A stretch of DNA of 52,085 bases, from positions 5,525 to 57,609 of the IMG/VR virus record IMGVR_UViG_3300030331_004718; one strand, given 5' to 3'. Under the pieces are notes generated by a model. That model ran no database searches and was not told where the DNA came from. It saw only the letters and a program-made list of their open reading frames with translations. This document shows, one piece after another, positions 1 to 52,085 of this stretch. The position numbers and the translations under genes are program-made. The stretch is from a virus. Each line of letters begins with the position of its first letter. Within the stretch, counting starts at the first letter, position 1.

Positions 1-451
1 TGTCAAGGTTACGATTTTTGTCATCATGCACAAAACAGAATGGTTGTTGAGGATCTAAAGCTTCAAGTATTTTATGTCCATTGTTGCCATCTTTTATTTC
101 TAAATTGTATGAATCCAGGGGGTCAAATCCAAGTTGATGATAAAAATAATGATCAAACGAAATTTCAGAAGGATCAAACTCATCCCAGTTACTTTGATAC
201 ATTCCTATTTTAAATATATCAACAGAATATTTACAAAGTACAGTCATTATCTTTTCAACTTCATTGTCATCTTCTACTGCTTTAATCACTATATTCTGTT
301 TTTCGCACATGTGTTTAAGCGATGATAGGTTGTGATATTTACAAAACAACAAAACACTGTTATACTTTTCAGCTATTTTGTTAACAGCCGCTTGTTGAAT
401 GATATGATCTCCAAGTCCTAAATGTCCCAAGAATATAGCGTCGGTATTCAT
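1..451 (-). CDS. Glycosyltransferase-like protein, GT9-like N-terminus (3' partial)
   Basis: Reads open from an ATG at 451 and runs off the left edge after about 150 codons, so the C-terminus is missing. The N-terminus FLGHLGLGDHIIQ has the glycine-rich first loop (GxLGDxI-like) seen in GT-B heptosyltransferases of family GT9; alternating strands and helices follow. It starts one base after the stop of the heptose-1-phosphate adenylyltransferase gene, so it belongs to the same operon. Inference: it transfers the heptose activated by the two preceding genes. The donor-binding C-terminal domain is not visible, so the family is tentative. Confidence 0.55.
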   Translation of the reverse strand, partial: MNTDAIFLGHLGLGDHIIQQAAVNKIAEKYNSVLLFCKYHNLSSLKHMCEKQNIVIKAVEDDNEVEKIMTVLCKYSVDIFKIGMYQSNWDEFDPSEISFDHYFYHQLGFDPLDSYNLEIKDGNNGHKILEALDPQQPFCFVHDDKNRNLD

Positions 452-452
452 T

Positions 453-848
453 TTATTTTTCCATCTTTTTGATTATATTAGTACTTGAATAACCATCTAT
501 TTTGTCAAAAAATTCAACTGGGGAGTGTTGTGACCCTATCACTTTTTTGTCTTTATATTCAGATCCTATAATCATAAGGTCTGCATATTTTTCTACAAGT
601 TTTTCTAATTGTTTATCTGAGTCAAATACTAATACACTATCAACCCATCTAATAGCTTTTAACATTTCCATTCTGGATTTTTCATCATTTACTGGTCTTT
701 GACTTCCTTTTAGTTTTTTTACTCTTTCGTCTGAGTCTATACCTACAGTAAGCCATTTGCCTCGTGATTTTGCATATTGTAATAATTTAAGATGTCCTAA
801 GTGTAATACATCAAAACACCCATTGACCCAGATTCTTTTTCCTGTCAT
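453..848 (-). CDS. rfaE2: D-glycero-D-manno-heptose 1-phosphate adenylyltransferase-like
   Basis: 131 residues, the size of the C-terminal domain of HldE/RfaE. GCFDVLHLGH (residues 10-19) is the HxGH nucleotide-binding motif of cytidylyltransferase-fold enzymes in the exact HldE context. GYSSTNIIKK near the C-terminus matches the second nucleotide-binding motif (STTNIIKK in HldE). The family transfers AMP from ATP to heptose 1-phosphate, giving ADP-heptose in the cytoplasm. The ATG overlaps the kinase stop as ATGA, so translation is probably coupled. The fit to HldE is better than to glycerol-3-phosphate cytidylyltransferase, but the sugar cannot be proven from sequence. Confidence 0.85.
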   Translation of the reverse strand: MTGKRIWVNGCFDVLHLGHLKLLQYAKSRGKWLTVGIDSDERVKKLKGSQRPVNDEKSRMEMLKAIRWVDSVLVFDSDKQLEKLVEKYADLMIIGSEYKDKKVIGSQHSPVEFFDKIDGYSSTNIIKKMEK

Positions 849-1630
849 GACTTATTTGTCCTTGATGTTTTTCTATCTTCATACACACATGTTCCTTGTT
901 TTTGAATCACTTGAATACAGCATTGTTGTGCAAAATTAATACTGTCTTCAATTGAGTCAGTTTTATGTAAATGACTAGCAAATGTAGCAGTGAATACATC
1001 TCCTGCACCAGATACATCAAAAGTTTGCAATAGTTTGTGGGGTTTGTAGTTAACTGCTGCAAACCTCACACCCCTACTTCCAAGTGTTAGTATTAGCTTG
1101 TCAGCGTTATTTTTTTTATTGAAAATGTCTTCGTTTTTTTTATATTCTATTTCGTTTAGCTTGATGAAATCAAACGCATCTATAACACTTTGTTTTAAAA
1201 GTCTTTTAGTGTCTAAAATAGATATTCTTCTTTTACTGTTGCCTAGAGTTACCAAATCTTTTTCTTCTAGAAACCCTTTACAATAGTCCGATACAACTAT
1301 TAAATCATCAGCTGTAGAGTTGTCTACAACTTGTTCTATCTTATCATTTGAAACTCTATTTGTAAAGTCGTTAGTATCAACTCTTAGCAAAAGCTGATTC
1401 GTTTTTTTATCTACAAATCTTGTTTTAGTTATTGCCTTGGGATTATTTGATATGAAACAAGCGTCTGGAAAAAATGTTGTTATATTTCTGTATGTGTTAC
1501 CAGCCATGCCAAGTGTTGTGGTTTGCTCAATAGTGTTGAACACCGGAACTGGACCCTCTGGACACATTCTAGAACAAGATCCATATATGTAACGATCTAT
1601 ACAAGAATCTCCAATAACATAAATATTCAT
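845..1630 (-). CDS. rfaE1: PfkB-family heptose 7-phosphate kinase-like
   Basis: 261 residues, shorter than the roughly 310-residue kinase domain of HldE. The start VIGDSCIDRYIYG followed by R..PEGPVPV reproduces the HldE N-terminus, GMAGN (41-45) is the sugar-binding glycine motif, and DVSGAGDVFTA (from about 205) is the PfkB signature with the catalytic Asp. The family phosphorylates D-glycero-D-manno-heptose 7-phosphate at C1. In many bacteria kinase and adenylyltransferase are fused; here they are two genes joined by a 4-nt overlap. No gmhA, gmhB or hldD is in the window, so heptose 7-phosphate must come from the host or from genes outside. The short length suggests trimmed loops, not truncation, since both ends are present. 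Confidence 0.85.
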   Translation of the reverse strand: MNIYVIGDSCIDRYIYGSCSRMCPEGPVPVFNTIEQTTTLGMAGNTYRNITTFFPDACFISNNPKAITKTRFVDKKTNQLLLRVDTNDFTNRVSNDKIEQVVDNSTADDLIVVSDYCKGFLEEKDLVTLGNSKRRISILDTKRLLKQSVIDAFDFIKLNEIEYKKNEDIFNKKNNADKLILTLGSRGVRFAAVNYKPHKLLQTFDVSGAGDVFTATFASHLHKTDSIEDSINFAQQCCIQVIQKQGTCVYEDRKTSRTNKS

Positions 1631-1641
1631 ATCAGTTTTTA

Positions 1642-2355
1642 TTACCTATAATTGCTTGTGTCTATAAATGGCATTATTGGCATTATTTGCTCTTTGTAAT
1701 CATAACACAATCTGTGAAACACTGAACCCATAATTTCATTCCAGTCTATTGGATATTTAGAAGGATGTCCTTGATAAGTGTCTCCTATAGTTGCACGGGG
1801 ATGATAATTTCCATTATGTTTTTTTAATTCTTCTAATTTTTCAGATAAAATATTGTCAACCCTTGTTAGCCAGTTTTCAGTAAATTCGGTATGGCTTTTT
1901 GCTATAAACTTACCACAACCCAAAAAATACCCATTATTACAACACCCTTGTAAGTATTGTCTATTTAGTTCTTGGTTTGGACAAATTTCCTTTAAATTTC
2001 TAACAGCGAGACCTCCCTCTGCTCTTTCACGATATCCACATATTAATTTTGAAGAATCATTGTCAAAAGCATCAAAGTATGGATTCCAATCATATGAGCA
2101 TCTTTTTATATCTGTATAACCGCCACCATGATGGTGTAGTAAGTAAGCCCTTAAGTAATCCGATTTATGGACAGAACTTAAATATTGATAACCTTCATGT
2201 AAAGGAGCATTCTTAGTCCATTCCTTGAGATTACTACTTGTTACAAGAAAAACTTCACATCCTGAATTTTTCTTAATTAATTCTAAACAACTCTTTCTAT
2301 TCGGTGACATTTCATTAGTGTCAGACCATACACAAAATATATGTTTATTAACCAT
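1642..2355 (-). CDS. GT32-like (DXD sugar-binding) glycosyltransferase
   Basis: 237 residues. The segment SDYLRAYLLHHHGGGYTDIK (about 65-84) is the signature of the glycosyltransferase DXD region of the GT32 and capsular polysaccharide synthesis group: an Arg/Asp helix, a GG turn and the acidic metal-binding site. The N-terminal IFCVWSDTNEMSPNRKSC fits the first strand of the GT-A fold. The start is supported by AGGAA upstream of ATG. No membrane helix or signal peptide, so it acts in the cytoplasm. Acceptor and donor unknown. Confidence 0.75.
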   Translation of the reverse strand: MVNKHIFCVWSDTNEMSPNRKSCLELIKKNSGCEVFLVTSSNLKEWTKNAPLHEGYQYLSSVHKSDYLRAYLLHHHGGGYTDIKRCSYDWNPYFDAFDNDSSKLICGYRERAEGGLAVRNLKEICPNQELNRQYLQGCCNNGYFLGCGKFIAKSHTEFTENWLTRVDNILSEKLEELKKHNGNYHPRATIGDTYQGHPSKYPIDWNEIMGSVFHRLCYDYKEQIMPIMPFIDTSNYR

Positions 2356-2383
2356 GTTTTTTCCTAACTATATTGCTTAATGT

Positions 2384-2839
2384 TTAAATTATTTTTTGCA
2401 ATTGTGACATATTCCAGTCGCTTACAATTCCGCATATTTTAATGTTTGCAAAGTTTTCAATTATTTCAGCGTGTGAGTCGCTTCTTGCTATAACCTTTAA
2501 CTTGTCGTTTCGTAAAATATTCATAGCAGTAGAAAAATACACCGGATTTTCCAACCAGTCTAAATTCCATAGATATAAATATCTATCTGATTTGTTGGGC
2601 AGCCTTAAGCTTGATTCAGCTTCTTCTAAAGTTGTAGAGATTAAAACTCCATTATATGATATTAGAAAACTAGCTAATTTACATCCAAACAGAGGCTGTA
2701 TTGGAGGTATTGCATGTCTGTTGCAAAATACACCCACTGACACGTCTGTATCATTTATAGCTTTATTAAATTCTTTAATTAAATAAAATGTATTTTGTGA
2801 CATTGATAAATCATTAACAAGTGCTGCTATTTTTTTCAT
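2384..2839 (-). CDS. Unknown protein in glycosylation island
   Basis: 151 residues, not recognised with certainty. Strand-helix alternation and phrases such as YLYLWNLDWLENP and KVIARSDSHAEIIENF resemble one Rossmann-like half of a GT-B glycosyltransferase, but no EX7E or DXD motif is visible. The start shares one base with the upstream stop (TAATG) and has AAGGAAAG inside the upstream gene, so it is clearly expressed with its neighbours. It may be a stand-alone half domain or an accessory protein. Confidence 0.6.
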   Translation of the reverse strand: MKKIAALVNDLSMSQNTFYLIKEFNKAINDTDVSVGVFCNRHAIPPIQPLFGCKLASFLISYNGVLISTTLEEAESSLRLPNKSDRYLYLWNLDWLENPVYFSTAMNILRNDKLKVIARSDSHAEIIENFANIKICGIVSDWNMSQLQKII

Positions 2840-3558
2840 TATCTTTCCTTATATTGATATTCTCTTTGCTCGTTATTATCTTCGTCAAAGATAAATATTT
2901 CTCCCACAAAATATCGCTCTGAGTCAATGGGGCTTGGGAAGTCCTTTGCCCAATTTTCACATTGCCATTGGACTCGTGACATAAAATCTTTTGCATTATG
3001 AATTGTAGATTGATCAGGTTTTGCAAATTCTGGATATATTACATCTCTGAGGAAATCCATATCTTTCATAATCCATACATCTCTTTCATTTATTCTTTGT
3101 GCTTGACCTCCCTGATACTTGAGAATTGCAGTTTTCATGCAAAAATCTACATCGGCTTTCATTCCCCACATGCCACCAAGTATAGGATATCCATGATGAG
3201 GGTGATCACGCATAATGTGTAAAATTGTGTTATCTTTTATCCATTCTTGCACTGCCTCTTCTTCTCTTTTGGAGAAACGAGAATCTGAGTCTCGAATTAT
3301 AAATCTCTCACACTCAAGATCTGCCGCACAAAAACGCCAAGACGCAGCAAGAATTCCAGATTCCGTCATATCAATCAGTTCAACATCGTGATTTTTCAGG
3401 TGGTTTAGAATTTCTTCTGTTAGTGTATTATCATGAAAAACAACAACCTTCCAATCTTGGTATAGTTGTTGCTCTTTTTTTATTCTTAAGTTTTCGTATA
3501 ACCCTCGAACGTATTTTGGATCATTTCCATACAAAGAAAATGATATAAGTCTGTTCAT
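2839..3558 (-). CDS. GT-A-like glycosyltransferase
   Basis: About 239 residues from the ATG at 3558, which overlaps the upstream stop as ATGA; a longer start at 3570 is open but less likely. ISFSLYGNDPKY at the N-terminus and FIIRDSDSRF (a DXD-type metal site after a strand) suggest a GT-A nucleotide-sugar transferase. HIMRDHPHHGYPILGGMWG is a conserved-looking His-rich acceptor loop that I cannot assign to a CAZy family. Soluble, no signal peptide. Its neighbours on both sides are glycosylation genes. Confidence 0.65.
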   Translation of the reverse strand: MNRLISFSLYGNDPKYVRGLYENLRIKKEQQLYQDWKVVVFHDNTLTEEILNHLKNHDVELIDMTESGILAASWRFCAADLECERFIIRDSDSRFSKREEEAVQEWIKDNTILHIMRDHPHHGYPILGGMWGMKADVDFCMKTAILKYQGGQAQRINERDVWIMKDMDFLRDVIYPEFAKPDQSTIHNAKDFMSRVQWQCENWAKDFPSPIDSERYFVGEIFIFDEDNNEQREYQYKER

Positions 3559-4139
3559 TCTACACCCCATCCCGCTCTGGTGATTGTTAATTCTTCTGTT
3601 GTAAAAGTATATTCTGGTATTTTGCTTTCACCTATAATGTTTTTAGTGTTAAAAAACAAGTTTTCATCATAAGTAATAGTTTTAACAAATTGTTTTTTTC
3701 TCCAAATATTTTCTATTAGATGTGGCCTACCATATATAAATCTATGATTTAGTCTACGGTTTTTGCCCTCAAGAAACCTTTTGCTGTCGCAGCATAAAAC
3801 CAGAGGCAGATCCCAAAAGTCATATTCTTTTAAATCATAACAACAAGACATAACTAAAATTCTTTGTCCTGGTTGTCCCAATGTTTTTAATCTCGATATG
3901 TGTCCTATCATATCCATTTGAAAATCAAAAGCTTTATTTCTAAAATAGTAATCGTCTACTAATTCTAGAGTAGCATCTTTATATCTTTTATCGAACGGTT
4001 CATCTTGAAAAATCACCAATTTGATATACAAATTATCATGATTATTTTTTAAATTTTTAACTGTTTCGCTTATTTGGGGCCAATTCAAAGCTTTTTTGTT
4101 TGAAGTAACTCCAAATAACAATACTGAAACTTTATTCAT
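3555..4139 (-). CDS. Unknown protein in glycosylation island
   Basis: About 194 residues from the ATG at 4139, which has GGAG nine bases upstream; the longer reading from 4166 would overlap the previous gene by 35 bases and lacks such a site. The protein starts with a strand (VSVLLFGVTSN), has a central basic/aromatic region (HRFIYGRPHLIENIW) and no recognised catalytic motif. Possibly a divergent GT-A fold, judging only from its position between two glycosyltransferases and the ATGA overlap with the next gene. Confidence 0.6.
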   Translation of the reverse strand: MNKVSVLLFGVTSNKKALNWPQISETVKNLKNNHDNLYIKLVIFQDEPFDKRYKDATLELVDDYYFRNKAFDFQMDMIGHISRLKTLGQPGQRILVMSCCYDLKEYDFWDLPLVLCCDSKRFLEGKNRRLNHRFIYGRPHLIENIWRKKQFVKTITYDENLFFNTKNIIGESKIPEYTFTTEELTITRAGWGVE

Positions 4140-4893
4140 GTAAATATTCTCCACAAACATGGTCAAAAAATGATTGTATTGTTGAAGGATATTCTTTATA
4201 ATATTTACACGCTATTGCATATTTTTCAATATCTTCATTAAACATTATTGCACGTTTCTTTGCTGGCAGCACACAAATTTTTATATCTGTACATGTCTTA
4301 AATTTTATACCACTATAATAAGCCCTCATAGACATTTCACCATCAGCACAGTAGTATTTATAATGTGTATTGTAAAGTCCATGTTTTTTAAATACATTTT
4401 TTTTATAAATACCATAATTCATAACAATTTCTCCAACAACCGGGTTGGGATAATAATATTCTGCACAATTATGAAGTTTCCAGCCATTGTCACGCATACC
4501 AGAGCAATGCAGCCAGTCAGGATCTTGCATTGACTCAACATTTCCCTCTTTCCAGTTAAAAAGATATGCATCATGCTTGTCATCAATTTTATCTATTACG
4601 TCACTCCATTTATTGCAGAGAAGAATGTCATCATTCCATTGACCAACATATTCATAAGAAGCGTTTTTTATTCCAAGATTCATATAGTGAGCATACGGAC
4701 TTCTTTCTCCCACTTCAATCAATTTTATTCTATTATGTGTTAAGTTTTTTATATATTTACAGGTGCCATCGTCACTTCCCCCATCTACTAGTACTAGCTC
4801 AACTCTATCATCTGCATAGACGGTATTTTCTAACAGTGATTGTAAATATTGTTTTCTATTTAGCGTCCCTGTAACTATACTAATTCCTTGCAT
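4132..4893 (-). CDS. GT2-family glycosyltransferase
   Basis: The N-terminus GISIVTGTLNRKQYLQSLL and VELVLVDGGSDDGT are the first two strands of a GT2 (GT-A) transferase; YVGQWNDDILL holds the DXD-equivalent NDD. The second ATG (4893) is preferred because a GGGGGG stretch lies nine bases before it. Transfers a sugar from a nucleotide donor; acceptor unknown. No membrane helices, so cytoplasmic. Overlaps the following gene by 8 nt. Confidence 0.85.
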   Translation of the reverse strand: MQGISIVTGTLNRKQYLQSLLENTVYADDRVELVLVDGGSDDGTCKYIKNLTHNRIKLIEVGERSPYAHYMNLGIKNASYEYVGQWNDDILLCNKWSDVIDKIDDKHDAYLFNWKEGNVESMQDPDWLHCSGMRDNGWKLHNCAEYYYPNPVVGEIVMNYGIYKKNVFKKHGLYNTHYKYYCADGEMSMRAYYSGIKFKTCTDIKICVLPAKKRAIMFNEDIEKYAIACKYYKEYPSTIQSFFDHVCGEYLHE

Positions 4894-5497
4894 ATACAGC
4901 ATCCCCCCAACTTTCGGATTGCCATGCTGTAGCTATTCTCTTGAATCCAAAAGGTTGTAAAAAATTATCTAGATCTTGTATCATTGGACATCCTTCATAA
5001 ACTTCATCTCTGTTGACTTCTAAAATCATAGAATCAATTTTAGGTAGGCAGTTTATAGCACCCTTTAGCACTTCTAGTTCGTAGCCCTGAACATCAATAT
5101 TTAAAAAATTATATTCATCTTTGTGATAGTTGTCCAACATGTCTACTTTTACATCTATTGTTTCTTTAAATGATATTTCGGCATGTTCTATGAGATGTTT
5201 CTTTGGCTTCATTAAAGAGCTAGAAGCACCACAACCATTTCTAATTCCCCCTTCTCTCCAAGAGACGTACATTTCTTTTGTGTCACATTTTGAACCCAGG
5301 GCCACATTATGAATCGTTTCATTTGATGTACATTTGTCTTTTACTATGTTATATAGGTTTGGTTGCGGCTCAAACATTATAGTATTGTATAAATCTAGCT
5401 TTCTGTAGCTTTCTAATTCTTCTCCAACAAAAGCTCCAACATGCATTACGCCAGTAATAGGCCAATTTTTATGTATTTCATTAATGTCGAATATCAT
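4880..5497 (-). CDS. FkbM-family methyltransferase
   Basis: 205 residues. GVMHVGAFVGEE (motif I, SAM binding), TIMFEPQPN (motif II acidic strand) and NFLNIDVQGYELEVLKGA (the FkbM hallmark) occur in order. The family O-methylates sugars or other small hydroxyl groups with S-adenosylmethionine. Inference: methylates a residue of the glycan built by the neighbours. ATG overlaps the upstream stop as TAATG, with AAGGAA as RBS. Confidence 0.88.
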   Translation of the reverse strand: MIFDINEIHKNWPITGVMHVGAFVGEELESYRKLDLYNTIMFEPQPNLYNIVKDKCTSNETIHNVALGSKCDTKEMYVSWREGGIRNGCGASSSLMKPKKHLIEHAEISFKETIDVKVDMLDNYHKDEYNFLNIDVQGYELEVLKGAINCLPKIDSMILEVNRDEVYEGCPMIQDLDNFLQPFGFKRIATAWQSESWGDAVYARN

Positions 5498-6414
5498 TAT
5501 TCAATTCCTTTGAGAATATCAATTTCCGTATGGCAACATTCTATGCTTGGAAACTGTATTTTTTCTATATCAATTCTTTTTCCTTGGTTGAATAAATCTA
5601 GAAATTCTGACGCAGATATATCAAAAACTTGTCCGTTATTATTTGGTATTGTATCTTGAACGCGATTGTTTGGACTGTTAACTACGCAGCTCTCTTTATA
5701 GATTGCTTGAAATGGTGCTGTTAGTGCTACATATCTTTGCAGGGCTGATTCAAATTCATTAGGGGTCTGTTTCCAATTTTTGATTGGCTCTATATATGCA
5801 AGTTCCTTGACATATTCAAAAATTTCTTCAATTTGGTATATATGTCCGTCAACAGACAATGGGTAGTTCCAGTACCCTCCATGAAAATGTTGTGTTCTGT
5901 CATAGAAAATTATACCACGATCATGTTGGATTATGTTTTGAGTATTACTATAAAGTAAAGGCTCTTCTATAAAACCTTCCTCTCCAGACATTCCCCTTTT
6001 GTTGATGTTTAATCCCAATCTCAAAGAAAGATTAGATACTATTTTTTTATTTGTGCCCGATTCAATTATGGTCTCAAAAACATTTTTTAAGAAATCATTA
6101 GATAGTGCATTTGATTTTTTGTATACAATGCAATCATCTGTTAGAAAACCACAATATGCATTAGTGTCTTTAGACAGACTCCACCAATAAATAATTGTTT
6201 GAATATCTTTAAATATTGATTTACTTTGTTGCCAAAAACGAACAGTGTTATGTTCTTTTTTTAAAAGATTGTATGAGTCTGTGTACATGTCATCACAGTC
6301 GTATAATACATATAAATCTAATTCACAATCTATTAGATTTTTTTTAATACTAGACAAACATAAATCTAATTGTAATGGTCTGTTTTTACTGAATACTATC
6401 AAACAAGTCTTCAA
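5497..6414 (-). CDS. GT-A-like glycosyltransferase (TTG start)
   Basis: 305 residues. CLIVFSKNRPLQLDLCLSSI is a GT-A first strand and helix, DLYVLYDCDD a second strand, and YCGFLTDDCIVY carries the DXD-like acidic pair. The C-terminal half (HFHGGYWNYPLSVDGHIY) resembles acceptor-binding regions of poorly described phage and bacterial glycosyltransferases. The start is TTG, chosen because AAGGAG sits seven to eight bases upstream within the end of the preceding gene; the overlap is 29 bases. Family not assignable by eye. Confidence 0.7.
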   Translation of the reverse strand: MKTCLIVFSKNRPLQLDLCLSSIKKNLIDCELDLYVLYDCDDMYTDSYNLLKKEHNTVRFWQQSKSIFKDIQTIIYWWSLSKDTNAYCGFLTDDCIVYKKSNALSNDFLKNVFETIIESGTNKKIVSNLSLRLGLNINKRGMSGEEGFIEEPLLYSNTQNIIQHDRGIIFYDRTQHFHGGYWNYPLSVDGHIYQIEEIFEYVKELAYIEPIKNWKQTPNEFESALQRYVALTAPFQAIYKESCVVNSPNNRVQDTIPNNNGQVFDISASEFLDLFNQGKRIDIEKIQFPSIECCHTEIDILKGIE

Positions 6415-7387
6415 AACCCTTCTCCTTTTTAAATCTATAGTACCAGCTTACAGTTTCCTTTAGTCCGTCATATAATTTTGTTTGTGCTTGGAAGTTTAAA
6501 ACTTTTGCAGCTCTGCTGACATCCAAACATCGTCTCGGCTGGCCATCAGGGAAGTCGCCATTGTAAACAATCTTTCCTTCGTATCCCATAATTTCAATCA
6601 ACATGTTTGCAAGTTCTTTTATTTTAATTTCACTACATGTTCCAATGTTTATAGGATGAGGCGTTGTGTCTACTTCCAATGATTTAATAATCGCATCAGC
6701 ACAATCATCAACATATAGAAATTCTCTACTAACATTTCCACTGCCCCATAGTTCAATGGTATTTTCGTTGTTTTGAATGGCTTTATCTATTTTTAAAATA
6801 AGTGCAGGAATAACATGACTGCTGCTTGGATTAAAATTGTCATTTGGTCCATACATATTGACAGGAATTAAGTTGGTAGATTCTAGGCCATATTGATTTT
6901 TGTATGCAATGAGCATTTCCATCAATGTTTTTTTTGCGATACCGTAGGGTGCGTTTGTTTCCTCTGGGTAGCCGTTCCATATATCTTCTTCTTTGAATGG
7001 AACTGTAGTAAACTTAGGATAGGCACACACGGTTCCCACCATAATGAATTTTTTTAAATTGCCATACCTTCTTGCGGTTTCAATAAGATTCATACCCATG
7101 GCTAGATTATCATATAAAAATTTTCCAGGCTGTTCTCTATTGATGCCAATGCCGCCACACGCTGCTGCCAGATGAATAACATAGTCTGGCTGGTATTGAG
7201 ACATGGCGTAATCTACATATTTTTGTTTTGTTAAATCCCAGTACTTTTTACCACCAAGGGGAATTACTTTATACTTTTTCCCGTTTGTGTCTAACCATGC
7301 GTGGGGTTTTGTGGTTAATTTATTTGTTACCGCTTTTCCTAAAAAACCAGAAGATCCGGTAATCAAAACTTTAGGTTGGTTAGCCAT
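6386..7387 (-). CDS. fcl: GDP-L-fucose synthase-type NAD(P)-dependent epimerase/reductase
   Basis: 333 residues, close to the usual length of about 320. VLITGSSGFLG (7-17) is the GxxGxxG cofactor loop; HLAAACGGIGIN is typical of GDP-L-fucose synthase (Fcl/WcaG); the catalytic triad is seen as the Ser/Thr of VGTVCAYPK and the YxxxK of YGIAKK. The family converts GDP-4-keto-6-deoxy-D-mannose to GDP-L-fucose or a related GDP-deoxysugar. GDP-mannose dehydratase is not in the window. Two HxRxGD-type (fucosyltransferase-like) enzymes are encoded at 45812-47488. HldD-type heptose epimerase is a less likely alternative. Confidence 0.88.
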   Translation of the reverse strand: MANQPKVLITGSSGFLGKAVTNKLTTKPHAWLDTNGKKYKVIPLGGKKYWDLTKQKYVDYAMSQYQPDYVIHLAAACGGIGINREQPGKFLYDNLAMGMNLIETARRYGNLKKFIMVGTVCAYPKFTTVPFKEEDIWNGYPEETNAPYGIAKKTLMEMLIAYKNQYGLESTNLIPVNMYGPNDNFNPSSSHVIPALILKIDKAIQNNENTIELWGSGNVSREFLYVDDCADAIIKSLEVDTTPHPINIGTCSEIKIKELANMLIEIMGYEGKIVYNGDFPDGQPRRCLDVSRAAKVLNFQAQTKLYDGLKETVSWYYRFKKEKGFEDLFDSIQ

Positions 7388-8420
7388 TCAAAGTTTCCTT
7401 ATATTGTGTTATAATATTTTTAGACAAATTTTCATATCCAAACTCTTGTAATATTTGTGCGGCTCTATGAAAACCCGTGTGGTTTTCCATTACAACTTTT
7501 TTGCCTTTTTCGCTACACCCGTAAGTTTCTTCAGGATTTTTCAAGTAGTGTTCTATCAAATCTTTAAAATGCTTGGGATTATTTGCTATAGGAACTGAAT
7601 CGCCAAATATACTTTTGTACCCTTCTACATTATCACTAATGCAAAAGCCGCCAGCATATAGAATCTTAAAAATTCTTTCGTTAACATCAAATCCATATTC
7701 ATGTGCATGAGGTTCACTTAGGTTTGGACATATTTTAGCAGAAACAAATAAATCTTTTACTTTGTTGTCGTCGATAATGCCGCAATATTGATTTACGCCC
7801 CATGGTTGGTTTCCGAATATCTTAACTTTATATTTACTTCTAGGGTGCAGTAATGGAAATAGATATGGTTCTAGAATTTGGCCTTTATAGGGCCAGAATC
7901 CTCCAATAAATCCAATATCGCATGATAATGCTGGATCAAACTCAGCACCAGAATATTCCAAAGTATCAGCACACATCATTAAAGATATAGGTTTAATACC
8001 TATAGAGTTAAAGTTATTGTGAGTAACGTCAATAGCTTCGGGTGTATAATGAATATGCACAAATTCTGGCTGTCCTGTTTGCATCTTTAACTCTTCTAAC
8101 ATCTCACGCTCTTTCACGCTACATGTTAAAATATTAAATCTGTTGTGATCAATCTCCGATGTTTGATCCCCCCAATCACCTGCACGCAGCCCTACCTTTA
8201 AGTGAGGACGTTCTTTGATACAACTGATAGTTGATTGATCTAGATTATATGCTTGACCCATAAATATATCTGGTTCAAATTTATCAAATACATCAAAAGC
8301 CGATGTATTTTTTATATCCCAGATTGCCATATCTACTCCGCATGACAGAAAAGCATGTGCCCACGCCATACGTTGATAATGATGGGCATGTAGACCATCA
8401 CCAGCTATTAAAATTTTCAT
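7380..8420 (-). CDS. CgeB-like glycosyltransferase (GT-B)
   Basis: 346 residues. KILIAGDGLHAHHYQRM is a GT-B N-terminal strand; DIGFIGGFWPYKG begins the C-terminal domain; HEYGFDVNERIFKILYAGG followed by CISDN is the donor-site motif of the CgeB / glycosyl transferase group 1 (PF13524-like) family. Overlaps the flanking genes by 4 and 8 bases, with AGGGA upstream of ATG. Soluble; donor unknown. Confidence 0.82.
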   Translation of the reverse strand: MKILIAGDGLHAHHYQRMAWAHAFLSCGVDMAIWDIKNTSAFDVFDKFEPDIFMGQAYNLDQSTISCIKERPHLKVGLRAGDWGDQTSEIDHNRFNILTCSVKEREMLEELKMQTGQPEFVHIHYTPEAIDVTHNNFNSIGIKPISLMMCADTLEYSGAEFDPALSCDIGFIGGFWPYKGQILEPYLFPLLHPRSKYKVKIFGNQPWGVNQYCGIIDDNKVKDLFVSAKICPNLSEPHAHEYGFDVNERIFKILYAGGFCISDNVEGYKSIFGDSVPIANNPKHFKDLIEHYLKNPEETYGCSEKGKKVVMENHTGFHRAAQILQEFGYENLSKNIITQYKETLNG

Positions 8421-9124
8421 TCAATGTCCCTTATTCTATCTATTTCTTTTATTTTCATTCCATTGGGCTCATAACATTGAAAAACGCCCCCCTTTTCAAC
8501 AACCTCGTTAATTATTTCAAAAGATAATTTTTTCTTTTCTTTGTTTTCAAATTTATTAAATATACTGTTTAATATTTTATATTCTTGTCCTGTAAAGAAT
8601 GCTATCTGTGCCCATTTGTTTGGCAATCCATAGGACATAATTGATAATACATTATTAACTGAGGTTATTCCTATTTCGTTTTCTTTCATCATCTTAGTTG
8701 CATCTGTTATGATAAAAGATTTTGAGTAGTCAACATCTAAACATTTATTGTTAAAAAGTATATCACCATGAATAAACATAAAATTTTTACAACAGGAATT
8801 ATTAAATGCCAACCTTAAACTTTCTGAAGAATTAGTTTGGTCATGTAGTTGATTTTCTATTACACGAGTTTTATTTTTAATTTTTTTAATTATTTTATTT
8901 GCATGACACCCGACGACTGTTATAATTTCAGGTTTATTAAAAAAGTTTTTGATAGTATCTATTTGATGATAAATTAAATTTTTGTTTTTTATCTTTAGTA
9001 GGCTCCTTGGTTCGTATGATTTAATTTTACTTCCGCTTCCTGCTGCCAATATTGCGATAGCAATTCCATTTTTTTCATTATTGCTAATGTGTTTCTTTTT
9101 TATATTGGTAACAAATCTAGTCAT
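8417..9124 (-). CDS. Sugar-phosphate nucleotidyltransferase (NTP_transf-like)
   Basis: 235 residues. AIAILAAGSGSKI then PRSLLKI is the G-rich NTP-binding loop and PK(S)LL motif of GlmU/RfbA-type nucleotidyltransferases; FMFIHGDILF holds the metal-binding Asp (GD). It probably makes an NDP-activated sugar or sugar-alcohol for the neighbouring transferases. Lys in place of the usual Arg of GxGTRM is noted. Overlaps both neighbours by 1-4 bases. Very AT-rich and lysine-rich compared with its neighbours. Confidence 0.75.
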   Translation of the reverse strand: MTRFVTNIKKKHISNNEKNGIAIAILAAGSGSKIKSYEPRSLLKIKNKNLIYHQIDTIKNFFNKPEIITVVGCHANKIIKKIKNKTRVIENQLHDQTNSSESLRLAFNNSCCKNFMFIHGDILFNNKCLDVDYSKSFIITDATKMMKENEIGITSVNNVLSIMSYGLPNKWAQIAFFTGQEYKILNSIFNKFENKEKKKLSFEIINEVVEKGGVFQCYEPNGMKIKEIDRIRDIE

Positions 9125-9861
9125 TATTTATCCATTATAATCTTTGCATTTTGTTGAAAGATATCTGCTGTCATTTTCATAGATTGATTGTTGCCGTGTT
9201 GATTGGCAATCGCTAGACACTCAGGTATATGAGTTATCACACACACTTTGGATAATCTTAGCCATAGGTCATAGTCTTCGGTGCATCCTATAAAACCCTC
9301 ACTTGCTGGCCCATGTAAACGACTATCAAAAAATTCTCCATTTGGTAATCTGACAAGTTCTAAATATTGTTTTTTGATTAATGCGTTGCTATGAACCATA
9401 CATCTACGCTGCAATCCAATTTTATCATATGATGGTTTAAACTCGCGTTTGATATAATTTGGAAAAATATTTTCATAATCTGCGTAAGCCACTCCCACTT
9501 CTTCATGTTCGGTAAGCTTCTCAACTAGCCTTTCAACTTTGGTAGGATGATAAGCATCGTCAGCATCGAGTATTCCAATGATATCGGCCCAGTCTAGACA
9601 CATTTCAATAGCTGTATTTCGAGCCACGCTGGCTCCTGAATTTTCTATTCTTTTTTTCCATAGAAAATCTGATTTTGCTGTTTTTGGCTCACGGGTTTTT
9701 TGTTGACATATTTTTTCCCATGAGTCGTCAGTTGATCCATCATCTACAACATACAAACGGAGTGGTCCAACGTATGTTTGCTGCCTAATACTTTCTATCG
9801 CGGAAATAATATATTTGCTATAATTATAATTCGCACAAATAATTGCTACTTTAGGAAGCAT
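9124..9861 (-). CDS. GT2-family glycosyltransferase
   Basis: About 245 residues from ATG 9861, chosen because GGGAGGAA lies just upstream; the longer in-frame reading to 9942 is inside the previous gene. KVAIICANYNYSKYI, LYVVDDGSTDDSW and IIGILDADDAYHP (DXD) are textbook GT2 motifs; CTEDYDLWLRLS is the ED acceptor-base motif. Inverting transfer onto an unknown acceptor, cytoplasmic. Confidence 0.92.
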   Translation of the reverse strand: MLPKVAIICANYNYSKYIISAIESIRQQTYVGPLRLYVVDDGSTDDSWEKICQQKTREPKTAKSDFLWKKRIENSGASVARNTAIEMCLDWADIIGILDADDAYHPTKVERLVEKLTEHEEVGVAYADYENIFPNYIKREFKPSYDKIGLQRRCMVHSNALIKKQYLELVRLPNGEFFDSRLHGPASEGFIGCTEDYDLWLRLSKVCVITHIPECLAIANQHGNNQSMKMTADIFQQNAKIIMDK

Positions 9862-10675
9862 TGAATTCCTCCCATGAAAGTAAATTATTAGTATTACTTC
9901 TTTTGGCGGCATCGCGAACCTTTTCCAAAAATCCTCGACCATCCACTATTTCATCTTGGAAAACTTTAACCTTATTGCCATTTAAAAACTTAAATAAATA
10001 GGCTGGAAATATCATTCCGTTGTATCCATCGTGCGGTTCTACTAATACAACTTGACGCATATCTATATTTATAATTTTATGTATAGTGCCAGCTATATCT
10101 TTTGTAAGAGTATCTCCGCTGGTTAAAGTCATAATCCAACTGTTTTGAGCGTGATGAAATGCCGCATCAATATTTTCTTGAACTATTTTGGGAGCTTGTG
10201 ATAGTTGCACAATGTGATACATTGTTTCTACTTCGTCTTTATCCTCGTCTCCAAAGAATTTAATAAATAATTCCCAAGTCTCTTCATTAAATTCAACCCT
10301 GTCTGTAATTACTACAACATAATTCGGGACATGGTTAGAATTTTCTGTTATTGATTTTAGTGTTGTTTCTAATTTGTTAATTGCATCGTTTTCTTGAGTA
10401 TTTAACCTGATAAAGTATCCCATTCTGGGATAGATTTCTTCTAATACTGCGTTTTCTGGATCTAGAGATTCTTCAAAATCTAACCATTCAAGCCATTCCT
10501 TGGGCCTATGAACATTGCAAACTCTATCTAAAAGATAGCTTGTCTTACCTTCTTCGTTTTTTTGCTCTTCATAAATACCGAGTTTTTCTGGACGGTTTAG
10601 AGTACATCCAGTTTGTTTATTATCTGAATATTTGATAAATATACATTCATCACATGATGTTCTTATCTTATTCAT
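9851..10675 (-). CDS. GT-A-like protein with N-terminal cysteine cluster
   Basis: 274 residues. The N-terminus has CDEC, a further Cys about ten residues later and another near residue 53, compatible with metal binding. From about residue 90 the pattern YVVVITDRVEF and WIMTLTSGDTL resembles a GT2-like fold, but the DXD is reduced to SGD, so catalysis is doubtful. Starts with an ATGA overlap with the upstream gene. Could be a divergent glycosyltransferase or a non-catalytic partner of the GT2 enzyme encoded next. Confidence 0.6.
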   Translation of the reverse strand: MNKIRTSCDECIFIKYSDNKQTGCTLNRPEKLGIYEEQKNEEGKTSYLLDRVCNVHRPKEWLEWLDFEESLDPENAVLEEIYPRMGYFIRLNTQENDAINKLETTLKSITENSNHVPNYVVVITDRVEFNEETWELFIKFFGDEDKDEVETMYHIVQLSQAPKIVQENIDAAFHHAQNSWIMTLTSGDTLTKDIAGTIHKIINIDMRQVVLVEPHDGYNGMIFPAYLFKFLNGNKVKVFQDEIVDGRGFLEKVRDAAKRSNTNNLLSWEEFNAS

Positions 10676-11097
10676 TTCAACCTTTCTAGGGTTATTGTGA
10701 AAATCGTTTCATCAAAACCTTTAGATATTGTAGACAACTCATATGGATTTAGCATAGACTCGATAGTTTCACTGGTAAGAATACTTTTAATGCCAGTTCC
10801 CATGTCGTTAAATATTGCATGGTTTAATCTTTCAATATCTACTGATTCTTTGAAAATATGTCTGGATATTAAACTAAAGTCTTTTTCAGAAATTATTAAT
10901 TCACATCTTAATCTCATTTTCTTTACTATTAATGCAATGACTTTAGGAAGATCAGAATAATTAAAATTACATAAAAAGTTTTCACATATAATAGATGTAG
11001 CCTCATTATCTCCAACACTCCTAGAAAAAGACAATATATCTGAAAAACTTTTATATCCTTTTAAAGATTTATTATTTGATGTTAAATGAACTAGCAT
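10672..11097 (-). CDS. Unknown protein, possibly a decayed class I methyltransferase
   Basis: 141 residues. The opening VHLTSNNKSLKGYKSFSDI, an acidic middle and KMRLRCELIISEKDF resemble the layout of small Methyltransf_11-type phage proteins, but the SAM-binding glycine loop is missing. GGAG seven bases before ATG and a 7-nt overlap with the GT4 gene upstream show it is expressed as part of the island. Function unknown. Confidence 0.5.
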   Translation of the reverse strand: MLVHLTSNNKSLKGYKSFSDILSFSRSVGDNEATSIICENFLCNFNYSDLPKVIALIVKKMRLRCELIISEKDFSLISRHIFKESVDIERLNHAIFNDMGTGIKSILTSETIESMLNPYELSTISKGFDETIFTITLERLK

Positions 11098-12134
11098 CTA
11101 AATTCTCCAATAGTTTTATAAAGTAGCTTATTCCAATTTTCTATAAACTTAGGCAGATTGTATTTATCTTCTATAGTTTTTCTTGCTGCTTGTCCCATTT
11201 TGCTTGCCAATACGGGATCATTGAGAAGTTTAATACAATATCCTTCTAATTCTTCTGGATCATTAGACATAAATCCATTGACTCCATGTTCCACAACTTC
11301 TGGTATCATACATGTTTTAGTTGAAACAATTGGGCATCCGCAGGACATAGCTTCCAATATTACTGTAGGAATTGGAGAATGTAAAGATGTATTTAAAAAC
11401 AATCTGGCTTGTTGGTAATAATATCTTAGTTCGTCTTTATCCTCTGCTGGCCTAGAGAATGCAGCATTGCTACTTTCACCCTTGACTAAAGTCGGCAAAT
11501 TTTTAGTTACCTCTCTCCACAAATCAAACCCACAGCACCAATTTCTGTCGGGAAAATAGTTGACTACATTTAAGCAAAAAGGGGGGTAGTCTATTTTATT
11601 TTTAGTTTCGGACTTTGAAGGAGTCTCTGGGTTCCAAAATTCAGTGTCAACACCATGAGGTATCACGCTAGAATTATATTTGGAAAATTTCCATTGACTC
11701 TGATTAAAATCTGAAATAAAACAATTAGCATCAACAGGAATCCGGTGATAATTCTTTATTTCTTTTTCAACATTAAAATTAATATCTGGTAAGACGTGGC
11801 AATGTCTTAAAACAGGAACTGCTATATTTTTCAGTCCCCCCTTGGTCCCAGATAATAGATCATGAGCCACTTGGATTCTGTCACAGGTTGTATGACTTAA
11901 AACAATGTCGATGTCTACCCAGTTTGGCAGTCTGTTGACAATATGATAATTGTCTGGAATTGGAGCATATGTTTGATTCCATTGTTTCCCGTAGTTGAAA
12001 GAATAAAAATTATGTCCCGTTCGACATAAATTTTCTTCATACCTTTCGTGTGTGGCAAAGGTAAGAATATTTAGCTTGTCTCCCGGCTGTTTCATAAGGG
12101 ATCTAACCGACCTTATGTTTGCTCTAGCTGTCAT
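11091..12134 (-). CDS. GT4-family glycosyltransferase
   Basis: 347 residues, GT-B fold. SVIPHGVDTEFWNPE is the phosphate-binding loop found in GT4; PTVILEAMSCGCPIVSTKT gives the C-terminal EX7E-like donor site, followed by PEVVEHGVNGFM. Retaining transfer from a nucleotide sugar. The N-terminal domain is somewhat short. ATGA overlap with the next GT4 gene upstream; RBS GGAG. Confidence 0.9.
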   Translation of the reverse strand: MTARANIRSVRSLMKQPGDKLNILTFATHERYEENLCRTGHNFYSFNYGKQWNQTYAPIPDNYHIVNRLPNWVDIDIVLSHTTCDRIQVAHDLLSGTKGGLKNIAVPVLRHCHVLPDINFNVEKEIKNYHRIPVDANCFISDFNQSQWKFSKYNSSVIPHGVDTEFWNPETPSKSETKNKIDYPPFCLNVVNYFPDRNWCCGFDLWREVTKNLPTLVKGESSNAAFSRPAEDKDELRYYYQQARLFLNTSLHSPIPTVILEAMSCGCPIVSTKTCMIPEVVEHGVNGFMSNDPEELEGYCIKLLNDPVLASKMGQAARKTIEDKYNLPKFIENWNKLLYKTIGEFRC

Positions 12135-13216
12135 TTAAGAATCTCCTTGATTATTTTACCTACTGATTCATGGCTGTATTCTAGAGATTTTTCAATACAT
12201 GTCTTTTTATACTTGTCTTTATTTCTTTGATCTGATAAATGCGAATACATATATCTCATGGTTTCACTAAGACTTTGCACATCTATATCCTGCCAATTTG
12301 CGTCAGCAGTATCTAGGTCTGGCAATGTTTCTATCGCACCAAAACATGGAACTGTATAAGATCGCACCTTCTCTCCAACGGTGTGTTCCATGCCAATATA
12401 CATTGTATGAATGCTAGGTATACCCATTGCCATAGCTTCTAAAGAGGGTATACAAAACGCTTCACCTCTGCTTGGCATAACAAAACAATCGACTTGATTT
12501 AGTACGGAAATATAGTCCTTTTGCTCCATTATTCCAGAAATTATTACTTCTTCCTTGTATGTCTTTCGGATCTTTAGTCCATTTTTTACATGTCTACAAT
12601 ACGCTTGTACTTGTTCTAAATCCTTCTTTGACGTTTTAATAAAAAGATTCACAGGTTCTTTTGGATCAAATGTTATGTGAAAAGCTTGTATTAATGCCTT
12701 TATATTTTTTCTCTCTATAAACTCTCCCACAAATCCAAAGGAAAAATGATTTTGTAAAACATCAATTTTTTGCCCGTGTTTGTTTTCTTTATTTTTATAA
12801 TCTGATAAGTTTAAAGAATGGGGAACTACCTTGATGGGTTTTTTGACATCGCTTGCCTGTGTTTGTTGTTTTGCGATTAAACTAGGAACCCAGATTTCGT
12901 CCATTAGATTGCAGTTATGCTGCCATCCTGTAGATTTGAAATCAGAAGTTTCGCAAGCAAAAAAGCCAATATTTTTATAGTTACCATTATACCAATAGTT
13001 AGAAGGTAACGTATGCTGAACCACTACATCACAATTATCTTTGGATTGTAATTCTAATTGTTTGATTCTATCTGGATATTCTTTGTCCTTAGATTCATAT
13101 GTAACAGCTCTAGGTACAACTTCAATACCAGCAGCATCCATTGCTAGTATGTTATTTATTGCGGCATTTCCCCAGCCAGTTCCATCGCGGTAATGACCTA
13201 TGTATAAAACTTTCAT
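12131..13216 (-). CDS. GT4-family glycosyltransferase
   Basis: 361 residues. VLYIGHYRDGTGWGNAA is the glycine-rich N-terminal loop; FGFVGEFIERKNIKALIQAF starts the C-terminal Rossmann domain; PSRGEAFCIPSLEAMAMGIP is a complete EX7E motif. Second of three consecutive GT4 genes (11091-14880), which differ clearly from one another, so they probably form successive linkages and are not recent duplicates. Confidence 0.92.
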   Translation of the reverse strand: MKVLYIGHYRDGTGWGNAAINNILAMDAAGIEVVPRAVTYESKDKEYPDRIKQLELQSKDNCDVVVQHTLPSNYWYNGNYKNIGFFACETSDFKSTGWQHNCNLMDEIWVPSLIAKQQTQASDVKKPIKVVPHSLNLSDYKNKENKHGQKIDVLQNHFSFGFVGEFIERKNIKALIQAFHITFDPKEPVNLFIKTSKKDLEQVQAYCRHVKNGLKIRKTYKEEVIISGIMEQKDYISVLNQVDCFVMPSRGEAFCIPSLEAMAMGIPSIHTMYIGMEHTVGEKVRSYTVPCFGAIETLPDLDTADANWQDIDVQSLSETMRYMYSHLSDQRNKDKYKKTCIEKSLEYSHESVGKIIKEILK

Positions 13217-13236
13217 TATACTCTAAATTTCCTTAA

Positions 13237-14880
13237 TTACACTGTTTTGTTTTGGATGACTTTAGCTCTGTACTTTTCCCAATGATTCCATTGTTCTCTT
13301 AAATGTACTAGTTCTTTTACTGCCATTTCCATGTTAAAACGTTGGTATTTATCAACTTTAGGAGTGTGCGACTCATGAAAATAATAGTCATCTTCAGAGT
13401 TGTGAACTCTATATCCAAAGGTAATATCTTTAATTACCTTACTCCAGAAATAGCCACCAATCCATTCCGATTTATGAAGTATATTGTTGAAAAAATAATT
13501 AACTTGATCTTTTAGATCTATAATGTCATTAGGCATATCAGTAGCGGGTTGTTTAATCTGTATTGGAGACAACCAAGTTTCTGAATGATCTTTCATTGGT
13601 ATTGTTTTGAAGTGATCAATCCAAGTTTGTGCCGTTTTGTCCCAATCATAATTTTGTCTAGCCCGTTTTGCAATTTCTATTCCTTTTGGTTTAAGTGCAG
13701 TTGGATGCTCCATAATTGTTTTTAGCATATTAATCATTGTCTCGTTATCCGGTACAGCTCGATAACATCCTGTTTCGCATTCCATACTGAGTGCTAGGGG
13801 ATCTATCGGCCAAGCTCCTGTGTTTTTAACCACAGATTCCATGGCGGAATAATTCATAGCTATAAATGGAACACCGCAACAAGCGGCCTCTAGTTGAGGC
13901 ATTCCAAACCCCTCACTATTAGCATACTGTATATACAAATCAAAAGTATTATATATTTTAGCTAGTTGTTCTGTAGTAATTGAATTGTCAATACCAATTA
14001 AACGTTTGGAAAATTTACTACAATTTGGACAATAACATGCAGTATCTTGGAAAAAGTCTACACTAAGAGTGTCGCAATTATTACAATAATATGAAAACAA
14101 AACTCTATTATTTAGACCAAACTCATCTAATAATGCGGGCGTTTCCCACCCAATATCTGGATAGTAATGATGGCAATAGAGAAATACGTTTGGGTTTTTA
14201 GTTTTATCTAAGAAACCTCTGAACATTTTGAACAGATCTGGATACAACTTTCTACGTTGATTACGCATTACAGTTCCAATGATGATAGAATCTTTATCAA
14301 TACCCATAGACTCTTTATGAGCATTTTTATCTTGCACCCAATCAAACTCTTTACTAGCAGCGGGCGGTGCAACGTCAATAAAATTAATTTTGTCAGATTG
14401 CTCTAACATCACATCTCTGCCAAATTCAGAATATGAAAAGACAGAATCAGCATTTGCAAATGTACTGAGCCACTGAGGGTTTTGTGGAGTTGCGTCAACT
14501 GTAGGCATTATTGACCAGTGAAAAAAATCTCTGAAAGCACTTCTTTCTTGATATTCAAACATCCACCAATCGCGTATATCCATCACGATATCTGGTTTAA
14601 AATCTAATAAAACAGAATTAAAAGTGTTTTCGCCAAATATCATACTTGGATTTTGTACATATGTTTCAAAATGAGGATCGCTTCCTAATGGCCTATTTGG
14701 ATATACTTTCCAAGGACATTTACTAATGTTGGGATCTTCTTCATCTACATAACATGCAATTTCTGCAACTTCAAATTCTGGCACCTTATGAAGCCTAGAT
14801 AAAACTTCTTTACCGTAGACACCATAACCCGTCCCTTTCCACGAAGCGTCATTTACCCAAAGAATTCTTTTTTTTCTCAT
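13237..14880 (-). CDS. GT4-family glycosyltransferase with inserted zinc ribbon
   Basis: 547 residues, longer than the usual 350-400. ILWVNDASWKGTGYG is the N-terminal loop, SEGFGMPQLEAACCGVP the EX7E donor site. In the C-terminal Rossmann domain there is an insert with YCNNC, then CYCPNC about 16 residues later: a four-Cys zinc ribbon. About 140 residues after the GT fold are of unknown function. First glycosylation gene after ssb, joined to it by ATGA. Confidence 0.9.
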   Translation of the reverse strand: MRKKRILWVNDASWKGTGYGVYGKEVLSRLHKVPEFEVAEIACYVDEEDPNISKCPWKVYPNRPLGSDPHFETYVQNPSMIFGENTFNSVLLDFKPDIVMDIRDWWMFEYQERSAFRDFFHWSIMPTVDATPQNPQWLSTFANADSVFSYSEFGRDVMLEQSDKINFIDVAPPAASKEFDWVQDKNAHKESMGIDKDSIIIGTVMRNQRRKLYPDLFKMFRGFLDKTKNPNVFLYCHHYYPDIGWETPALLDEFGLNNRVLFSYYCNNCDTLSVDFFQDTACYCPNCSKFSKRLIGIDNSITTEQLAKIYNTFDLYIQYANSEGFGMPQLEAACCGVPFIAMNYSAMESVVKNTGAWPIDPLALSMECETGCYRAVPDNETMINMLKTIMEHPTALKPKGIEIAKRARQNYDWDKTAQTWIDHFKTIPMKDHSETWLSPIQIKQPATDMPNDIIDLKDQVNYFFNNILHKSEWIGGYFWSKVIKDITFGYRVHNSEDDYYFHESHTPKVDKYQRFNMEMAVKELVHLREQWNHWEKYRAKVIQNKTV

Positions 14881-15200
14881 GATTTATGTAATATCTTAAA
14901 ATTAGTTACCCTAAAATATGTTTCTAATATCTCATCTTTTATACCATCTAACGTAAACGAAGAGTTTCTAGCTATAGCCTCTACCGCCATTAAAGATCCG
15001 CAATCTGCATATTTATGGATTGCTAACGCCGCAGAATCCCAAGCTTCACAATTCAAATATGTAACAGTTCTAATTTTTTCACCATTGTAGTCCTTTCTAA
15101 ATTCCTCTACTTCCAACTCAAAAAGTACAACGGGCACCTCTTCTTTGTGATGTATTTCTGGATTATAGGTAACTTTACCTAGAAAATGACATTTATTCAC
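14877..15200 (-). CDS. ssb: Single-stranded DNA-binding protein (GTG start)
   Basis: 107 residues. CHFLGKVTYNPEI, PVVLFELEVEEFRKD and TYLNCEAWDSAALAIHKYADCGSLMAVEA match the OB fold of bacterial SSB: first strand with G.V, then the F.L and C.AW strands and the helix before the last strand. No acidic C-terminal tail, so protein partners may differ from host SSB. The start codon is GTG, supported by GAAGGAA at good spacing. Lies directly after the polymerase C-terminal half. Confidence 0.82.
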   Translation of the reverse strand: MNKCHFLGKVTYNPEIHHKEEVPVVLFELEVEEFRKDYNGEKIRTVTYLNCEAWDSAALAIHKYADCGSLMAVEAIARNSSFTLDGIKDEILETYFRVTNFKILHKS

Positions 15201-15212
15201 TTTTATTCCTTC

Positions 15213-16781
15213 TCAAATTTGTGACACTTGATTTACAATAAAAGAAGTTTTTTTTCTTTTGTCTACTTCTCCCATCAATAATACCGTATTATTATCTAGT
15301 AATAGATCTTTATACTTGTCGTAAGGTTCGGGAAAGATGACAACATCTTCTAGAGAGCCACTACCATCTTCTACTGTAAGAAAGGCCATTTCTTGGCCTG
15401 GATTTTTACCACGTTTGGTTTTTACAATTTTAACACGCACAATCTCTATAGCTAGGTTTGCTTTCTTTGTTATCACTCCACTGGACACATCTTGACACAA
15501 ATTTGTTACCATATTTAAATCTAATCCGTCAACTTTATTGCAGGTCAGGCTGCAACTCATATATTTCTCTTCATCTGCTGCGATTGTTACAGCCTTATCT
15601 CCAAGATCGTAAAATGGACTGTCTAGTGATTCTTTGATATCTTGTACTGTGGGCATTCTTCTAGAGTTAATTTTAATGGTGTTTGTCATGTGCGATATAG
15701 CTTCTGACAAACTTGATGCATAAACAGAAGGATCGCCGCTTTCATGATTTTCTGCAATGGCCTTTTGTTCCCTAGCCGATAGTTGCTTCCAGCTATCAAA
15801 TTCATATAGCATTTTTTGACGACTTTCGCGGTTATTGGCTCCATTAAAAGCACCAACTGAAATTAACGCTATCGTAGATCTTTTATTCAAATTTAATTTG
15901 TATATAATTTTTAACAAACAATCCAGCCAAGTATATTCACTTACATTGCCTAAAGTTTCTAGTTTTTCACACTCTTTGCCCCCTACGTGTTTGATATGTT
16001 GTAGCCCATAGTATACAATATCTTTTTCTGTATTTCTGGTGAAGTTAGTGTAAAGATGTTGTAGCCTGGGGGGCAGGACATCAATATTGGCACGTTTGGC
16101 ATCCATAATCAATTGCTTCTTCTCAACATCTGGGTCTGGTTTTCTATCAGCACGATTCAAATAAGTATTGTAAAACTTCTTTAATCTATGTGTTTTACAG
16201 TAGGCGGACCAATATGCATTGATAGCATATGAAACCGCATGAGACTTATTGAAAGCATAACGATTTGATTTTTCAATCCATGAGAAAATTTCTTCTGCGA
16301 TTTCCTTGGTGACAGTGCCCTGTCTCTCTGCACCCTCTAGGAAAGACTTCTTTACTTTCTCCATAAGATCAGCTTTCTTTTTACCGATAGCCTTACGCAG
16401 TGCGTCTGCGTCCTTCAAATCGAAACCAGCAAGTTGTTGTGCAATCATCATAGATTGTTCTTGATAAACAAGTACACCAAATGTTTCTTTAAGAATTGGC
16501 TCAAGGGAATCGTGGAGGTATTCTAGTGGAGAGTCTGGCTTTTTTGCTTTTCTATCAGCATAAACCTGGGTCATGCTTTTTCCGTTAGCATCTCTAGCCA
16601 ACAAAGTACCAGGACGAATAAGACTTACCAGAGCCGCTAATTCTTTAATGTTTCTGGGCTGAATTTCTTTTGCCCAATGTTTGCCTAGATTAGACTCTAA
16701 CTGAAAAACACCTTTAGTATTTCCATCGCAAATGAGATCCCAAACTTCAGGATCGTCAAAATTATTAATATCAAAACTCAT
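15213..16781 (-). CDS. dnaE: DNA polymerase III alpha subunit, C-terminal half
   Basis: 522 residues. Begins DDPEVWDLICDGNTKGVFQLES, the start of the finger region in DnaE, then GVLVYQEQSMMIAQ, ALRKAIGKKK and RYAFNKSHAVSYA, all standard DnaE motifs. The end (EMAFLTVEDGSGSLEDVVIFP, then LLMGEV) is the OB domain. The cyanobacterial split-intein position corresponds to Y|CFNKSH; here it is intact as YAFNKSH. No intein C-terminal sequence precedes the first motif. It must pair with the N-terminal half at 19008-20564. ATGA overlap with the upstream methyltransferase and AAGG RBS. Confidence 0.95.
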   Translation of the reverse strand: MSFDINNFDDPEVWDLICDGNTKGVFQLESNLGKHWAKEIQPRNIKELAALVSLIRPGTLLARDANGKSMTQVYADRKAKKPDSPLEYLHDSLEPILKETFGVLVYQEQSMMIAQQLAGFDLKDADALRKAIGKKKADLMEKVKKSFLEGAERQGTVTKEIAEEIFSWIEKSNRYAFNKSHAVSYAINAYWSAYCKTHRLKKFYNTYLNRADRKPDPDVEKKQLIMDAKRANIDVLPPRLQHLYTNFTRNTEKDIVYYGLQHIKHVGGKECEKLETLGNVSEYTWLDCLLKIIYKLNLNKRSTIALISVGAFNGANNRESRQKMLYEFDSWKQLSAREQKAIAENHESGDPSVYASSLSEAISHMTNTIKINSRRMPTVQDIKESLDSPFYDLGDKAVTIAADEEKYMSCSLTCNKVDGLDLNMVTNLCQDVSSGVITKKANLAIEIVRVKIVKTKRGKNPGQEMAFLTVEDGSGSLEDVVIFPEPYDKYKDLLLDNNTVLLMGEVDKRKKTSFIVNQVSQI

Positions 16782-17383
16782 TGAAGTACCTTTGTTTCTT
16801 CAAATATGCCCCAACAACCTTTCCCATGCACTCTCATTAGTAAATTGCTTTCTTTGCAAAAATCATTTACAGCGTTCCTGACACTTTTTGTCCATATATC
16901 ATGTCCGAATAATCCAGACGGACCTTTTAACTTAGGAAGCCAAGCTGTAAGATCAGCAAGCACATTATTATAATCATGAGAAGCGTCTATAAAAACAAAG
17001 TCTAATGATTTATCTTCAAAATCTTTTGCAGCTTCTATAGATTCTTTTCTAATAGCCGTATAGTAGTCTTCAACAGGTTTCATGTTTTTTATGAATCTAT
17101 TGTAAAGCCAGTCTTTTTCTTTTATTCTAGGGTCATAATGAGAAGAGTCTTTATTTAAATGTTCCTGACTTCCACTCCAGGTATCTACGCAATAGAAGTC
17201 AATCTCCTTTTGTGAGTTGGCAATTTCTACTGCCATAAATGAAGAACTGGCACCTTTCCAAGAACCAACTTCAACAAACTTAGCACCAATTGATGGAGCT
17301 TTCATAACTTGATTTTGATATAGGTGGTGAAAATCAAACCATCCTTGAATCTTGTTATAAAAATGACCTATATTATTTGACAT
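16778..17383 (-). CDS. Class I SAM methyltransferase (Methyltransf_24-like)
   Basis: About 201 residues from ATG 17383, which has GTGGAGAAA upstream; the longer reading to 17413 lies inside the exonuclease gene. FVEVGSWKGASSSFMA is motif I, FYCVDTWSG motif II, LDFVFIDASHDY motif IV, and LFGHDIW a typical later motif of this family, often acting on sugars or antibiotics. It lies between two DNA replication genes, linked by short overlaps, and could modify a glycan, a nucleotide or a protein. Confidence 0.85.
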   Translation of the reverse strand: MSNNIGHFYNKIQGWFDFHHLYQNQVMKAPSIGAKFVEVGSWKGASSSFMAVEIANSQKEIDFYCVDTWSGSQEHLNKDSSHYDPRIKEKDWLYNRFIKNMKPVEDYYTAIRKESIEAAKDFEDKSLDFVFIDASHDYNNVLADLTAWLPKLKGPSGLFGHDIWTKSVRNAVNDFCKESNLLMRVHGKGCWGIFEETKVLQ

Positions 17384-18059
17384 ATATTTCTCCACTGGCA
17401 AAAGCTTTTTCAAATTTGATCTTCTTAGACAAGTTCCTTTGCATCTTCAAAAACTTAATCAAAATGTTAGCAGTATCTTTGACATCCTGCAAGGCATCGT
17501 GGGCATTGTCTTTAGGCATACCAAAGTAGTCACGAAGATAATCCATACTATAACCTTTTACGTCAGCATTATTTTCAAACCAACAATAAATATGCTGCAT
17601 AACATCCATAGTAAAAACAGGATTAAAAATTTTTTGTTTACCTTTCTTCTCATCAACAGGTCCAAAAGCTTGGCACAATCTTTCAACAATGGGCATGTCA
17701 TAGCCATTAATGTTATAGCCAGCTGCGATTGGTGCTGTAAAAGATGTACCCTTCCAATTATATTTGTCGCAAAATTGAGCAAACTTTTTCCATACAGTTT
17801 TAGGCATTGGACCTTTCGCAATTTCTGCCCTGGTTTTTCTAGTTACTTCCAAAGCTTTGTCTTCTACAGGGTCAAATCCAGCAGCGATTGCTTTCTCATC
17901 ATCTACAATACATCGCATTTTACTTTCAAAAATTCCTCCTGGTTGCAGCTCCAATTTACGTGCGTGGATAGCAACGGCAGCAATCTGGGTTGGCTGACAC
18001 TTGTAAGGATTCTGACCTGTGGTCTCAAAGTCGAATACGATGATATCACGATAATTCAT
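17373..18059 (-). CDS. DnaQ-like DEDDh 3'-5' exonuclease
   Basis: 228 residues. IVFDFETTGQN (Asp-Glu, Exo I), NINGYDMPIVERL (Asp, Exo II) and NAHDALQDVKDT (His and Asp, Exo III) complete the DEDDh active site. The family proofreads for Pol III or degrades single strands. Its place between the two polymerase halves argues for a proofreading subunit, the more so since the PHP domain of the polymerase has lost a metal ligand. Confidence 0.92.
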   Translation of the reverse strand: MNYRDIIVFDFETTGQNPYKCQPTQIAAVAIHARKLELQPGGIFESKMRCIVDDEKAIAAGFDPVEDKALEVTRKTRAEIAKGPMPKTVWKKFAQFCDKYNWKGTSFTAPIAAGYNINGYDMPIVERLCQAFGPVDEKKGKQKIFNPVFTMDVMQHIYCWFENNADVKGYSMDYLRDYFGMPKDNAHDALQDVKDTANILIKFLKMQRNLSKKIKFEKAFASGEIYVK

Positions 18060-18147
18060 TGTATGATTTTTCCTCTACTATACTAGATTTGTTTAATTTA
18101 TTAATCTCTCTTTTTATTTGTGCAACTGGTATTTTTATAAGTTTCAT
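18046..18147 (-). CDS. Small ORF, 33 residues, between GT2 and dnaQ-like genes
   Basis: Its ATG overlaps the stop of the upstream glycosyltransferase as ATGA, the commonest gene junction in this genome, and its TGA lies 14 bases into the exonuclease gene, so it bridges an otherwise untranslated gap. The peptide is basic and helical (VAQIKREINKLNK). No recognised domain and no clear SD of its own. It could be a real microprotein or a translational coupler. Confidence 0.4.
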   Translation of the reverse strand: MKLIKIPVAQIKREINKLNKSSIVEEKSYNELS

Positions 18148-18794
18148 AGATAAACCATAAGTTTTTGAGGTGTATAGTATAAGCGATGTTCTGGATGACG
18201 TACAATATCCTGGCAAAAAATACCATCTTCTCCTAGTGATATTGTTTCATCATAAGTAATTTCTTTATTAATCAACATATTTGTTCTACATGATATTGGA
18301 CCATGTGCAACATCTTCATCTTTTTTTGTTCTAATGTTGGTACATCCTACATCAATTCTTTCAACTCTTTCAATTGATTCATATACAAAATTTAATTCTT
18401 CCCATCCCTCGAATGATTCTGGCGTATGGTAGTTATGAATTAAAGCAGAAACTTTGCTATATTTAAAAACTTTTTTTACATATTCGCATTTTTGTGGGTG
18501 AATTGCATCATCTACATCACAAAAACAAACCACATCGCTTGTGCTAATATGTCCTCCTGTATTTCTTGCCCACCCTGGTAGTAGTCGTTTTTTAGAATAA
18601 TTATAAACAATATAATTGTTTTTTTTGCATTTATTAAATAATTGATCAATAGCGTTAGTATCTGCAAGACCGCTACATATAACCACTACCTCTTCAGGTT
18701 TTACGGTTTGAGATTTTATATATTTAATACATTGATCTAAGTAATGAACATCTTTATCGCAGCATGTTACACAAAAGGTTACACTTATATTCAT
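18144..18794 (-). CDS. GT2-family glycosyltransferase within the replication operon
   Basis: 216 residues. VTFCVTCCDKDVHYLDQCI and PEEVVVICSG are GT2 strands; GWARNTGGHIS and VVCFCDVDDAIHP (DXD) are clear GT2 motifs; ISLGEDGIFCQDI holds the ED base motif. No membrane segments. Joined by ATGA to the small gene upstream. Unusual setting: between the polymerase N-terminal half and the DnaQ-like exonuclease. Confidence 0.88.
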   Translation of the reverse strand: MNISVTFCVTCCDKDVHYLDQCIKYIKSQTVKPEEVVVICSGLADTNAIDQLFNKCKKNNYIVYNYSKKRLLPGWARNTGGHISTSDVVCFCDVDDAIHPQKCEYVKKVFKYSKVSALIHNYHTPESFEGWEELNFVYESIERVERIDVGCTNIRTKKDEDVAHGPISCRTNMLINKEITYDETISLGEDGIFCQDIVRHPEHRLYYTPQKLMVYL

Positions 18795-19015
18795 GAAACT
18801 CTTCTCTTTTGCTTTAGTTCTATAAATTTCTTTACAGCATCATCAATGTTGTAATAAAGAGAATGAAAATTTAATCTGTCAGAACAAACTTGATATTTAG
18901 CCCTCGGTACAAAATTATGCATAAAGTTTTCTAAATTACACAAAGATACTCCATTGGATTCTACGGCTGAACCATCAAAGACAACAGCACGATATATTTC
19001 AAAGTAATTACTCAT
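18791..19015 (-). CDS. Unknown small protein after polymerase N-terminal half
   Basis: 74 residues from ATG 19015; a GTG at 19021 is also in frame. It overlaps the polymerase N-terminal half by 8 bases and the GT2 gene by 4, so it is cotranslated with both. YFEIYRAVVFDGSAVESNGVS looks like a beta-hairpin, followed by a C-terminal basic helix (FIELKQKRR). No family recognised. Confidence 0.6.
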   Translation of the reverse strand: MSNYFEIYRAVVFDGSAVESNGVSLCNLENFMHNFVPRAKYQVCSDRLNFHSLYYNIDDAVKKFIELKQKRRVS

Positions 19016-20564
19016 CTTCACAAATCTCCATTATTTTAGAAAGTAGGTCAATTCCAAGAACGTCAAACTTTACATGTCCTTGAGTTTCTAATGCATTCAT
19101 TTCAAAGGCTACAACTGGATCTCCAGATTTGTCAACAGTCATGGGACAAACATTTGATAAAACGTGTTGAGATATTACAACTCCGGCAGGGTGTTTTCCC
19201 TGAGACTTATTTGTTCCTTCGATATTTATAGCTTGCTCAAATAGATTAGCCAAAGGCCCGTCAAGTTTATCTTCATTGTAGAAGACCCAGTTCTTCAATT
19301 TTTCAGGTTCATTTTCAAGTGTCCACCTAATAACAGATTTGTCATCCATCAATTCAAGCTGGTCGGAAATCTTGGCTTCATCAGGTATACTATCTGTTAT
19401 CTCATTCATTTCAGCAAAAGACACAGCTTCGTTTATCCTTAATACTTCTTTTACAGCAGAACGACCCTGTAGTCTACCGAATGTAATCATTTGTGCTACG
19501 TTTTGTTCGCCATATTTTTGTTTCATATAATCAATAACTTCATCCCTATGTTCAGCGGGAACGTCCATATCAATATCTGGAATTGCAATATTCCCGTCTG
19601 TGTTTCTACCTTCGTTATAGAATCTTTCAAAGATTAAATCATATTCTATCGGGTCAACCTCTGTGATATCTAGCAAATAAGAAACAAGACATCCGGCAGC
19701 AGATCCGCGACCAGGACCAGCGAGCCAACCTTGTGATTTTACCCAACTTATAATATCTTGTACAATTAAAAAGTAGCCAGAAAGTTGAGCCTTAAAAATA
19801 ACCTTAAGTTCATGTTTTACTCTTTCTGCATAAATATTCCTGTTAGTGGCATTTGATACCTTGTCACTAGGTATTAGTTTTGTTTTCCATCCTTCTCGAC
19901 AAAGTTCTGTTAGATATTCATCTTCATCAAATCCCTCGGGGCAATCAAAGGTGGGAAATGAGGGCTGATCTGCAAGATCATATTCTTCGCAGCGATCTAC
20001 AATTTTAGAAACGTCTGATTCTCTACCTGATGTTTGCAAGTACCACTGATCATCGCCGTTAAAAAACTGTTCATAGTCATGTTCAACGTTTTTGATTTTC
20101 TTTAGAGTGGTTTTGAGCTTACCACAAAGCATGATTCTATGGCACTCAGCATCACTCTGATCAACATAATAGATTGCCTGCGGCTCATAGTCAAGCTGTA
20201 TATGATTACCCTTAAAGAGATTTGCAAATCCGTTTACATTTGATGTCACGCATAGAACATTACCATTGGCGGCAACTTCTTTTAGTACATTAAGATTTTG
20301 ATTTGAAACATATCTAACAAGGTCGAACCAGCCGTTTTTGTTTTTTGCATATAAAATATACCCATCAAATTGACATCCGATGATTGGTTTAATTCCATGT
20401 TTTTTGCAGTCTTGTTGGAATTCTACAGCACCAGATACGGTTCCAAAGTCCGCAATACCACAGGCCGAGTAACCATATTCAGAGCAACGTTTTGCCAACT
20501 TATCCGTTTTACAAAACCCATGCTGTAGACTGAAGTGAGTTTTACAATTAATGGGATTCCACAT
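19008..20564 (-). CDS. dnaE: DNA polymerase III alpha subunit, N-terminal half (PHP + catalytic palm)
   Basis: 518 residues from the ATG at 20564 (GAGGAA upstream; the TTG at 20576 is less likely). PHP domain: THFSLQHGF and GIADFGTVSGAVEFQ, where the usual DHG is DFG, so one metal-binding His is lost. Palm: GWLAGPGRGSAAGCLVSYLL, then IPDIDMDVPAEHRD with two catalytic Asp. HPAGVVIS and VKFDVLGIDLLSKI carry the third Asp region. It ends a few residues after that motif, exactly where the C-terminal half begins. All catalytic aspartates are in this half. Driven by the promoter at 20598-20626. Confidence 0.95.
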   Translation of the reverse strand: MWNPINCKTHFSLQHGFCKTDKLAKRCSEYGYSACGIADFGTVSGAVEFQQDCKKHGIKPIIGCQFDGYILYAKNKNGWFDLVRYVSNQNLNVLKEVAANGNVLCVTSNVNGFANLFKGNHIQLDYEPQAIYYVDQSDAECHRIMLCGKLKTTLKKIKNVEHDYEQFFNGDDQWYLQTSGRESDVSKIVDRCEEYDLADQPSFPTFDCPEGFDEDEYLTELCREGWKTKLIPSDKVSNATNRNIYAERVKHELKVIFKAQLSGYFLIVQDIISWVKSQGWLAGPGRGSAAGCLVSYLLDITEVDPIEYDLIFERFYNEGRNTDGNIAIPDIDMDVPAEHRDEVIDYMKQKYGEQNVAQMITFGRLQGRSAVKEVLRINEAVSFAEMNEITDSIPDEAKISDQLELMDDKSVIRWTLENEPEKLKNWVFYNEDKLDGPLANLFEQAINIEGTNKSQGKHPAGVVISQHVLSNVCPMTVDKSGDPVVAFEMNALETQGHVKFDVLGIDLLSKIMEICEDE

Positions 20565-20597
20565 AATGTTCCTCAATTATTTAATAGATGTTTCCCT

Positions 20598-20626
20598 ATT
20601 ATACTATACAGTCTTTTGTTTGTCAA
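20598..20626 (-). promoter_or_regulatory. Consensus sigma-70 promoter for the polymerase/exonuclease operon
   Basis: On the minus strand TTGACA, a 17-base spacer and TATAAT: a perfect match to both consensus boxes. It lies in the 72-base gap before dnaE-N. The octamer ATAGATGT (plus strand) occurs at 20584-20591 and again at 20629-20636, flanking the promoter, and may be operator half-sites. Confidence 0.8.
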
Positions 20627-20636
20627 TTATAGATGT

Positions 20637-21485
20637 CTAAAAACTCACATGTTTTACCATAGGTTTATCTTTGTGTTCTTTTTTTAATTTGTTGTATTTT
20701 AATAACTTTAATTTAAATGTTTCTTGGTATACTTGTTGTATGTATTGGATGTAATAATCAGAACAAAGTCTCCCAGCACCATTCATAGAGTTGTCGTTCA
20801 TAGAAAAAAAACTACCAACATTTTTAGATTTGTATTCCAGAGAGTCAGATGGATCGACTGTAGACAAAAGCATTGTATTATAAATCTCTCTGTGTTTTAT
20901 ATCGTAGGTTCTTTGTTCTGCACCCTGATGAACATGATATGATTTTATTAAGTGACATGGGTTAATAACTTTAAAATTATTTACAATAGCTAAAAAGCAA
21001 ATATGATTATCGCAACATTGTGTACCTTGATAAAAGAAAGATGTGTTTATCATTTCTTCTGGTATTTTTTTTCTGAATGCCCACACATCTTGAGAAAAAG
21101 CTTCGTGCCCTTGTATTTCAGTTTCACTATCGTAAGTGTTCCATCTGGTCAAACAAACAAAATAATCTTCTTTAATGCCTTCAAGTTGGGCTAGGGTATT
21201 GTCAAAGTAAATATCATTATTTGCAATTATGTATATTGTATTTTCACAAAAATTGTTGTTGCAATATGTAAAATAGTCTGCATAGGTCATTCTTTTCTTT
21301 GTTGGAATGCGTGTTATTTTTTGATCTTTACAAAGACTCACATCTTTATCGGCAAAAACGATTATGCTATCAATATATTCGCACTCTATGTTTTTTTGCA
21401 ATACTTTAGAAAATTCTTCGTTTCTTTGTGAAAACTCAGATTCGTAAAGTTCAACAAGTAGTGTTATACTATCCCGGTGCCTCAT
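20637..21485 (-). CDS. Putative GT-A glycosyltransferase
   Basis: About 282 residues from ATG 21485; the TTG at 21494 is also open. TIYIIANNDIYFD is a strand ending in an acidic NND that looks like a DXD metal site, followed by YFVCLTRWNTYD and HEAFSQDVWAFRK, typical of uncharacterised GT-A proteins of large phages and giant viruses. The C-terminus is lysine-rich. It lies between a RecB-like nuclease and the polymerase promoter and ends the upstream operon. Confidence 0.62.
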   Translation of the reverse strand: MRHRDSITLLVELYESEFSQRNEEFSKVLQKNIECEYIDSIIVFADKDVSLCKDQKITRIPTKKRMTYADYFTYCNNNFCENTIYIIANNDIYFDNTLAQLEGIKEDYFVCLTRWNTYDSETEIQGHEAFSQDVWAFRKKIPEEMINTSFFYQGTQCCDNHICFLAIVNNFKVINPCHLIKSYHVHQGAEQRTYDIKHREIYNTMLLSTVDPSDSLEYKSKNVGSFFSMNDNSMNGAGRLCSDYYIQYIQQVYQETFKLKLLKYNKLKKEHKDKPMVKHVSF

Positions 21486-22494
21486 AATGTCCAATATTAA
21501 ATCCTTCCTTAGTGCATTTTTCTACAGTATCATCATAACCAAATGCCTTAAGATGTTCTTCTACATGTTCGCACATTGAGATGTTTGTTCCGGGCCAATT
21601 CTTTTTATAAAAATCACATAATTTTGTACATTTAAAACTAGTCCTATTCCTAGAGCATGGTTGCGGAAAATCATTGCGTTGAATTTGTTTAAATCTTTGT
21701 TCTAGCATTCCTAGAAATTTTTCTTGATCATTTTGATCGAAACACATACTGAATGGGCCACCATCCCTAATAAAAAATATAGACATAATTGCCTGATCAT
21801 AGTCAGGGTACAGTTTAGAAATTGCATAGTGATATAAAAGCAACTGAGGATCTTCAATTAACTTTTCATATGTTTTTTCTTCTCCAGTAGCCCAGTTTTT
21901 ACGTTGTCCAGTTTTCCAATCAATAACTTCAATAATTCCATCGTCAACTTCAGTAACAAGGTCAATTGTTCCCTTGATCGCTAATTGACACTCCGTTATT
22001 TTACCGTCTGGCGTCTTGTATTTAAATTTTGCCCAGTCACGATCAATCGGAATATCAAACTGAGGCTCCGCTTCTACGATGTTTCTTTTTCTGGGGTCGA
22101 ATTGTCCATTATGATATTCTAGTGCTTGATCAGTTAGCTTTCTACAAAACTTTTTATCAGACCCCGTATATTTATGTATGCAGTTGCTTGTATAATGATC
22201 ATAACTTCGATCTAATATTTTAGTAACAAGGGTTTTTGTAAATAGGTTTTTAGCTGTAAAATTCACCTTACCAATTGCATCATCATTTATAAATAAACTT
22301 TTTTTATTATTATTATTATCTTGAAGTTGTTTTTTACAAGAGGCTAATATCTCCATAACCTTATGAACAATCGTTCCTAGTTGTGCTTTTTTCCCAGATG
22401 TTGTTTGATGTCCTAATACATAGGTCATAAAAAATTGCATTTGGCAATAATCATAGTTATTATAAGATGAACTTCGGATATATGTTACTATCAA
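21469..22494 (-). CDS. RecB/Cas4-like PD-(D/E)XK exonuclease (TTG start)
   Basis: 341 residues. YIRSSSYNNYDYCQMQFF is the N-terminal Cys-bearing motif, GTIVHKVME the conserved GxxxH, GTIDLV plus IIEVIDWKTGQ the Asp and Glu/Lys of the nuclease core, and LLLYHYAI the QxxxY-like motif. Four cysteines in the last 100 residues (C-x-S-x8-C-x3-C...C) with the N-terminal Cys could hold an Fe-S cluster as in AddB/Cas4. The TTG start overlaps the upstream stop as TTGA with AAAGG upstream. Probably processes DNA ends for RecA-dependent recombination. Confidence 0.85.
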   Translation of the reverse strand: MIVTYIRSSSYNNYDYCQMQFFMTYVLGHQTTSGKKAQLGTIVHKVMEILASCKKQLQDNNNNKKSLFINDDAIGKVNFTAKNLFTKTLVTKILDRSYDHYTSNCIHKYTGSDKKFCRKLTDQALEYHNGQFDPRKRNIVEAEPQFDIPIDRDWAKFKYKTPDGKITECQLAIKGTIDLVTEVDDGIIEVIDWKTGQRKNWATGEEKTYEKLIEDPQLLLYHYAISKLYPDYDQAIMSIFFIRDGGPFSMCFDQNDQEKFLGMLEQRFKQIQRNDFPQPCSRNRTSFKCTKLCDFYKKNWPGTNISMCEHVEEHLKAFGYDDTVEKCTKEGFNIGHYEAPG

Positions 22495-23315
22495 TCTTTT
22501 GCCTTTATAGTATGGAGTCCTTTTTTATGATTAGTCACCGTGGGTTCTCCCAGCCAGCCCCATTCATTTAATTGTTTTATCACCTCTACACAAAGATCTT
22601 TTATATCCATATCTTTATTGTCAATAATCACATCAAATGCATCGGGATTTTCTTTAATAATTTGTTCACTAGCGTGACTGTCTTCATATGGGCGTCTGGT
22701 TAAAGCTATTACTTTTCCTCCAGCTTCTTGTATAGCTTTAATTTCGTTGCCAAAACGACAATCATCAATAACAGCCAACAAGGATTCTTCTTCTTGTATG
22801 TTTTTAATACACCGATTAATCCATATCGGTTCATACATTTTCCTGCAAATATTTGTACCAAAGTATTGTAGAAATTCACGGACTGTCATTGGTCCAGACT
22901 TTTTACGATTATTTTTAGACCTTCCTGGCATGTTTTCCCATCTAAGATGAGGTACTTGCTGCATCTTATAAGCCTCTGTGCCGTACACTTGTTCGTTAGT
23001 TAATCCGAACAATCCTACACTTATATCTTTTAGAGAATCTGCAAAAGAATATTTTTTTACAAATGGCCACATATGGTAAATAGCCCATTCTATGAATTCT
23101 GCGTCTTTTCGATTTAAATCTATATATGTATCTCCAACTTCTTTTTTGCCCTCAGCTAAAAGGATTTCAGTTTTTACAGCTAATTTTCCTTGATTATCAA
23201 TAAAGAAATCTTGGACCACTTCTTGAGCACGTAATTGATATCCATGCAAAAAGTTGCAACAAGTTGATTTTCCGGCCTGTTTAGCACCAGCAAATGCTAA
23301 AATTCTAGTGTTCAT
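22491..23315 (-). CDS. Deoxynucleoside monophosphate kinase-like P-loop protein
   Basis: 274 residues. AFAGAKQAGKST (8-19) is a Walker A loop; YSFADSLKDISVGLFGLT, REFLQYFGTNICRKMY and LLAVIDDCRFGNEIKAI match the dNMP kinase family of T4 gene 1 and other phages. It supplies dNDPs for replication. Overlaps primase by 11 bases and the nuclease by 4; RBS AAGGAA. Confidence 0.85.
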   Translation of the reverse strand: MNTRILAFAGAKQAGKSTCCNFLHGYQLRAQEVVQDFFIDNQGKLAVKTEILLAEGKKEVGDTYIDLNRKDAEFIEWAIYHMWPFVKKYSFADSLKDISVGLFGLTNEQVYGTEAYKMQQVPHLRWENMPGRSKNNRKKSGPMTVREFLQYFGTNICRKMYEPIWINRCIKNIQEEESLLAVIDDCRFGNEIKAIQEAGGKVIALTRRPYEDSHASEQIIKENPDAFDVIIDNKDMDIKDLCVEVIKQLNEWGWLGEPTVTNHKKGLHTIKAKD

Positions 23316-24384
23316 TAATTAATTCCTTAATTTGAGGATAGATAAGTTCTTTAATTTGTTCCACTGTAAGATCTCCAATATCTTTTATACCGTCTGGCAT
23401 ATCTGGTCTGATATAGTTAAATCTTCTACCACACTTTTTAATAATTTGTTCAGAAGCTTTCTTTCCAGCATCGTCATAATCTGTTAGGATTATCAAATTT
23501 AATGCTCCGCTTTGTTCTAGCAGAATTAATTGGTCTTCATTAATACTACAGCCAAAGATGCCAACCGTCATATCTAACCCGGCTTCAACAGCTCTCCAAA
23601 CATCTCCCTGTCCTTCAACAATAATAGCGGTACGTGTTTCAAATATTTTATTTTTGGCTAAATTTAATCCATACAAAATATTTTTAGTAAATCCTTTACT
23701 GTGCAACCATTTTGGTTGTAGGTGTTCTTTAATCGCTCTTCCTACACAGCCTACATAATTGTAGTCTTCATCGTAGATTGGAACAACGACTCTACCGGAC
23801 ATTGGTTGATTTTCTTTTAAACATTCACCAACATCAAAACACTCTAATACTGATTCAGTATAATTTCTTTGCAAATAATATTTTGCGGGTATATCTAACT
23901 TTTGTTGTATTGATGATCTTGTTACATCTGATTTGTTTCTAGATATTGAACGGTTGAATATATCTATAGTTTTAGCATGGTGTTGTTGGGGAATTTCTAA
24001 AGATTCTAGATCTTTTTTCAAAAAATGACATAAAAAATCTGCTGTTTCATTCATACTTACAGATCTTTCTCTTTGTTGAGATAAGCAACCTCTAACAAAA
24101 CCAAAAAGATTATTAATATATTCTTCATGACAATTATGTGTCCAGCAAGCCCAGTTACCTTTATTGGTCAATCCATCAGTAAATATACAGCACGCTTCTC
24201 TATTATCACCCCCATGTACGGGGCATGGAAAAGCGATTCGATTTGGATACTCAACGTAGTCTATTCCAAAATATTCTAACAAAGATTGAATTTTTAAAAG
24301 TGTTTCATCACACAGAGATGAGATCTTCTCCTTCGTCAATCTCCTGTGTTTCAAATCCCTGCTGTCTGTTTGCGTTGTTTTCAT
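23305..24384 (-). CDS. DnaG-type DNA primase
   Basis: 359 residues. The zinc-binding site is FPCPVHGG, then C and WACWTHNC (about residues 53-85). TOPRIM domain: AIIVEGQGDVWRAVEAG with the catalytic Glu, and LIILTDYDDAGKKA with the DxD. No DnaB-binding helicase domain of E. coli type is evident, so it is shorter than DnaG. The listed ATG overlaps dnaB by 77 bases; an internal non-ATG start such as CTG at 24315 would reduce this to 8, so the N-terminus is uncertain. Confidence 0.9.
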   Translation of the reverse strand: MKTTQTDSRDLKHRRLTKEKISSLCDETLLKIQSLLEYFGIDYVEYPNRIAFPCPVHGGDNREACCIFTDGLTNKGNWACWTHNCHEEYINNLFGFVRGCLSQQRERSVSMNETADFLCHFLKKDLESLEIPQQHHAKTIDIFNRSISRNKSDVTRSSIQQKLDIPAKYYLQRNYTESVLECFDVGECLKENQPMSGRVVVPIYDEDYNYVGCVGRAIKEHLQPKWLHSKGFTKNILYGLNLAKNKIFETRTAIIVEGQGDVWRAVEAGLDMTVGIFGCSINEDQLILLEQSGALNLIILTDYDDAGKKASEQIIKKCGRRFNYIRPDMPDGIKDIGDLTVEQIKELIYPQIKELINEH

Positions 24385-25777
24385 GAATTTCGTTTCTTGT
24401 TAAACCTTGTTCAATTCTACCAAATCTACCGTGCATTGTCATACTGATATAATCGCCATCATCCAAGCCCTCTCCATGTCTAGCAACCACTGGAACAATT
24501 TTTCTGTCTCCATTTTGAGTTCCATCCTCCGCTTTTTCTTCATCTGATTTTAATTTGAATATTGAAAAACTTGTACATAGCCAAATAAGTCTATCAGAAC
24601 CAGATACTACATCTGTAGATTCTTTTGTTATGCCATCACGATTAAGTTGTACAAAAGCACAACATGCTACATCATACTTAACCATAAAGTTGTGGAGTTT
24701 CGTAATTTGAAAACCCAAAACTTGGTATTCTTGCATTGCAGCATTGATACCTTCCGATCCCATGAGTTTGAGATAGTCATAGACAATCAAACAATCATTA
24801 GTTCTTCCATTTTCATCAAAGCCAACATGTTGATAAATCCATTTCCTCATTTGACTTAGAATATTTTCAAATGATTCACCGGCAATACTAATATAATGAT
24901 AAGGAATCTCTTTAAGTTTTTGAGCGGCTGTTTGTACTTTTTCTTTTTCTATTTCGTTTTCTGTAAATCGACCACTGGCAATTCTATTTATCTCTATTCC
25001 TGATAGATTAGCTAAGATTCTATTGTAATGGTCTTCTTTAGACATTTCTGTATCTAGAACAAGGACTGGTATGTTTTCCTTAGAGGCTACATGAAGTGCA
25101 ACCGCATCGCCAAACATTGATTTACCAACCTTTGGTCGTGCTGCAATCAGATCAACACATTTTCTGCGAAAACCACCACCAATTGCAGTATCATATGCGG
25201 GAAACCCTGAAGGTATCCCTATAAAATCTGACACATTGTTCGCTAAGAAATCCAAGTAATCATCTAAACCTTCTCCTAGAATCTCTGTTTTTTTACTGGA
25301 TGATTGATAAATATCCCCAGTAGCTTCCAGTAAAGGTTCTTCAATTTTGGCAACGATGTCCATTACATCCTCTTCGCCACTAATACTGCCTAATTCCTTT
25401 TCACACGCTTTGAGTGTTTGTAGAAGATCTCTTGAAAGTTTTAATTTAGCAATCTTGGCTGCATAACTTCCTACATTTGATTTATGTATAGGAAAATTAA
25501 ATAAAGAACGTATAAAGCCTATTTCTTCTTTATTATTTACTTGTTCCTCTACACCTAAATCATTTGCAGCAGATAGGATGGAAGAAAGTTCAACTTGAGT
25601 ATTTTCTGAGATAGATTTAAAAACACATTCAAATATTAAAGCGTTCATAGAATCTGTAAAATCATCAGAACTAATAAAGTCTATTTCTAAATATGCATCA
25701 AGACCGTATTGACATAAGGCAGCCAATACAGCACGTTCTGAAGCTAAATCTGCTAATTTTGTTATCGTCTTAGGCAT
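24308..25777 (-). CDS. dnaB: DnaB-family replicative helicase
   Basis: 489 residues. The N-terminal domain begins ASERAVLAALCQYG as in DnaB. The C-terminal RecA-like domain has FPAYDTAIGGGFRR, Walker A ARPKVGKS, VLVLDTEMSKEDHYNRILA (H1a) and LIVYDYLKLM (Walker B), with FVQLNRDG and a DR...C region as in the family. Forms a hexamer that unwinds DNA 5'-3' at the fork and works with primase encoded next. Overlaps the upstream zinc-ribbon gene by 16 bases; no clear SD of its own, so coupling is likely. Confidence 0.93.
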   Translation of the reverse strand: MPKTITKLADLASERAVLAALCQYGLDAYLEIDFISSDDFTDSMNALIFECVFKSISENTQVELSSILSAANDLGVEEQVNNKEEIGFIRSLFNFPIHKSNVGSYAAKIAKLKLSRDLLQTLKACEKELGSISGEEDVMDIVAKIEEPLLEATGDIYQSSSKKTEILGEGLDDYLDFLANNVSDFIGIPSGFPAYDTAIGGGFRRKCVDLIAARPKVGKSMFGDAVALHVASKENIPVLVLDTEMSKEDHYNRILANLSGIEINRIASGRFTENEIEKEKVQTAAQKLKEIPYHYISIAGESFENILSQMRKWIYQHVGFDENGRTNDCLIVYDYLKLMGSEGINAAMQEYQVLGFQITKLHNFMVKYDVACCAFVQLNRDGITKESTDVVSGSDRLIWLCTSFSIFKLKSDEEKAEDGTQNGDRKIVPVVARHGEGLDDGDYISMTMHGRFGRIEQGLTRNEIHENNANRQQGFETQEIDEGEDLISV

Positions 25778-26163
25778 CTATCACACACATAAAATTCGCG
25801 GGCATGTTGGGGGTGGACTTCTACTGTCTTGCTGCAACGAGAGCAAACCTGTTCTATTTTTTTAAAGGCAGGTCTTCTGCGTTCTGTTGGTTGAATTGGA
25901 GGGGTTTTATTCTCCTTATCTTTATGTTCTGTTCCATCATCTGAGAATTGATTATATCTCTTACGTTTAGTAACGGGTTCAGGCGTTACTTTGCTTACCT
26001 TGTCGTTCATTACGAACTGATTATTGTCATCTTCTTTTGGTGGATTTCTTTTATACACAGACTTAGTTTCTTGTTGTTGTGTATCTAAAAGACTTTGGGC
26101 TAGTTCTGCTTTTTGTTCTGGAGTTAATGTGTCCAGAAGACTTTTAATGATGTCGTCGCTCAT
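25762..26163 (-). CDS. Small protein with C-terminal zinc ribbon
   Basis: 133 residues. The N-terminal helix LLDTLTPEQKAELAQSLL is followed by a polar, probably disordered basic middle and a C-terminal CSRC...CDRC four-Cys ribbon. GGAG RBS, TAATG overlap upstream. It sits just before the replicative helicase and could be a helicase- or ssDNA-associated factor, but there is no recognisable family. Confidence 0.65.
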   Translation of the reverse strand: MSDDIIKSLLDTLTPEQKAELAQSLLDTQQQETKSVYKRNPPKEDDNNQFVMNDKVSKVTPEPVTKRKRYNQFSDDGTEHKDKENKTPPIQPTERRRPAFKKIEQVCSRCSKTVEVHPQHAREFYVCDRCLRR

Positions 26164-26639
26164 TATTTTCTCCTAGCTATATTACTTAGTGTTTCTGCCA
26201 TTTTAATAATCCTGTTATGTTTTCCATCTAGGGTTCTTACTCTAGCTTCCGCATGATTTTTAATTTTTAATATTTCTGATGCTAGTGGATTTTCTCTAAC
26301 GGCACCATAATACTTTTCTTGCCACTTAGAGTACTGTCCGCCATATTGATTTAGCACTCCACTTATTATAAACCAGATTGATGATTCTGACCATTCCAAA
26401 ATATTTTTTTCTTTAGTGTTTTCTGTCTCAATGTATTCAGCATAAGCATATAATTTAAAAGCATTAATGTTACAAGTTTCCGAATTCCAAGATTTTATAT
26501 CATCAGTACTAGCATTAAGAACAAGTTCTATATCTTCTGGAGGATTTACTGGTGCTAGATATTTAGATTTTGTCCAGTCCTCTACAGCTTGTATAAACTT
26601 AGTTAATTTTTGCTCTCCACTCATTTTCATTCTCGTCAT
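26163..26639 (-). CDS. Unknown helical protein upstream of helicase
   Basis: 158 residues, rich in Trp, Lys and Glu and predicted all-helical. No catalytic motif. The start is uncertain: ATGs at 26639, 26630 and 26624 are in frame and all overlap the nuclease gene (16-41 bases... depending on the choice); none has a strong SD. By position between a nuclease and the helicase it could be a helicase loader, but the sequence itself does not show this. Confidence 0.6.
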   Translation of the reverse strand: MTRMKMSGEQKLTKFIQAVEDWTKSKYLAPVNPPEDIELVLNASTDDIKSWNSETCNINAFKLYAYAEYIETENTKEKNILEWSESSIWFIISGVLNQYGGQYSKWQEKYYGAVRENPLASEILKIKNHAEARVRTLDGKHNRIIKMAETLSNIARRK

Positions 26640-26997
26640 AATTAAATGTTACAATTATAATTTCATTGATTCTACACCATTCTAATTTGTCTCTATCTCT
26701 TGCCTGGGCACGAAAAAAGGAGAGCTTATCTCTATAATGAAATTTATTAAACTTGAAATGTTGTTCGCCGTGAACTTCAATAATTAGATTTCTGTTTGGT
26801 ATATAAAGATCAGCACGTAAAACGCTTTTTCTTATTGAAGTTTTAGTGCCCGGAAGTGAAACTTCCTCTAATATTCTATCATACGGATACCATATATCAA
26901 GAGCCCTTTTGGCTTTTTTATGTAGTTTAGATCTTTTCCCACCTCCAGATTTGGGATTCCATTTATAGTTTTTTCCGTCTAATCCTATTACTTTCAT
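26599..26997 (-). CDS. Small endonuclease-like protein (PD-(D/E)XK / DUF559-like)
   Basis: 132 residues. VLRADLYIPNRNLIIEVHGEQH gives the order Asp...Glu-x-His after two strands, and RDRDKLEWCRIN a following helix, the layout of very-short-patch and DUF559-type nucleases. A basic N-terminus (GGGKRSKLHKKAKR) fits DNA binding. Encoded between recA/exostosin-like genes and the helicase operon. Catalysis is inferred. Confidence 0.68.
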   Translation of the reverse strand: MKVIGLDGKNYKWNPKSGGGKRSKLHKKAKRALDIWYPYDRILEEVSLPGTKTSIRKSVLRADLYIPNRNLIIEVHGEQHFKFNKFHYRDKLSFFRAQARDRDKLEWCRINEIIIVTFNYDENENEWRAKIN

Positions 26998-27898
26998 ATT
27001 GCACTCTGTCTAATAGTTCTTCAAAATTTTCTTCTAACAACAATGAATAGTCATAATCTACTTGACCATGCTCTTCATAAAAATCTTGAATGAGCTTGTA
27101 AACATTACTAAATTCATATCTACTTACAAGTATCATGGGCCAGATCTTAGAAAAGATTCTATTCATCCAATTATCCATTGCTACAGGAACCGTGTTGCAT
27201 AAGATGCATTCCCAAGTTCTAAATGTATCTAGTCCATTTCCAGTAGGAGAAATAGCAAAATTATAAGATGCCAATACTTTCATAAAGTCAACGAATGGCA
27301 TTCTATCTCCTTTGAGGATTCCCATGTTTAATTCTACATCTTGGGTATCATATCTTTTAGGAAAATTACAATCAATAAATTGTTGCTGCCAACACCATTC
27401 GGCTACTCTAATTCTATATGGAGAGGTTATAGTAAAGTTTGCATAACATAGATATTCCTTGGGTATAGATCTAAGTTCTTGTATGTCAATAGCATTCCAG
27501 TCTTCACCATGATTAACTCCTATGGGTAATGGGTATATTTTCCTATGAAGAAATTGTCCCATATTAGTCATATACCAGCGTCTTACATGAGGAAGTATTG
27601 AATCTATTTCTATATTGAAATATACTCCTCCATGAGCAGCGTCTTCAATCGTATAAGAGTATATTGAGTCAAATGAAATATTACATTGAGTTTTTTTAAT
27701 TCCCCAATCTCCAGCGTGAGTAATCAAAGTCTTGTTACTGTCTAGGGATAAATCTAATTCATTTTGTATAGCTTGGTGCGTTTTGGTTTTTGTGCCGTGT
27801 CGTAAATCTTGTGCATTTATTTTTTTACAACATTTGTAAAGATTGCAAAATACATTGCTGTTAATCAATCCCTCTTTCTTGTATTTCCACATGTTCAT
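26963..27898 (-). CDS. Exostosin-like glycosyltransferase (GT47-like)
   Basis: 311 residues. KIYPLPIGVNHGED and FAISPTGNGLDTFRTWECILCNTVPVAMDN form the typical exostosin C-terminal donor site (SP.G...D..R.wE.l..G..PV). No transmembrane anchor, unlike eukaryotic exostosins. The ATG overlaps the recA stop as ATGA, so this transferase is coupled to RecA synthesis. Acceptor unknown. Confidence 0.8.
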   Translation of the reverse strand: MNMWKYKKEGLINSNVFCNLYKCCKKINAQDLRHGTKTKTHQAIQNELDLSLDSNKTLITHAGDWGIKKTQCNISFDSIYSYTIEDAAHGGVYFNIEIDSILPHVRRWYMTNMGQFLHRKIYPLPIGVNHGEDWNAIDIQELRSIPKEYLCYANFTITSPYRIRVAEWCWQQQFIDCNFPKRYDTQDVELNMGILKGDRMPFVDFMKVLASYNFAISPTGNGLDTFRTWECILCNTVPVAMDNWMNRIFSKIWPMILVSRYEFSNVYKLIQDFYEEHGQVDYDYSLLLEENFEELLDRVQYESNRIRRKKL

Positions 27899-28989
27899 TT
27901 GGACAATCCTTCCTTTATCAATTTTTCTAACACGTCTACTAGAACGGGATTAGATTTTAAAAAATCATACAATTTGTTTTGACCTTGAAACTTGCCAGCC
28001 TTAATGGAAAATAACTCTTCGTCATTTTCAACATCAATATCTGGAAATATTTCTTTAGCTATATCTTTATACATTTCTAAGAAACTACAGGTGAACCAAG
28101 CACCGGATTTGTTTATCAAACCTATATCTAATGCTAAAGTTAGTATTTCTTGTGTTTTATCAATACCATGTCCATAACGAATATAGCTTTGTACTTGGCC
28201 TCCAGGCGGTCCCATTGATGAACAAATAATTTTCCAATTTACAAGTTGTCCAATTTTTTTACCGTCGTCATCATCCCAAAACTTCACCGCCGAAACCTTT
28301 TCTCCACCACCAGCAATTTCCATTCTTGTATCTGCTTGATATTGTATTTTATTGCCGCCATCAGCCATTTTAGCTTTGCCAAATCCAGATGTGTTAGCGA
28401 TATAATGCGTAATCGCTATTACTAGTCCACGTTGCCTTGGTAACAATTGGCCCACCTTTTTGGTAAAAATACTAAGAATTTTGGGCAATCCTGCACGACC
28501 TGGACTAAAGTCATTATCTAATTCTTTTTCTGGAATAAGAGAAGAAATAGAGTCAATAATAACAGCAGCACCATGATTGTCTGGATGACTCATCATTAGG
28601 TATGCCCATTCTAGAAATTTTTCAGCGGGGATCGGTTTGTCTTCAGGTGCCATAATCAACATCTTTTCTGGATCAAGACCGTCAACTTGAAAATTCATAT
28701 CTTTGAATCTTCCCTCGGCATCAATATAGATTACATTTCTACCTAACTTTTGACAGTTGGCAGCAATTTGCATAGCTGTGGTGGTTTTACCAGATTTAGG
28801 ATCTCCTGTCAGTGTGACCCAGCTTCCTTCTTTGATCCCGCCTCCAAGTGCAATGTCAATTGCGGGGCCGACAGATATTATTTCATAGTTACTTTTTTCT
28901 TGTAATACCTCGGCCCCCGTTTTGATAATTTGACCATAGTCTTTTGCGGACTTTTTTAAGTAATCTGGTAACTTATTTGCCACTGCCAT
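27895..28989 (-). CDS. recA: RecA/UvsX-type recombinase
   Basis: 364 residues. GGGIKEGSWVTLTGDPKSGKTTTAMQ is the RecA linker plus Walker A; VIYIDAEGRF and AAVIIDSISSLIP (Walker B) follow, then LVIAITHYIANTSGFGK, corresponding to the NQ-loop region. No long C-terminal acidic tail. Forms filaments on ssDNA for strand exchange and replication restart. RBS AAGGAAGG, start 17 bases inside the upstream gene. Confidence 0.93.
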   Translation of the reverse strand: MAVANKLPDYLKKSAKDYGQIIKTGAEVLQEKSNYEIISVGPAIDIALGGGIKEGSWVTLTGDPKSGKTTTAMQIAANCQKLGRNVIYIDAEGRFKDMNFQVDGLDPEKMLIMAPEDKPIPAEKFLEWAYLMMSHPDNHGAAVIIDSISSLIPEKELDNDFSPGRAGLPKILSIFTKKVGQLLPRQRGLVIAITHYIANTSGFGKAKMADGGNKIQYQADTRMEIAGGGEKVSAVKFWDDDDGKKIGQLVNWKIICSSMGPPGGQVQSYIRYGHGIDKTQEILTLALDIGLINKSGAWFTCSFLEMYKDIAKEIFPDIDVENDEELFSIKAGKFQGQNKLYDFLKSNPVLVDVLEKLIKEGLSK

Positions 28990-29446
28990 CTGCCTTCCTT
29001 AGTTTAGATAATAAACTTTTTTTATTTGGTGATGATTTACGGGGCTTGTATTCACCCTCTAGTTTTTCTACAACCTTTTTAGGTCTAGCATCTTCAGTAT
29101 CTGTAATTTTTTTAGATTTCTCTATACCTTTTTTTACAAAATCTAAAGCTAAAACAAACTTTTTAGTTTTATGCAAAAAGCCCAATGAATACACATTTGA
29201 TCCGCTTGGGCTATTTAAATAGTGAAGAATTGGTTTCTCTCCATACTTTTTTATTAATTTATGTGCGACACGAACTTGTATTTGATAAGTATCGCCTTTG
29301 TTCCAAAATTTGTAAGCTAGGCTACCCTTATTTTCTTTCTCGGCACGTCTGATGCAGACTAGTTCTGCAATATATTGAGCCGAGCTACACGGCTGCCCCG
29401 TTGATATACTCTTGTATTTTTGCGTGTTTGATTTTTTTTGAGTCAT
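28973..29446 (-). CDS. Conserved-looking phage protein of unknown function
   Basis: 157 residues. CSSAQYIAELVCIRRAEKENKG and YKFWNKGDTYQIQVRVAHKLIKKYGE suggest a compact alpha/beta N-terminal domain; the last 50 residues are basic and low-complexity (KPRKSSPNKKSLLSKLRK), suiting nucleic-acid binding. It overlaps the upstream gene by 62 bases and recA by 17, without a visible SD, so it depends on coupling. May be a recombination accessory protein; not recognised. Confidence 0.62.
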   Translation of the reverse strand: MTQKKSNTQKYKSISTGQPCSSAQYIAELVCIRRAEKENKGSLAYKFWNKGDTYQIQVRVAHKLIKKYGEKPILHYLNSPSGSNVYSLGFLHKTKKFVLALDFVKKGIEKSKKITDTEDARPKKVVEKLEGEYKPRKSSPNKKSLLSKLRKADGSGK

Positions 29447-29906
29447 GTTTAAAAATCATTTGATTGATAGACTGTTCGACAACTTCTCTAATTTCTTTTT
29501 CTGGCTCAAGATCTGTTTCCGGCCATATAAACTTTCTTACGTCCACTTTATCGCATTCAGGTCGCAATAATGACACAGACAAAAATTGAAAATCTTGATG
29601 AGATCCATCCAGAGATTGGTCTCTTGAACAACCTCTCATAATTGAAAATCCATCTAAGCCTTCGGGGTCTTCAAAAAAAGTATATTCAGGCATACCAAAC
29701 ATGTATAATTTAATTGAGGTGGGAGATGTTTTATTGTCTTCGCAATACATTTTAAATCTTTCCCAGCACTTTTCATATCCTGGTCTTTCATAATCACCCC
29801 AAATAACACTACCGTCCAACATTTCAGCCTTCCAACTCATTGTAATTTCATTATGCGTCATATGACGCATATATGCATCAAATGTTTTGCAAACTTTAGT
29901 GTTCAT
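29385..29906 (-). CDS. Unknown protein
   Basis: 173 residues, mixed alpha/beta, rich in aromatic residues (SWKAEMLDGSVIWGDYERPGYEKCW). No recognised motif. The C-terminal helix (EKEIREVVEQSINQMIF) is encoded in the overlap with the next gene. GAGAT precedes ATG. Lies in a run of small unknown genes between phoH and recA, typical of phage early accessory genes. Confidence 0.6.
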   Translation of the reverse strand: MNTKVCKTFDAYMRHMTHNEITMSWKAEMLDGSVIWGDYERPGYEKCWERFKMYCEDNKTSPTSIKLYMFGMPEYTFFEDPEGLDGFSIMRGCSRDQSLDGSHQDFQFLSVSLLRPECDKVDVRKFIWPETDLEPEKEIREVVEQSINQMIFKHDSKKIKHAKIQEYINGAAV

Positions 29907-29916
29907 ACTTATTATC

Positions 29917-30219
29917 TCACTTTATTTTATGAATATGCCTTCCATAACGTGGAGGGACGCCATTTGCGGCTTCCTTTCTTCTTTCCTGCTTTTTATCGGA
30001 GGCCATGGAGGCTTCCATTGTAGATATTGTAACTCCACGCTCTTCATCTTTAGCATATAGTGCTTTTGTTGGAGTTTCTGGGTTTGCCAAATTATCTAGA
30101 TATCTTTCAACGATTGCTACAGATCTATTTAAAGCTGTAGCCATAGCACTAGATTTAAGATATTGATGATTTTCTTCAATGTATTTCTTTTCAGAATTTG
30201 AAAGTGGACCTTTTTTCAT
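29917..30219 (-). CDS. Small helical protein, possible HTH
   Basis: 100 residues. NSEKKYIEENHQYLKSSAMATALNRSVAIVERYLDNL looks like a helix-turn-helix of the kind seen in recombination-directionality factors and short phage regulators: acidic helix, turn at LN, recognition helix. The C-terminus is basic and flexible. RBS GGAGAG. DNA binding is inferred from pattern only. Confidence 0.58.
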   Translation of the reverse strand: MKKGPLSNSEKKYIEENHQYLKSSAMATALNRSVAIVERYLDNLANPETPTKALYAKDEERGVTISTMEASMASDKKQERRKEAANGVPPRYGRHIHKIK

Positions 30220-30220
30220 T

Positions 30221-30565
30221 TTATCTCTCCGATAGTAAAATTCTTCTTGCAGTGGTAAAGTGTATTTTATTTTTGCTATTCAGATACTTAACAAAAGCAT
30301 CAAAAGCTTTTTTATTAACCTTTTTAAACTTAAACACATCCGATATGCGTTTTCTACTCAAATTGTCGTCTATTCCATATGGATCAATAAGCTCACCCCT
30401 GCCAACTCTTACAAAGTATTGAGAAGTACCACTTGTTGTGAGTGACTTTTTAGCAAAGCTAGAATATTCCTCACATTCAAGTCCATCCTTGCCAATGAAT
30501 TTAGTTATTACTTCATCGGGATCGGGGATGCCCATTCTAACAAATTCATTTTCTTGATTCGACAT
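30221..30565 (-). CDS. Unknown protein
   Basis: 114 residues, begins with an acidic stretch (NEFVRMGIPDPDEVITKFIG), ends in a basic helix (FTTARRILLSER). RVGRGELIDPYGIDDNLSRKR suggests an ordered core. Not recognised. GGAGAA RBS, overlapping the next gene upstream by 20 bases. Confidence 0.6.
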   Translation of the reverse strand: MSNQENEFVRMGIPDPDEVITKFIGKDGLECEEYSSFAKKSLTTSGTSQYFVRVGRGELIDPYGIDDNLSRKRISDVFKFKKVNKKAFDAFVKYLNSKNKIHFTTARRILLSER

Positions 30566-30851
30566 TTAAGTTCTCCAACATGTTTTTTACTTTACAAATA
30601 CATTCTGATTCTGTAGCTCCCTTGATATGTATTTTAGCCTTGTCGCTCATTCCAAATTTTCTTAACTCTTGGTTACTTAGAATAGATTCACCCATCATGT
30701 TATCATTAGCAAGAGATCTTACTTCTATTTTAAAGGTAAGAACAGCAATATGTGGGAAATCTTTTCTTGGTGTTGATTCAAATTTTTCTAATTCTTTTTT
30801 TCTAGCTATCTCCATTAGCTCTGAAAAAGAAGATGGGGATTGTTTTTCCAT
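30546..30851 (-). CDS. Unknown protein
   Basis: 101 residues. A helical N-terminus (FSELMEIARKKELEKFES) is followed by a strand-rich half (HIAVLTFKIEVRSLAN, KIHIKGATESECICKVKNML) resembling a small ferredoxin-like alpha/beta fold. No family assigned. Overlaps the FmdB-type gene by one base. Confidence 0.58.
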   Translation of the reverse strand: MEKQSPSSFSELMEIARKKELEKFESTPRKDFPHIAVLTFKIEVRSLANDNMMGESILSNQELRKFGMSDKAKIHIKGATESECICKVKNMLENLNVESRK

Positions 30852-31207
30852 TATTTAGGCGTTTCTCCTGTTTTTATATAGTGCGTTTGTTGTTCAGGAG
30901 TCATAGATTGAATAGCTCTGTGTTGTTCTCTTTTCTTTTGCACTTCACTGCTAACCTTTTTCTGTAATTTATCACCCTCTCTTTTGGCCGTTAGTTCCAT
31001 GTTACTCATTTGCTGTGTATTTCTATCGGCTAACTGCCCTATAGTCGTGGCTTCACCCCTAACAAAAACTGTTGGAGCTGTTATAAAGATTTTATTTAAA
31101 GTTTCTTCTCCGCATATTGGGCATTTTAAAGTACTAGGATCATTAAAACCCTGTTTTATTTCTGTATGATATGCACAGGGTTCACATTCAAAGTCATAAG
31201 TTGGCAT
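30851..31207 (-). CDS. FmdB-type zinc ribbon protein
   Basis: 118 residues. MPTYDFECEPCAYHTE, then LKCPICGEE: the CxxC...CxxC ribbon and opening MPxYxYxC of the FmdB regulatory family, followed by a charged helical tail. These are common in marine phages, often near replication genes; the role is not settled. GGAGAA RBS and its own candidate promoter at 31245-31273. Confidence 0.85.
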   Translation of the reverse strand: MPTYDFECEPCAYHTEIKQGFNDPSTLKCPICGEETLNKIFITAPTVFVRGEATTIGQLADRNTQQMSNMELTAKREGDKLQKKVSSEVQKKREQHRAIQSMTPEQQTHYIKTGETPK

Positions 31208-31244
31208 AACTTCTCCAATAATATATAAAGAATCGGGTTACTTT

Positions 31245-31273
31245 ATTATCGTTTATAGTATCCCGTAAAACAA
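31245..31273 (-). promoter_or_regulatory. Candidate sigma-70-like promoter downstream of phoH
   Basis: Minus strand TTGTTT, 17-base spacer, GATAAT, in the 70-base gap between phoH and the FmdB-type gene. Both boxes are imperfect. An imperfect hairpin (CGGGATACT...AGTAACCCG) overlaps it and could act as a weak terminator or operator. Confidence 0.35.
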
Positions 31274-31277
31274 CAAA

Positions 31278-31946
31278 TTATTGCAATCTAGTCAAAATTT
31301 TAGATATGATATCATTTCTAACAATATCTTCATTTGTTAGTTCGCATATCGCCACACCTTCTAGATTTTCTAAAGAAGACATACATCTTTTTAAGCCACC
31401 AAAAGCATCACCTCTAAGGTCTGTTTGATCTAGGTCTCCGTTTATAACAGCTTTTGAGCCAATCCCAATACGTGTTAAAAACATTTTAATTTGTTCAAAG
31501 GTTGCATTTTGGGCTTCGTCAAGTATCATAAATGTATTATGAAAATTTCTTCCACGCATATACTCTAGTGGGCATATTTCTATAGTATTTGTTGCCCTCA
31601 TTGAGTTGTGTGTTTCTACGCCCAAGTATAGTTTTATTTCTTCTATAGTCGGAACCATGTACGGGTGAATTTTTTCATTTAAAGTTCCGGGTAAAAATCC
31701 AATACCTCTACCGGATTCTACAACTGGTCTAGTTATAACAATTTTTTCTACTTTGTTTGATAAGATATATTCACAAGCCATTCCTACTGCTACAGCAGTT
31801 TTTCCAGATCCGGCGGGACCAGAGCAAAATGTTATATCCTGTTCCGCCATAGATATAATATAATTTTCTTGATTCTCCGTTTTGGGTTTTAGTTTTTTTC
31901 TAGAAGGTCTAATTGGCTGTTTCTGAGATGATCGTTTACGACCCAT
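31278..31946 (-). CDS. phoH: PhoH-family ATPase
   Basis: 222 residues. ITFCSGPAGSGKTAVAVGMA is Walker A; KIVITRPVVESGRGIGFLPGT and KIHPYMVP are PhoH hallmarks; FMILDEAQNATFEQIKMFLTRIG is Walker B with the Glu; VINGDLDQTDL is motif III. A basic N-terminal tail (RKRSSQKQPIRPSRKKLK). Frequent in marine phages; the exact job (RNA metabolism or phosphate stress) is unresolved. GGGAG RBS. Confidence 0.93.
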   Translation of the reverse strand: MGRKRSSQKQPIRPSRKKLKPKTENQENYIISMAEQDITFCSGPAGSGKTAVAVGMACEYILSNKVEKIVITRPVVESGRGIGFLPGTLNEKIHPYMVPTIEEIKLYLGVETHNSMRATNTIEICPLEYMRGRNFHNTFMILDEAQNATFEQIKMFLTRIGIGSKAVINGDLDQTDLRGDAFGGLKRCMSSLENLEGVAICELTNEDIVRNDIISKILTRLQ

Positions 31947-31965
31947 GCTATCTCCCTACAAAAGA

Positions 31966-33159
31966 TTAATAGATTGCACCATCTAACGGGACATAATTTT
32001 GTGCTGTCGCTCCTTGATATAAAAATAAATCACTGCAATCATTTTGAAAACTAAGTGTTGCTTCTATATTTCCACCTCCGGTATCACCTCCCGTTACATC
32101 AAAACTTGTCAAATAATTTCTATTACTTAAATCCCATTGAAAAAGATCAGTTGGGCTAGATTCTGGATAAAGTATATTTGTTAAAATACGAATTTGTCGA
32201 TTTGTTTGATACTTACCAATACCTTTGTTTTCAGCTCCATATGTTCCTGCTGTATGGTAGGTGTCTGTAAGGGTGTGATTTTGATCTGCACTGCTTACAA
32301 AATAGTGAGATCTAACAAGACCTGTAAAACTAGCCGTTATTGCAACTGGTAATTCCATAACCTTCCATCTGTTAACCTCTGAGGACGTATCACTACCTCT
32401 CCACACGCCAGTATCTGGAAGGTCTCTGTAGCTAAAAGAACAATCTATATTGATACTTTGTAGTCCAAAAATTGGAGATCCTTGAAACTCATTACCTATA
32501 TTGAATGCTTCATTTACCTCTTTTGGAAATATACAGTTCGATATATCAATGTCTTTTCTGGTTAAATTTTGGGCACCTTGTGGTAATGAACCAGCAGAGC
32601 TTGCCGCATCAGAGAAGTCAGTCCATGTAGAATCATTTAATTGATCATACATTTGGGATTGAAAAGTAAGATCTTCTGTTATAGTTCCATCGACACTTAT
32701 ATTGTACGATATATTGGTCAATAATGAATGTTTAAATATATAGACAGAATATTCTGCTCCTAACCCGGCAGCACCAATATTGTTTAAAGAATCTGAACCA
32801 TAAAAAATAGCTATATCATAATCTTTTACAGATTCACCACCTGGACCGACTCCGTTTGAGCTAAGTAAATGACCGGCTTCATAGGTACTTTGAGATGTCT
32901 TATAAAAAAATCCAGAACCGTTGCCTGCAAGCGGTAGCGTTCTAGAAATTGTTATAACAAAATTTGTTTTACCATATCTAGTAAAAGTTTGGTTTAATCT
33001 ACCATTATCAAAAAGTGTTTCAGGAGCTATTTCTCTATTGATACCTATAGCCTGAACTCCAGGTAGCCAGTTAGTTGCACCCGTTCCGCCATCTCCAGTC
33101 CAAACGCCTTGACAGGCATAAAATATTCTATTATTTGGTGTAGTAAATGGATCGCTCAT
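31966..33159 (-). CDS. Putative virion (tail- or capsid-associated) protein
   Basis: 397 residues, beta-rich, very high in Gly, Ser, Thr and Asn, few Cys, no signal peptide: a structural-protein profile. Repeated phrases such as GVQAIGINREIAPETLFDNGR and LTSFDVTGGDTGGGNIEATLSFQND suggest tail-tube-like beta barrels. No named family. It has its own leader with a TATAAAG-type motif shared with the gene at 39422, and an AAGGAAG RBS, which suggests strong separate (late) expression within an otherwise early-type region. Confidence 0.6.
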   Translation of the reverse strand: MSDPFTTPNNRIFYACQGVWTGDGGTGATNWLPGVQAIGINREIAPETLFDNGRLNQTFTRYGKTNFVITISRTLPLAGNGSGFFYKTSQSTYEAGHLLSSNGVGPGGESVKDYDIAIFYGSDSLNNIGAAGLGAEYSVYIFKHSLLTNISYNISVDGTITEDLTFQSQMYDQLNDSTWTDFSDAASSAGSLPQGAQNLTRKDIDISNCIFPKEVNEAFNIGNEFQGSPIFGLQSINIDCSFSYRDLPDTGVWRGSDTSSEVNRWKVMELPVAITASFTGLVRSHYFVSSADQNHTLTDTYHTAGTYGAENKGIGKYQTNRQIRILTNILYPESSPTDLFQWDLSNRNYLTSFDVTGGDTGGGNIEATLSFQNDCSDLFLYQGATAQNYVPLDGAIY

Positions 33160-33190
33160 TTTGCTTCCTTACGGACAATCAATTATTATT

Positions 33191-33206
33191 CTATGCTTTA
33201 TACACA
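33191..33206 (-). promoter_or_regulatory. Candidate late promoter motif (copy B)
   Basis: Minus strand TGTGTATAAAGCATAG in the 48-base gap before the putative virion gene 31966-33159. It is almost identical to copy A at 40204-40220 (TGTGTATAAAGTCATAG), which precedes the other putative virion gene. TATAAAG recalls the T4 late promoter element TATAAATA, which is read by a phage sigma. Confidence 0.5.
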
Positions 33207-33207
33207 T

Positions 33208-33507
33208 TCAGTCTCTTTCTTTAATAAAAATTCCATCTACCATCTTGCCTTTTCTGTCCTTGATATCATTCCACGCTTGTTCTAAACAATCAACTAGTGA
33301 AAGATTATTTCGTTCTGCAATATTAATCAAAACCACCATCATATCACCAATATCATCAGAAATATCTTTACCCCTGCATAAATTGTCCGATAATTCTCCC
33401 ATTTCTTGGGCTAGTTTGCAGAACTGGTCTTTATCTGTAGATCCTTCAATAAGGTTTCTGGCATGATGCCATTGTTTGATCTTTTCAACATAATTCTCTA
33501 GACTCAT
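33208..33507 (-). CDS. mazG: MazG-like nucleotide pyrophosphohydrolase
   Basis: 99 residues, single-domain size. KLAQEMGELSDNL gives ExxE-like residues and DDIGDMMVVLIN the ExxD-like helix of the all-alpha NTP pyrophosphatase fold. The family hydrolyses NTPs or ppGpp-like molecules to monophosphates; phage copies are thought to adjust nucleotide pools. GAGGA RBS. Confidence 0.85.
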   Translation of the reverse strand: MSLENYVEKIKQWHHARNLIEGSTDKDQFCKLAQEMGELSDNLCRGKDISDDIGDMMVVLINIAERNNLSLVDCLEQAWNDIKDRKGKMVDGIFIKERD

Positions 33508-33514
33508 TTTATCC

Positions 33515-33712
33515 TCATTTTTTAAACTTGAAATGTATCTTGTCTAAATGAATCGTAATATATGTCTCGTCTCCGACTTCATTGACTTCGACATTCTTTA
33601 CTACTCCACCCACAATATTCGATAATTGTTTTATCAATTCTTCATCAATACCAAATCTCTCTAATATTCCATTAATAAAGCCGTGAATAATCCCATAATT
33701 TTGTTGGTCCAT
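33515..33712 (-). CDS. Unknown small protein
   Basis: 65 residues. Helical first half (GFINGILERFGIDEELIKQLSNIVGGVV), beta second half (ETYITIHLDKIHFKFKK). CGGAG nine bases before ATG. Tightly packed between thyX/33713 and mazG. No family recognised. Confidence 0.6.
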   Translation of the reverse strand: MDQQNYGIIHGFINGILERFGIDEELIKQLSNIVGGVVKNVEVNEVGDETYITIHLDKIHFKFKK

Positions 33713-33931
33713 TTAAAATAACTCCGATTGATATCTTTTTAATGTCTCAATTCTACCATCAGCATCAGCCAATTTGGATAATGCTTCGTTCAAATTATTA
33801 TGGAGATCTGATGTGCTATGATCTCCAATACCCGCTGGGAAATCTAGCATAATTTTCAAACTAGTCAAAGCTTGAAAGCGATCAGTTTTAGCTTGACTCA
33901 ACAAGGCATTATATACATTCTTTTTATGCAT
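33713..33931 (-). CDS. Unknown small helical protein
   Basis: 72 residues, helical, with a short GIGDHSTSD turn. AGGAG eight bases before ATG, which overlaps the thyX end by 8 bases. No family recognised; position suggests a role tied to nucleotide metabolism, but nothing in the sequence proves it. Confidence 0.6.
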   Translation of the reverse strand: MHKKNVYNALLSQAKTDRFQALTSLKIMLDFPAGIGDHSTSDLHNNLNEALSKLADADGRIETLKRYQSELF

Positions 33932-34553
33932 CCATGGATCTCCTAATTATGTCTAGTGTAAATTTGAAGGGTTGTCCGTCAATTGATTCTACTAAGTCCC
34001 ACATTTGCTGAGCTATATCTCTGATTTCTATCTGGGCGTGTTCACTATTTCTAAGCTTCTGAAAGTTGGCAAAACTCCGCATATTGAACATTATATCAGC
34101 CTGAATCTGACTGTTATAAGTCTTGAAGAATCTGGCCGATTCTTTTGCTCTTTTGCGTCCTAAAATAGGTTCGAGTTCGGCAATGGCTTCATGGTATAGA
34201 TCATTACCCATCATTGTATACTTTTCAAGTTTTGCTGCCCAGTCATCGGGCCAATCTTCTGGTAGGTAGTATTTATTTTCTTGAAGTTCTTTGTATCTGG
34301 CGGATTCAGCGTTAAGACTACTGATTCTGTGTTTCAAAAGATGGATATGACTGGCGATTTCGGTATCAACTAGAAAATGCACAACACCTTTTTCAAATGG
34401 AGTCTCGTGACCATTACTCCACAACATATCAATTAGTTTAGGGATTCTTGCCCGCTTTTCATCAGTTAGGTTTCTGCTTGTGGAGGTCCAGGCACTGCAA
34501 GCAATCACAGTGTCAGAACCATAATAACCCAATAGCTCAACTTTGTTTCCCAT
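33924..34553 (-). CDS. thyX: Flavin-dependent thymidylate synthase ThyX
   Basis: 209 residues. HETPFEKGVVHFLVDTEI and LLKHRISSLNAESARYKEL correspond to the ThyX substrate and FAD site; the signature is usually RHRxxSxNExSxRY, here KHR and NAES. FMNMRSFANFQKLRNSEHAQIEIRDIA matches the C-terminal Arg/Glu region. Converts dUMP to dTMP with FAD and methylene-THF, as a tetramer. The altered signature is worth attention (see findings). Confidence 0.9.
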   Translation of the reverse strand: MGNKVELLGYYGSDTVIACSAWTSTSRNLTDEKRARIPKLIDMLWSNGHETPFEKGVVHFLVDTEIASHIHLLKHRISSLNAESARYKELQENKYYLPEDWPDDWAAKLEKYTMMGNDLYHEAIAELEPILGRKRAKESARFFKTYNSQIQADIMFNMRSFANFQKLRNSEHAQIEIRDIAQQMWDLVESIDGQPFKFTLDIIRRSMDA

Positions 34554-34589
34554 ATTATTCGTTATTGTTCCTTGTTTAAAACTACCGAA

Positions 34590-35042
34590 CTATTCTCCAT
34601 TGTAGTCTTCTTTAACTTTTCCTAGCAATTGACTAGACGATGTGGTTTTTTCGCCTCCAACATTGTAGCGTAGATATATTCCATTTTGCTTACAAAATTC
34701 TGCTTCTGGAGTATTATCTCCGGCCCTATCTCCTCCATTCATAAAATATATACCATTTACAAATGGATCATCACAATGCATATTGTAAATTTTTTGAATG
34801 GACTTTACAACAGTATGATCTTCATCTATAGAAAGTATAGCCATATGAACAGCTTCCAAAGCGTTTATAATTCTAAGCCTTGAAACCTCATCCATAAAGT
34901 TGGTAGAGCCTTTAAGTTTTACCTGATTGTCATTATTTACAATAACGTAAAGCCATTCACACTTTTCTTTTGCACCCTGTATATAGTCCAAATGACCAGT
35001 GTGAATTGGATTAAAGTATCCTGAAACAATTCCTATTCTCAA
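34590..35042 (-). CDS. Cytidylyltransferase-fold nucleotidyltransferase (TTG start)
   Basis: 150 residues. GIVSGYFNPIHTGHLDYI has HxGH, and TTSSSQLLGKV near the end corresponds to the second ATP/CTP motif. IYFMNGGDRAGDN is a strand with GGD typical of RfaE2/TagD-type enzymes. Substrate unknown: glycerol phosphate, a sugar phosphate or a nicotinamide-type substrate are all possible. The start is TTG, overlapping the nrdB stop as TTGA with AGGAG seven bases upstream. A distinct paralogue of the enzyme at 453-848. Confidence 0.8.
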   Translation of the reverse strand: MRIGIVSGYFNPIHTGHLDYIQGAKEKCEWLYVIVNNDNQVKLKGSTNFMDEVSRLRIINALEAVHMAILSIDEDHTVVKSIQKIYNMHCDDPFVNGIYFMNGGDRAGDNTPEAEFCKQNGIYLRYNVGGEKTTSSSQLLGKVKEDYNGE

Positions 35043-36109
35043 AGCAGGTCTCCTAAATCCATGTCATCCAAATCGTTTTTACTAGCACCAATTTTATAAC
35101 TAGTAATTTCATGTTCTTGTGGTGCGACTTGAACACTTTCACTTTGCATCCAGGCTTGTGTCCATCCGGCAATCGGATTCTTCCCTACATTGTCATAAGG
35201 TAAGCCAATAGCTTTGCGTCTTGACATACAAAGCCAATCAATATATTCATGAAGTACTGATTCATTTAAACCAATAATTGAACCATCTTTAAACAAGTAA
35301 GAGGCCCATTGTTTTTCTTCCCTGGCGGCACTTTCAAACATTTTTATTGCCGCACCCTGGCATTGTTCTGCTGTCTTTAGAAATCCTTCAGATTCTTCTG
35401 AGTTTAAAATCTTCAAAATTTCTTGAGTATTTGTTAAGTGTAAAGCCTCATCTCTTTTGATAAGTTTAATAATGTCAGCATTGCCAACCATTTTTTTATT
35501 TTCTGCAAAGGCAAAACTACAAATAAAACTAACATAAAATCTTACAGCTTCCAAGATATTAATACTGATAACAGTCATGTAGATCTGTTTTTTAATTTCG
35601 GAAGGTTTATTGGTTGCGGTATGCATACCCATCAGATTATTATAGTCTTCAATTGCCGAATTGGCACGTTTCATAATTTCTTTGTCTTCATAGATACCGT
35701 CAAATACCTCGCGGCTATCAGCGTATACATTTTGTATAACATAGCTATAGCTCTGAGAGTGAATCTTTTCAAAAAACTGCCACGTCATCAAACACGCTTC
35801 TAGCTCCGAATTTGTGACATATTCTAATAATGTAGGAACGCCTCGACAAATAACACTGTCAAGCATTGTTTGGTACTTTAGATTGGATGTAAATATAAAC
35901 TTCTCATTATCAGACATTTCCTTAAAATCAGAACGATCTTTCTTAAGCTCGATTTCTTCGGGCCTCCAGAAGTTTCCCATCTGCGTGCTGTCCAGCTTTT
36001 TAAATACTGGATATTTTAAAACATCATATCTTTGAACACCGAGGTCTTTTCCAAGAAACAATGGTTGAGACATAGGATCTACATTTTTAGTATTAAATAT
36101 TGTCTTCAT
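35039..36109 (-). CDS. nrdB: Class I ribonucleotide reductase beta subunit
   Basis: 356 residues, usual length. LEACLMTWQFFEKIHSQSY holds the Glu and His iron ligands (ExxH) and the Tyr matching the radical Tyr122 of E. coli; KRDEALHLTNTQEI holds the second ExxH. Makes the tyrosyl radical for NrdA, turning NDPs into dNDPs. Shares 17 bases with the small ORF upstream; GAGG RBS. Confidence 0.95.
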   Translation of the reverse strand: MKTIFNTKNVDPMSQPLFLGKDLGVQRYDVLKYPVFKKLDSTQMGNFWRPEEIELKKDRSDFKEMSDNEKFIFTSNLKYQTMLDSVICRGVPTLLEYVTNSELEACLMTWQFFEKIHSQSYSYVIQNVYADSREVFDGIYEDKEIMKRANSAIEDYNNLMGMHTATNKPSEIKKQIYMTVISINILEAVRFYVSFICSFAFAENKKMVGNADIIKLIKRDEALHLTNTQEILKILNSEESEGFLKTAEQCQGAAIKMFESAAREEKQWASYLFKDGSIIGLNESVLHEYIDWLCMSRRKAIGLPYDNVGKNPIAGWTQAWMQSESVQVAPQEHEITSYKIGASKNDLDDMDLGDLL

Positions 36110-36221
36110 TGCTCGCCTCTTTAATCTTATGCATCAGTTTAATAATTTCCTGCCGTTTCATTGTCTTTCTTTCCTTTGATAAACTTTTTTCAAGTTTTTT
36201 TATAAGTTCAATTACAGTCAT
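36093..36221 (-). CDS. Small helical protein between nrdA and nrdB
   Basis: 42 residues from ATG 36221, selected because AAGGAT lies at good distance; a longer reading to 36275 would cover the zinc-ribbon gene. Basic and helical (LIKKLEKSLSKERKTMKRQEIIKLMHKIKEA), a probable short coiled coil. It overlaps the zinc-ribbon gene by 14 bases and nrdB by 17. Function unknown. Confidence 0.5.
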   Translation of the reverse strand: MTVIELIKKLEKSLSKERKTMKRQEIIKLMHKIKEASNEDNI

Positions 36222-36324
36222 TTTTATCCTTACTATACTTACACTTAGGACATTCTTGAAATTCTTCACTTTCAAATTCGTCTGTAACCTTGTTGCATTT
36301 CGGGCAGTGCCACCAAATAGTCAT
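36208..36324 (-). CDS. 38-residue zinc ribbon mini-protein between nrdA and nrdB
   Basis: The ATG overlaps the nrdA stop as ATGA. The protein has WWHCPKCNK, 14 residues, then ECPKCKY: a complete four-Cys zinc ribbon, with a fifth Cys two residues from the end. Translation is probably coupled to NrdA. It could be a redox or metal-handling partner of the reductase or a small regulator. The motif makes it very unlikely to be chance. Confidence 0.75.
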   Translation of the reverse strand: MTIWWHCPKCNKVTDEFESEEFQECPKCKYSKDKNDCN

Positions 36325-38555
36325 ATTGCACAAGCCCCACTTTCACATCCAAGTTCTTTTTCGGTCTCACCATCTCCATCTGGAGTATTGGCATAATAAA
36401 AGTTTTTAAGTCCGTATTTGTAACCGTATATTTGATCTTTGATTAACGCACTTAGAGGAATATTGCCATCTTCATAATGTGCATAGTTGTAGTAAAGATT
36501 TGTACTCATCGACATATCTACAAATTTTTGAATAACAGCTGCGATATTCATTAGGCTGTGATTTTCTGTCATTTGCCATGCTAGGGTGTAATGGTTCTTA
36601 CGCATATGATAGTTGGGTACTAATTGTTTTAAAACTCCATTTTTAGCCTTCTTATGAGTCAGTAAACTTCTAACTGGCTCTATACCGTTAGTGCTATTTT
36701 GAATCACACTACTAGATTCACAGGGCATAATGGCGGATAGGGTGGAGTGTCTCATGCCGTGCTTTTTAACACGTTCTCGCAAGCCTTCCCAATCCATTTT
36801 GTAATTTGGTTTGACTAGCTCGTCAACCGCTTTTTTATACCAGTCAATGGGCAATAAACCTTGAGCGTATTTAGTTTCTTCAAACTTCGGACACGCCCCC
36901 TTTTCCTTGGCCAGCTCACAACTTGCATTAATTAAATTCCATTGAATTTGTTCCATTGTTCCATGAATTAATTCTAATGCAGCAACATCCTCATATTTAA
37001 GTTTATTCTTTGCTAAGAAACCAGCCAAATTTGTAATACCGATACCCAAAGATCTTCTGTTTTTGGTAAAGGTTTCCCCAGCCAATACCGGATAATCTTG
37101 ATAATCAATTACAGAATCCAGTGTTAGTACTGCCATTCTGCAGGCTTGCTCTATATCCTTTTCATTTGTTAACTCTAAAAGATTCAAAGCAGATAAAATA
37201 CAGATACCAATTTCGCCTTCGGGATCGTCTATTGATTTGATCGGAATAGTGGGGTGAATAATCTCTTGGCAAAGATTAGACATGTAAACAGGAACATCCC
37301 AAGACCCGTTTTTATTTGCGGTGTCTATATTCATGGAATAGATACGTCCAGTTTCGAGTCTCTCACGAGCAAATATCTCAGCAAGCTTCCTGGCAGATAT
37401 TTTTTTCTTAAATTTAAAAGATCTCGCATTTTCATACTTTAAATACAATTCTTCAAACTTTTTATTATCTCCAAAAGCCTCGTACAAACCCCTTGCCTCG
37501 TCGGGGCTAAAAAGAGTGATGTCTTTATTGGCTATCAGACGGTCATAGAAAAGTTTACAAAACTGAATACTATAATCAAGTTTGCGGACTCTGTTGTCGT
37601 CTGTGCCAGCATTGTTTTTAAGCACCATAATATCTTCTATTTCATAATGCCAGAAAGGAATATGTACTGTTGCGGAACCTCCACGAAGTCCATTTTGACT
37701 AGTTGACTTTACGGCGGATTCAAAATTCTTTAGATAAGGAATTACACCAGTATGAATTACTTCACCACCCCTGATTGGAGAATTGATTGGTCTCATACGT
37801 CCAATATTCAGTCCAATACCAGCACGTCTTGCTGTGTATTTTCCAACAGCGTGGATACTAGAGAATATTCCATCAAGATTGTCATCGACATCAACCAATA
37901 CACAAGATGCAAATTGACGGATATTTGTTCTAACACCTGCCATAATTGGCGTTGGTAAATTTATTTTAAACGTTGAATAACAATCATAAGCTTTTTTGGC
38001 TTCTGAAACATTGTCAAATAACGACATTGCAATACACATATAAGCAAATTGTGGCGTTTCATATATCGTGCCAGTACTTCTGTTCTTAACCAAGTACTTG
38101 TCAATCATCTGTTGTAATCCGGCGTATGTAAACAAATTATCTCTAGTATGGTCAATATATTTACCTAAAACGTCTATATCTAATTCTGACCATTTTTCTA
38201 AAATAGTCGGATCATAAATTCCTTTATCTACATTCCTACGTAAAAAAAGAAGAAAGTCAATAGGTTTGTGATGTCTGCTGCAATTCCATACATCTTTTCT
38301 TAACTGCATATTAAGCAATCTAGCTGCTACGTATTGATAATTCGGATTGGATTCAGAGATTAAATCATTAGCAGATCGAATTAAGATTTGTTGTATTTCT
38401 TTTGTTGGAATACCATCATAAATAGATAGGTTTGCATTCATTTCTACGTCTGATAGAGATACTCCGTTTATTCCATCGGTGGCCCATTCAACTATTTTAT
38501 GTATTTTTTCAACGGAGAAATCTTCCTTTTCTCCAGTGGCTTTTGTGACTTGCAT
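36321..38555 (-). CDS. nrdA: Class I ribonucleotide reductase alpha subunit
   Basis: About 744 residues from ATG 38555, with AAAGG upstream; TTG 38579 and ATG 38564 are also in frame. An N-terminal ATP-cone (VTKATGEKEDFSVEKIHK). QFASCVLVD carries the first redox Cys, MSNLCQEI the thiyl-radical Cys, ICILSALNL the second redox Cys, KNFYYANT the Tyr pair of the radical path, and the C-terminus GCESGACAI the shuttle cysteines, as in E. coli NrdA. All catalytic residues are present. The first gene after the promoter at 38599-38627. Confidence 0.96.
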   Translation of the reverse strand: MQVTKATGEKEDFSVEKIHKIVEWATDGINGVSLSDVEMNANLSIYDGIPTKEIQQILIRSANDLISESNPNYQYVAARLLNMQLRKDVWNCSRHHKPIDFLLFLRRNVDKGIYDPTILEKWSELDIDVLGKYIDHTRDNLFTYAGLQQMIDKYLVKNRSTGTIYETPQFAYMCIAMSLFDNVSEAKKAYDCYSTFKINLPTPIMAGVRTNIRQFASCVLVDVDDNLDGIFSSIHAVGKYTARRAGIGLNIGRMRPINSPIRGGEVIHTGVIPYLKNFESAVKSTSQNGLRGGSATVHIPFWHYEIEDIMVLKNNAGTDDNRVRKLDYSIQFCKLFYDRLIANKDITLFSPDEARGLYEAFGDNKKFEELYLKYENARSFKFKKKISARKLAEIFARERLETGRIYSMNIDTANKNGSWDVPVYMSNLCQEIIHPTIPIKSIDDPEGEIGICILSALNLLELTNEKDIEQACRMAVLTLDSVIDYQDYPVLAGETFTKNRRSLGIGITNLAGFLAKNKLKYEDVAALELIHGTMEQIQWNLINASCELAKEKGACPKFEETKYAQGLLPIDWYKKAVDELVKPNYKMDWEGLRERVKKHGMRHSTLSAIMPCESSSVIQNSTNGIEPVRSLLTHKKAKNGVLKQLVPNYHMRKNHYTLAWQMTENHSLMNIAAVIQKFVDMSMSTNLYYNYAHYEDGNIPLSALIKDQIYGYKYGLKNFYYANTPDGDGETEKELGCESGACAI

Positions 38556-38585
38556 TAATAACATACCTTTCTGATTCAATGTTTT

Positions 38586-38618
38586 ATCTATGTAGATTAT
38601 TATACACTATCTAGATAG
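38586..38618 (-). promoter_or_regulatory. Paired operator-like palindromes at the nrdA promoter
   Basis: A perfect 12-bp palindrome CTATCTAGATAG (38607-38618) lies between -35 and -10, and ATCTA-TG-TAGAT (38586-38597) lies at the start of transcription. Both share ATCTA/TAGAT half-sites and their centres are 21 bp apart, two helical turns. Repressor unknown. It resembles, but does not fit, the NrdR-box pattern. Confidence 0.6.
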
Positions 38619-38627
38619 AAAAATCAA
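38599..38627 (-). promoter_or_regulatory. Sigma-70 promoter for the nrdA operon
   Basis: Minus strand TTGATT, 17-base spacer, TATAAT, placed 44 bases before the chosen nrdA ATG and after a terminator at 38930-38958. Near-consensus, readable by host RNA polymerase. Confidence 0.78.
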
Positions 38628-38655
38628 TATGAAAATTCAATATTAGAGATAATTT

Positions 38656-38914
38656 TCAATATTTGAAACGTAATATTGTTTGTCTCCAAAGAGGGGTTAA
38701 TTCCTCTTGGAATTCTATAGCTTTTGACACGGCTTTATTTCCATGAAAAACTTTATCTTTTGGTTTCCATGCCCGTTGTAACTTATATACAAGATTTTCA
38801 GTATAGCAATATCTGTTCAATTTGCTCTAAAGAAGAATTTTCTTTTATACTTTCAATAACTTCTAATTTTCTGTTATGATCCTCAAACTCAAAATATTCT
38901 GTGAGAAGTATCAT
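38656..38914 (-). pseudogene. Small ORF pair, likely one frameshifted gene
   Basis: ATG 38914 (AGGAAAG and AAGG upstream) opens a 38-residue acidic frame ending at 38798. The neighbouring frame, open from before the stop down to TGA at 38656, encodes a sensible basic continuation (NLVYKLQRAWKPKDK ... EELTPLWRQTILRF). Together about 85 residues. A one-base change near 38803-38815 would join them. It may be a decayed gene, a read error or a frameshift site; no slippery heptamer is obvious. It fills most of the 395-base gap upstream of nrdA. Confidence 0.45.
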
Positions 38915-38929
38915 CCTTTTTCTTTCCTA

Positions 38930-38958
38930 AAAATAAAAAAGGGGGAACATGTCCCCCT
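38930..38958 (-). terminator. Intrinsic terminator after the late/membrane gene block
   Basis: Minus strand AGGGGGA-CATGT-TCCCCCT (7-bp stem, 5-base loop) followed by TTTTTTATTTTT. Starts 17 bases after the stop of the gene at 38976 and separates it from the nrdA operon. Confidence 0.88.
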
Positions 38959-38975
38959 AAATCTAATATATAATC

Positions 38976-39311
38976 TTATTTATGGTGAGCGTCTATCTTA
39001 GAAATTACGGTATCAAATTTGTTATTAATTTCCGCAGAGATCTTTTCGTAGGCGTTCTTGTTTTCTGATGTTATCATTCGACATTCAACAACGTTTTCAG
39101 CGATTTCGTCTATCTTCTCTTCTACATTTCCAATACGCTTTTCTACACGTTGCAGCCGTTGATTTAAAGACTCGTTTACTTTTTGTTCTAACACGATAAT
39201 CTGCTTTCCTTGTTGAACCAAAGTGTATATAACCCAAGAAAATACAGGTATAGCAAATACGCTAATCATTTCAATTAAGTTGCGAATTAGTTCCCATGTT
39301 TCGGGGGTCAT
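38976..39311 (-). CDS. Membrane-anchored coiled-coil protein
   Basis: 111 residues. A single membrane helix at about 13-33 (MISVFAIPVFSWVIYTLVQQ), then a long heptad-rich coiled coil (QKVNESLNQRLQRVEKRIGNVEEKIDEI). The layout resembles phage Rz-type spanins or holin accessory proteins, but there is no lipobox or proof. It lies between two terminators, so it is probably transcribed by read-through or from a promoter not seen. Confidence 0.65.
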   Translation of the reverse strand: MTPETWELIRNLIEMISVFAIPVFSWVIYTLVQQGKQIIVLEQKVNESLNQRLQRVEKRIGNVEEKIDEIAENVVECRMITSENKNAYEKISAEINNKFDTVISKIDAHHK

Positions 39312-39340
39312 AATGGAGGCTCCGGTGATGTATGTTAAAT

Positions 39341-39409
39341 CAAAAAAGAAAGGGGCTTATGAAATACTTAAGATTATACTTCATAAGGAGAGTGTCATAA
39401 ACCCCTTTC
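39341..39409 (-). terminator. Long-stem intrinsic terminator with alternative inner hairpin
   Basis: Arms 39348-39362 and 39395-39409 form a 15-bp stem with one G-U pair (GAAAGGGG...CCCCTTTC), followed on the minus strand by TTTTTTG. Inside, CTTATGAA/TTCATAAG (8 bp) forms a competing hairpin. It follows the putative virion gene 39422-40129 directly. Confidence 0.75.
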
Positions 39410-39421
39410 AAAAATCAAGGT

Positions 39422-40129
39422 TTACATACCAGTAATTGGTTTGTAATTAAAGAAGTCGCCACCACTAGAAACTGAAGTGGTAACAAAGTCTACCTTCATA
39501 ACCAATTCACCAGGAATAGCACGAGTCGGATTGGCAGCACTGTCGGATTGAGATGCGGTTGATCCGGCAACAGGATCAAACATATCAAGATCAGTAGCTG
39601 TTGACGGTGCTTCTGGGGCAGTCCCTCCAGAATTCAACCAATTAAGCCGTGACTTAATGGAAGTACCATTATCAAGATTTCCATTCCAAGAGAATGAGTT
39701 ACCTCTCCATTTAGCAAGCAACCTAGCACCGAAGTCGTGCTTGAATTGAAGAATTGAGTTGCCTTGATTACTAGAGTTAGCTCCAGGAATCAATAAGTTG
39801 GTTTTTGCAACACCAGAAAGAGTGGTGGTTTGTGTCATAATAACATAACTTCCAGCTGCCTGGAAAGCAAAAGTACCACCAGAAAGTACTTTCTGAGTAC
39901 CGTATAAACCGCCGGTATTTGTAGGATAAGAACCGTAACCTGGGTAATCACGTTCTACCGGACCAGGTACTTTTTTAGTGTCATCAGTAGCGTCCTTCAA
40001 GGGGAAAGATTTTGTGATAACCGTTCCAGTAGTTGAATTACCAAGAATTGTTCCGCCTTGGGTAGTTGCTGAATAAGCACCGCCTGTAGTGTTTACAAGG
40101 TAGCTTGCAGAGCCATTTGGTACTGCCAT
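39422..40129 (-). CDS. Putative virion protein, Gly/Ser/Thr-rich
   Basis: About 235 residues from ATG 40129 (AAAAGGAG upstream; the longer frame to 40162 is unlikely). MAVPNGSASYLVNTTGG and similar stretches are small-residue-rich, beta-prone and lacking Cys, as in head-decoration, fibre or tail proteins. No named domain. Its own promoter candidates, strong RBS and terminator indicate high expression, fitting an abundant structural protein. Confidence 0.6.
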   Translation of the reverse strand: MAVPNGSASYLVNTTGGAYSATTQGGTILGNSTTGTVITKSFPLKDATDDTKKVPGPVERDYPGYGSYPTNTGGLYGTQKVLSGGTFAFQAAGSYVIMTQTTTLSGVAKTNLLIPGANSSNQGNSILQFKHDFGARLLAKWRGNSFSWNGNLDNGTSIKSRLNWLNSGGTAPEAPSTATDLDMFDPVAGSTASQSDSAANPTRAIPGELVMKVDFVTTSVSSGGDFFNYKPITGM

Positions 40130-40150
40130 AATAAAATCTCCTTTTGAATA

Positions 40151-40179
40151 AGTATAAAACAAAACTACGATGATTCCAA
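40151..40179 (-). promoter_or_regulatory. Candidate sigma-70-like promoter before virion-type gene
   Basis: Minus strand TTGGAA, 17-base spacer, TATACT. Transcription would start near 40144, at the edge of the AAAAGGAG ribosome site, which is rather close. Alternative to the late motif at 40204-40220. Confidence 0.35.
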
Positions 40180-40203
40180 TTTATCCAAAAGAAGATCCGA
40201 TTC

Positions 40204-40220
40204 CTATGACTTTATACACA
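40204..40220 (-). promoter_or_regulatory. Candidate late promoter motif (copy A)
   Basis: Minus strand TGTGTATAAAGTCATAG in the 96-base gap between the sigma-like gene and the putative virion gene. It matches copy B (33191-33206) over 16 bases with a one-base gap. May be read by the phage sigma factor encoded next to it. Confidence 0.5.
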
Positions 40221-40225
40221 AAATT

Positions 40226-40699
40226 TTAAAATTCACATATCATTTTACATGTTTTTATGGCATTTTTTAGTTTGCGTCTAGCAGTTTCCCTTGAATAGCC
40301 ATTTCTACGTCCAATCTCTTTCATGGTCATGTTTTCGTAAAATCTTTGTTCTAAGATATTTGCGGTTTCTGGCTCAAGTCCATTGATAATGTCAATAACT
40401 TCTAACTTATTTATATAATTGCTATCCATTTTATCAAAATCATCAACATTGAACTCTACTCTTTTTTTCTTTATTTTATTTTTAAAAGCGTATGAAAGTT
40501 GTTGGTATAAATAAGACGTGAATTTAGTTCCACGAGTTTCGTCATATTTCTCAATACATCTCCATAAAGTATTCATTTGAATGGATTCAATATCATCAAA
40601 ATCAATATTGTTTTTATACCTGTTAGAAACTTTATTCATAATATTTCTAACGTTGCTATCATTCCATTTCTCATCAAATTTTTGATTTACACTATCCAT
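40226..40699 (-). CDS. RNA polymerase sigma-70-like factor
   Basis: About 157 residues; the third start codon (ATG 40699) has AAGGGG five bases upstream, while GTG 40705 and ATG 40702 are too close to it. DDIESIQMNTLWRCIEKYDETRGTKFTSYLYQQL is sigma region 2 (core binding and -10 recognition). EPETANILEQRFYENMTMKEIGRRNGYSRETARRKLKNAIK is region 4 with a helix-turn-helix. No region 1 or 3. Could direct host polymerase to late phage promoters, as T4 gp55 does. Confidence 0.85.
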   Translation of the reverse strand: MDSVNQKFDEKWNDSNVRNIMNKVSNRYKNNIDFDDIESIQMNTLWRCIEKYDETRGTKFTSYLYQQLSYAFKNKIKKKRVEFNVDDFDKMDSNYINKLEVIDIINGLEPETANILEQRFYENMTMKEIGRRNGYSRETARRKLKNAIKTCKMICEF

Positions 40700-41339
40700 C
40701 ATCACCCCTTAAAATAATTCCACCAATTGATTGTTTTAATTCAACTAACTTATTCAAACCTTCTAGATACTTATGATCTAATTTATCAGAAACAATGTAA
40801 TCTACTTTGCCCGTTGAAGCAACTAAAATAGACCAATACTTGTTGTGTTTTAATTGCTCTTTTACAAGTTCTACCGTTGCTTGAGTTTCTTCTGTCATGA
40901 CCTCCGTTTCTGTATAAGTGCAAATTTTATTTTCAATATCTATCCTAACATCCTTGAAATCAAAAGTAACGGGAATCCCTATACAGAAGGTGTATCGACC
41001 CATAACCTTTAAGGCTTCAATACCTTCTATATCATTTGCTAAAATATCTTTTATATCGTTGGTGATACTAAAATTAGTAACTCCTATTCTGCAATCCCAC
41101 ATATCAGATGGCTTAAACATAGACTCCATGGGAAACATGCCAAATGGTGTATGTAGCATGTTCATTTTTTCCATGCCTCCCATAAACAAACCAAGAGGAG
41201 CCGATGTTATTTCTGTTTGATCAATATTATTCAGCTCTTCTTCCATTTTGTCTAATTCGTCATGATATGCTTCAATATAATCTTCTGCCAAAGCATTCCA
41301 GCTAGTCCAGATGATTCTTTTATGTGATTTAATTGACAT
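40692..41339 (-). CDS. Conserved-type phage protein of unknown function
   Basis: 215 residues. DCRIGVTNFSITNDIKDILANDIEGIEALKVMGRYTFCIGI resembles a protein seen in T4-like marine phages (pattern DCWVGHTNF...GVE...TRYRF, from memory). N-terminal helices are rich in Trp and acidic residues. Overlaps the sigma gene by 8 bases. Function unknown. Confidence 0.65.
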   Translation of the reverse strand: MSIKSHKRIIWTSWNALAEDYIEAYHDELDKMEEELNNIDQTEITSAPLGLFMGGMEKMNMLHTPFGMFPMESMFKPSDMWDCRIGVTNFSITNDIKDILANDIEGIEALKVMGRYTFCIGIPVTFDFKDVRIDIENKICTYTETEVMTEETQATVELVKEQLKHNKYWSILVASTGKVDYIVSDKLDHKYLEGLNKLVELKQSIGGIILRGDDG

Positions 41340-41353
41340 TTCAAAATCTCCTG

Positions 41354-41695
41354 TTAAATATTGAAAACTTGATCAGGAGGGACTACTACATCATTGCCAT
41401 TTTCGGTCTTGGTATTCTTTTGAGCTTGGCTATTTATTAAATTAACAACAGTCACATAGTCGGCCTCGTTACTATTTATTACGCATTCATTTTTGATTTC
41501 TTTAAAAATCTCTTCTCCAAAATTTTCTATTAGTAACTTGTAGAATATTGAAGCCAATCCTATTAAACCTTCTTCACCAGAAATCCAATTACAATTATAT
41601 TCTACTATACCATCAGTGTCAGATTGTATAATCAATTCACAGCTGACAGTTTTATTGTCCGATGGTTCTTGGGGTCGAGGTGATTGATTTTGCAT
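41354..41695 (-). CDS. Unknown acidic protein
   Basis: 113 residues. A strand-rich start (VSCELIIQSDTDGIVEYNCNW) and a helical middle (LIGLASIFYKLLIENFGEEIFKEI) suggest a small alpha/beta domain. Polar, disordered C-terminus. AAAGGAAA RBS; 44-base overlap with the upstream gene. No family recognised. Confidence 0.58.
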   Translation of the reverse strand: MQNQSPRPQEPSDNKTVSCELIIQSDTDGIVEYNCNWISGEEGLIGLASIFYKLLIENFGEEIFKEIKNECVINSNEADYVTVVNLINSQAQKNTKTENGNDVVVPPDQVFNI

Positions 41696-42023
41696 ATATT
41701 TCCTTTATTTTTAAATCATCTAGAGACATTATTTTATAATTTGGTTTGCAGACTAAAGTTCCAGTTTCTAGAACTGTTACGTATATAGCTTCTACTGTAC
41801 CCTTTTCTTCATGAACTAAATCTGTTAATTGAGGGTTTAACCAAGCGTAGTTGATATTAATGCAAGATGAACATAAATCAATTAATGTCTCGTCAATATT
41901 TTTTGTGGAAACGTATTTATTTGGAAATTGATTATTTTTGTTTACCACCAATCTAGCTTTAGGAAACGCTGCTCGATTGTATGGAGGAACTTCCAATATT
42001 ATAAGAGTAAGTTTTGTTTTCAT
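41652..42023 (-). CDS. Unknown protein
   Basis: 123 residues. LVVNKNNQFPNKYVSTK, then EEKGTVEAIYVTVLETGTLVCK looks like paired beta hairpins; the layout is loosely NUDIX-like, but no NUDIX box (GX5EX7REUXEEXGU) is present. TAATG overlap upstream; SD weak. Function unknown. Confidence 0.58.
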   Translation of the reverse strand: MKTKLTLIILEVPPYNRAAFPKARLVVNKNNQFPNKYVSTKNIDETLIDLCSSCININYAWLNPQLTDLVHEEKGTVEAIYVTVLETGTLVCKPNYKIMSLDDLKIKEIYAKSITSTPRTIGQ

Positions 42024-42274
42024 TATTTTTTCTTTTTAGTTGCGTTTTGCTTTTCAGCCTCCTGTCTTTGAAATTTTTGACTCGCCAACATTTGACCTCT
42101 TAAATCTTGTAAAACATCGACTTGATTTTTCAAAATTGTATATTTTTCTACAGCAGACTCCAGTCTGTCAAGTGACCCCTTTTCAGTGGGTCTTAAAATA
42201 GATGCATTCATTTGAAACATACATTCAGACATGTTAGCTTCATACCTAGCAATCAACACTTGCAAAATGTCCAT
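42023..42274 (-). CDS. Small coiled-coil protein
   Basis: 83 residues, entirely helical (DRLESAVEKYTILKNQVDVLQDLRGQML) with a basic tail KKKK. AAGGAAAG before ATG. Could be a virion assembly or chaperone-like protein; no family recognised. Confidence 0.58.
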   Translation of the reverse strand: MDILQVLIARYEANMSECMFQMNASILRPTEKGSLDRLESAVEKYTILKNQVDVLQDLRGQMLASQKFQRQEAEKQNATKKKK

Positions 42275-42291
42275 TCTACATCTTTCCTTCG

Positions 42292-42741
42292 TTAAAGTGA
42301 TAGAGAATAAGCTAAAGCGTTAAAATTTTTAGATACTTCAACTTTTTCAATTTCGTTTAATCTATGATTGTCTGTTCCTACTGTTGACTTAAATATAGAA
42401 ACTATACCATCTCCATATCCATCATATTTATCTTTGAGTGATCCATCAAATACGTTTTCTGTTGCTTTGATGTATACATCTCCCATTTGTTGAGCATCGC
42501 AATCGTAAGATGTTATCCTCTTGGAAAAAACATCGTTGAATATGGCTAGTCTAGTCCTATCGTCTAATTCGGTTACTTTGTCAGCAACTGGTTTTACCAA
42601 TTGCTCAGTTTTATCGGTCATTGGAGATGTTAGCTCAATATCCACTTTTGGACTTACAGGTTGTGCCAACACCTCTAAAATTTGATTTCCAAATAAACCT
42701 ATAACTATAAAGGCTAGACCTAGCCAGATTCTATTACTCAT
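42292..42741 (-). CDS. Single-pass membrane protein
   Basis: About 149 residues from ATG 42741 (CGGAGAAA upstream; the reading to 42771 lies inside the upstream gene). A membrane helix or uncleaved signal at 4-24 (IWLGLAFIVIGLFGNQILEVL), then a soluble domain of about 120 residues with YDCDAQQMGDVYIKATENVFDG. Exported domain likely outside the inner membrane. No family recognised. Confidence 0.62.
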   Translation of the reverse strand: MSNRIWLGLAFIVIGLFGNQILEVLAQPVSPKVDIELTSPMTDKTEQLVKPVADKVTELDDRTRLAIFNDVFSKRITSYDCDAQQMGDVYIKATENVFDGSLKDKYDGYGDGIVSIFKSTVGTDNHRLNEIEKVEVSKNFNALAYSLSL

Positions 42742-43060
42742 TTGATTTCTCCGGTTCTGAGTCGTCATCACTTAAGTCGTCATGGTCGTGATGCTTTACA
42801 CCAATCAATAAAGGAAATACCTCATCTAATTTTTCACAAGCCTCGTAAAGTCCAGCCTTGTGAGTTGCATCAGAAAGACACTCCCACTTACAGACTAAAT
42901 CTGTAAGATCCCTATCTACAGGAGTATTATCCTTTTCTCTTTCTTTCCAAAATCTGGCGATCAACTCCCTGCCATTGGTGACAACGGGGCCACCTAGAAT
43001 AAAAACACCAATTGCAATAAGCATCCACTGAATAGGATTAATATCCGATAGAAAGTCCAT
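42734..43060 (-). CDS. Small membrane protein with acidic His/Asp tail
   Basis: 108 residues. Membrane helix at about 10-29 (IQWMLIAIGVFILGGPVVT), then a soluble helical part with two Cys and a tail HHDHDDLSDDDSEPE that could bind divalent metals. GAGGAA RBS, 8-nt overlap with the next gene. Part of a run of four small membrane proteins. Confidence 0.62.
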   Translation of the reverse strand: MDFLSDINPIQWMLIAIGVFILGGPVVTNGRELIARFWKEREKDNTPVDRDLTDLVCKWECLSDATHKAGLYEACEKLDEVFPLLIGVKHHDHDDLSDDDSEPEKSNE

Positions 43061-43082
43061 AATAGTTCCTCAATGTGTTTGA

Positions 43083-43259
43083 TTATTTAGTTTCTCTAAC
43101 AGTGTCACCAATAACCCAAGCTACAACAATTGTAATAATACCAATTAGCTGTTCTTGATTAAGTTCAATACCAAACGCTTCAGAAGTTACAATAGAAGCC
43201 AAAGCAACTGCCGAAACCCAGAAACGTCTAGATGTCAAAAGCGATTTCAGTTTACTCAT
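43083..43259 (-). CDS. Holin-like small membrane protein
   Basis: 58 residues from ATG 43259 (GGGAGAAA upstream). Two hydrophobic segments (RRFWVSAVALASIVTSEAFG and LIGIITIVVAWVIGDTV) joined by a short polar turn, with a basic N-terminus (KLKSLLTSRR): the size and layout of class II holins and of a common phage membrane protein family. A holin role is inferred. Confidence 0.62.
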   Translation of the reverse strand: MSKLKSLLTSRRFWVSAVALASIVTSEAFGIELNQEQLIGIITIVVAWVIGDTVRETK

Positions 43260-43283
43260 AATAATTTCTCCCATATTTAAAAA

Positions 43284-43820
43284 TTAACGACGATGGCCAA
43301 AAATGCGGCCAAATACACCTCTTCTTTTTCGAACTGTTCTGCTTACCCCTGTTACGGCCTTCTCTCCAGAACCTGAAGATTTAACAGTCCCTGATCATGA
43401 GCCGCCTGTCCCGCCTTGAATGTCTTTAACTTCTTCTGGATTAATTTTTATCTCTGATGGAGGATAAATCAGTTTATTTTCATTAATATCATACGTAGGG
43501 AGTTCTTGTGGATCTCCCGTATGATAAGGACAAGGTGAAACATGTCCGTCCCCCTGTACGATTTTTCCAGTACCTTTGCAAATACATTTTTCAGGATCTG
43601 GATCTGGGCCAACTGGTTGTGGGGTTGGCCGGGGTGTAACACCTAAAACTTCTTTTTCCGCCTTATCAAAACCAGATTCTGTGTCTTTAATTATAATATC
43701 TATATCGTCATTTGTCAACCCGTAGTTTACAGGAATTTTTTCAAATCCTGTGAAATAAGCGTATCCAAAAATAACAATAATACCTATAATAATTTTTTCT
43801 CGTGTAGTTAATTTTTGCAT
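43284..43820 (-). CDS. Membrane-anchored Pro-rich protein with in-frame TGA at 43395
   Basis: Up to TGA 43395 it encodes 141 residues: membrane helix (IIIGIIVIFGYAYFTGF), linker TPRPTPQPVGPDPDP, a CICKGTG...CPYH metal-site candidate, and a Gly-rich end GGTGGS. After the TGA the same frame stays open for 36 codons (SGTVKSSGSGEK, then a very basic RKRRGVFGRIFGHRR) to a TAA at 43284. The Gly/Ser linker character continues across the stop, so this was or still is one protein: stop read-through, a recent mutation or a sequence error. The 141-residue form is certain as an ORF. Confidence 0.6.
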
Positions 43821-43832
43821 AACGTACCTCGC

Positions 43833-44768
43833 TTAAAATTGGTCATCGAAACTAGACCAGTCAATTTCTCTGGCGGGAAATCCATCTACATCACTAAAGA
43901 CCCAAGCACCCCCTCCAGAAAGCATTCCACGGGCATCTTTTTCTCTAATCCAAAAAGATCCTTCTGGCTGTTCATGAACTTTTGGGCCACTATTCCAAAT
44001 GCCCCAACTGTTTTGTACCAGGAACAGAGTTTCATTAAGTCTTTCTTTTGTGTCGTCACAGGCGATCCAAGCCATCGCGTGTGCCCACGAACCTGACTTT
44101 TTAGCAATGCCGTTAGAATCTCTACGAGAACTAAAACCATATCGAGAACATACAGATAAAGCGTATCCATTCGCTAATGCATCTCTAGCCTCTTCTACAG
44201 TTCTTACGTTTGAAATTGTTTTTACTTGATGTTTACTTGCTTCTGTCTTGTATACACTATCGGGGATAAGTTTTTTAGCTCCTAATCTTGAGTTATATAC
44301 TGTAAGGTCTCCGTGCTCTACATTGTAGTCTTTTCTTAAAAGTATACCACCGTTTTGTGCGACATATCTAGCTGCACCTGAACACGTCATCCCCTGACCC
44401 ATATGTTCACGAGATTGATAAATTGCTTCGGTTGCGGATCGTGTTTCAAATATTTCTCTATCATCTTTGTGTAAAATTTCATAAGCACGAGTTACATCTA
44501 CCGCATTACGTGTGCTATGTGATACGCAGTCCCCATCAGTCTGCCTTTCAGATGGACCAAACCCTGGATCAAATTTTAGTAATGCTTTGAAGGGTAGACT
44601 AAGTTTCCCCTCCCCAGATCCAAATAAATCATATGCAGCAGCACCAAAAATAGGCATGGGCAATTCGCCAAGTAGTGCCTTTACATCTTCTTCATCACAA
44701 ATTGCACCAACAAAACCATCTTTGTAGGCTTTCAAAGTTTGTCTAGGTGTTATAAAATTAGAGTCCAT
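43833..44768 (-). CDS. Papain-like (C1-type) cysteine peptidase
   Basis: 311 residues. GDCVSHSTRNAVDVT carries the nucleophile Cys in a helix, GSWAHAMAWIACDD the His, and LVQNSWGIWNSGP the Asn of the C1 triad (NSWG is the papain hallmark). No signal peptide or obvious propeptide; the first 80 residues may act as a virion or inhibitor segment. Unusual in phages: could process virion proteins or cleave a proteinaceous host envelope. 11-base overlap with the upstream GT4 gene. Confidence 0.85.
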   Translation of the reverse strand: MDSNFITPRQTLKAYKDGFVGAICDEEDVKALLGELPMPIFGAAAYDLFGSGEGKLSLPFKALLKFDPGFGPSERQTDGDCVSHSTRNAVDVTRAYEILHKDDREIFETRSATEAIYQSREHMGQGMTCSGAARYVAQNGGILLRKDYNVEHGDLTVYNSRLGAKKLIPDSVYKTEASKHQVKTISNVRTVEEARDALANGYALSVCSRYGFSSRRDSNGIAKKSGSWAHAMAWIACDDTKERLNETLFLVQNSWGIWNSGPKVHEQPEGSFWIREKDARGMLSGGGAWVFSDVDGFPAREIDWSSFDDQF

Positions 44769-45810
44769 TTAGTAACTCCTGTGCTGAATTTTTCCACGTA
44801 AATTGGTTGGCTGTATGCATACCCATAAAATTTTCTACATTACCCCATTTTTGTTTAGTTTTATGTACAGATCTAAGATGTTCAATCAGTTGATCTTTTG
44901 CTCTCTGATTAAAGCTCGCCCATTGTCCATACTCGCCAGAAAAGAAAACACCATCATGGGCATTTTCTAATTCATCAATGTTAATCAAATAGCAATTTTC
45001 CTTATTGCAAAACTGGGTGTGTGCTGAGTAATTTGTGGCTATAACGGACTTGCCGCAGGCCATCATTTCTAATAGCTCTAAATTCCATCCTTCGGCTCTT
45101 GCTGGAAAAACACCACAATCCGTTTGCTTCATTATATTATACACATCTTTATGTGTTTGTTGTCTTGGAATTATTCTTATCTTGCTACCCAGGGGGGAGT
45201 TCTTGTACAAATCTTGCCAACCTTGATTGTTGGGTCCAATGAAAGGATTATCACACATCATCCATAATTCTACATTATCAGTTTGTTTAAAAGCTTCGTT
45301 AAAACATTCTAATAAAACATCATGCCCCTTACGCTTTTCCCATTTTCCACAATTAAAAAAAATGGTTTCTTTGCGACTAGACTTTTGAGGTCGGAACGTT
45401 TCAAGATCCACTCCGAGTGGTACGACATGGACAGGCGGACAGGTCCATCCCTTTTGATTGTATAAAACATCTTTAGCCCATTCTGAGCAGACAAATATTT
45501 TATCACAATGCATAATGCTTATTGCTTCTTCATGAGAAAATTCTGTTAATTCAAAAATGGGAAACCCTATATGGAGACCCTTTCCTACATGTGTATGTAA
45601 TTCATTCTGATGCCAAATCTTTACAGAGGGATTGTCAGACAAATCTGTAAATCTATTGGTCATCCCGGCACGAATATATTTATCAACAAACTCTGGTTTA
45701 GAAATAGGATATAGGGAAGTGGATGGATGAAGTTTGTATAACTCTTTATAAATATTGTACCCAGCTACCCCATATCCTAAATTGTTAATTGGTGTAATTA
45801 ACTTTAACAT
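44758..45810 (-). CDS. GT4-family glycosyltransferase
   Basis: 350 residues. PINNLGYGVAGYNIY is the N-terminal Gly loop; HVVPLGVDLETF and FFNCGKWEKRKGHDVLLECF the C-terminal domain start; PARAEGWNLELLEMMACGKSVIAT the EX7E donor site. Separate from the large island, but next to two fucosyltransferase-like genes, giving a second glycosylation cluster inside the virion/membrane gene block. Confidence 0.92.
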   Translation of the reverse strand: MLKLITPINNLGYGVAGYNIYKELYKLHPSTSLYPISKPEFVDKYIRAGMTNRFTDLSDNPSVKIWHQNELHTHVGKGLHIGFPIFELTEFSHEEAISIMHCDKIFVCSEWAKDVLYNQKGWTCPPVHVVPLGVDLETFRPQKSSRKETIFFNCGKWEKRKGHDVLLECFNEAFKQTDNVELWMMCDNPFIGPNNQGWQDLYKNSPLGSKIRIIPRQQTHKDVYNIMKQTDCGVFPARAEGWNLELLEMMACGKSVIATNYSAHTQFCNKENCYLINIDELENAHDGVFFSGEYGQWASFNQRAKDQLIEHLRSVHKTKQKWGNVENFMGMHTANQFTWKNSAQELLNGL

Positions 45811-45811
45811 T

Positions 45812-46591
45812 TTATTTCAATTCCCTGTATGCTGATTTCCAATGATTTAGTGGCTTTGTTTGTCCTAATGCTTGACTAGATAAAAAGAAAATATCTCCCT
45901 CAGAATATATAGATGCTGTATAAGAAAGACCGCTTTTACTTCCAAGAAAAACTTTGGCTGTCACAAATTCATGAAATGTGGTTGTTAATGAATATTTTTG
46001 GTTGTAAGCCATTGGTTCTGAAAGTTTAAATGTGGTTTTTTCTATAAACTCCTGGGGCCAGTTACGTAATATACTTTCAAATTCCTGTATTTGACCTTCG
46101 GAATGAATTGCTACATTATAATGATCTGGGTATTTTTTTATTAATGCAGGAATGGCAGTGTTGTACCATTCATTTGATATATATCTTCTTTCTCGGTCTT
46201 TGACGTGCCAATCAGACATGCCTGTCTTCAAGTCTCCTCGACGTATGTGGATTACTATTTCTTCTTTGACTGGTTCGGGTTTGGATGTAGACCAATAAAG
46301 TTCTCTTATATGCGAAAGAACTTCATTAGTGTAATATGCATTTGGACTCCAAAAAACTCTACGACAATCCTTACGAGATAAATGTATATTCTTACCTTCT
46401 CTATTGTCGGCAATTCCAATGAATTTATTTAACTCTTCTGCCTTATTTTCCCATCCATGTGCTACATGTGTGAAAGGCGTATGAACGTAGTTATATTTTG
46501 AACTGTTAAAACAAAAGGCAATACCGGATAGCTTGGCATTTAACTGACATCCAAATCCGTCAACCTTTCCTTTTACTGTTAGATTTTGCAT
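45812..46591 (-). CDS. HxRxGD-type (GT11/O-FucT-like) glycosyltransferase, copy 1
   Basis: 259 residues. GFGCQLNAKLSGIAFC is the N-terminal G.G.Q...SG motif of alpha-1,2-fucosyltransferases; EEIVIHIRRGDLKT the HxRxGD GDP-fucose-binding motif; VAIHSEG and FLGSKSGLSYTASI the C-terminal motifs. It is a clear paralogue of the next gene upstream, with the same order of motifs. Probably uses GDP-fucose, in line with the fcl-like gene at 6386. Confidence 0.82.
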   Translation of the reverse strand: MQNLTVKGKVDGFGCQLNAKLSGIAFCFNSSKYNYVHTPFTHVAHGWENKAEELNKFIGIADNREGKNIHLSRKDCRRVFWSPNAYYTNEVLSHIRELYWSTSKPEPVKEEIVIHIRRGDLKTGMSDWHVKDRERRYISNEWYNTAIPALIKKYPDHYNVAIHSEGQIQEFESILRNWPQEFIEKTTFKLSEPMAYNQKYSLTTTFHEFVTAKVFLGSKSGLSYTASIYSEGDIFFLSSQALGQTKPLNHWKSAYRELK

Positions 46592-46640
46592 TTTTATCTC
46601 GTTTTATAGTATGGAAATCTATGTGTATGATATGTATTTC

Positions 46641-46669
46641 ATTTTAAGAATTTCCACCTCTGCAAACAA
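46641..46669 (-). promoter_or_regulatory. Candidate promoter between the two HxRxGD genes
   Basis: Minus strand TTGTTT, 17-base spacer, TAAAAT, in the 99-base gap (46592-46690). No other gene or hairpin is seen there. Confidence 0.35.
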
Positions 46670-46690
46670 CACTTAAATATTTGGTCAAGT

Positions 46691-47488
46691 TTATTTCCTT
46701 ACAAAAGATACCTCTGGTACTGAGTGTGCATTTTTCCAATGATTTAGACCTCTGTTTTGACCCTTCGCCCTAGCGGCAACAAAGTACACATCGCCTTCGC
46801 AAAGTATTGAAGAGGTATATGATAACCCACTCTTACTGCCTAAAAAAACTTTAGCTGTTACCATTTCATGAAAGGCTGTTGTAAGAGAGTATTTTTGTTC
46901 TCTTACATCATCTTCGGCAAGTTTAAAGTTAGTTCTTTGTATCAAATCTTCAGGCCACCCGTCCAATATAGAACTAAACTCTTCAAAATCTCCTTCGGAA
47001 TGAATTGCTATTTGATAATGATCTGGATACAATGCTGCCAAGCTTGGTATTTTTTTATTATACCAAGGGTTGTACATATGCCTTCTTCTTCTGTCTCCAG
47101 ATCTTGAAAGGCTAACATCGCCCCTTCTGATATGTACAACAATTTCTTCTTTTACATTGGGTGGCTTTGGTGTAGACCAGTACATTCTTCTTAAATGATT
47201 TAATGTTTTCTCATTATAAAAATCATTAGGGTTACCAAATACTTGATTCATATACCTATACACGCAGTGTATTTTTTTACCACGTCTATTATCAGGTATA
47301 CCCATGAAGTCATTTAAGATATCTACAGCGTCCTGGTCTCTCCATCCATGCGAAACGGTTGTAAAGGGTGTATGTACGTACCTATATTTAGGATGATTGA
47401 AACAGAATGCTATGCCGGAAAACTTAGCGTTTAATTGACATCCAAATCCATCCTTTTTTCCTCTAATTGTTAGATTCTTGTATCCCAT
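46691..47488 (-). CDS. HxRxGD-type (GT11/O-FucT-like) glycosyltransferase, copy 2
   Basis: About 265 residues from ATG 47488 (TAGGAAG upstream); the 52 extra residues of the longest frame lie inside the previous gene and are spurious. NLTIRGKKDGFGCQLNAKFSG, VVHIRRGDVSLS and VFLGSKSGLSYTSSI align motif by motif with copy 1; the two share well over half of their motif residues. A tandem duplication with divergence, mostly in the acceptor loops after HIRRGD. Confidence 0.82.
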   Translation of the reverse strand: MGYKNLTIRGKKDGFGCQLNAKFSGIAFCFNHPKYRYVHTPFTTVSHGWRDQDAVDILNDFMGIPDNRRGKKIHCVYRYMNQVFGNPNDFYNEKTLNHLRRMYWSTPKPPNVKEEIVVHIRRGDVSLSRSGDRRRRHMYNPWYNKKIPSLAALYPDHYQIAIHSEGDFEEFSSILDGWPEDLIQRTNFKLAEDDVREQKYSLTTAFHEMVTAKVFLGSKSGLSYTSSILCEGDVYFVAARAKGQNRGLNHWKNAHSVPEVSFVRK

Positions 47489-47495
47489 TATCTTC

Positions 47496-48707
47496 CTACC
47501 AATTTTTACATGACCAATATCGTGCCTTCCATCTAGGTCCAGGGTTTGTATCGCATTTATGTCTTGCACGAAAGCTCTTGCGTCTTGCAGGATCGTCTCG
47601 CTTGATCTCCATGTTGGGATCGCCAAAATTAACCTTAACGACATTGCCTTTTTCGTTTTTTACATAAACGCTAAACTTCTTGGGGCCATCTGGAGTTCTA
47701 AATGGTTTACCCAGCTTGACTGTGCGACCTTTATATTTTGCTGCTTTGCCTTTATACACCAATGACTGTCCATCTTTTTTATAATTTCCAATTCTATCAT
47801 AAGTATAAATTTCGCCCGTCTTGGGATTCTCATACAAAAAGGCAGAAAATGCAACCATTGCTTTAGATTTTTTTGGATGTCCTTTTGGTAAAAGATCATT
47901 ATCTTGTTTATAATTAGGGTTACTGGGTTTGCCCGTTCTTAGAAGGTGAATAAAAGCTCTAACTCTAGCCATAGCCCATCCGTCGCGGGACATTTTAGGA
48001 GCATGACTAGTAGAAAAAGCACCAGCACCACGCCGATAAACTGCTTTTAACATTCCAAGCGTTGCTTTAGAGCCCTTGCCTTTAGCGTTATGCTCTCTTA
48101 CTATTTTAGAAAGTCTAGCGGTAGTCTCTTTGCTAAAAGTTATTTTCCCTCTAGGATTTTTTGCACTTCCTGGTTTGTTTTTCTTAGATCCTTTTTTTTG
48201 GTCTTTCTTGGGAGCTGGGGTTTTTCTGGGGTCGTTGGGTCCAGGCTTACCTCTCTGTAGTGCTTCTGTAGATTCTTCGTTAGTGCCACATATTTTCTTT
48301 TCTTGGGCACGTTTTAATTGCTCTTGCGTGGGACGGTCTGGGTCTCCAGGTTTTGCTGGTCGGTAATTTTTGCCTTCGCGTTCTTTTTTCTTGCGTATAT
48401 TTTCCCATAAGCCAGGTTTAGCTACGGCGATGTCCCAGTCTTCCTCCTGCTCGCCAAAATCTACATATTCCGCCTCCGTTGGAATATAAAAGTTGTCCTC
48501 ATTCAGATCTTCTGTGTAGCCCAATTCTTCCACATTATACTTCAAATCTATTGCAGCCATAGCATTCATGTCTTCTGTAGCCCTAGTCATACATACAGCT
48601 AGACGTTGATCCCTGTTGGGAAATTCTTTTGATGCTTTATCATCCGACATACAACGTGAAATAAAATTTTCTCTGGTTTCTTTTTCCCCTCGTTGTGGAA
48701 GTGGCAT
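47496..48707 (-). CDS. DUF5872-like phage protein (virion/prohead-associated candidate)
   Basis: About 403 residues from ATG 48707 (GAGGAGAA upstream). The N-terminus FISRCMSDDKASKEFPNRDQRLAVC is a short domain often fused to phage capsid or protease proteins. The middle is Lys/Pro-rich. KATLGMLKAVYRRGAGAFSTS and DGWAMARVRAFIHLL match a domain I know as DUF5872, and the end NFGDPNMEIKRDD, then WKARYWSCKNW, is another conserved phage C-terminal domain. Function unsettled; it is basic, so DNA or capsid contact is plausible. Confidence 0.75.
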   Translation of the reverse strand: MPLPQRGEKETRENFISRCMSDDKASKEFPNRDQRLAVCMTRATEDMNAMAAIDLKYNVEELGYTEDLNEDNFYIPTEAEYVDFGEQEEDWDIAVAKPGLWENIRKKKEREGKNYRPAKPGDPDRPTQEQLKRAQEKKICGTNEESTEALQRGKPGPNDPRKTPAPKKDQKKGSKKNKPGSAKNPRGKITFSKETTARLSKIVREHNAKGKGSKATLGMLKAVYRRGAGAFSTSHAPKMSRDGWAMARVRAFIHLLRTGKPSNPNYKQDNDLLPKGHPKKSKAMVAFSAFLYENPKTGEIYTYDRIGNYKKDGQSLVYKGKAAKYKGRTVKLGKPFRTPDGPKKFSVYVKNEKGNVVKVNFGDPNMEIKRDDPARRKSFRARHKCDTNPGPRWKARYWSCKNW

Positions 48708-48709
48708 GT

Positions 48710-49390
48710 CTATTCTCCTCGTGTGAATAATTCTGGAAACATTTTGAATTTTAAGTCTTCCCAAATGACACTAGATATTGTCATGGCAGCATCATTATCA
48801 CTGGGGTAGTGAACTCCCTGTAAACATCTTGCATATCCAGCAATACCCGGTTGAGAAAAGAACTCATTGCTGAACTCTGGATATTGTGCTGAGAATAAAT
48901 GTGCAGCCATCGCTGTGTAGCATGTATGACCACTGGGATACGCTGGTGTATGATGTGTAGATGTTTCAATTACATTAACTTTTAGGCCAAAATAAGGAGC
49001 TAATTGTTCCGGTCTTGACCTGTTAAAAAGATATTTTAGTCTCATCACCACTGGACGAGAAACCCTCCAAAGCTTTTTAAAGCCCTCTTTGTCTACTTTT
49101 AAATTGTTGTTTCTTATGGTTTTATCAAATAAGTCTAAAGGCTCCTTGTCAACCAATTCAACCAGTGCCTTCTGAGCAACCGAAATATTCTCGGTTAACT
49201 CGCTCAAATATAACAATTCACTGTGAGTTATTTTGCTAGAATTAACAGGAGGTTTGGGTAGAGAATTTTTCCAATCAACTGTAAAATCTTCGCTAACATT
49301 GTATTTTTTTATTTCTTTTGAAACATCTTCAGTGTATACTTCTGAGTCAATGCTTTTTTTTAGTTCTTCAAATACCTCTTGTGATTTCAT
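48710..49390 (-). CDS. PAP2-superfamily acid phosphatase-like protein
   Basis: 226 residues. KYLFNRSRPEQ (motif KX6RP), AYPSGHTCYTAMAAH (PSGH) and GYARCLQGVHYPSDNDAA (SRX5HX3D-like) are the three motifs of the PAP2/haloperoxidase fold. There is no signal peptide and no membrane helices, so it resembles the soluble class A phosphatases or vanadium peroxidases. In a phage it could dephosphorylate a lipid carrier or sugar phosphate. AAGGGGAA RBS. Confidence 0.88.
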   Translation of the reverse strand: MKSQEVFEELKKSIDSEVYTEDVSKEIKKYNVSEDFTVDWKNSLPKPPVNSSKITHSELLYLSELTENISVAQKALVELVDKEPLDLFDKTIRNNNLKVDKEGFKKLWRVSRPVVMRLKYLFNRSRPEQLAPYFGLKVNVIETSTHHTPAYPSGHTCYTAMAAHLFSAQYPEFSNEFFSQPGIAGYARCLQGVHYPSDNDAAMTISSVIWEDLKFKMFPELFTRGE

Positions 49391-49422
49391 TGTCGTTCCC
49401 CTTTCGACAATATGTACACATT

Positions 49423-49782
49423 TTACATCTTAGCCAAACAATCTTTCAGTAAATCTTCTACATTTGTATGTCGTTTTTCAGAAAACAAACTGCTTGCGAT
49501 TTCTCTGCCTTTCTTTTTTGCAATTCCCAATGATTTCAGTGCTGAAATTGTTTCTTCTATAATCGGGTTCGTCTCTTTGGTCTCTTTGGTCTCTTTGGTT
49601 TTTTTCTTAGGGCGATCTTTGTAGACTATTTTTTCTTTTTCCACTTCTACGTCTACATAGATTATTCGAGAGGAACGCTCCAAACTTTGAATTACGTCAC
49701 CAATAGACTCTATGATTCTCATCAAACAAAGAATAATGAACGGGGATACTAAAAGCAAAATCAGCAATTGTGTTTGGTTCAT
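49423..49782 (-). CDS. Membrane protein with KET repeat and C-terminal helical domain
   Basis: 119 residues. N-terminal membrane helix (LLILLLVSPFIILCLMRII), charged linker with three KET repeats, then a C-terminal three-helix piece (ETISALKSLGIAKKKGREIASSLF) like the RuvA C-terminal/UBA-type domain common in phage proteins. Joined to the gene upstream by ATGA. Function unknown. Confidence 0.62.
   Translation of the reverse strand: MNQTQLLILLLVSPFIILCLMRIIESIGDVIQSLERSSRIIYVDVEVEKEKIVYKDRPKKKTKETKETKETNPIIEETISALKSLGIAKKKGREIASSLFSEKRHTNVEDLLKDCLAKM
49571..49597. repeat. Triple 9-bp tandem repeat
   Basis: GTCTCTTTG three times in a row on the plus strand, encoding the KETKETKET linker of the membrane protein at 49423-49782. 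Likely to vary in copy number by slippage. Confidence 0.85.
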
Positions 49783-50210
49783 TCTCTATCTCTCCAAGTT
49801 TTATTCCTAGTATCAAACACCCAACAGTGAATGTCGCAATATTCTACTCTGTCTCTGTACTTAGTCCAGTTGTCTGTTTTAGCAAGTAAAATGACTAATG
49901 GTTTACTATCTGTTTTTTTGGAATAATAAATGGATTGGCCTACCCCCTCAGCCCATTTGCTTTCCCAGTCTATTTCACAAGCCCAACCATCAAATAATAG
50001 ATCAACTCTGGTTCCATCATGAAGGCGATACTCTTTCTCACCTTCTGTAAATTCATGTATATAGTCTTGCCAATATCTCTCTGTGCCATACGCAGAACCT
50101 GAAATTTTTTCTGATGCTGCTTGAGGGGGAACAGTGGACCAAATACTAATAAAAATTACTAACCCAAATACGAGCAAGAAAAAAACTTGCCCCAGTGTCG
50201 ATCTTGTCAT
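49779..50210 (-). CDS. Signal-anchored PD-(D/E)XK nuclease-like protein
   Basis: 143 residues. N-terminal hydrophobic segment (FFLLVFGLVIFISIWST) ending PPQAAS, compatible with a signal peptide or anchor. EYRLHDGTRVDLLFDGWACEIDWESKWAEGVGQSIYY, then PLVILLA, matches a restriction-endonuclease-like domain (RxD...ExD..KWAEGxGQ.LYY...T.KP.ivL). The expected Lys after Glu is changed to Asp-Trp, as in some family members. A nuclease-fold domain sent to the membrane or outside is unusual. Confidence 0.65.
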   Translation of the reverse strand: MTRSTLGQVFFLLVFGLVIFISIWSTVPPQAASEKISGSAYGTERYWQDYIHEFTEGEKEYRLHDGTRVDLLFDGWACEIDWESKWAEGVGQSIYYSKKTDSKPLVILLAKTDNWTKYRDRVEYCDIHCWVFDTRNKTWRDRE

Positions 50211-50213
50211 CTT

Positions 50214-50241
50214 ATTATACCTTGCTATTTCTAATAGTCAA
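50214..50241 (-). promoter_or_regulatory. Promoter-like sequence at start of nuclease-like gene
   Basis: Minus strand TTGACT, 16-base spacer, TATAAT. The boxes are strong, but the -10 ends three bases before the ATG at 50210, so an mRNA for that gene would lack its start; it could serve the genes downstream of it or be a coding coincidence. Confidence 0.3.
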
Positions 50242-50436
50242 TCCTTTATTTTGAATCTTTCTGATTTCTTCTTTCATTTCCCACGTTTCTTTTTCAGCTT
50301 TCCTGTCTTTAATATTATCGGCAAGTCTCCTTTCTGCCTTTATCTTATTTGCTCGTTTTCTTTCTAATTCTTTTTTAGCTTTTTTCTTTCCTTTTGCTAA
50401 AGCCTTGTCTTGTTTTTTTCTATTTGGTTTTTTCAT
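50215..50436 (-). CDS. Highly basic small coiled-coil protein
   Basis: 73 residues from ATG 50436 (GAGGAAA upstream); the longer frame to 50481 is unsupported. Almost half Lys/Arg/Glu (KKPNRKKQDKALAKGKKKAKK...), predicted as one long helix. May bind nucleic acid or act in packaging. No family recognised. Confidence 0.58.
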   Translation of the reverse strand: MKKPNRKKQDKALAKGKKKAKKELERKRANKIKAERRLADNIKDRKAEKETWEMKEEIRKIQNKGLTIRNSKV

Positions 50437-50446
50437 AATTTTTTCC

Positions 50447-50545
50447 TCAGTGATTAAGGATATCTTTGAAGCTAAATACAAACAATAAACGAATTATGAT
50501 AGATATAAGAATTAGTAATATTACTTTTTTAGGGAAATTACGCAT
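50447..50545 (-). CDS. 32-residue putative membrane peptide
   Basis: ATG 50545 to TGA 50447. Sequence pattern: basic start (RNFPKK), then a hydrophobic run (VILLILISIIIRLLFVFSF) and a polar end. Size and hydrophobicity fit a tiny membrane protein, and it fills the gap before the basic coiled-coil gene. No good SD is seen, so coding is only possible. Confidence 0.35.
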   Translation of the reverse strand: MRNFPKKVILLILISIIIRLLFVFSFKDILNH

Positions 50546-50571
50546 TTTAAAAGATCAAATATCCAGTCGCA

Positions 50572-50967
50572 TTAGTATGAATTAGACAATTTAAATTTTC
50601 TAAACGGCTCTTCTTTTGTTGGGATATGGCAAAGTTCGCCGTTCAAAATTTTTTCAGACGGGTTTCTTGTTTCTAACCATTGTACATACATGCTATCAAC
50701 TTTACCTAAAATATATTGTGTTCCAGAGTTGGTAATAATAGCACCAGTCTCATTGTCTACATCAATTATCTTAGAAGTAATAACCTTGGTGTAATCTTCA
50801 TGATCTGGGTGTCCTATTATATCACCACATAGTTTAATGATTCTAGAGTCGTCATCCCAGAAATGTGGATCTTCCCACACTTTGTAATAAACAGGGTAGT
50901 GAACACTATTGAAGTCACCAGAATTTATATTTTTAACAACAGACCAACAATCAATCTCAACTGCCAT
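50572..50967 (-). CDS. Unknown protein
   Basis: 131 residues, beta-rich with many aromatic residues (YPVYYKVWEDPHFWDDD), and a hairpin NETGAIITNSGTQYILG that resembles an SH3-like barrel. AAGG RBS. A 7-bp inverted repeat (50980-50995) lies just upstream and may be an mRNA hairpin. No family recognised. Confidence 0.6.
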   Translation of the reverse strand: MAVEIDCWSVVKNINSGDFNSVHYPVYYKVWEDPHFWDDDSRIIKLCGDIIGHPDHEDYTKVITSKIIDVDNETGAIITNSGTQYILGKVDSMYVQWLETRNPSEKILNGELCHIPTKEEPFRKFKLSNSY

Positions 50968-50979
50968 TTAAAACCTTAC

Positions 50980-50995
50980 TAGTCGAACTCGACTA
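50980..50995. repeat. Short inverted repeat before gene 50572-50967
   Basis: TAGTCGA-AC-TCGACTA: 7-bp arms in the 39-base gap between the CAP gene and the next gene. No U-run follows on the minus strand, so it is not a typical terminator; it may be an mRNA processing or operator site. Confidence 0.45.
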
Positions 50996-51006
50996 AATTA
51001 TTGTCG

Positions 51007-51483
51007 TCAGTAATTACAACGTGAAAAAACTGCACACCAGTAAATTCTTCCAGATTTCGATTTGGCAGCACCAAATCCAACAGCGTTATATCCGCCTAAA
51101 ATGTTGGACCTATGACCACCGGAGTTCATCCAAGATCTAGTAACCTCACCATAGCCAGATTGACCATAGGCAATATTTTCTCCAATTACGCCAAAACCAG
51201 ACCCAACTCGTCTAGATGGGCTTGATCCATTTCTTCCTGTATGACTAAGCCTGTTACTGTTAGCCATCCAATCTGCATGTTTTTGTGCGGCATCTGTAAG
51301 TCTTTTATCTAATACTAAGGCACGACGACCATTTCGAGAACGTTCGCGATTATGAGTAAGCAAAAGATTATCATTTAATTTCTTTACTAATCTAACTCTT
51401 TTTTGTTGTGAAGTTTCGGTCTCCTGCGTCCACGCATTGGAAACCAAGCAACAACAAACAAGCAAACTTAAAACACTTCTCAT
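51007..51483 (-). CDS. Secreted CAP-domain (SCP-like) protein
   Basis: 158 residues. Signal peptide SVLSLLVCCCLVSNAW with a likely cut near TQE. CAP motifs: LTHNRERSRNGRRALVLD, KHADWMANSNRLSHTGR, GENIAYGQ, VTRSWMNSGGHRSNILG (HxxxI), and a C-terminal YWCAVFSRC. The HNRER...L.LD...A..HA.WMA...L.H style is very common in Planctomycetes proteins, which suggests transfer from such a host (inference). Role in bacteria unclear; extracellular. Confidence 0.88.
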   Translation of the reverse strand: MRSVLSLLVCCCLVSNAWTQETETSQQKRVRLVKKLNDNLLLTHNRERSRNGRRALVLDKRLTDAAQKHADWMANSNRLSHTGRNGSSPSRRVGSGFGVIGENIAYGQSGYGEVTRSWMNSGGHRSNILGGYNAVGFGAAKSKSGRIYWCAVFSRCNY

Positions 51484-51507
51484 AACAAACCTCCATGTTT
51501 AAAAAAA

Positions 51508-51611
51508 GATGTCTTGAAAACGCCTAGCCGCCGCCAGATACACGAATTTACAGAAGGTGAGAAAGAAGCATCGCCCCAGCGGGCATTCTTTGCCGCTATT
51601 TTCAAGACATC
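51508..51611 (-). ncRNA. Structured RNA element with 13-bp closing stem and U-tract
   Basis: Arms 51508-51520 and 51599-51611 are perfect 13-bp inverted repeats (GATGTCTTGAAAA / TTTTCAAGACATC), closing a 78-base GC-rich interior; seven T follow on the minus strand, then the GGAGG and ATG of the CAP gene. Inside, AGCGG/CCGCT can pair. It looks like an intrinsic terminator with a large capped domain: an attenuator, a riboswitch-like leader or the 3' end of a small RNA. No known class recognised. Confidence 0.55.
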
Positions 51612-51656
51612 GGTTAAATAAAAAGTAATAACAAAACACAACCACAAAATTAACCA

Positions 51657-52085
51657 TTATTTTTTCTTATGAATGCCAAATCCATTTCTGTCATGTGAAT
51701 CAATAATACAGTCCCACTCTGGATCGTCTAGCAATTCTCGGTGTGCCATTCTTGTTTTTAACTCTAGCGTGTCGTCAAGAATTATAATTTTTGATTTAGG
51801 TTTAAGCAATTTAAATTCTGCAAAAGTGCTAAATTCACCACCATCCAACAGTAGTACATCTATTTCCATGTTTTCTAAAAGGTGTGCTTCATTGTTACAG
51901 CTTTTAAAAGCCTTTACGTCGTCATCAAAGAATCTTTTAGAGAGGGATTTATGTACATGGTTTTCGTAATTCGCTTTTACATGTGGAGTTTCTAGGGTCC
52001 ACATGTCTTCTATTTCAATAATCCTTCCATGCACTAAGTTAAACTGATTATTAGGCTTATCCCCCCAAAAATTCAAAGCCTGATC
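51657..52085 (-). CDS. Methyltransferase-like protein (5' partial)
   Basis: The frame is open to the right edge (at least 142 codons), so the N-terminus is outside; the TTG at 52076 is not a convincing start. VDVLLLDGGEFSTFAEF, KSKIIILDDTLELKTRMAHREL and WDCIIDSHDRNGFGIHKKK match the C-terminal half of class I SAM methyltransferases of the Methyltransf_24/CmcI type (strand with D.GG, LDD after strand 5, final beta hairpin). It may modify a sugar like the other methyltransferases here. Confidence 0.6.
   Translation of the reverse strand, partial: DQALNFWGDKPNNQFNLVHGRIIEIEDMWTLETPHVKANYENHVHKSLSKRFFDDDVKAFKSCNNEAHLLENMEIDVLLLDGGEFSTFAEFKLLKPKSKIIILDDTLELKTRMAHRELLDDPEWDCIIDSHDRNGFGIHKKK

Follow-up and report, generated by a model that had tools for sequence, protein, structure and literature searches.

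The window, a stretch of 52,085 nucleotides covering bases 5525-57609 of a 57,609-base IMG/VR virus record (label L002), encodes at its left end a gene pair that probably (we put the probability at roughly 0.7) accounts for two steps in the making of a nucleotide-heptose, those of the kinase and of the nucleotidyltransferase, within a large phage gene set for glycan modification. As a module the pair is already known from phages, being annotated in T4-like cyanophages and described in the literature among LPS genes, and the window adds a member to it; phage heptose genes have been described before (PMC3037559, PMC7378029). The genes concerned are, in window coordinates:

2..451, minus strand: small GT-B-like, possibly heptosyltransferase-like protein, first 150 aa, broken by an assembly gap left of the window
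453..848, minus strand: HldC-like (HldE domain II-like) nucleotidyltransferase with cytidylyltransferase fold, 131 aa
845..1630, minus strand: HldA-like (HldE domain I-like) PfkB kinase, 261 aa, a phage-specific shortened form
1642..2355, minus strand: capsular/DXD-type glycosyltransferase, the adjoining upstream gene (PF05704 and PF04488 above cut-off)
6386..7387, minus strand: GDP-fucose-synthase-like SDR, not HldD (NF047922 268 bits vs 57 bits for heptose_epim, TIGR02197)

Layout and family assignment of the gene pair

On the minus strand, the kinase gene (1630-845) is followed by the nucleotidyltransferase gene (848-453) and the transferase-like ORF (from 451). The kinase stop codon TGA (847-845) and the nucleotidyltransferase start codon ATG (848-846) overlap by four bases (ATGA), and a single base (452) separates the end of the nucleotidyltransferase gene (453) from the start of the third ORF (451). 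An earlier sequence-only reading of the window had described the genes as consecutive, with this overlap and this spacer, and its account holds to the base; the motifs that it quoted are likewise all found in the translations, with DRYIYG..CPEGPVPV and DVSGAGD in the kinase, and GCFDVLHLGH and SSTNIIKK in the nucleotidyltransferase. The kinase carries both the PfkB motif DxxGAGD and the HldE motif PE.PVPV. What can be read directly from the sequences is the order of the genes, their families, the intact catalytic motifs and a linkage kept across phages.

In profile searches, the kinase scored best with TIGR02198 (rfaE_dom_I; 115 bits, E 3e-33), ahead of full-length HldE (80 bits) and ribokinase (45 bits), and the nucleotidyltransferase with TIGR02199 (rfaE_dom_II; 111 bits, E 3e-32), ahead of g3p_cytidyltrns (54 bits). 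The proposal that this phage encodes HldE-type kinase and nucleotidyltransferase as separate genes next to a transferase-like one is borne out by these searches, in which the best matches of both proteins were HldE models and neither other PfkB kinases nor glycerol-3-phosphate cytidylyltransferase. As both scores lie under the equivalog/trusted cut-offs (345 bits for TIGR02198, 181.5 bits for TIGR02199), the kinase was filed as HldA-like, not as an equivalog, and the nucleotidyltransferase as HldC-like. Both families are already present in PHROGs (kinase, phrog_8133, E 3e-62; nucleotidyltransferase, phrog_7878, E 4e-38), one of them under the name heptose kinase/adenylyltransferase. The profile scores, together with the fact that other phages have kept the pair, exclude chance. 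Searched against the PDB, a profile of the phage kinases had HldA (4e84) as best match with 91 bits, the next chain scoring 46 bits, and the nucleotidyltransferase profile had ethanolamine-phosphate and glycerol-phosphate cytidylyltransferases at the top, with HldC-like chains not separated. The likeness to bacterial HldE, or HldA plus HldC, consists in the best-scoring curated families and the catalytic motifs in common; bacterial HldE kinase domains are, however, longer and many are fused to the nucleotidyltransferase, whereas that of the phage is shorter by two segments and stays below the cut-off score.

A further HldC-like nucleotidyltransferase, a more distant one (TIGR02199, 51 bits), is encoded apart from the pair at window positions 34590-35042, and also at positions 1685-2137 of contig L181.

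A clade of shortened phage kinases

Aligned with cellular HldE, the phage kinases have two gaps, one of about 30 residues past the first quarter and one of about 17 further on, and the kinase of the window is less than full length through the absence of the same two segments. Kept in the phage clade are R..PE.PVPV, K.R.....NQ..R.D, SDY.KG and D..GAGD (DVSGAGD). In a tree of 46 sequences with fructokinase as outgroup, the short kinases form a single clade (support 100/99) beside cellular HldE, on a long stem of 1.25 changes per column, and the window kinase groups with those of contigs L003, L004, L092 and L094 (support 100/100). Four short kinases from cell bins (Winogradskyella, Prochlorococcus, Thaumarchaeota and 'Bifidobacterium breve') fall inside the phage clade; the contigs that carry them may be phage, islands or contamination. 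At least 562 stretches in IMG/VR encode a relative of the kinase, which marks the family as common in environmental phages.

The scores below cut-off, the long stem of the phage clade and the proximity of the nucleotidyltransferase profile to cytidylyltransferases in the PDB would also fit a pair that activates a different sugar, for example another heptose, a hexose or a pentose phosphate, and does so with CTP or a different nucleotide, the HldE relatives having been re-purposed for a capsule-type sugar. We consider this unlikely, given that the HldE-specific motifs are kept and that the nucleotidyltransferase favours rfaE_dom_II over g3p_cytidyltrns two to one; further points on both sides arise from the neighbouring genes and the hosts described below.

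The transferase-like third gene

The third ORF is incomplete because the window begins directly after a gap of 10 N (record positions 5515-5524). Contig L003, 98.7% identical, has about 69 bases where the window record has this gap, and left of the gap a frame goes on with ...EIHCMDSSFALMIDRA...WKVYY and then a stop codon, so that the gene should be about as long as its intact counterparts, which measure 226 aa in L004 and 234 aa in L092. The L003 protein has this N-terminal part fused to a further domain and comprises 502 aa.

The third protein had been called GT9-like, for which there is no match at the sequence level: the GT9 profile PF01075 matched neither in five records nor in the intact L004 and L003 proteins, and a search of the PDB sequences with a profile of the third protein found nothing. 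A structural model built from six sequences (pLDDT 67) consists of two Rossmann-like halves. Its top Foldseek matches were TibC, solved with ADP-heptose, and then a GT9 protein, with WaaC lower (best E 0.025), and a second structure comparison with the same model gave the GT9 protein 3tov (Z 9.4), TibC (8.6) and WaaF (8.2), with WaaC listed and other GT-B proteins tying with these. The modelled fold bears a weak resemblance to ADP-heptosyltransferases. The GT9 heptosyltransferases WaaC, WaaF and TibC come among the top structural ranks for the model with its two halves, but their solved chains comprise 303-390 aa vs 226-234 aa in the phage protein, and sequence similarity is not detectable.

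Four further contigs (L003, L004, L092, L094) show the same linkage of kinase, nucleotidyltransferase and transferase, and weak homologues of the transferase are part of the pair-bearing clusters in cyanophages S-T4 and S-SM2. On the strength of this linkage in five contigs and of the cyanophage homologues, the transferase-like protein likely acts downstream of the pair, which is thereby tied to a small transferase.

Relatives in T4-like cyanophages

The pair occurs in the T4-like cyanophages P-SSM2, P-TIM68, S-SM2, S-SSM7, S-CAM1, S-CAM3 and S-T4. Of seven LPS genes found to co-occur by Sullivan et al. (2010), four are T4-GC 304, 305, 307 and 308, and the authors stated that it was not known whether they function (PMC3037559). 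These LPS clusters (T4-GC 304/305 in P-SSM2, S-SM2, S-SSM7, and those of P-TIM68, S-CAM1, S-CAM3 and S-T4) contain the same two families, usually adjacent and co-directional within sugar gene clusters; the kinases are, however, only 32-39% identical to that of the window, and the nucleotidyltransferase often precedes the kinase, unlike in the window. Several of them also hold an HldD-like epimerase, a small HAD and a cupin, whereas the window record is without all three. For the HldD-like T4-GC 308, TIGR02197 scored 210 bits and the next unrelated family, GalE, 52 bits, and such an epimerase is found in the pair-bearing clusters of five cyanophages. Epimerase, HAD phosphatase and cupin beside the pair in cyanophages support heptose as the substrate, and the epimerase argues against the activation of a different sugar.

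Replication genes of the DnaB type and the DNA polymerase III type set the window phage apart from the T4-like cyanophages; helicase and polymerase searches matched only distant isolates, and a search of the window phage for the terminase PF03237 gave no match. Known from T4-like cyanophages, the heptose-type sugar activation pair is thereby seen also in a lineage whose replication genes differ. The DNA polymerase III alpha of the window appears as two ORFs (15213-16781 and 19008-20576), with exonuclease-like, methyltransferase and GT2-type genes between them.

T4-GC 306 was considered and rejected as a phosphoheptose isomerase, the name that it bears in GenBank (NC_006883.2 PSSM2_311, L005 14719-15063, and orthologues). 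It is HAD phosphatase-like and not a SIS-domain isomerase, with HAD motifs (DIDGTIC...TARG...DDKG) and a weak match to the EcbF-BcbF capsule phosphatase, so that the database label is corrected to a HAD-type protein. GmhA (TIGR00441) was found in none of 26 phage records and four further records or genomes, which may include fragments.

Sugar genes in the record of the window

The sequence-only reading had pointed to the left of the window for gmhA, gmhB and hldD. None of these lies there; a KdsC-like HAD phosphatase is encoded about 0.8 kb before the window begins, along with other sugar genes. The record also contains DegT, Gfo/Idh and ATP-grasp genes and many glycosyltransferases. Throughout the record, which may itself be a fragment, searches for gmhA (PF13580, TIGR00441), HldD, the cupin and the small HAD found none, the sole TIGR02197 match being the SDR at 6386..7387. 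That this SDR is GDP-fucose-synthase-like rather than HldD speaks for the activation of a different sugar. Within the same clade, the nucleotidyltransferase and transferase-like genes of L004 flank a cupin gene. The HldD candidate of the L004 record (best match 120 bits) was discarded, since its sequence reads as a GalE/WbpP-like SDR, and the L092 and L094 records gave weak HldD matches only.

Left of the window, sugar genes fill about 5 kb of the record (positions 282-5349), in place of which there is about 0.85 kb in L003 (7866-8716), a contig otherwise 98.7% identical to the window record over 7.6 kb. By this comparison, the segment is a glycan cassette that can be swapped, and the assembly gap lies at its border. 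Hypervariability next to the pair would suit genes that are mere passengers ('stuffer DNA') without function in infection, a point that Sullivan et al. (2010) left undecided for the cyanophage LPS genes (PMC3037559). For the pair we regard this as very improbable, as the frames are open, the catalytic residues are invariant across a widely diverged clade, the pathway genes repeatedly co-occur and the kinase has its many IMG/VR relatives.

The last 427 bases of the window (51659-52085) repeat record positions 4724-5150 with 96% identity, within a methyltransferase-like gene, and represent either a second copy or an assembly artefact.

Proposed pathway and purpose

In the favoured nucleotide-heptose pathway, the kinase would phosphorylate heptose 7-phosphate at C1, a HAD phosphatase, perhaps the product of the KdsC-like gene left of the window, would take off the 7-phosphate, and the second enzyme would link the resulting heptose 1-phosphate with a nucleotide, which would probably be AMP taken from ATP. 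From the presumed ADP carrier, the small GT-B-like protein could then move the heptose onto a glycan or protein, in the service of the host surface glycan, of the decoration of the virion or of other glycans. As the record has no gmhA, heptose 7-phosphate would come from the host or from an unrecognised isomerase.

The LPS of the marine Synechococcus strains WH8102 and CC9311 is reported to be without heptose (PMC4515613), which speaks against simple LPS-core synthesis in cyanophage hosts, lends some weight to the activation of a different sugar and raises the question of what these phages decorate. A link to the gut and innate immunity, suggested earlier on account of ADP-heptose, finds no support, the isolated relatives being marine cyanophages, and for the window phage it is speculation. 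Searches of a limited literature collection found nothing relevant on ADP-heptose as a phage auxiliary gene, or on a cupin in heptose synthesis.

Locus survey and the associated cupin

Among the at least 562 stretches encoding a relative of the kinase, 80 IMG/VR contigs with the kinase were fetched, and co-occurrence was counted over the 57 loci with at least 3 kb on both sides. The cupin goes with the nucleotidyltransferase (29/34 loci with it vs 3/23 without, Fisher test, p 6e-8), as does the small HAD (23/34 vs 2/23, p 9e-6); related loci were counted as independent, so that both p-values overstate the evidence.

The cupin of L004 scored over the cut-off of the D-lyxose isomerase profile PF07385, a cupin profile searched against the PDB had the D-lyxose isomerases 2y0o and 7nzo first, and for a confident cupin model (pLDDT 88) D-lyxose isomerases and phosphomannose isomerase headed the Foldseek list. 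Judged by these searches, the best relatives of the cupin are ketose-aldose isomerases; other cupins tie with them by Z-score, so that fold alone does not determine its function. Making manno-heptose 7-phosphate out of sedoheptulose 7-phosphate takes the same type of isomerisation as making lyxose out of xylulose. From this correspondence and the isomerase kinship comes the suggestion that the cupin stands in for GmhA. Such phages, together with one cell bin, would then possess a nucleotide-heptose pathway in which the D-lyxose/phosphomannose isomerase-type cupin makes manno-heptose 7-phosphate from sedoheptulose 7-phosphate, followed by the shortened kinase, the small HAD phosphatase, the nucleotidyltransferase and the HldD-like epimerase, with the small GT-B-like transferase using the product and the window phage representing a reduced form without the cupin. 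We offer this scheme tentatively and think it doubtful as a whole; should the cupin turn out to be the missing isomerase, an entry to nucleotide-heptose without GmhA could be tested directly.

The whole gene set is found on a cell-bin contig titled Bifidobacterium breve (L101, 3160-8855), with a GT-like gene, nucleotidyltransferase, cupin, dehydrogenase, E1-like enzyme, kinase, HldD-like SDR and HAD. A search of the genome of this bin for GmhA gave no match, and the genes beside the set look like those of another actinobacterium.

What the first reader, a model, noticed from the sequence alone, without database searches (positions are those of the whole stretch)
15213..20564. DNA polymerase III alpha split into two genes without an intein
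The N half (PHP, palm with the PDIDMD and VKFDVLG motifs) ends just where the C half (DDPEVWDLICDGNTKGVFQLES onward) begins. About 2.2 kb with five genes lies between. No intein residues are at the break, and the classic split-intein site (Y|CFNKSH) is intact in the C half. The two parts must assemble non-covalently, with the palm and fingers made separately.
Basis: partly seen in the sequence, partly recalled or inferred. Interest (0 to 1): 0.75.

Follow-up and report, generated by a model that had tools for sequence, protein, structure and literature searches.

The report
Phage replicase split around its proofreader
A large group of uncultured phages makes its main DNA-copying enzyme as two separate proteins, encoded on either side of the gene for its error-correcting nuclease and with no self-joining element, so the halves probably snap together like pieces of one machine.

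Summary
The split is real. N half (PHP, palm, thumb) is at 20564-19008(-), C half (fingers, HhH, OB) at 16781-15213(-). Four genes lie between, not five. The break maps to E. coli DnaE ~565-590, the palm/fingers boundary. All three catalytic Asp are in the N half; the essential fingers His is in the C half, so neither should polymerise alone.

It is not an assembly error. 115 of 115 distinct split IMG/VR loci covering the junction have the same break, always with a DnaQ-like exonuclease gene between the halves. In the tree these phages form one clade (100) apart from unsplit DnaE, so the split is ancestral. One nested lineage (two contigs) has N and C fused in frame, with the exonuclease moved upstream: a natural re-fusion and the best evidence that the halves form one enzyme.

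Both halves are under strong purifying selection and fold confidently as matching parts of Pol III alpha. Related records (53-244 kb) have no second copy; none tested has PolA or PolB.

True split inteins occur in some relatives, but elsewhere (FNK|SH, GRG|SAAG). Split replicases are known (archaeal PolB; a minimal split Pol III in jumbo phages), so this is a new variant. Assembly itself is untested.

The parts
19008..20564 (-). Pol III alpha N half (PHP + palm + thumb), holds PDIDMD and VKFD catalytic motifs; ATG start at 20564 (ORF opens at TTG 20576)
15213..16781 (-). Pol III alpha C half (fingers, helix-hairpin-helix, OB fold); no tau-binding C-terminal domain; contains YAFNKSH
17373..18059 (-). 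DnaQ-like 3'-5' exonuclease (RNase_T, phrog_192 'DNA polymerase exonuclease subunit'), the gene that always lies between the halves
18791..19021 (-). 76-aa ORF of unknown function; its probable ATG (19015-19013) overlaps the N-half stop region (19010-19008); linked to the exonuclease in close relatives, also in the re-fused lineage
18144..18794 (-). glycosyltransferase family 2, variable cargo in the gap
16778..17413 (-). Methyltransf_24 SAM methyltransferase, variable cargo; its stop overlaps the C-half start (ATGA)
14877..15200 (-). single-strand DNA-binding protein, conserved downstream neighbour
21469..22494 (-). PD-(D/E)XK nuclease, conserved upstream neighbour

Best explanation
This phage lineage has a two-subunit C-family replicase. 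The N subunit carries PHP, palm and thumb; the C subunit carries fingers, HhH and OB. They are made from one gene cluster and fold separately (inferred). They join non-covalently across the natural palm/fingers boundary to rebuild one active site, with Asp401/403/555 equivalents from the N subunit and His760 and Arg709 equivalents from the C subunit. The DnaQ-like exonuclease encoded between them probably docks on the PHP/thumb of the N subunit as the proofreader, as epsilon does in E. coli. The break arose once, early in the lineage, by events that left the exonuclease gene between the halves: either its insertion, or tandem duplication with complementary loss. It has persisted through deep divergence and was reversed once by an in-frame re-fusion. 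Shown: the break, its age and spread, conservation, selection, folds, the re-fusion, absence of inteins or introns at the break. Inferred: heterodimer formation, activity, exonuclease docking, mode of origin.
For: Same break with the exonuclease between in 115/115 distinct split loci, gap 0.66-3.0 kb, C-half start ATG in 104/115, SD-like motif before 59/115 against 17% at random sites. One clade with support 100; fused L137 nested; AU p = 0.018 against L137 lying outside the split rows. L137/L138 carry N+C1 as one 894-aa ORF. Catalytic D, D, K, D in 68/68 rows; fingers His181 invariant in 54/54. pN 0.10-0.21 against pS 0.72-0.86 for both halves. N and C distances correlate, r = 0.92. AlphaFold2 N pLDDT 91.5, C 90.5, best PDB matches Pol III alpha for both. 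No PolA, PolB or second Pol III in related records. Palm and fingers together form the active site, with D401/403/555 and H760 (PMC11253446); epsilon attaches at thumb and PHP (PMC7584608).
Against: No complex could be modelled and no relative is cultured, so binding and activity are untested. N/C distance correlation is expected from shared descent alone. The host polymerase could do most of the replication. The records are metagenomic and possibly incomplete. The L137 position rests on a quick tree and a modest AU p value.
Confidence: 0.85

Rival explanations
1. The two halves are joined after all, by protein trans-splicing (split intein) or RNA trans-splicing (split intron), giving one chain.
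For: This polymerase family is rich in inteins: split inteins with free-standing endonucleases at FNK|SH and GRG|SAAG and cis inteins at RPG|CL in relatives. Split inteins join cyanobacterial DnaE.
Against: At this break no member has intein sequence: the N half ends 6-10 residues after the last conserved helix and the C half starts a few residues before its conserved block. No Rfam intron in the window. Each half has its own stop or start codon, often with an SD-like motif.
Confidence: 0.05
2. Assembly or rearrangement artefact of the contig.
For: Metagenome-derived record; no reads were available.
Against: 115 distinct loci from many datasets share the break and order; near-identical contig 3300030098_005498 has it too, with one extra gene in the gap.
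Confidence: 0.01
3. The halves no longer form a replicase: each has a separate job (for example an N-half nuclease or regulator and a C-half DNA-binding protein), or they are decaying while the host polymerase copies the phage.
For: PHP metal-site residues are lost in the window's branch; no sliding clamp of the beta type was found in 19 records.
Against: All polymerase catalytic residues conserved in 68/68; strong purifying selection on both halves; always in one replication cluster with exonuclease, usually SSB and nuclease; re-fused in L137.
Confidence: 0.08
4. On origin only: the exonuclease gene arrived in the gap as cargo of a homing or other mobile element and the broken polymerase is a by-product (a 'fractured gene' whose joining element was lost).
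For: Fractured genes with free-standing endonucleases occur in this very family at other sites; the gap does collect cargo genes.
Against: No endonuclease or intein remnant at this break in the members examined; the exonuclease is a conserved proofreader rather than a mobile gene. This rival fits the main explanation of function.
Confidence: 0.25

Closest known systems
Bacterial Pol III alpha DnaE with DnaQ epsilon (E. coli, Thermus, M. tuberculosis)
   Same: Same domains, same catalytic residues, same fold; DnaQ-like proofreader
   Different: There one chain; here two chains broken at palm/fingers, and no tau-binding C-terminal domain
Minimal split Pol III alpha of group 2.2 jumbo phages (Iyer et al. 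2021, PMC7824862)
   Same: Phage Pol III alpha in two standalone proteins without a reported intein
   Different: Theirs keeps only the core domains, is encoded by distant genes and accompanies a family B polymerase; here all main domains are kept, the genes are 0.7-3 kb apart around the exonuclease, and no PolB was found
Split DnaE with split intein in cyanobacteria (Caspi et al. 2003, cited in PMC3919608)
   Same: Replicative DnaE encoded by two genes
   Different: Cyanobacterial halves are spliced; the site lies in the fingers; here there is no intein and the site is about 180 residues upstream
Split family B polymerase of Methanothermobacter (Kelman et al. 1999, cited in PMC3984812; PMC7776575)
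   Same: Replicative polymerase in two polypeptides
   Different: Different polymerase family, cellular organism
Tenacibaculum phage Larrie and Bacillus phage KLEB27-3 Pol III alpha (GenBank)
   Same: Phage Pol III alpha annotated as two genes
   Different: Breaks fall at E. coli ~397 (intein-like tails by eye) and ~612-628 (HNH endonuclease gene between, intron-like by eye), not at palm/fingers
Fractured genes with split inteins and free-standing endonucleases (Dassa et al. 2009; paper not held)
   Same: Gene interrupted by other genes; such cases occur in this family at other sites
   Different: At this break there is neither intein nor endonuclease

Membership tests
C-family DNA polymerase (DnaE type) | PHP + palm/NTPase + fingers + HhH + OB domains | tested here: met
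   Pfam; PDB profile matches; Foldseek; spread over two proteins
C-family DNA polymerase (DnaE type) | Catalytic Asp401, Asp403, Asp555 and Lys553 equivalents | tested here: met
   68/68 rows
C-family DNA polymerase (DnaE type) | Single polypeptide | tested here: not met
   Two ORFs; 115 distinct loci split, one fused lineage. Usual for the family rather than defining; homology and fold are met
C-family DNA polymerase (DnaE type) | Polymerase activity | not testable with these tools
   Needs an assay
Split-intein DnaE / fractured gene | Intein N and C parts at the break | tested here: not met
   Terminal tails too short and unlike inteins
Split-intein DnaE / fractured gene | Intron or endonuclease in the gap | tested here: not met
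   Rfam none; gap genes are 76-aa ORF, GT, exonuclease, MTase
Minimal split Pol III alpha of group 2.2 jumbo phages | Lacks the other Pol III domains; accompanies a PolB | tested here: not met
   PHP, HhH and OB are present; no PF00136 match in 17 related records
DnaQ-family proofreading exonuclease (gap gene) | RNase_T fold family with DEDDh residues | tested here: met
   PF00929 E 5e-16, phrog_192; DFET and HDALQD motifs by eye

The most novel reading that the evidence does not exclude
A stable, ancestral replicase core of three separately made subunits (alpha-N, exonuclease, alpha-C), encoded in that order, in which the exonuclease may help hold the two alpha halves together or control their joining, so that polymerase activity is gated by assembly.
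Probability: 0.25. Interest if true: 0.8.

Novelty: new variant of a known kind. Interest (0 to 1): 0.6.

Why it matters
It suggests that a Pol III alpha replicase can work, and persist over long evolution, with palm and fingers on different chains. The lineage offers a natural experiment: an ancient split, one re-fusion, and several inteins inserted elsewhere in the same gene. It also gives a ready split C-family polymerase for assembly-controlled DNA synthesis. Gene finders will tend to call each half a partial polymerase, so such replicases may be under-counted in viromes.

Tried and rejected
Assembly artefact: rejected by 115 independent loci. Intein at the break: rejected. Self-splicing intron: no Rfam match in the window or nine other loci. 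Second polymerase elsewhere: none in related records for Pol III, PolA or PolB. Sliding clamp search: no beta-clamp match, which does not exclude a phage-type clamp. Cultured relative: the exonuclease search pointed to Bacteroides phage SJC03, but its polymerase lies in one open frame of 1276 aa and the exonuclease's neighbours are terminase and ligase. Host: no match in bacterial genomes. The protein at 31966-33159 has no match in the phage collection. Literature: nothing found for this exact break; Dassa 2009 and the 2011 survey of viral replicases are not held.

Full report
OBSERVATION. The window is part of a 57,609-base virus record with its main genes on the minus strand. The N half of DNA polymerase III alpha is at 20564-19008 and the C half at 16781-15213. 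Pfam finds PHP and DNA_pol3_alpha in the first, and DNA_pol3_finger, HHH_6 and an OB fold in the second. Aligned with E. coli DnaE, the N half ends near residue 575 and the C half starts near 576-591. From memory of the crystal structures, palm ends at about residue 560 and fingers begin there, so the break is at a domain boundary. The gap of 2226 bp has four genes, not five: a 76-aa ORF, a glycosyltransferase, a DnaQ-like exonuclease and a methyltransferase. Genes overlap at both edges: the probable ATG of the 76-aa ORF lies just upstream of and overlaps the N-half stop, and the methyltransferase stop overlaps the C-half ATG. This looks like one translationally coupled operon.

NOT AN ARTEFACT. 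IMG/VR scans with each half and with distant members gave about 200 related viral loci. Of the distinct loci that cover the junction, 115 are split and every one has the exonuclease gene between the halves. The median gap is 937 bp, range 663-3000. One near-identical phage (L016) has the same arrangement, with one extra gene in the gap, a methyltransferase by eye. The gap therefore also serves as a cargo site.

AGE AND RE-FUSION. In a tree of 68 non-redundant rows, all 62 members of this lineage form one clade (support 100) apart from six unsplit DnaE rows. One lineage, L137/L138 on two contigs, has N and the start of C in one 894-aa frame, with the 76-aa ORF and exonuclease upstream. It is nested in the split clade; placing it outside is rejected at AU p = 0.018. 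The simplest reading is one ancient split and one later re-fusion. A natural fusion is good evidence that separate proteins act as one unit.

FUNCTION RETAINED. The catalytic residues D, D, K, D are present in all 68 rows. Residues of the fingers block, including Arg129, Lys134 and the His of FNKSH, are invariant in the 54-row C alignment. Synonymous sites are near saturation (0.72-0.86) while non-synonymous differences are 0.10-0.21 in both halves. AlphaFold2 models are confident (N: pLDDT 91.5, pTM 0.87; C: 90.5, 0.81), and the best PDB matches of both are Pol III alpha. E. coli work places Asp401, 403 and 555 in the palm and His760 in the fingers, and says that palm and fingers together make the active site (PMC11253446). 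Neither half should therefore polymerise alone. Related records of 53-244 kb show no second Pol III alpha (record G029 has its one palm match in two pieces around a split intein), and no PolA or PolB was found in 17 records.

PROOFREADER. In E. coli epsilon attaches to alpha through the thumb and PHP domains (PMC7584608), which here are both in the N half. PHP metal-site residues are intact in early branches but lost in the window's branch (N, K, H, F in place of H, H, D, H), so the separate exonuclease is the likely proofreader there. This is inference.

INTEINS ELSEWHERE. L006, L053, L116, L139 and L137/L138 carry a true split intein at FNK|SH (FNR|SH in L137) with a free-standing endonuclease-like gene between (DUF559 match in L116). 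L185 and L188 have one at GRG|SAAG. L171 and L181 have cis inteins at RPG|CL-like sites, and L164 has a further intein-like insert at FNK|SH. These are what a joined break looks like, and the palm/fingers break has none of it. The window's own site reads YAFNKSH, uninterrupted.

KNOWN PARALLELS. Iyer et al. 2021 describe a minimal split Pol III alpha in some jumbo phages, beside a PolB and in distant genes (PMC7824862). A split PolB is known in Methanothermobacter (PMC7776575, PMC3984812). GenBank phages Larrie and KLEB27-3 have Pol III alpha in two genes, but at other positions. No report of the present break was found. The finding is thus a new variant of a known kind. The remaining gap is direct proof that the two proteins bind and polymerise.

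Noticed in passing
L006:3572-6440, L116:6170-9023, L053, L139, L137: Split inteins at FNK|SH of the polymerase, with a free-standing endonuclease-like gene (DUF559/REase-like in L116) between the halves, scattered over the tree.
   Followed up: partly
L185:6900-8500, L188:5900-7450: Split intein at GPGRG|SAAG in the N half with a further free-standing endonuclease-like gene.
   Followed up: partly
L171:8500-9500, L181:8322-9400: Full inteins with HNH-like motif at an RPG|C site in the C half.
   Followed up: no
window 19008-20564: PHP metal-site residues are lost in the window's branch but intact in early branches that also carry the exonuclease: a possible case of handing over proofreading.
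   Followed up: partly
window 18791-19021: A conserved 76-aa ORF of unknown function, tied to the exonuclease gene in the close clade and moved with it in the re-fused lineage; could be a small accessory subunit.
   Followed up: no
window 453-13216: Dense block of glycosyltransferases with nucleotide-sugar genes: cytidylyltransferase, PfkB kinase (together like a split HldE) and NAD epimerase.
   Followed up: partly
window 51007-51483: CAP (cysteine-rich secretory) domain protein with a signal-like N terminus in a phage, and a PAP2 phosphatase at 48710-49390.
   Followed up: no
L141 (Tenacibaculum phage Larrie) 3701-7281: Pol III alpha in two adjacent genes broken just before PDIDSD, with intein-like tails by eye; probably an unannotated short split intein.
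   Followed up: no
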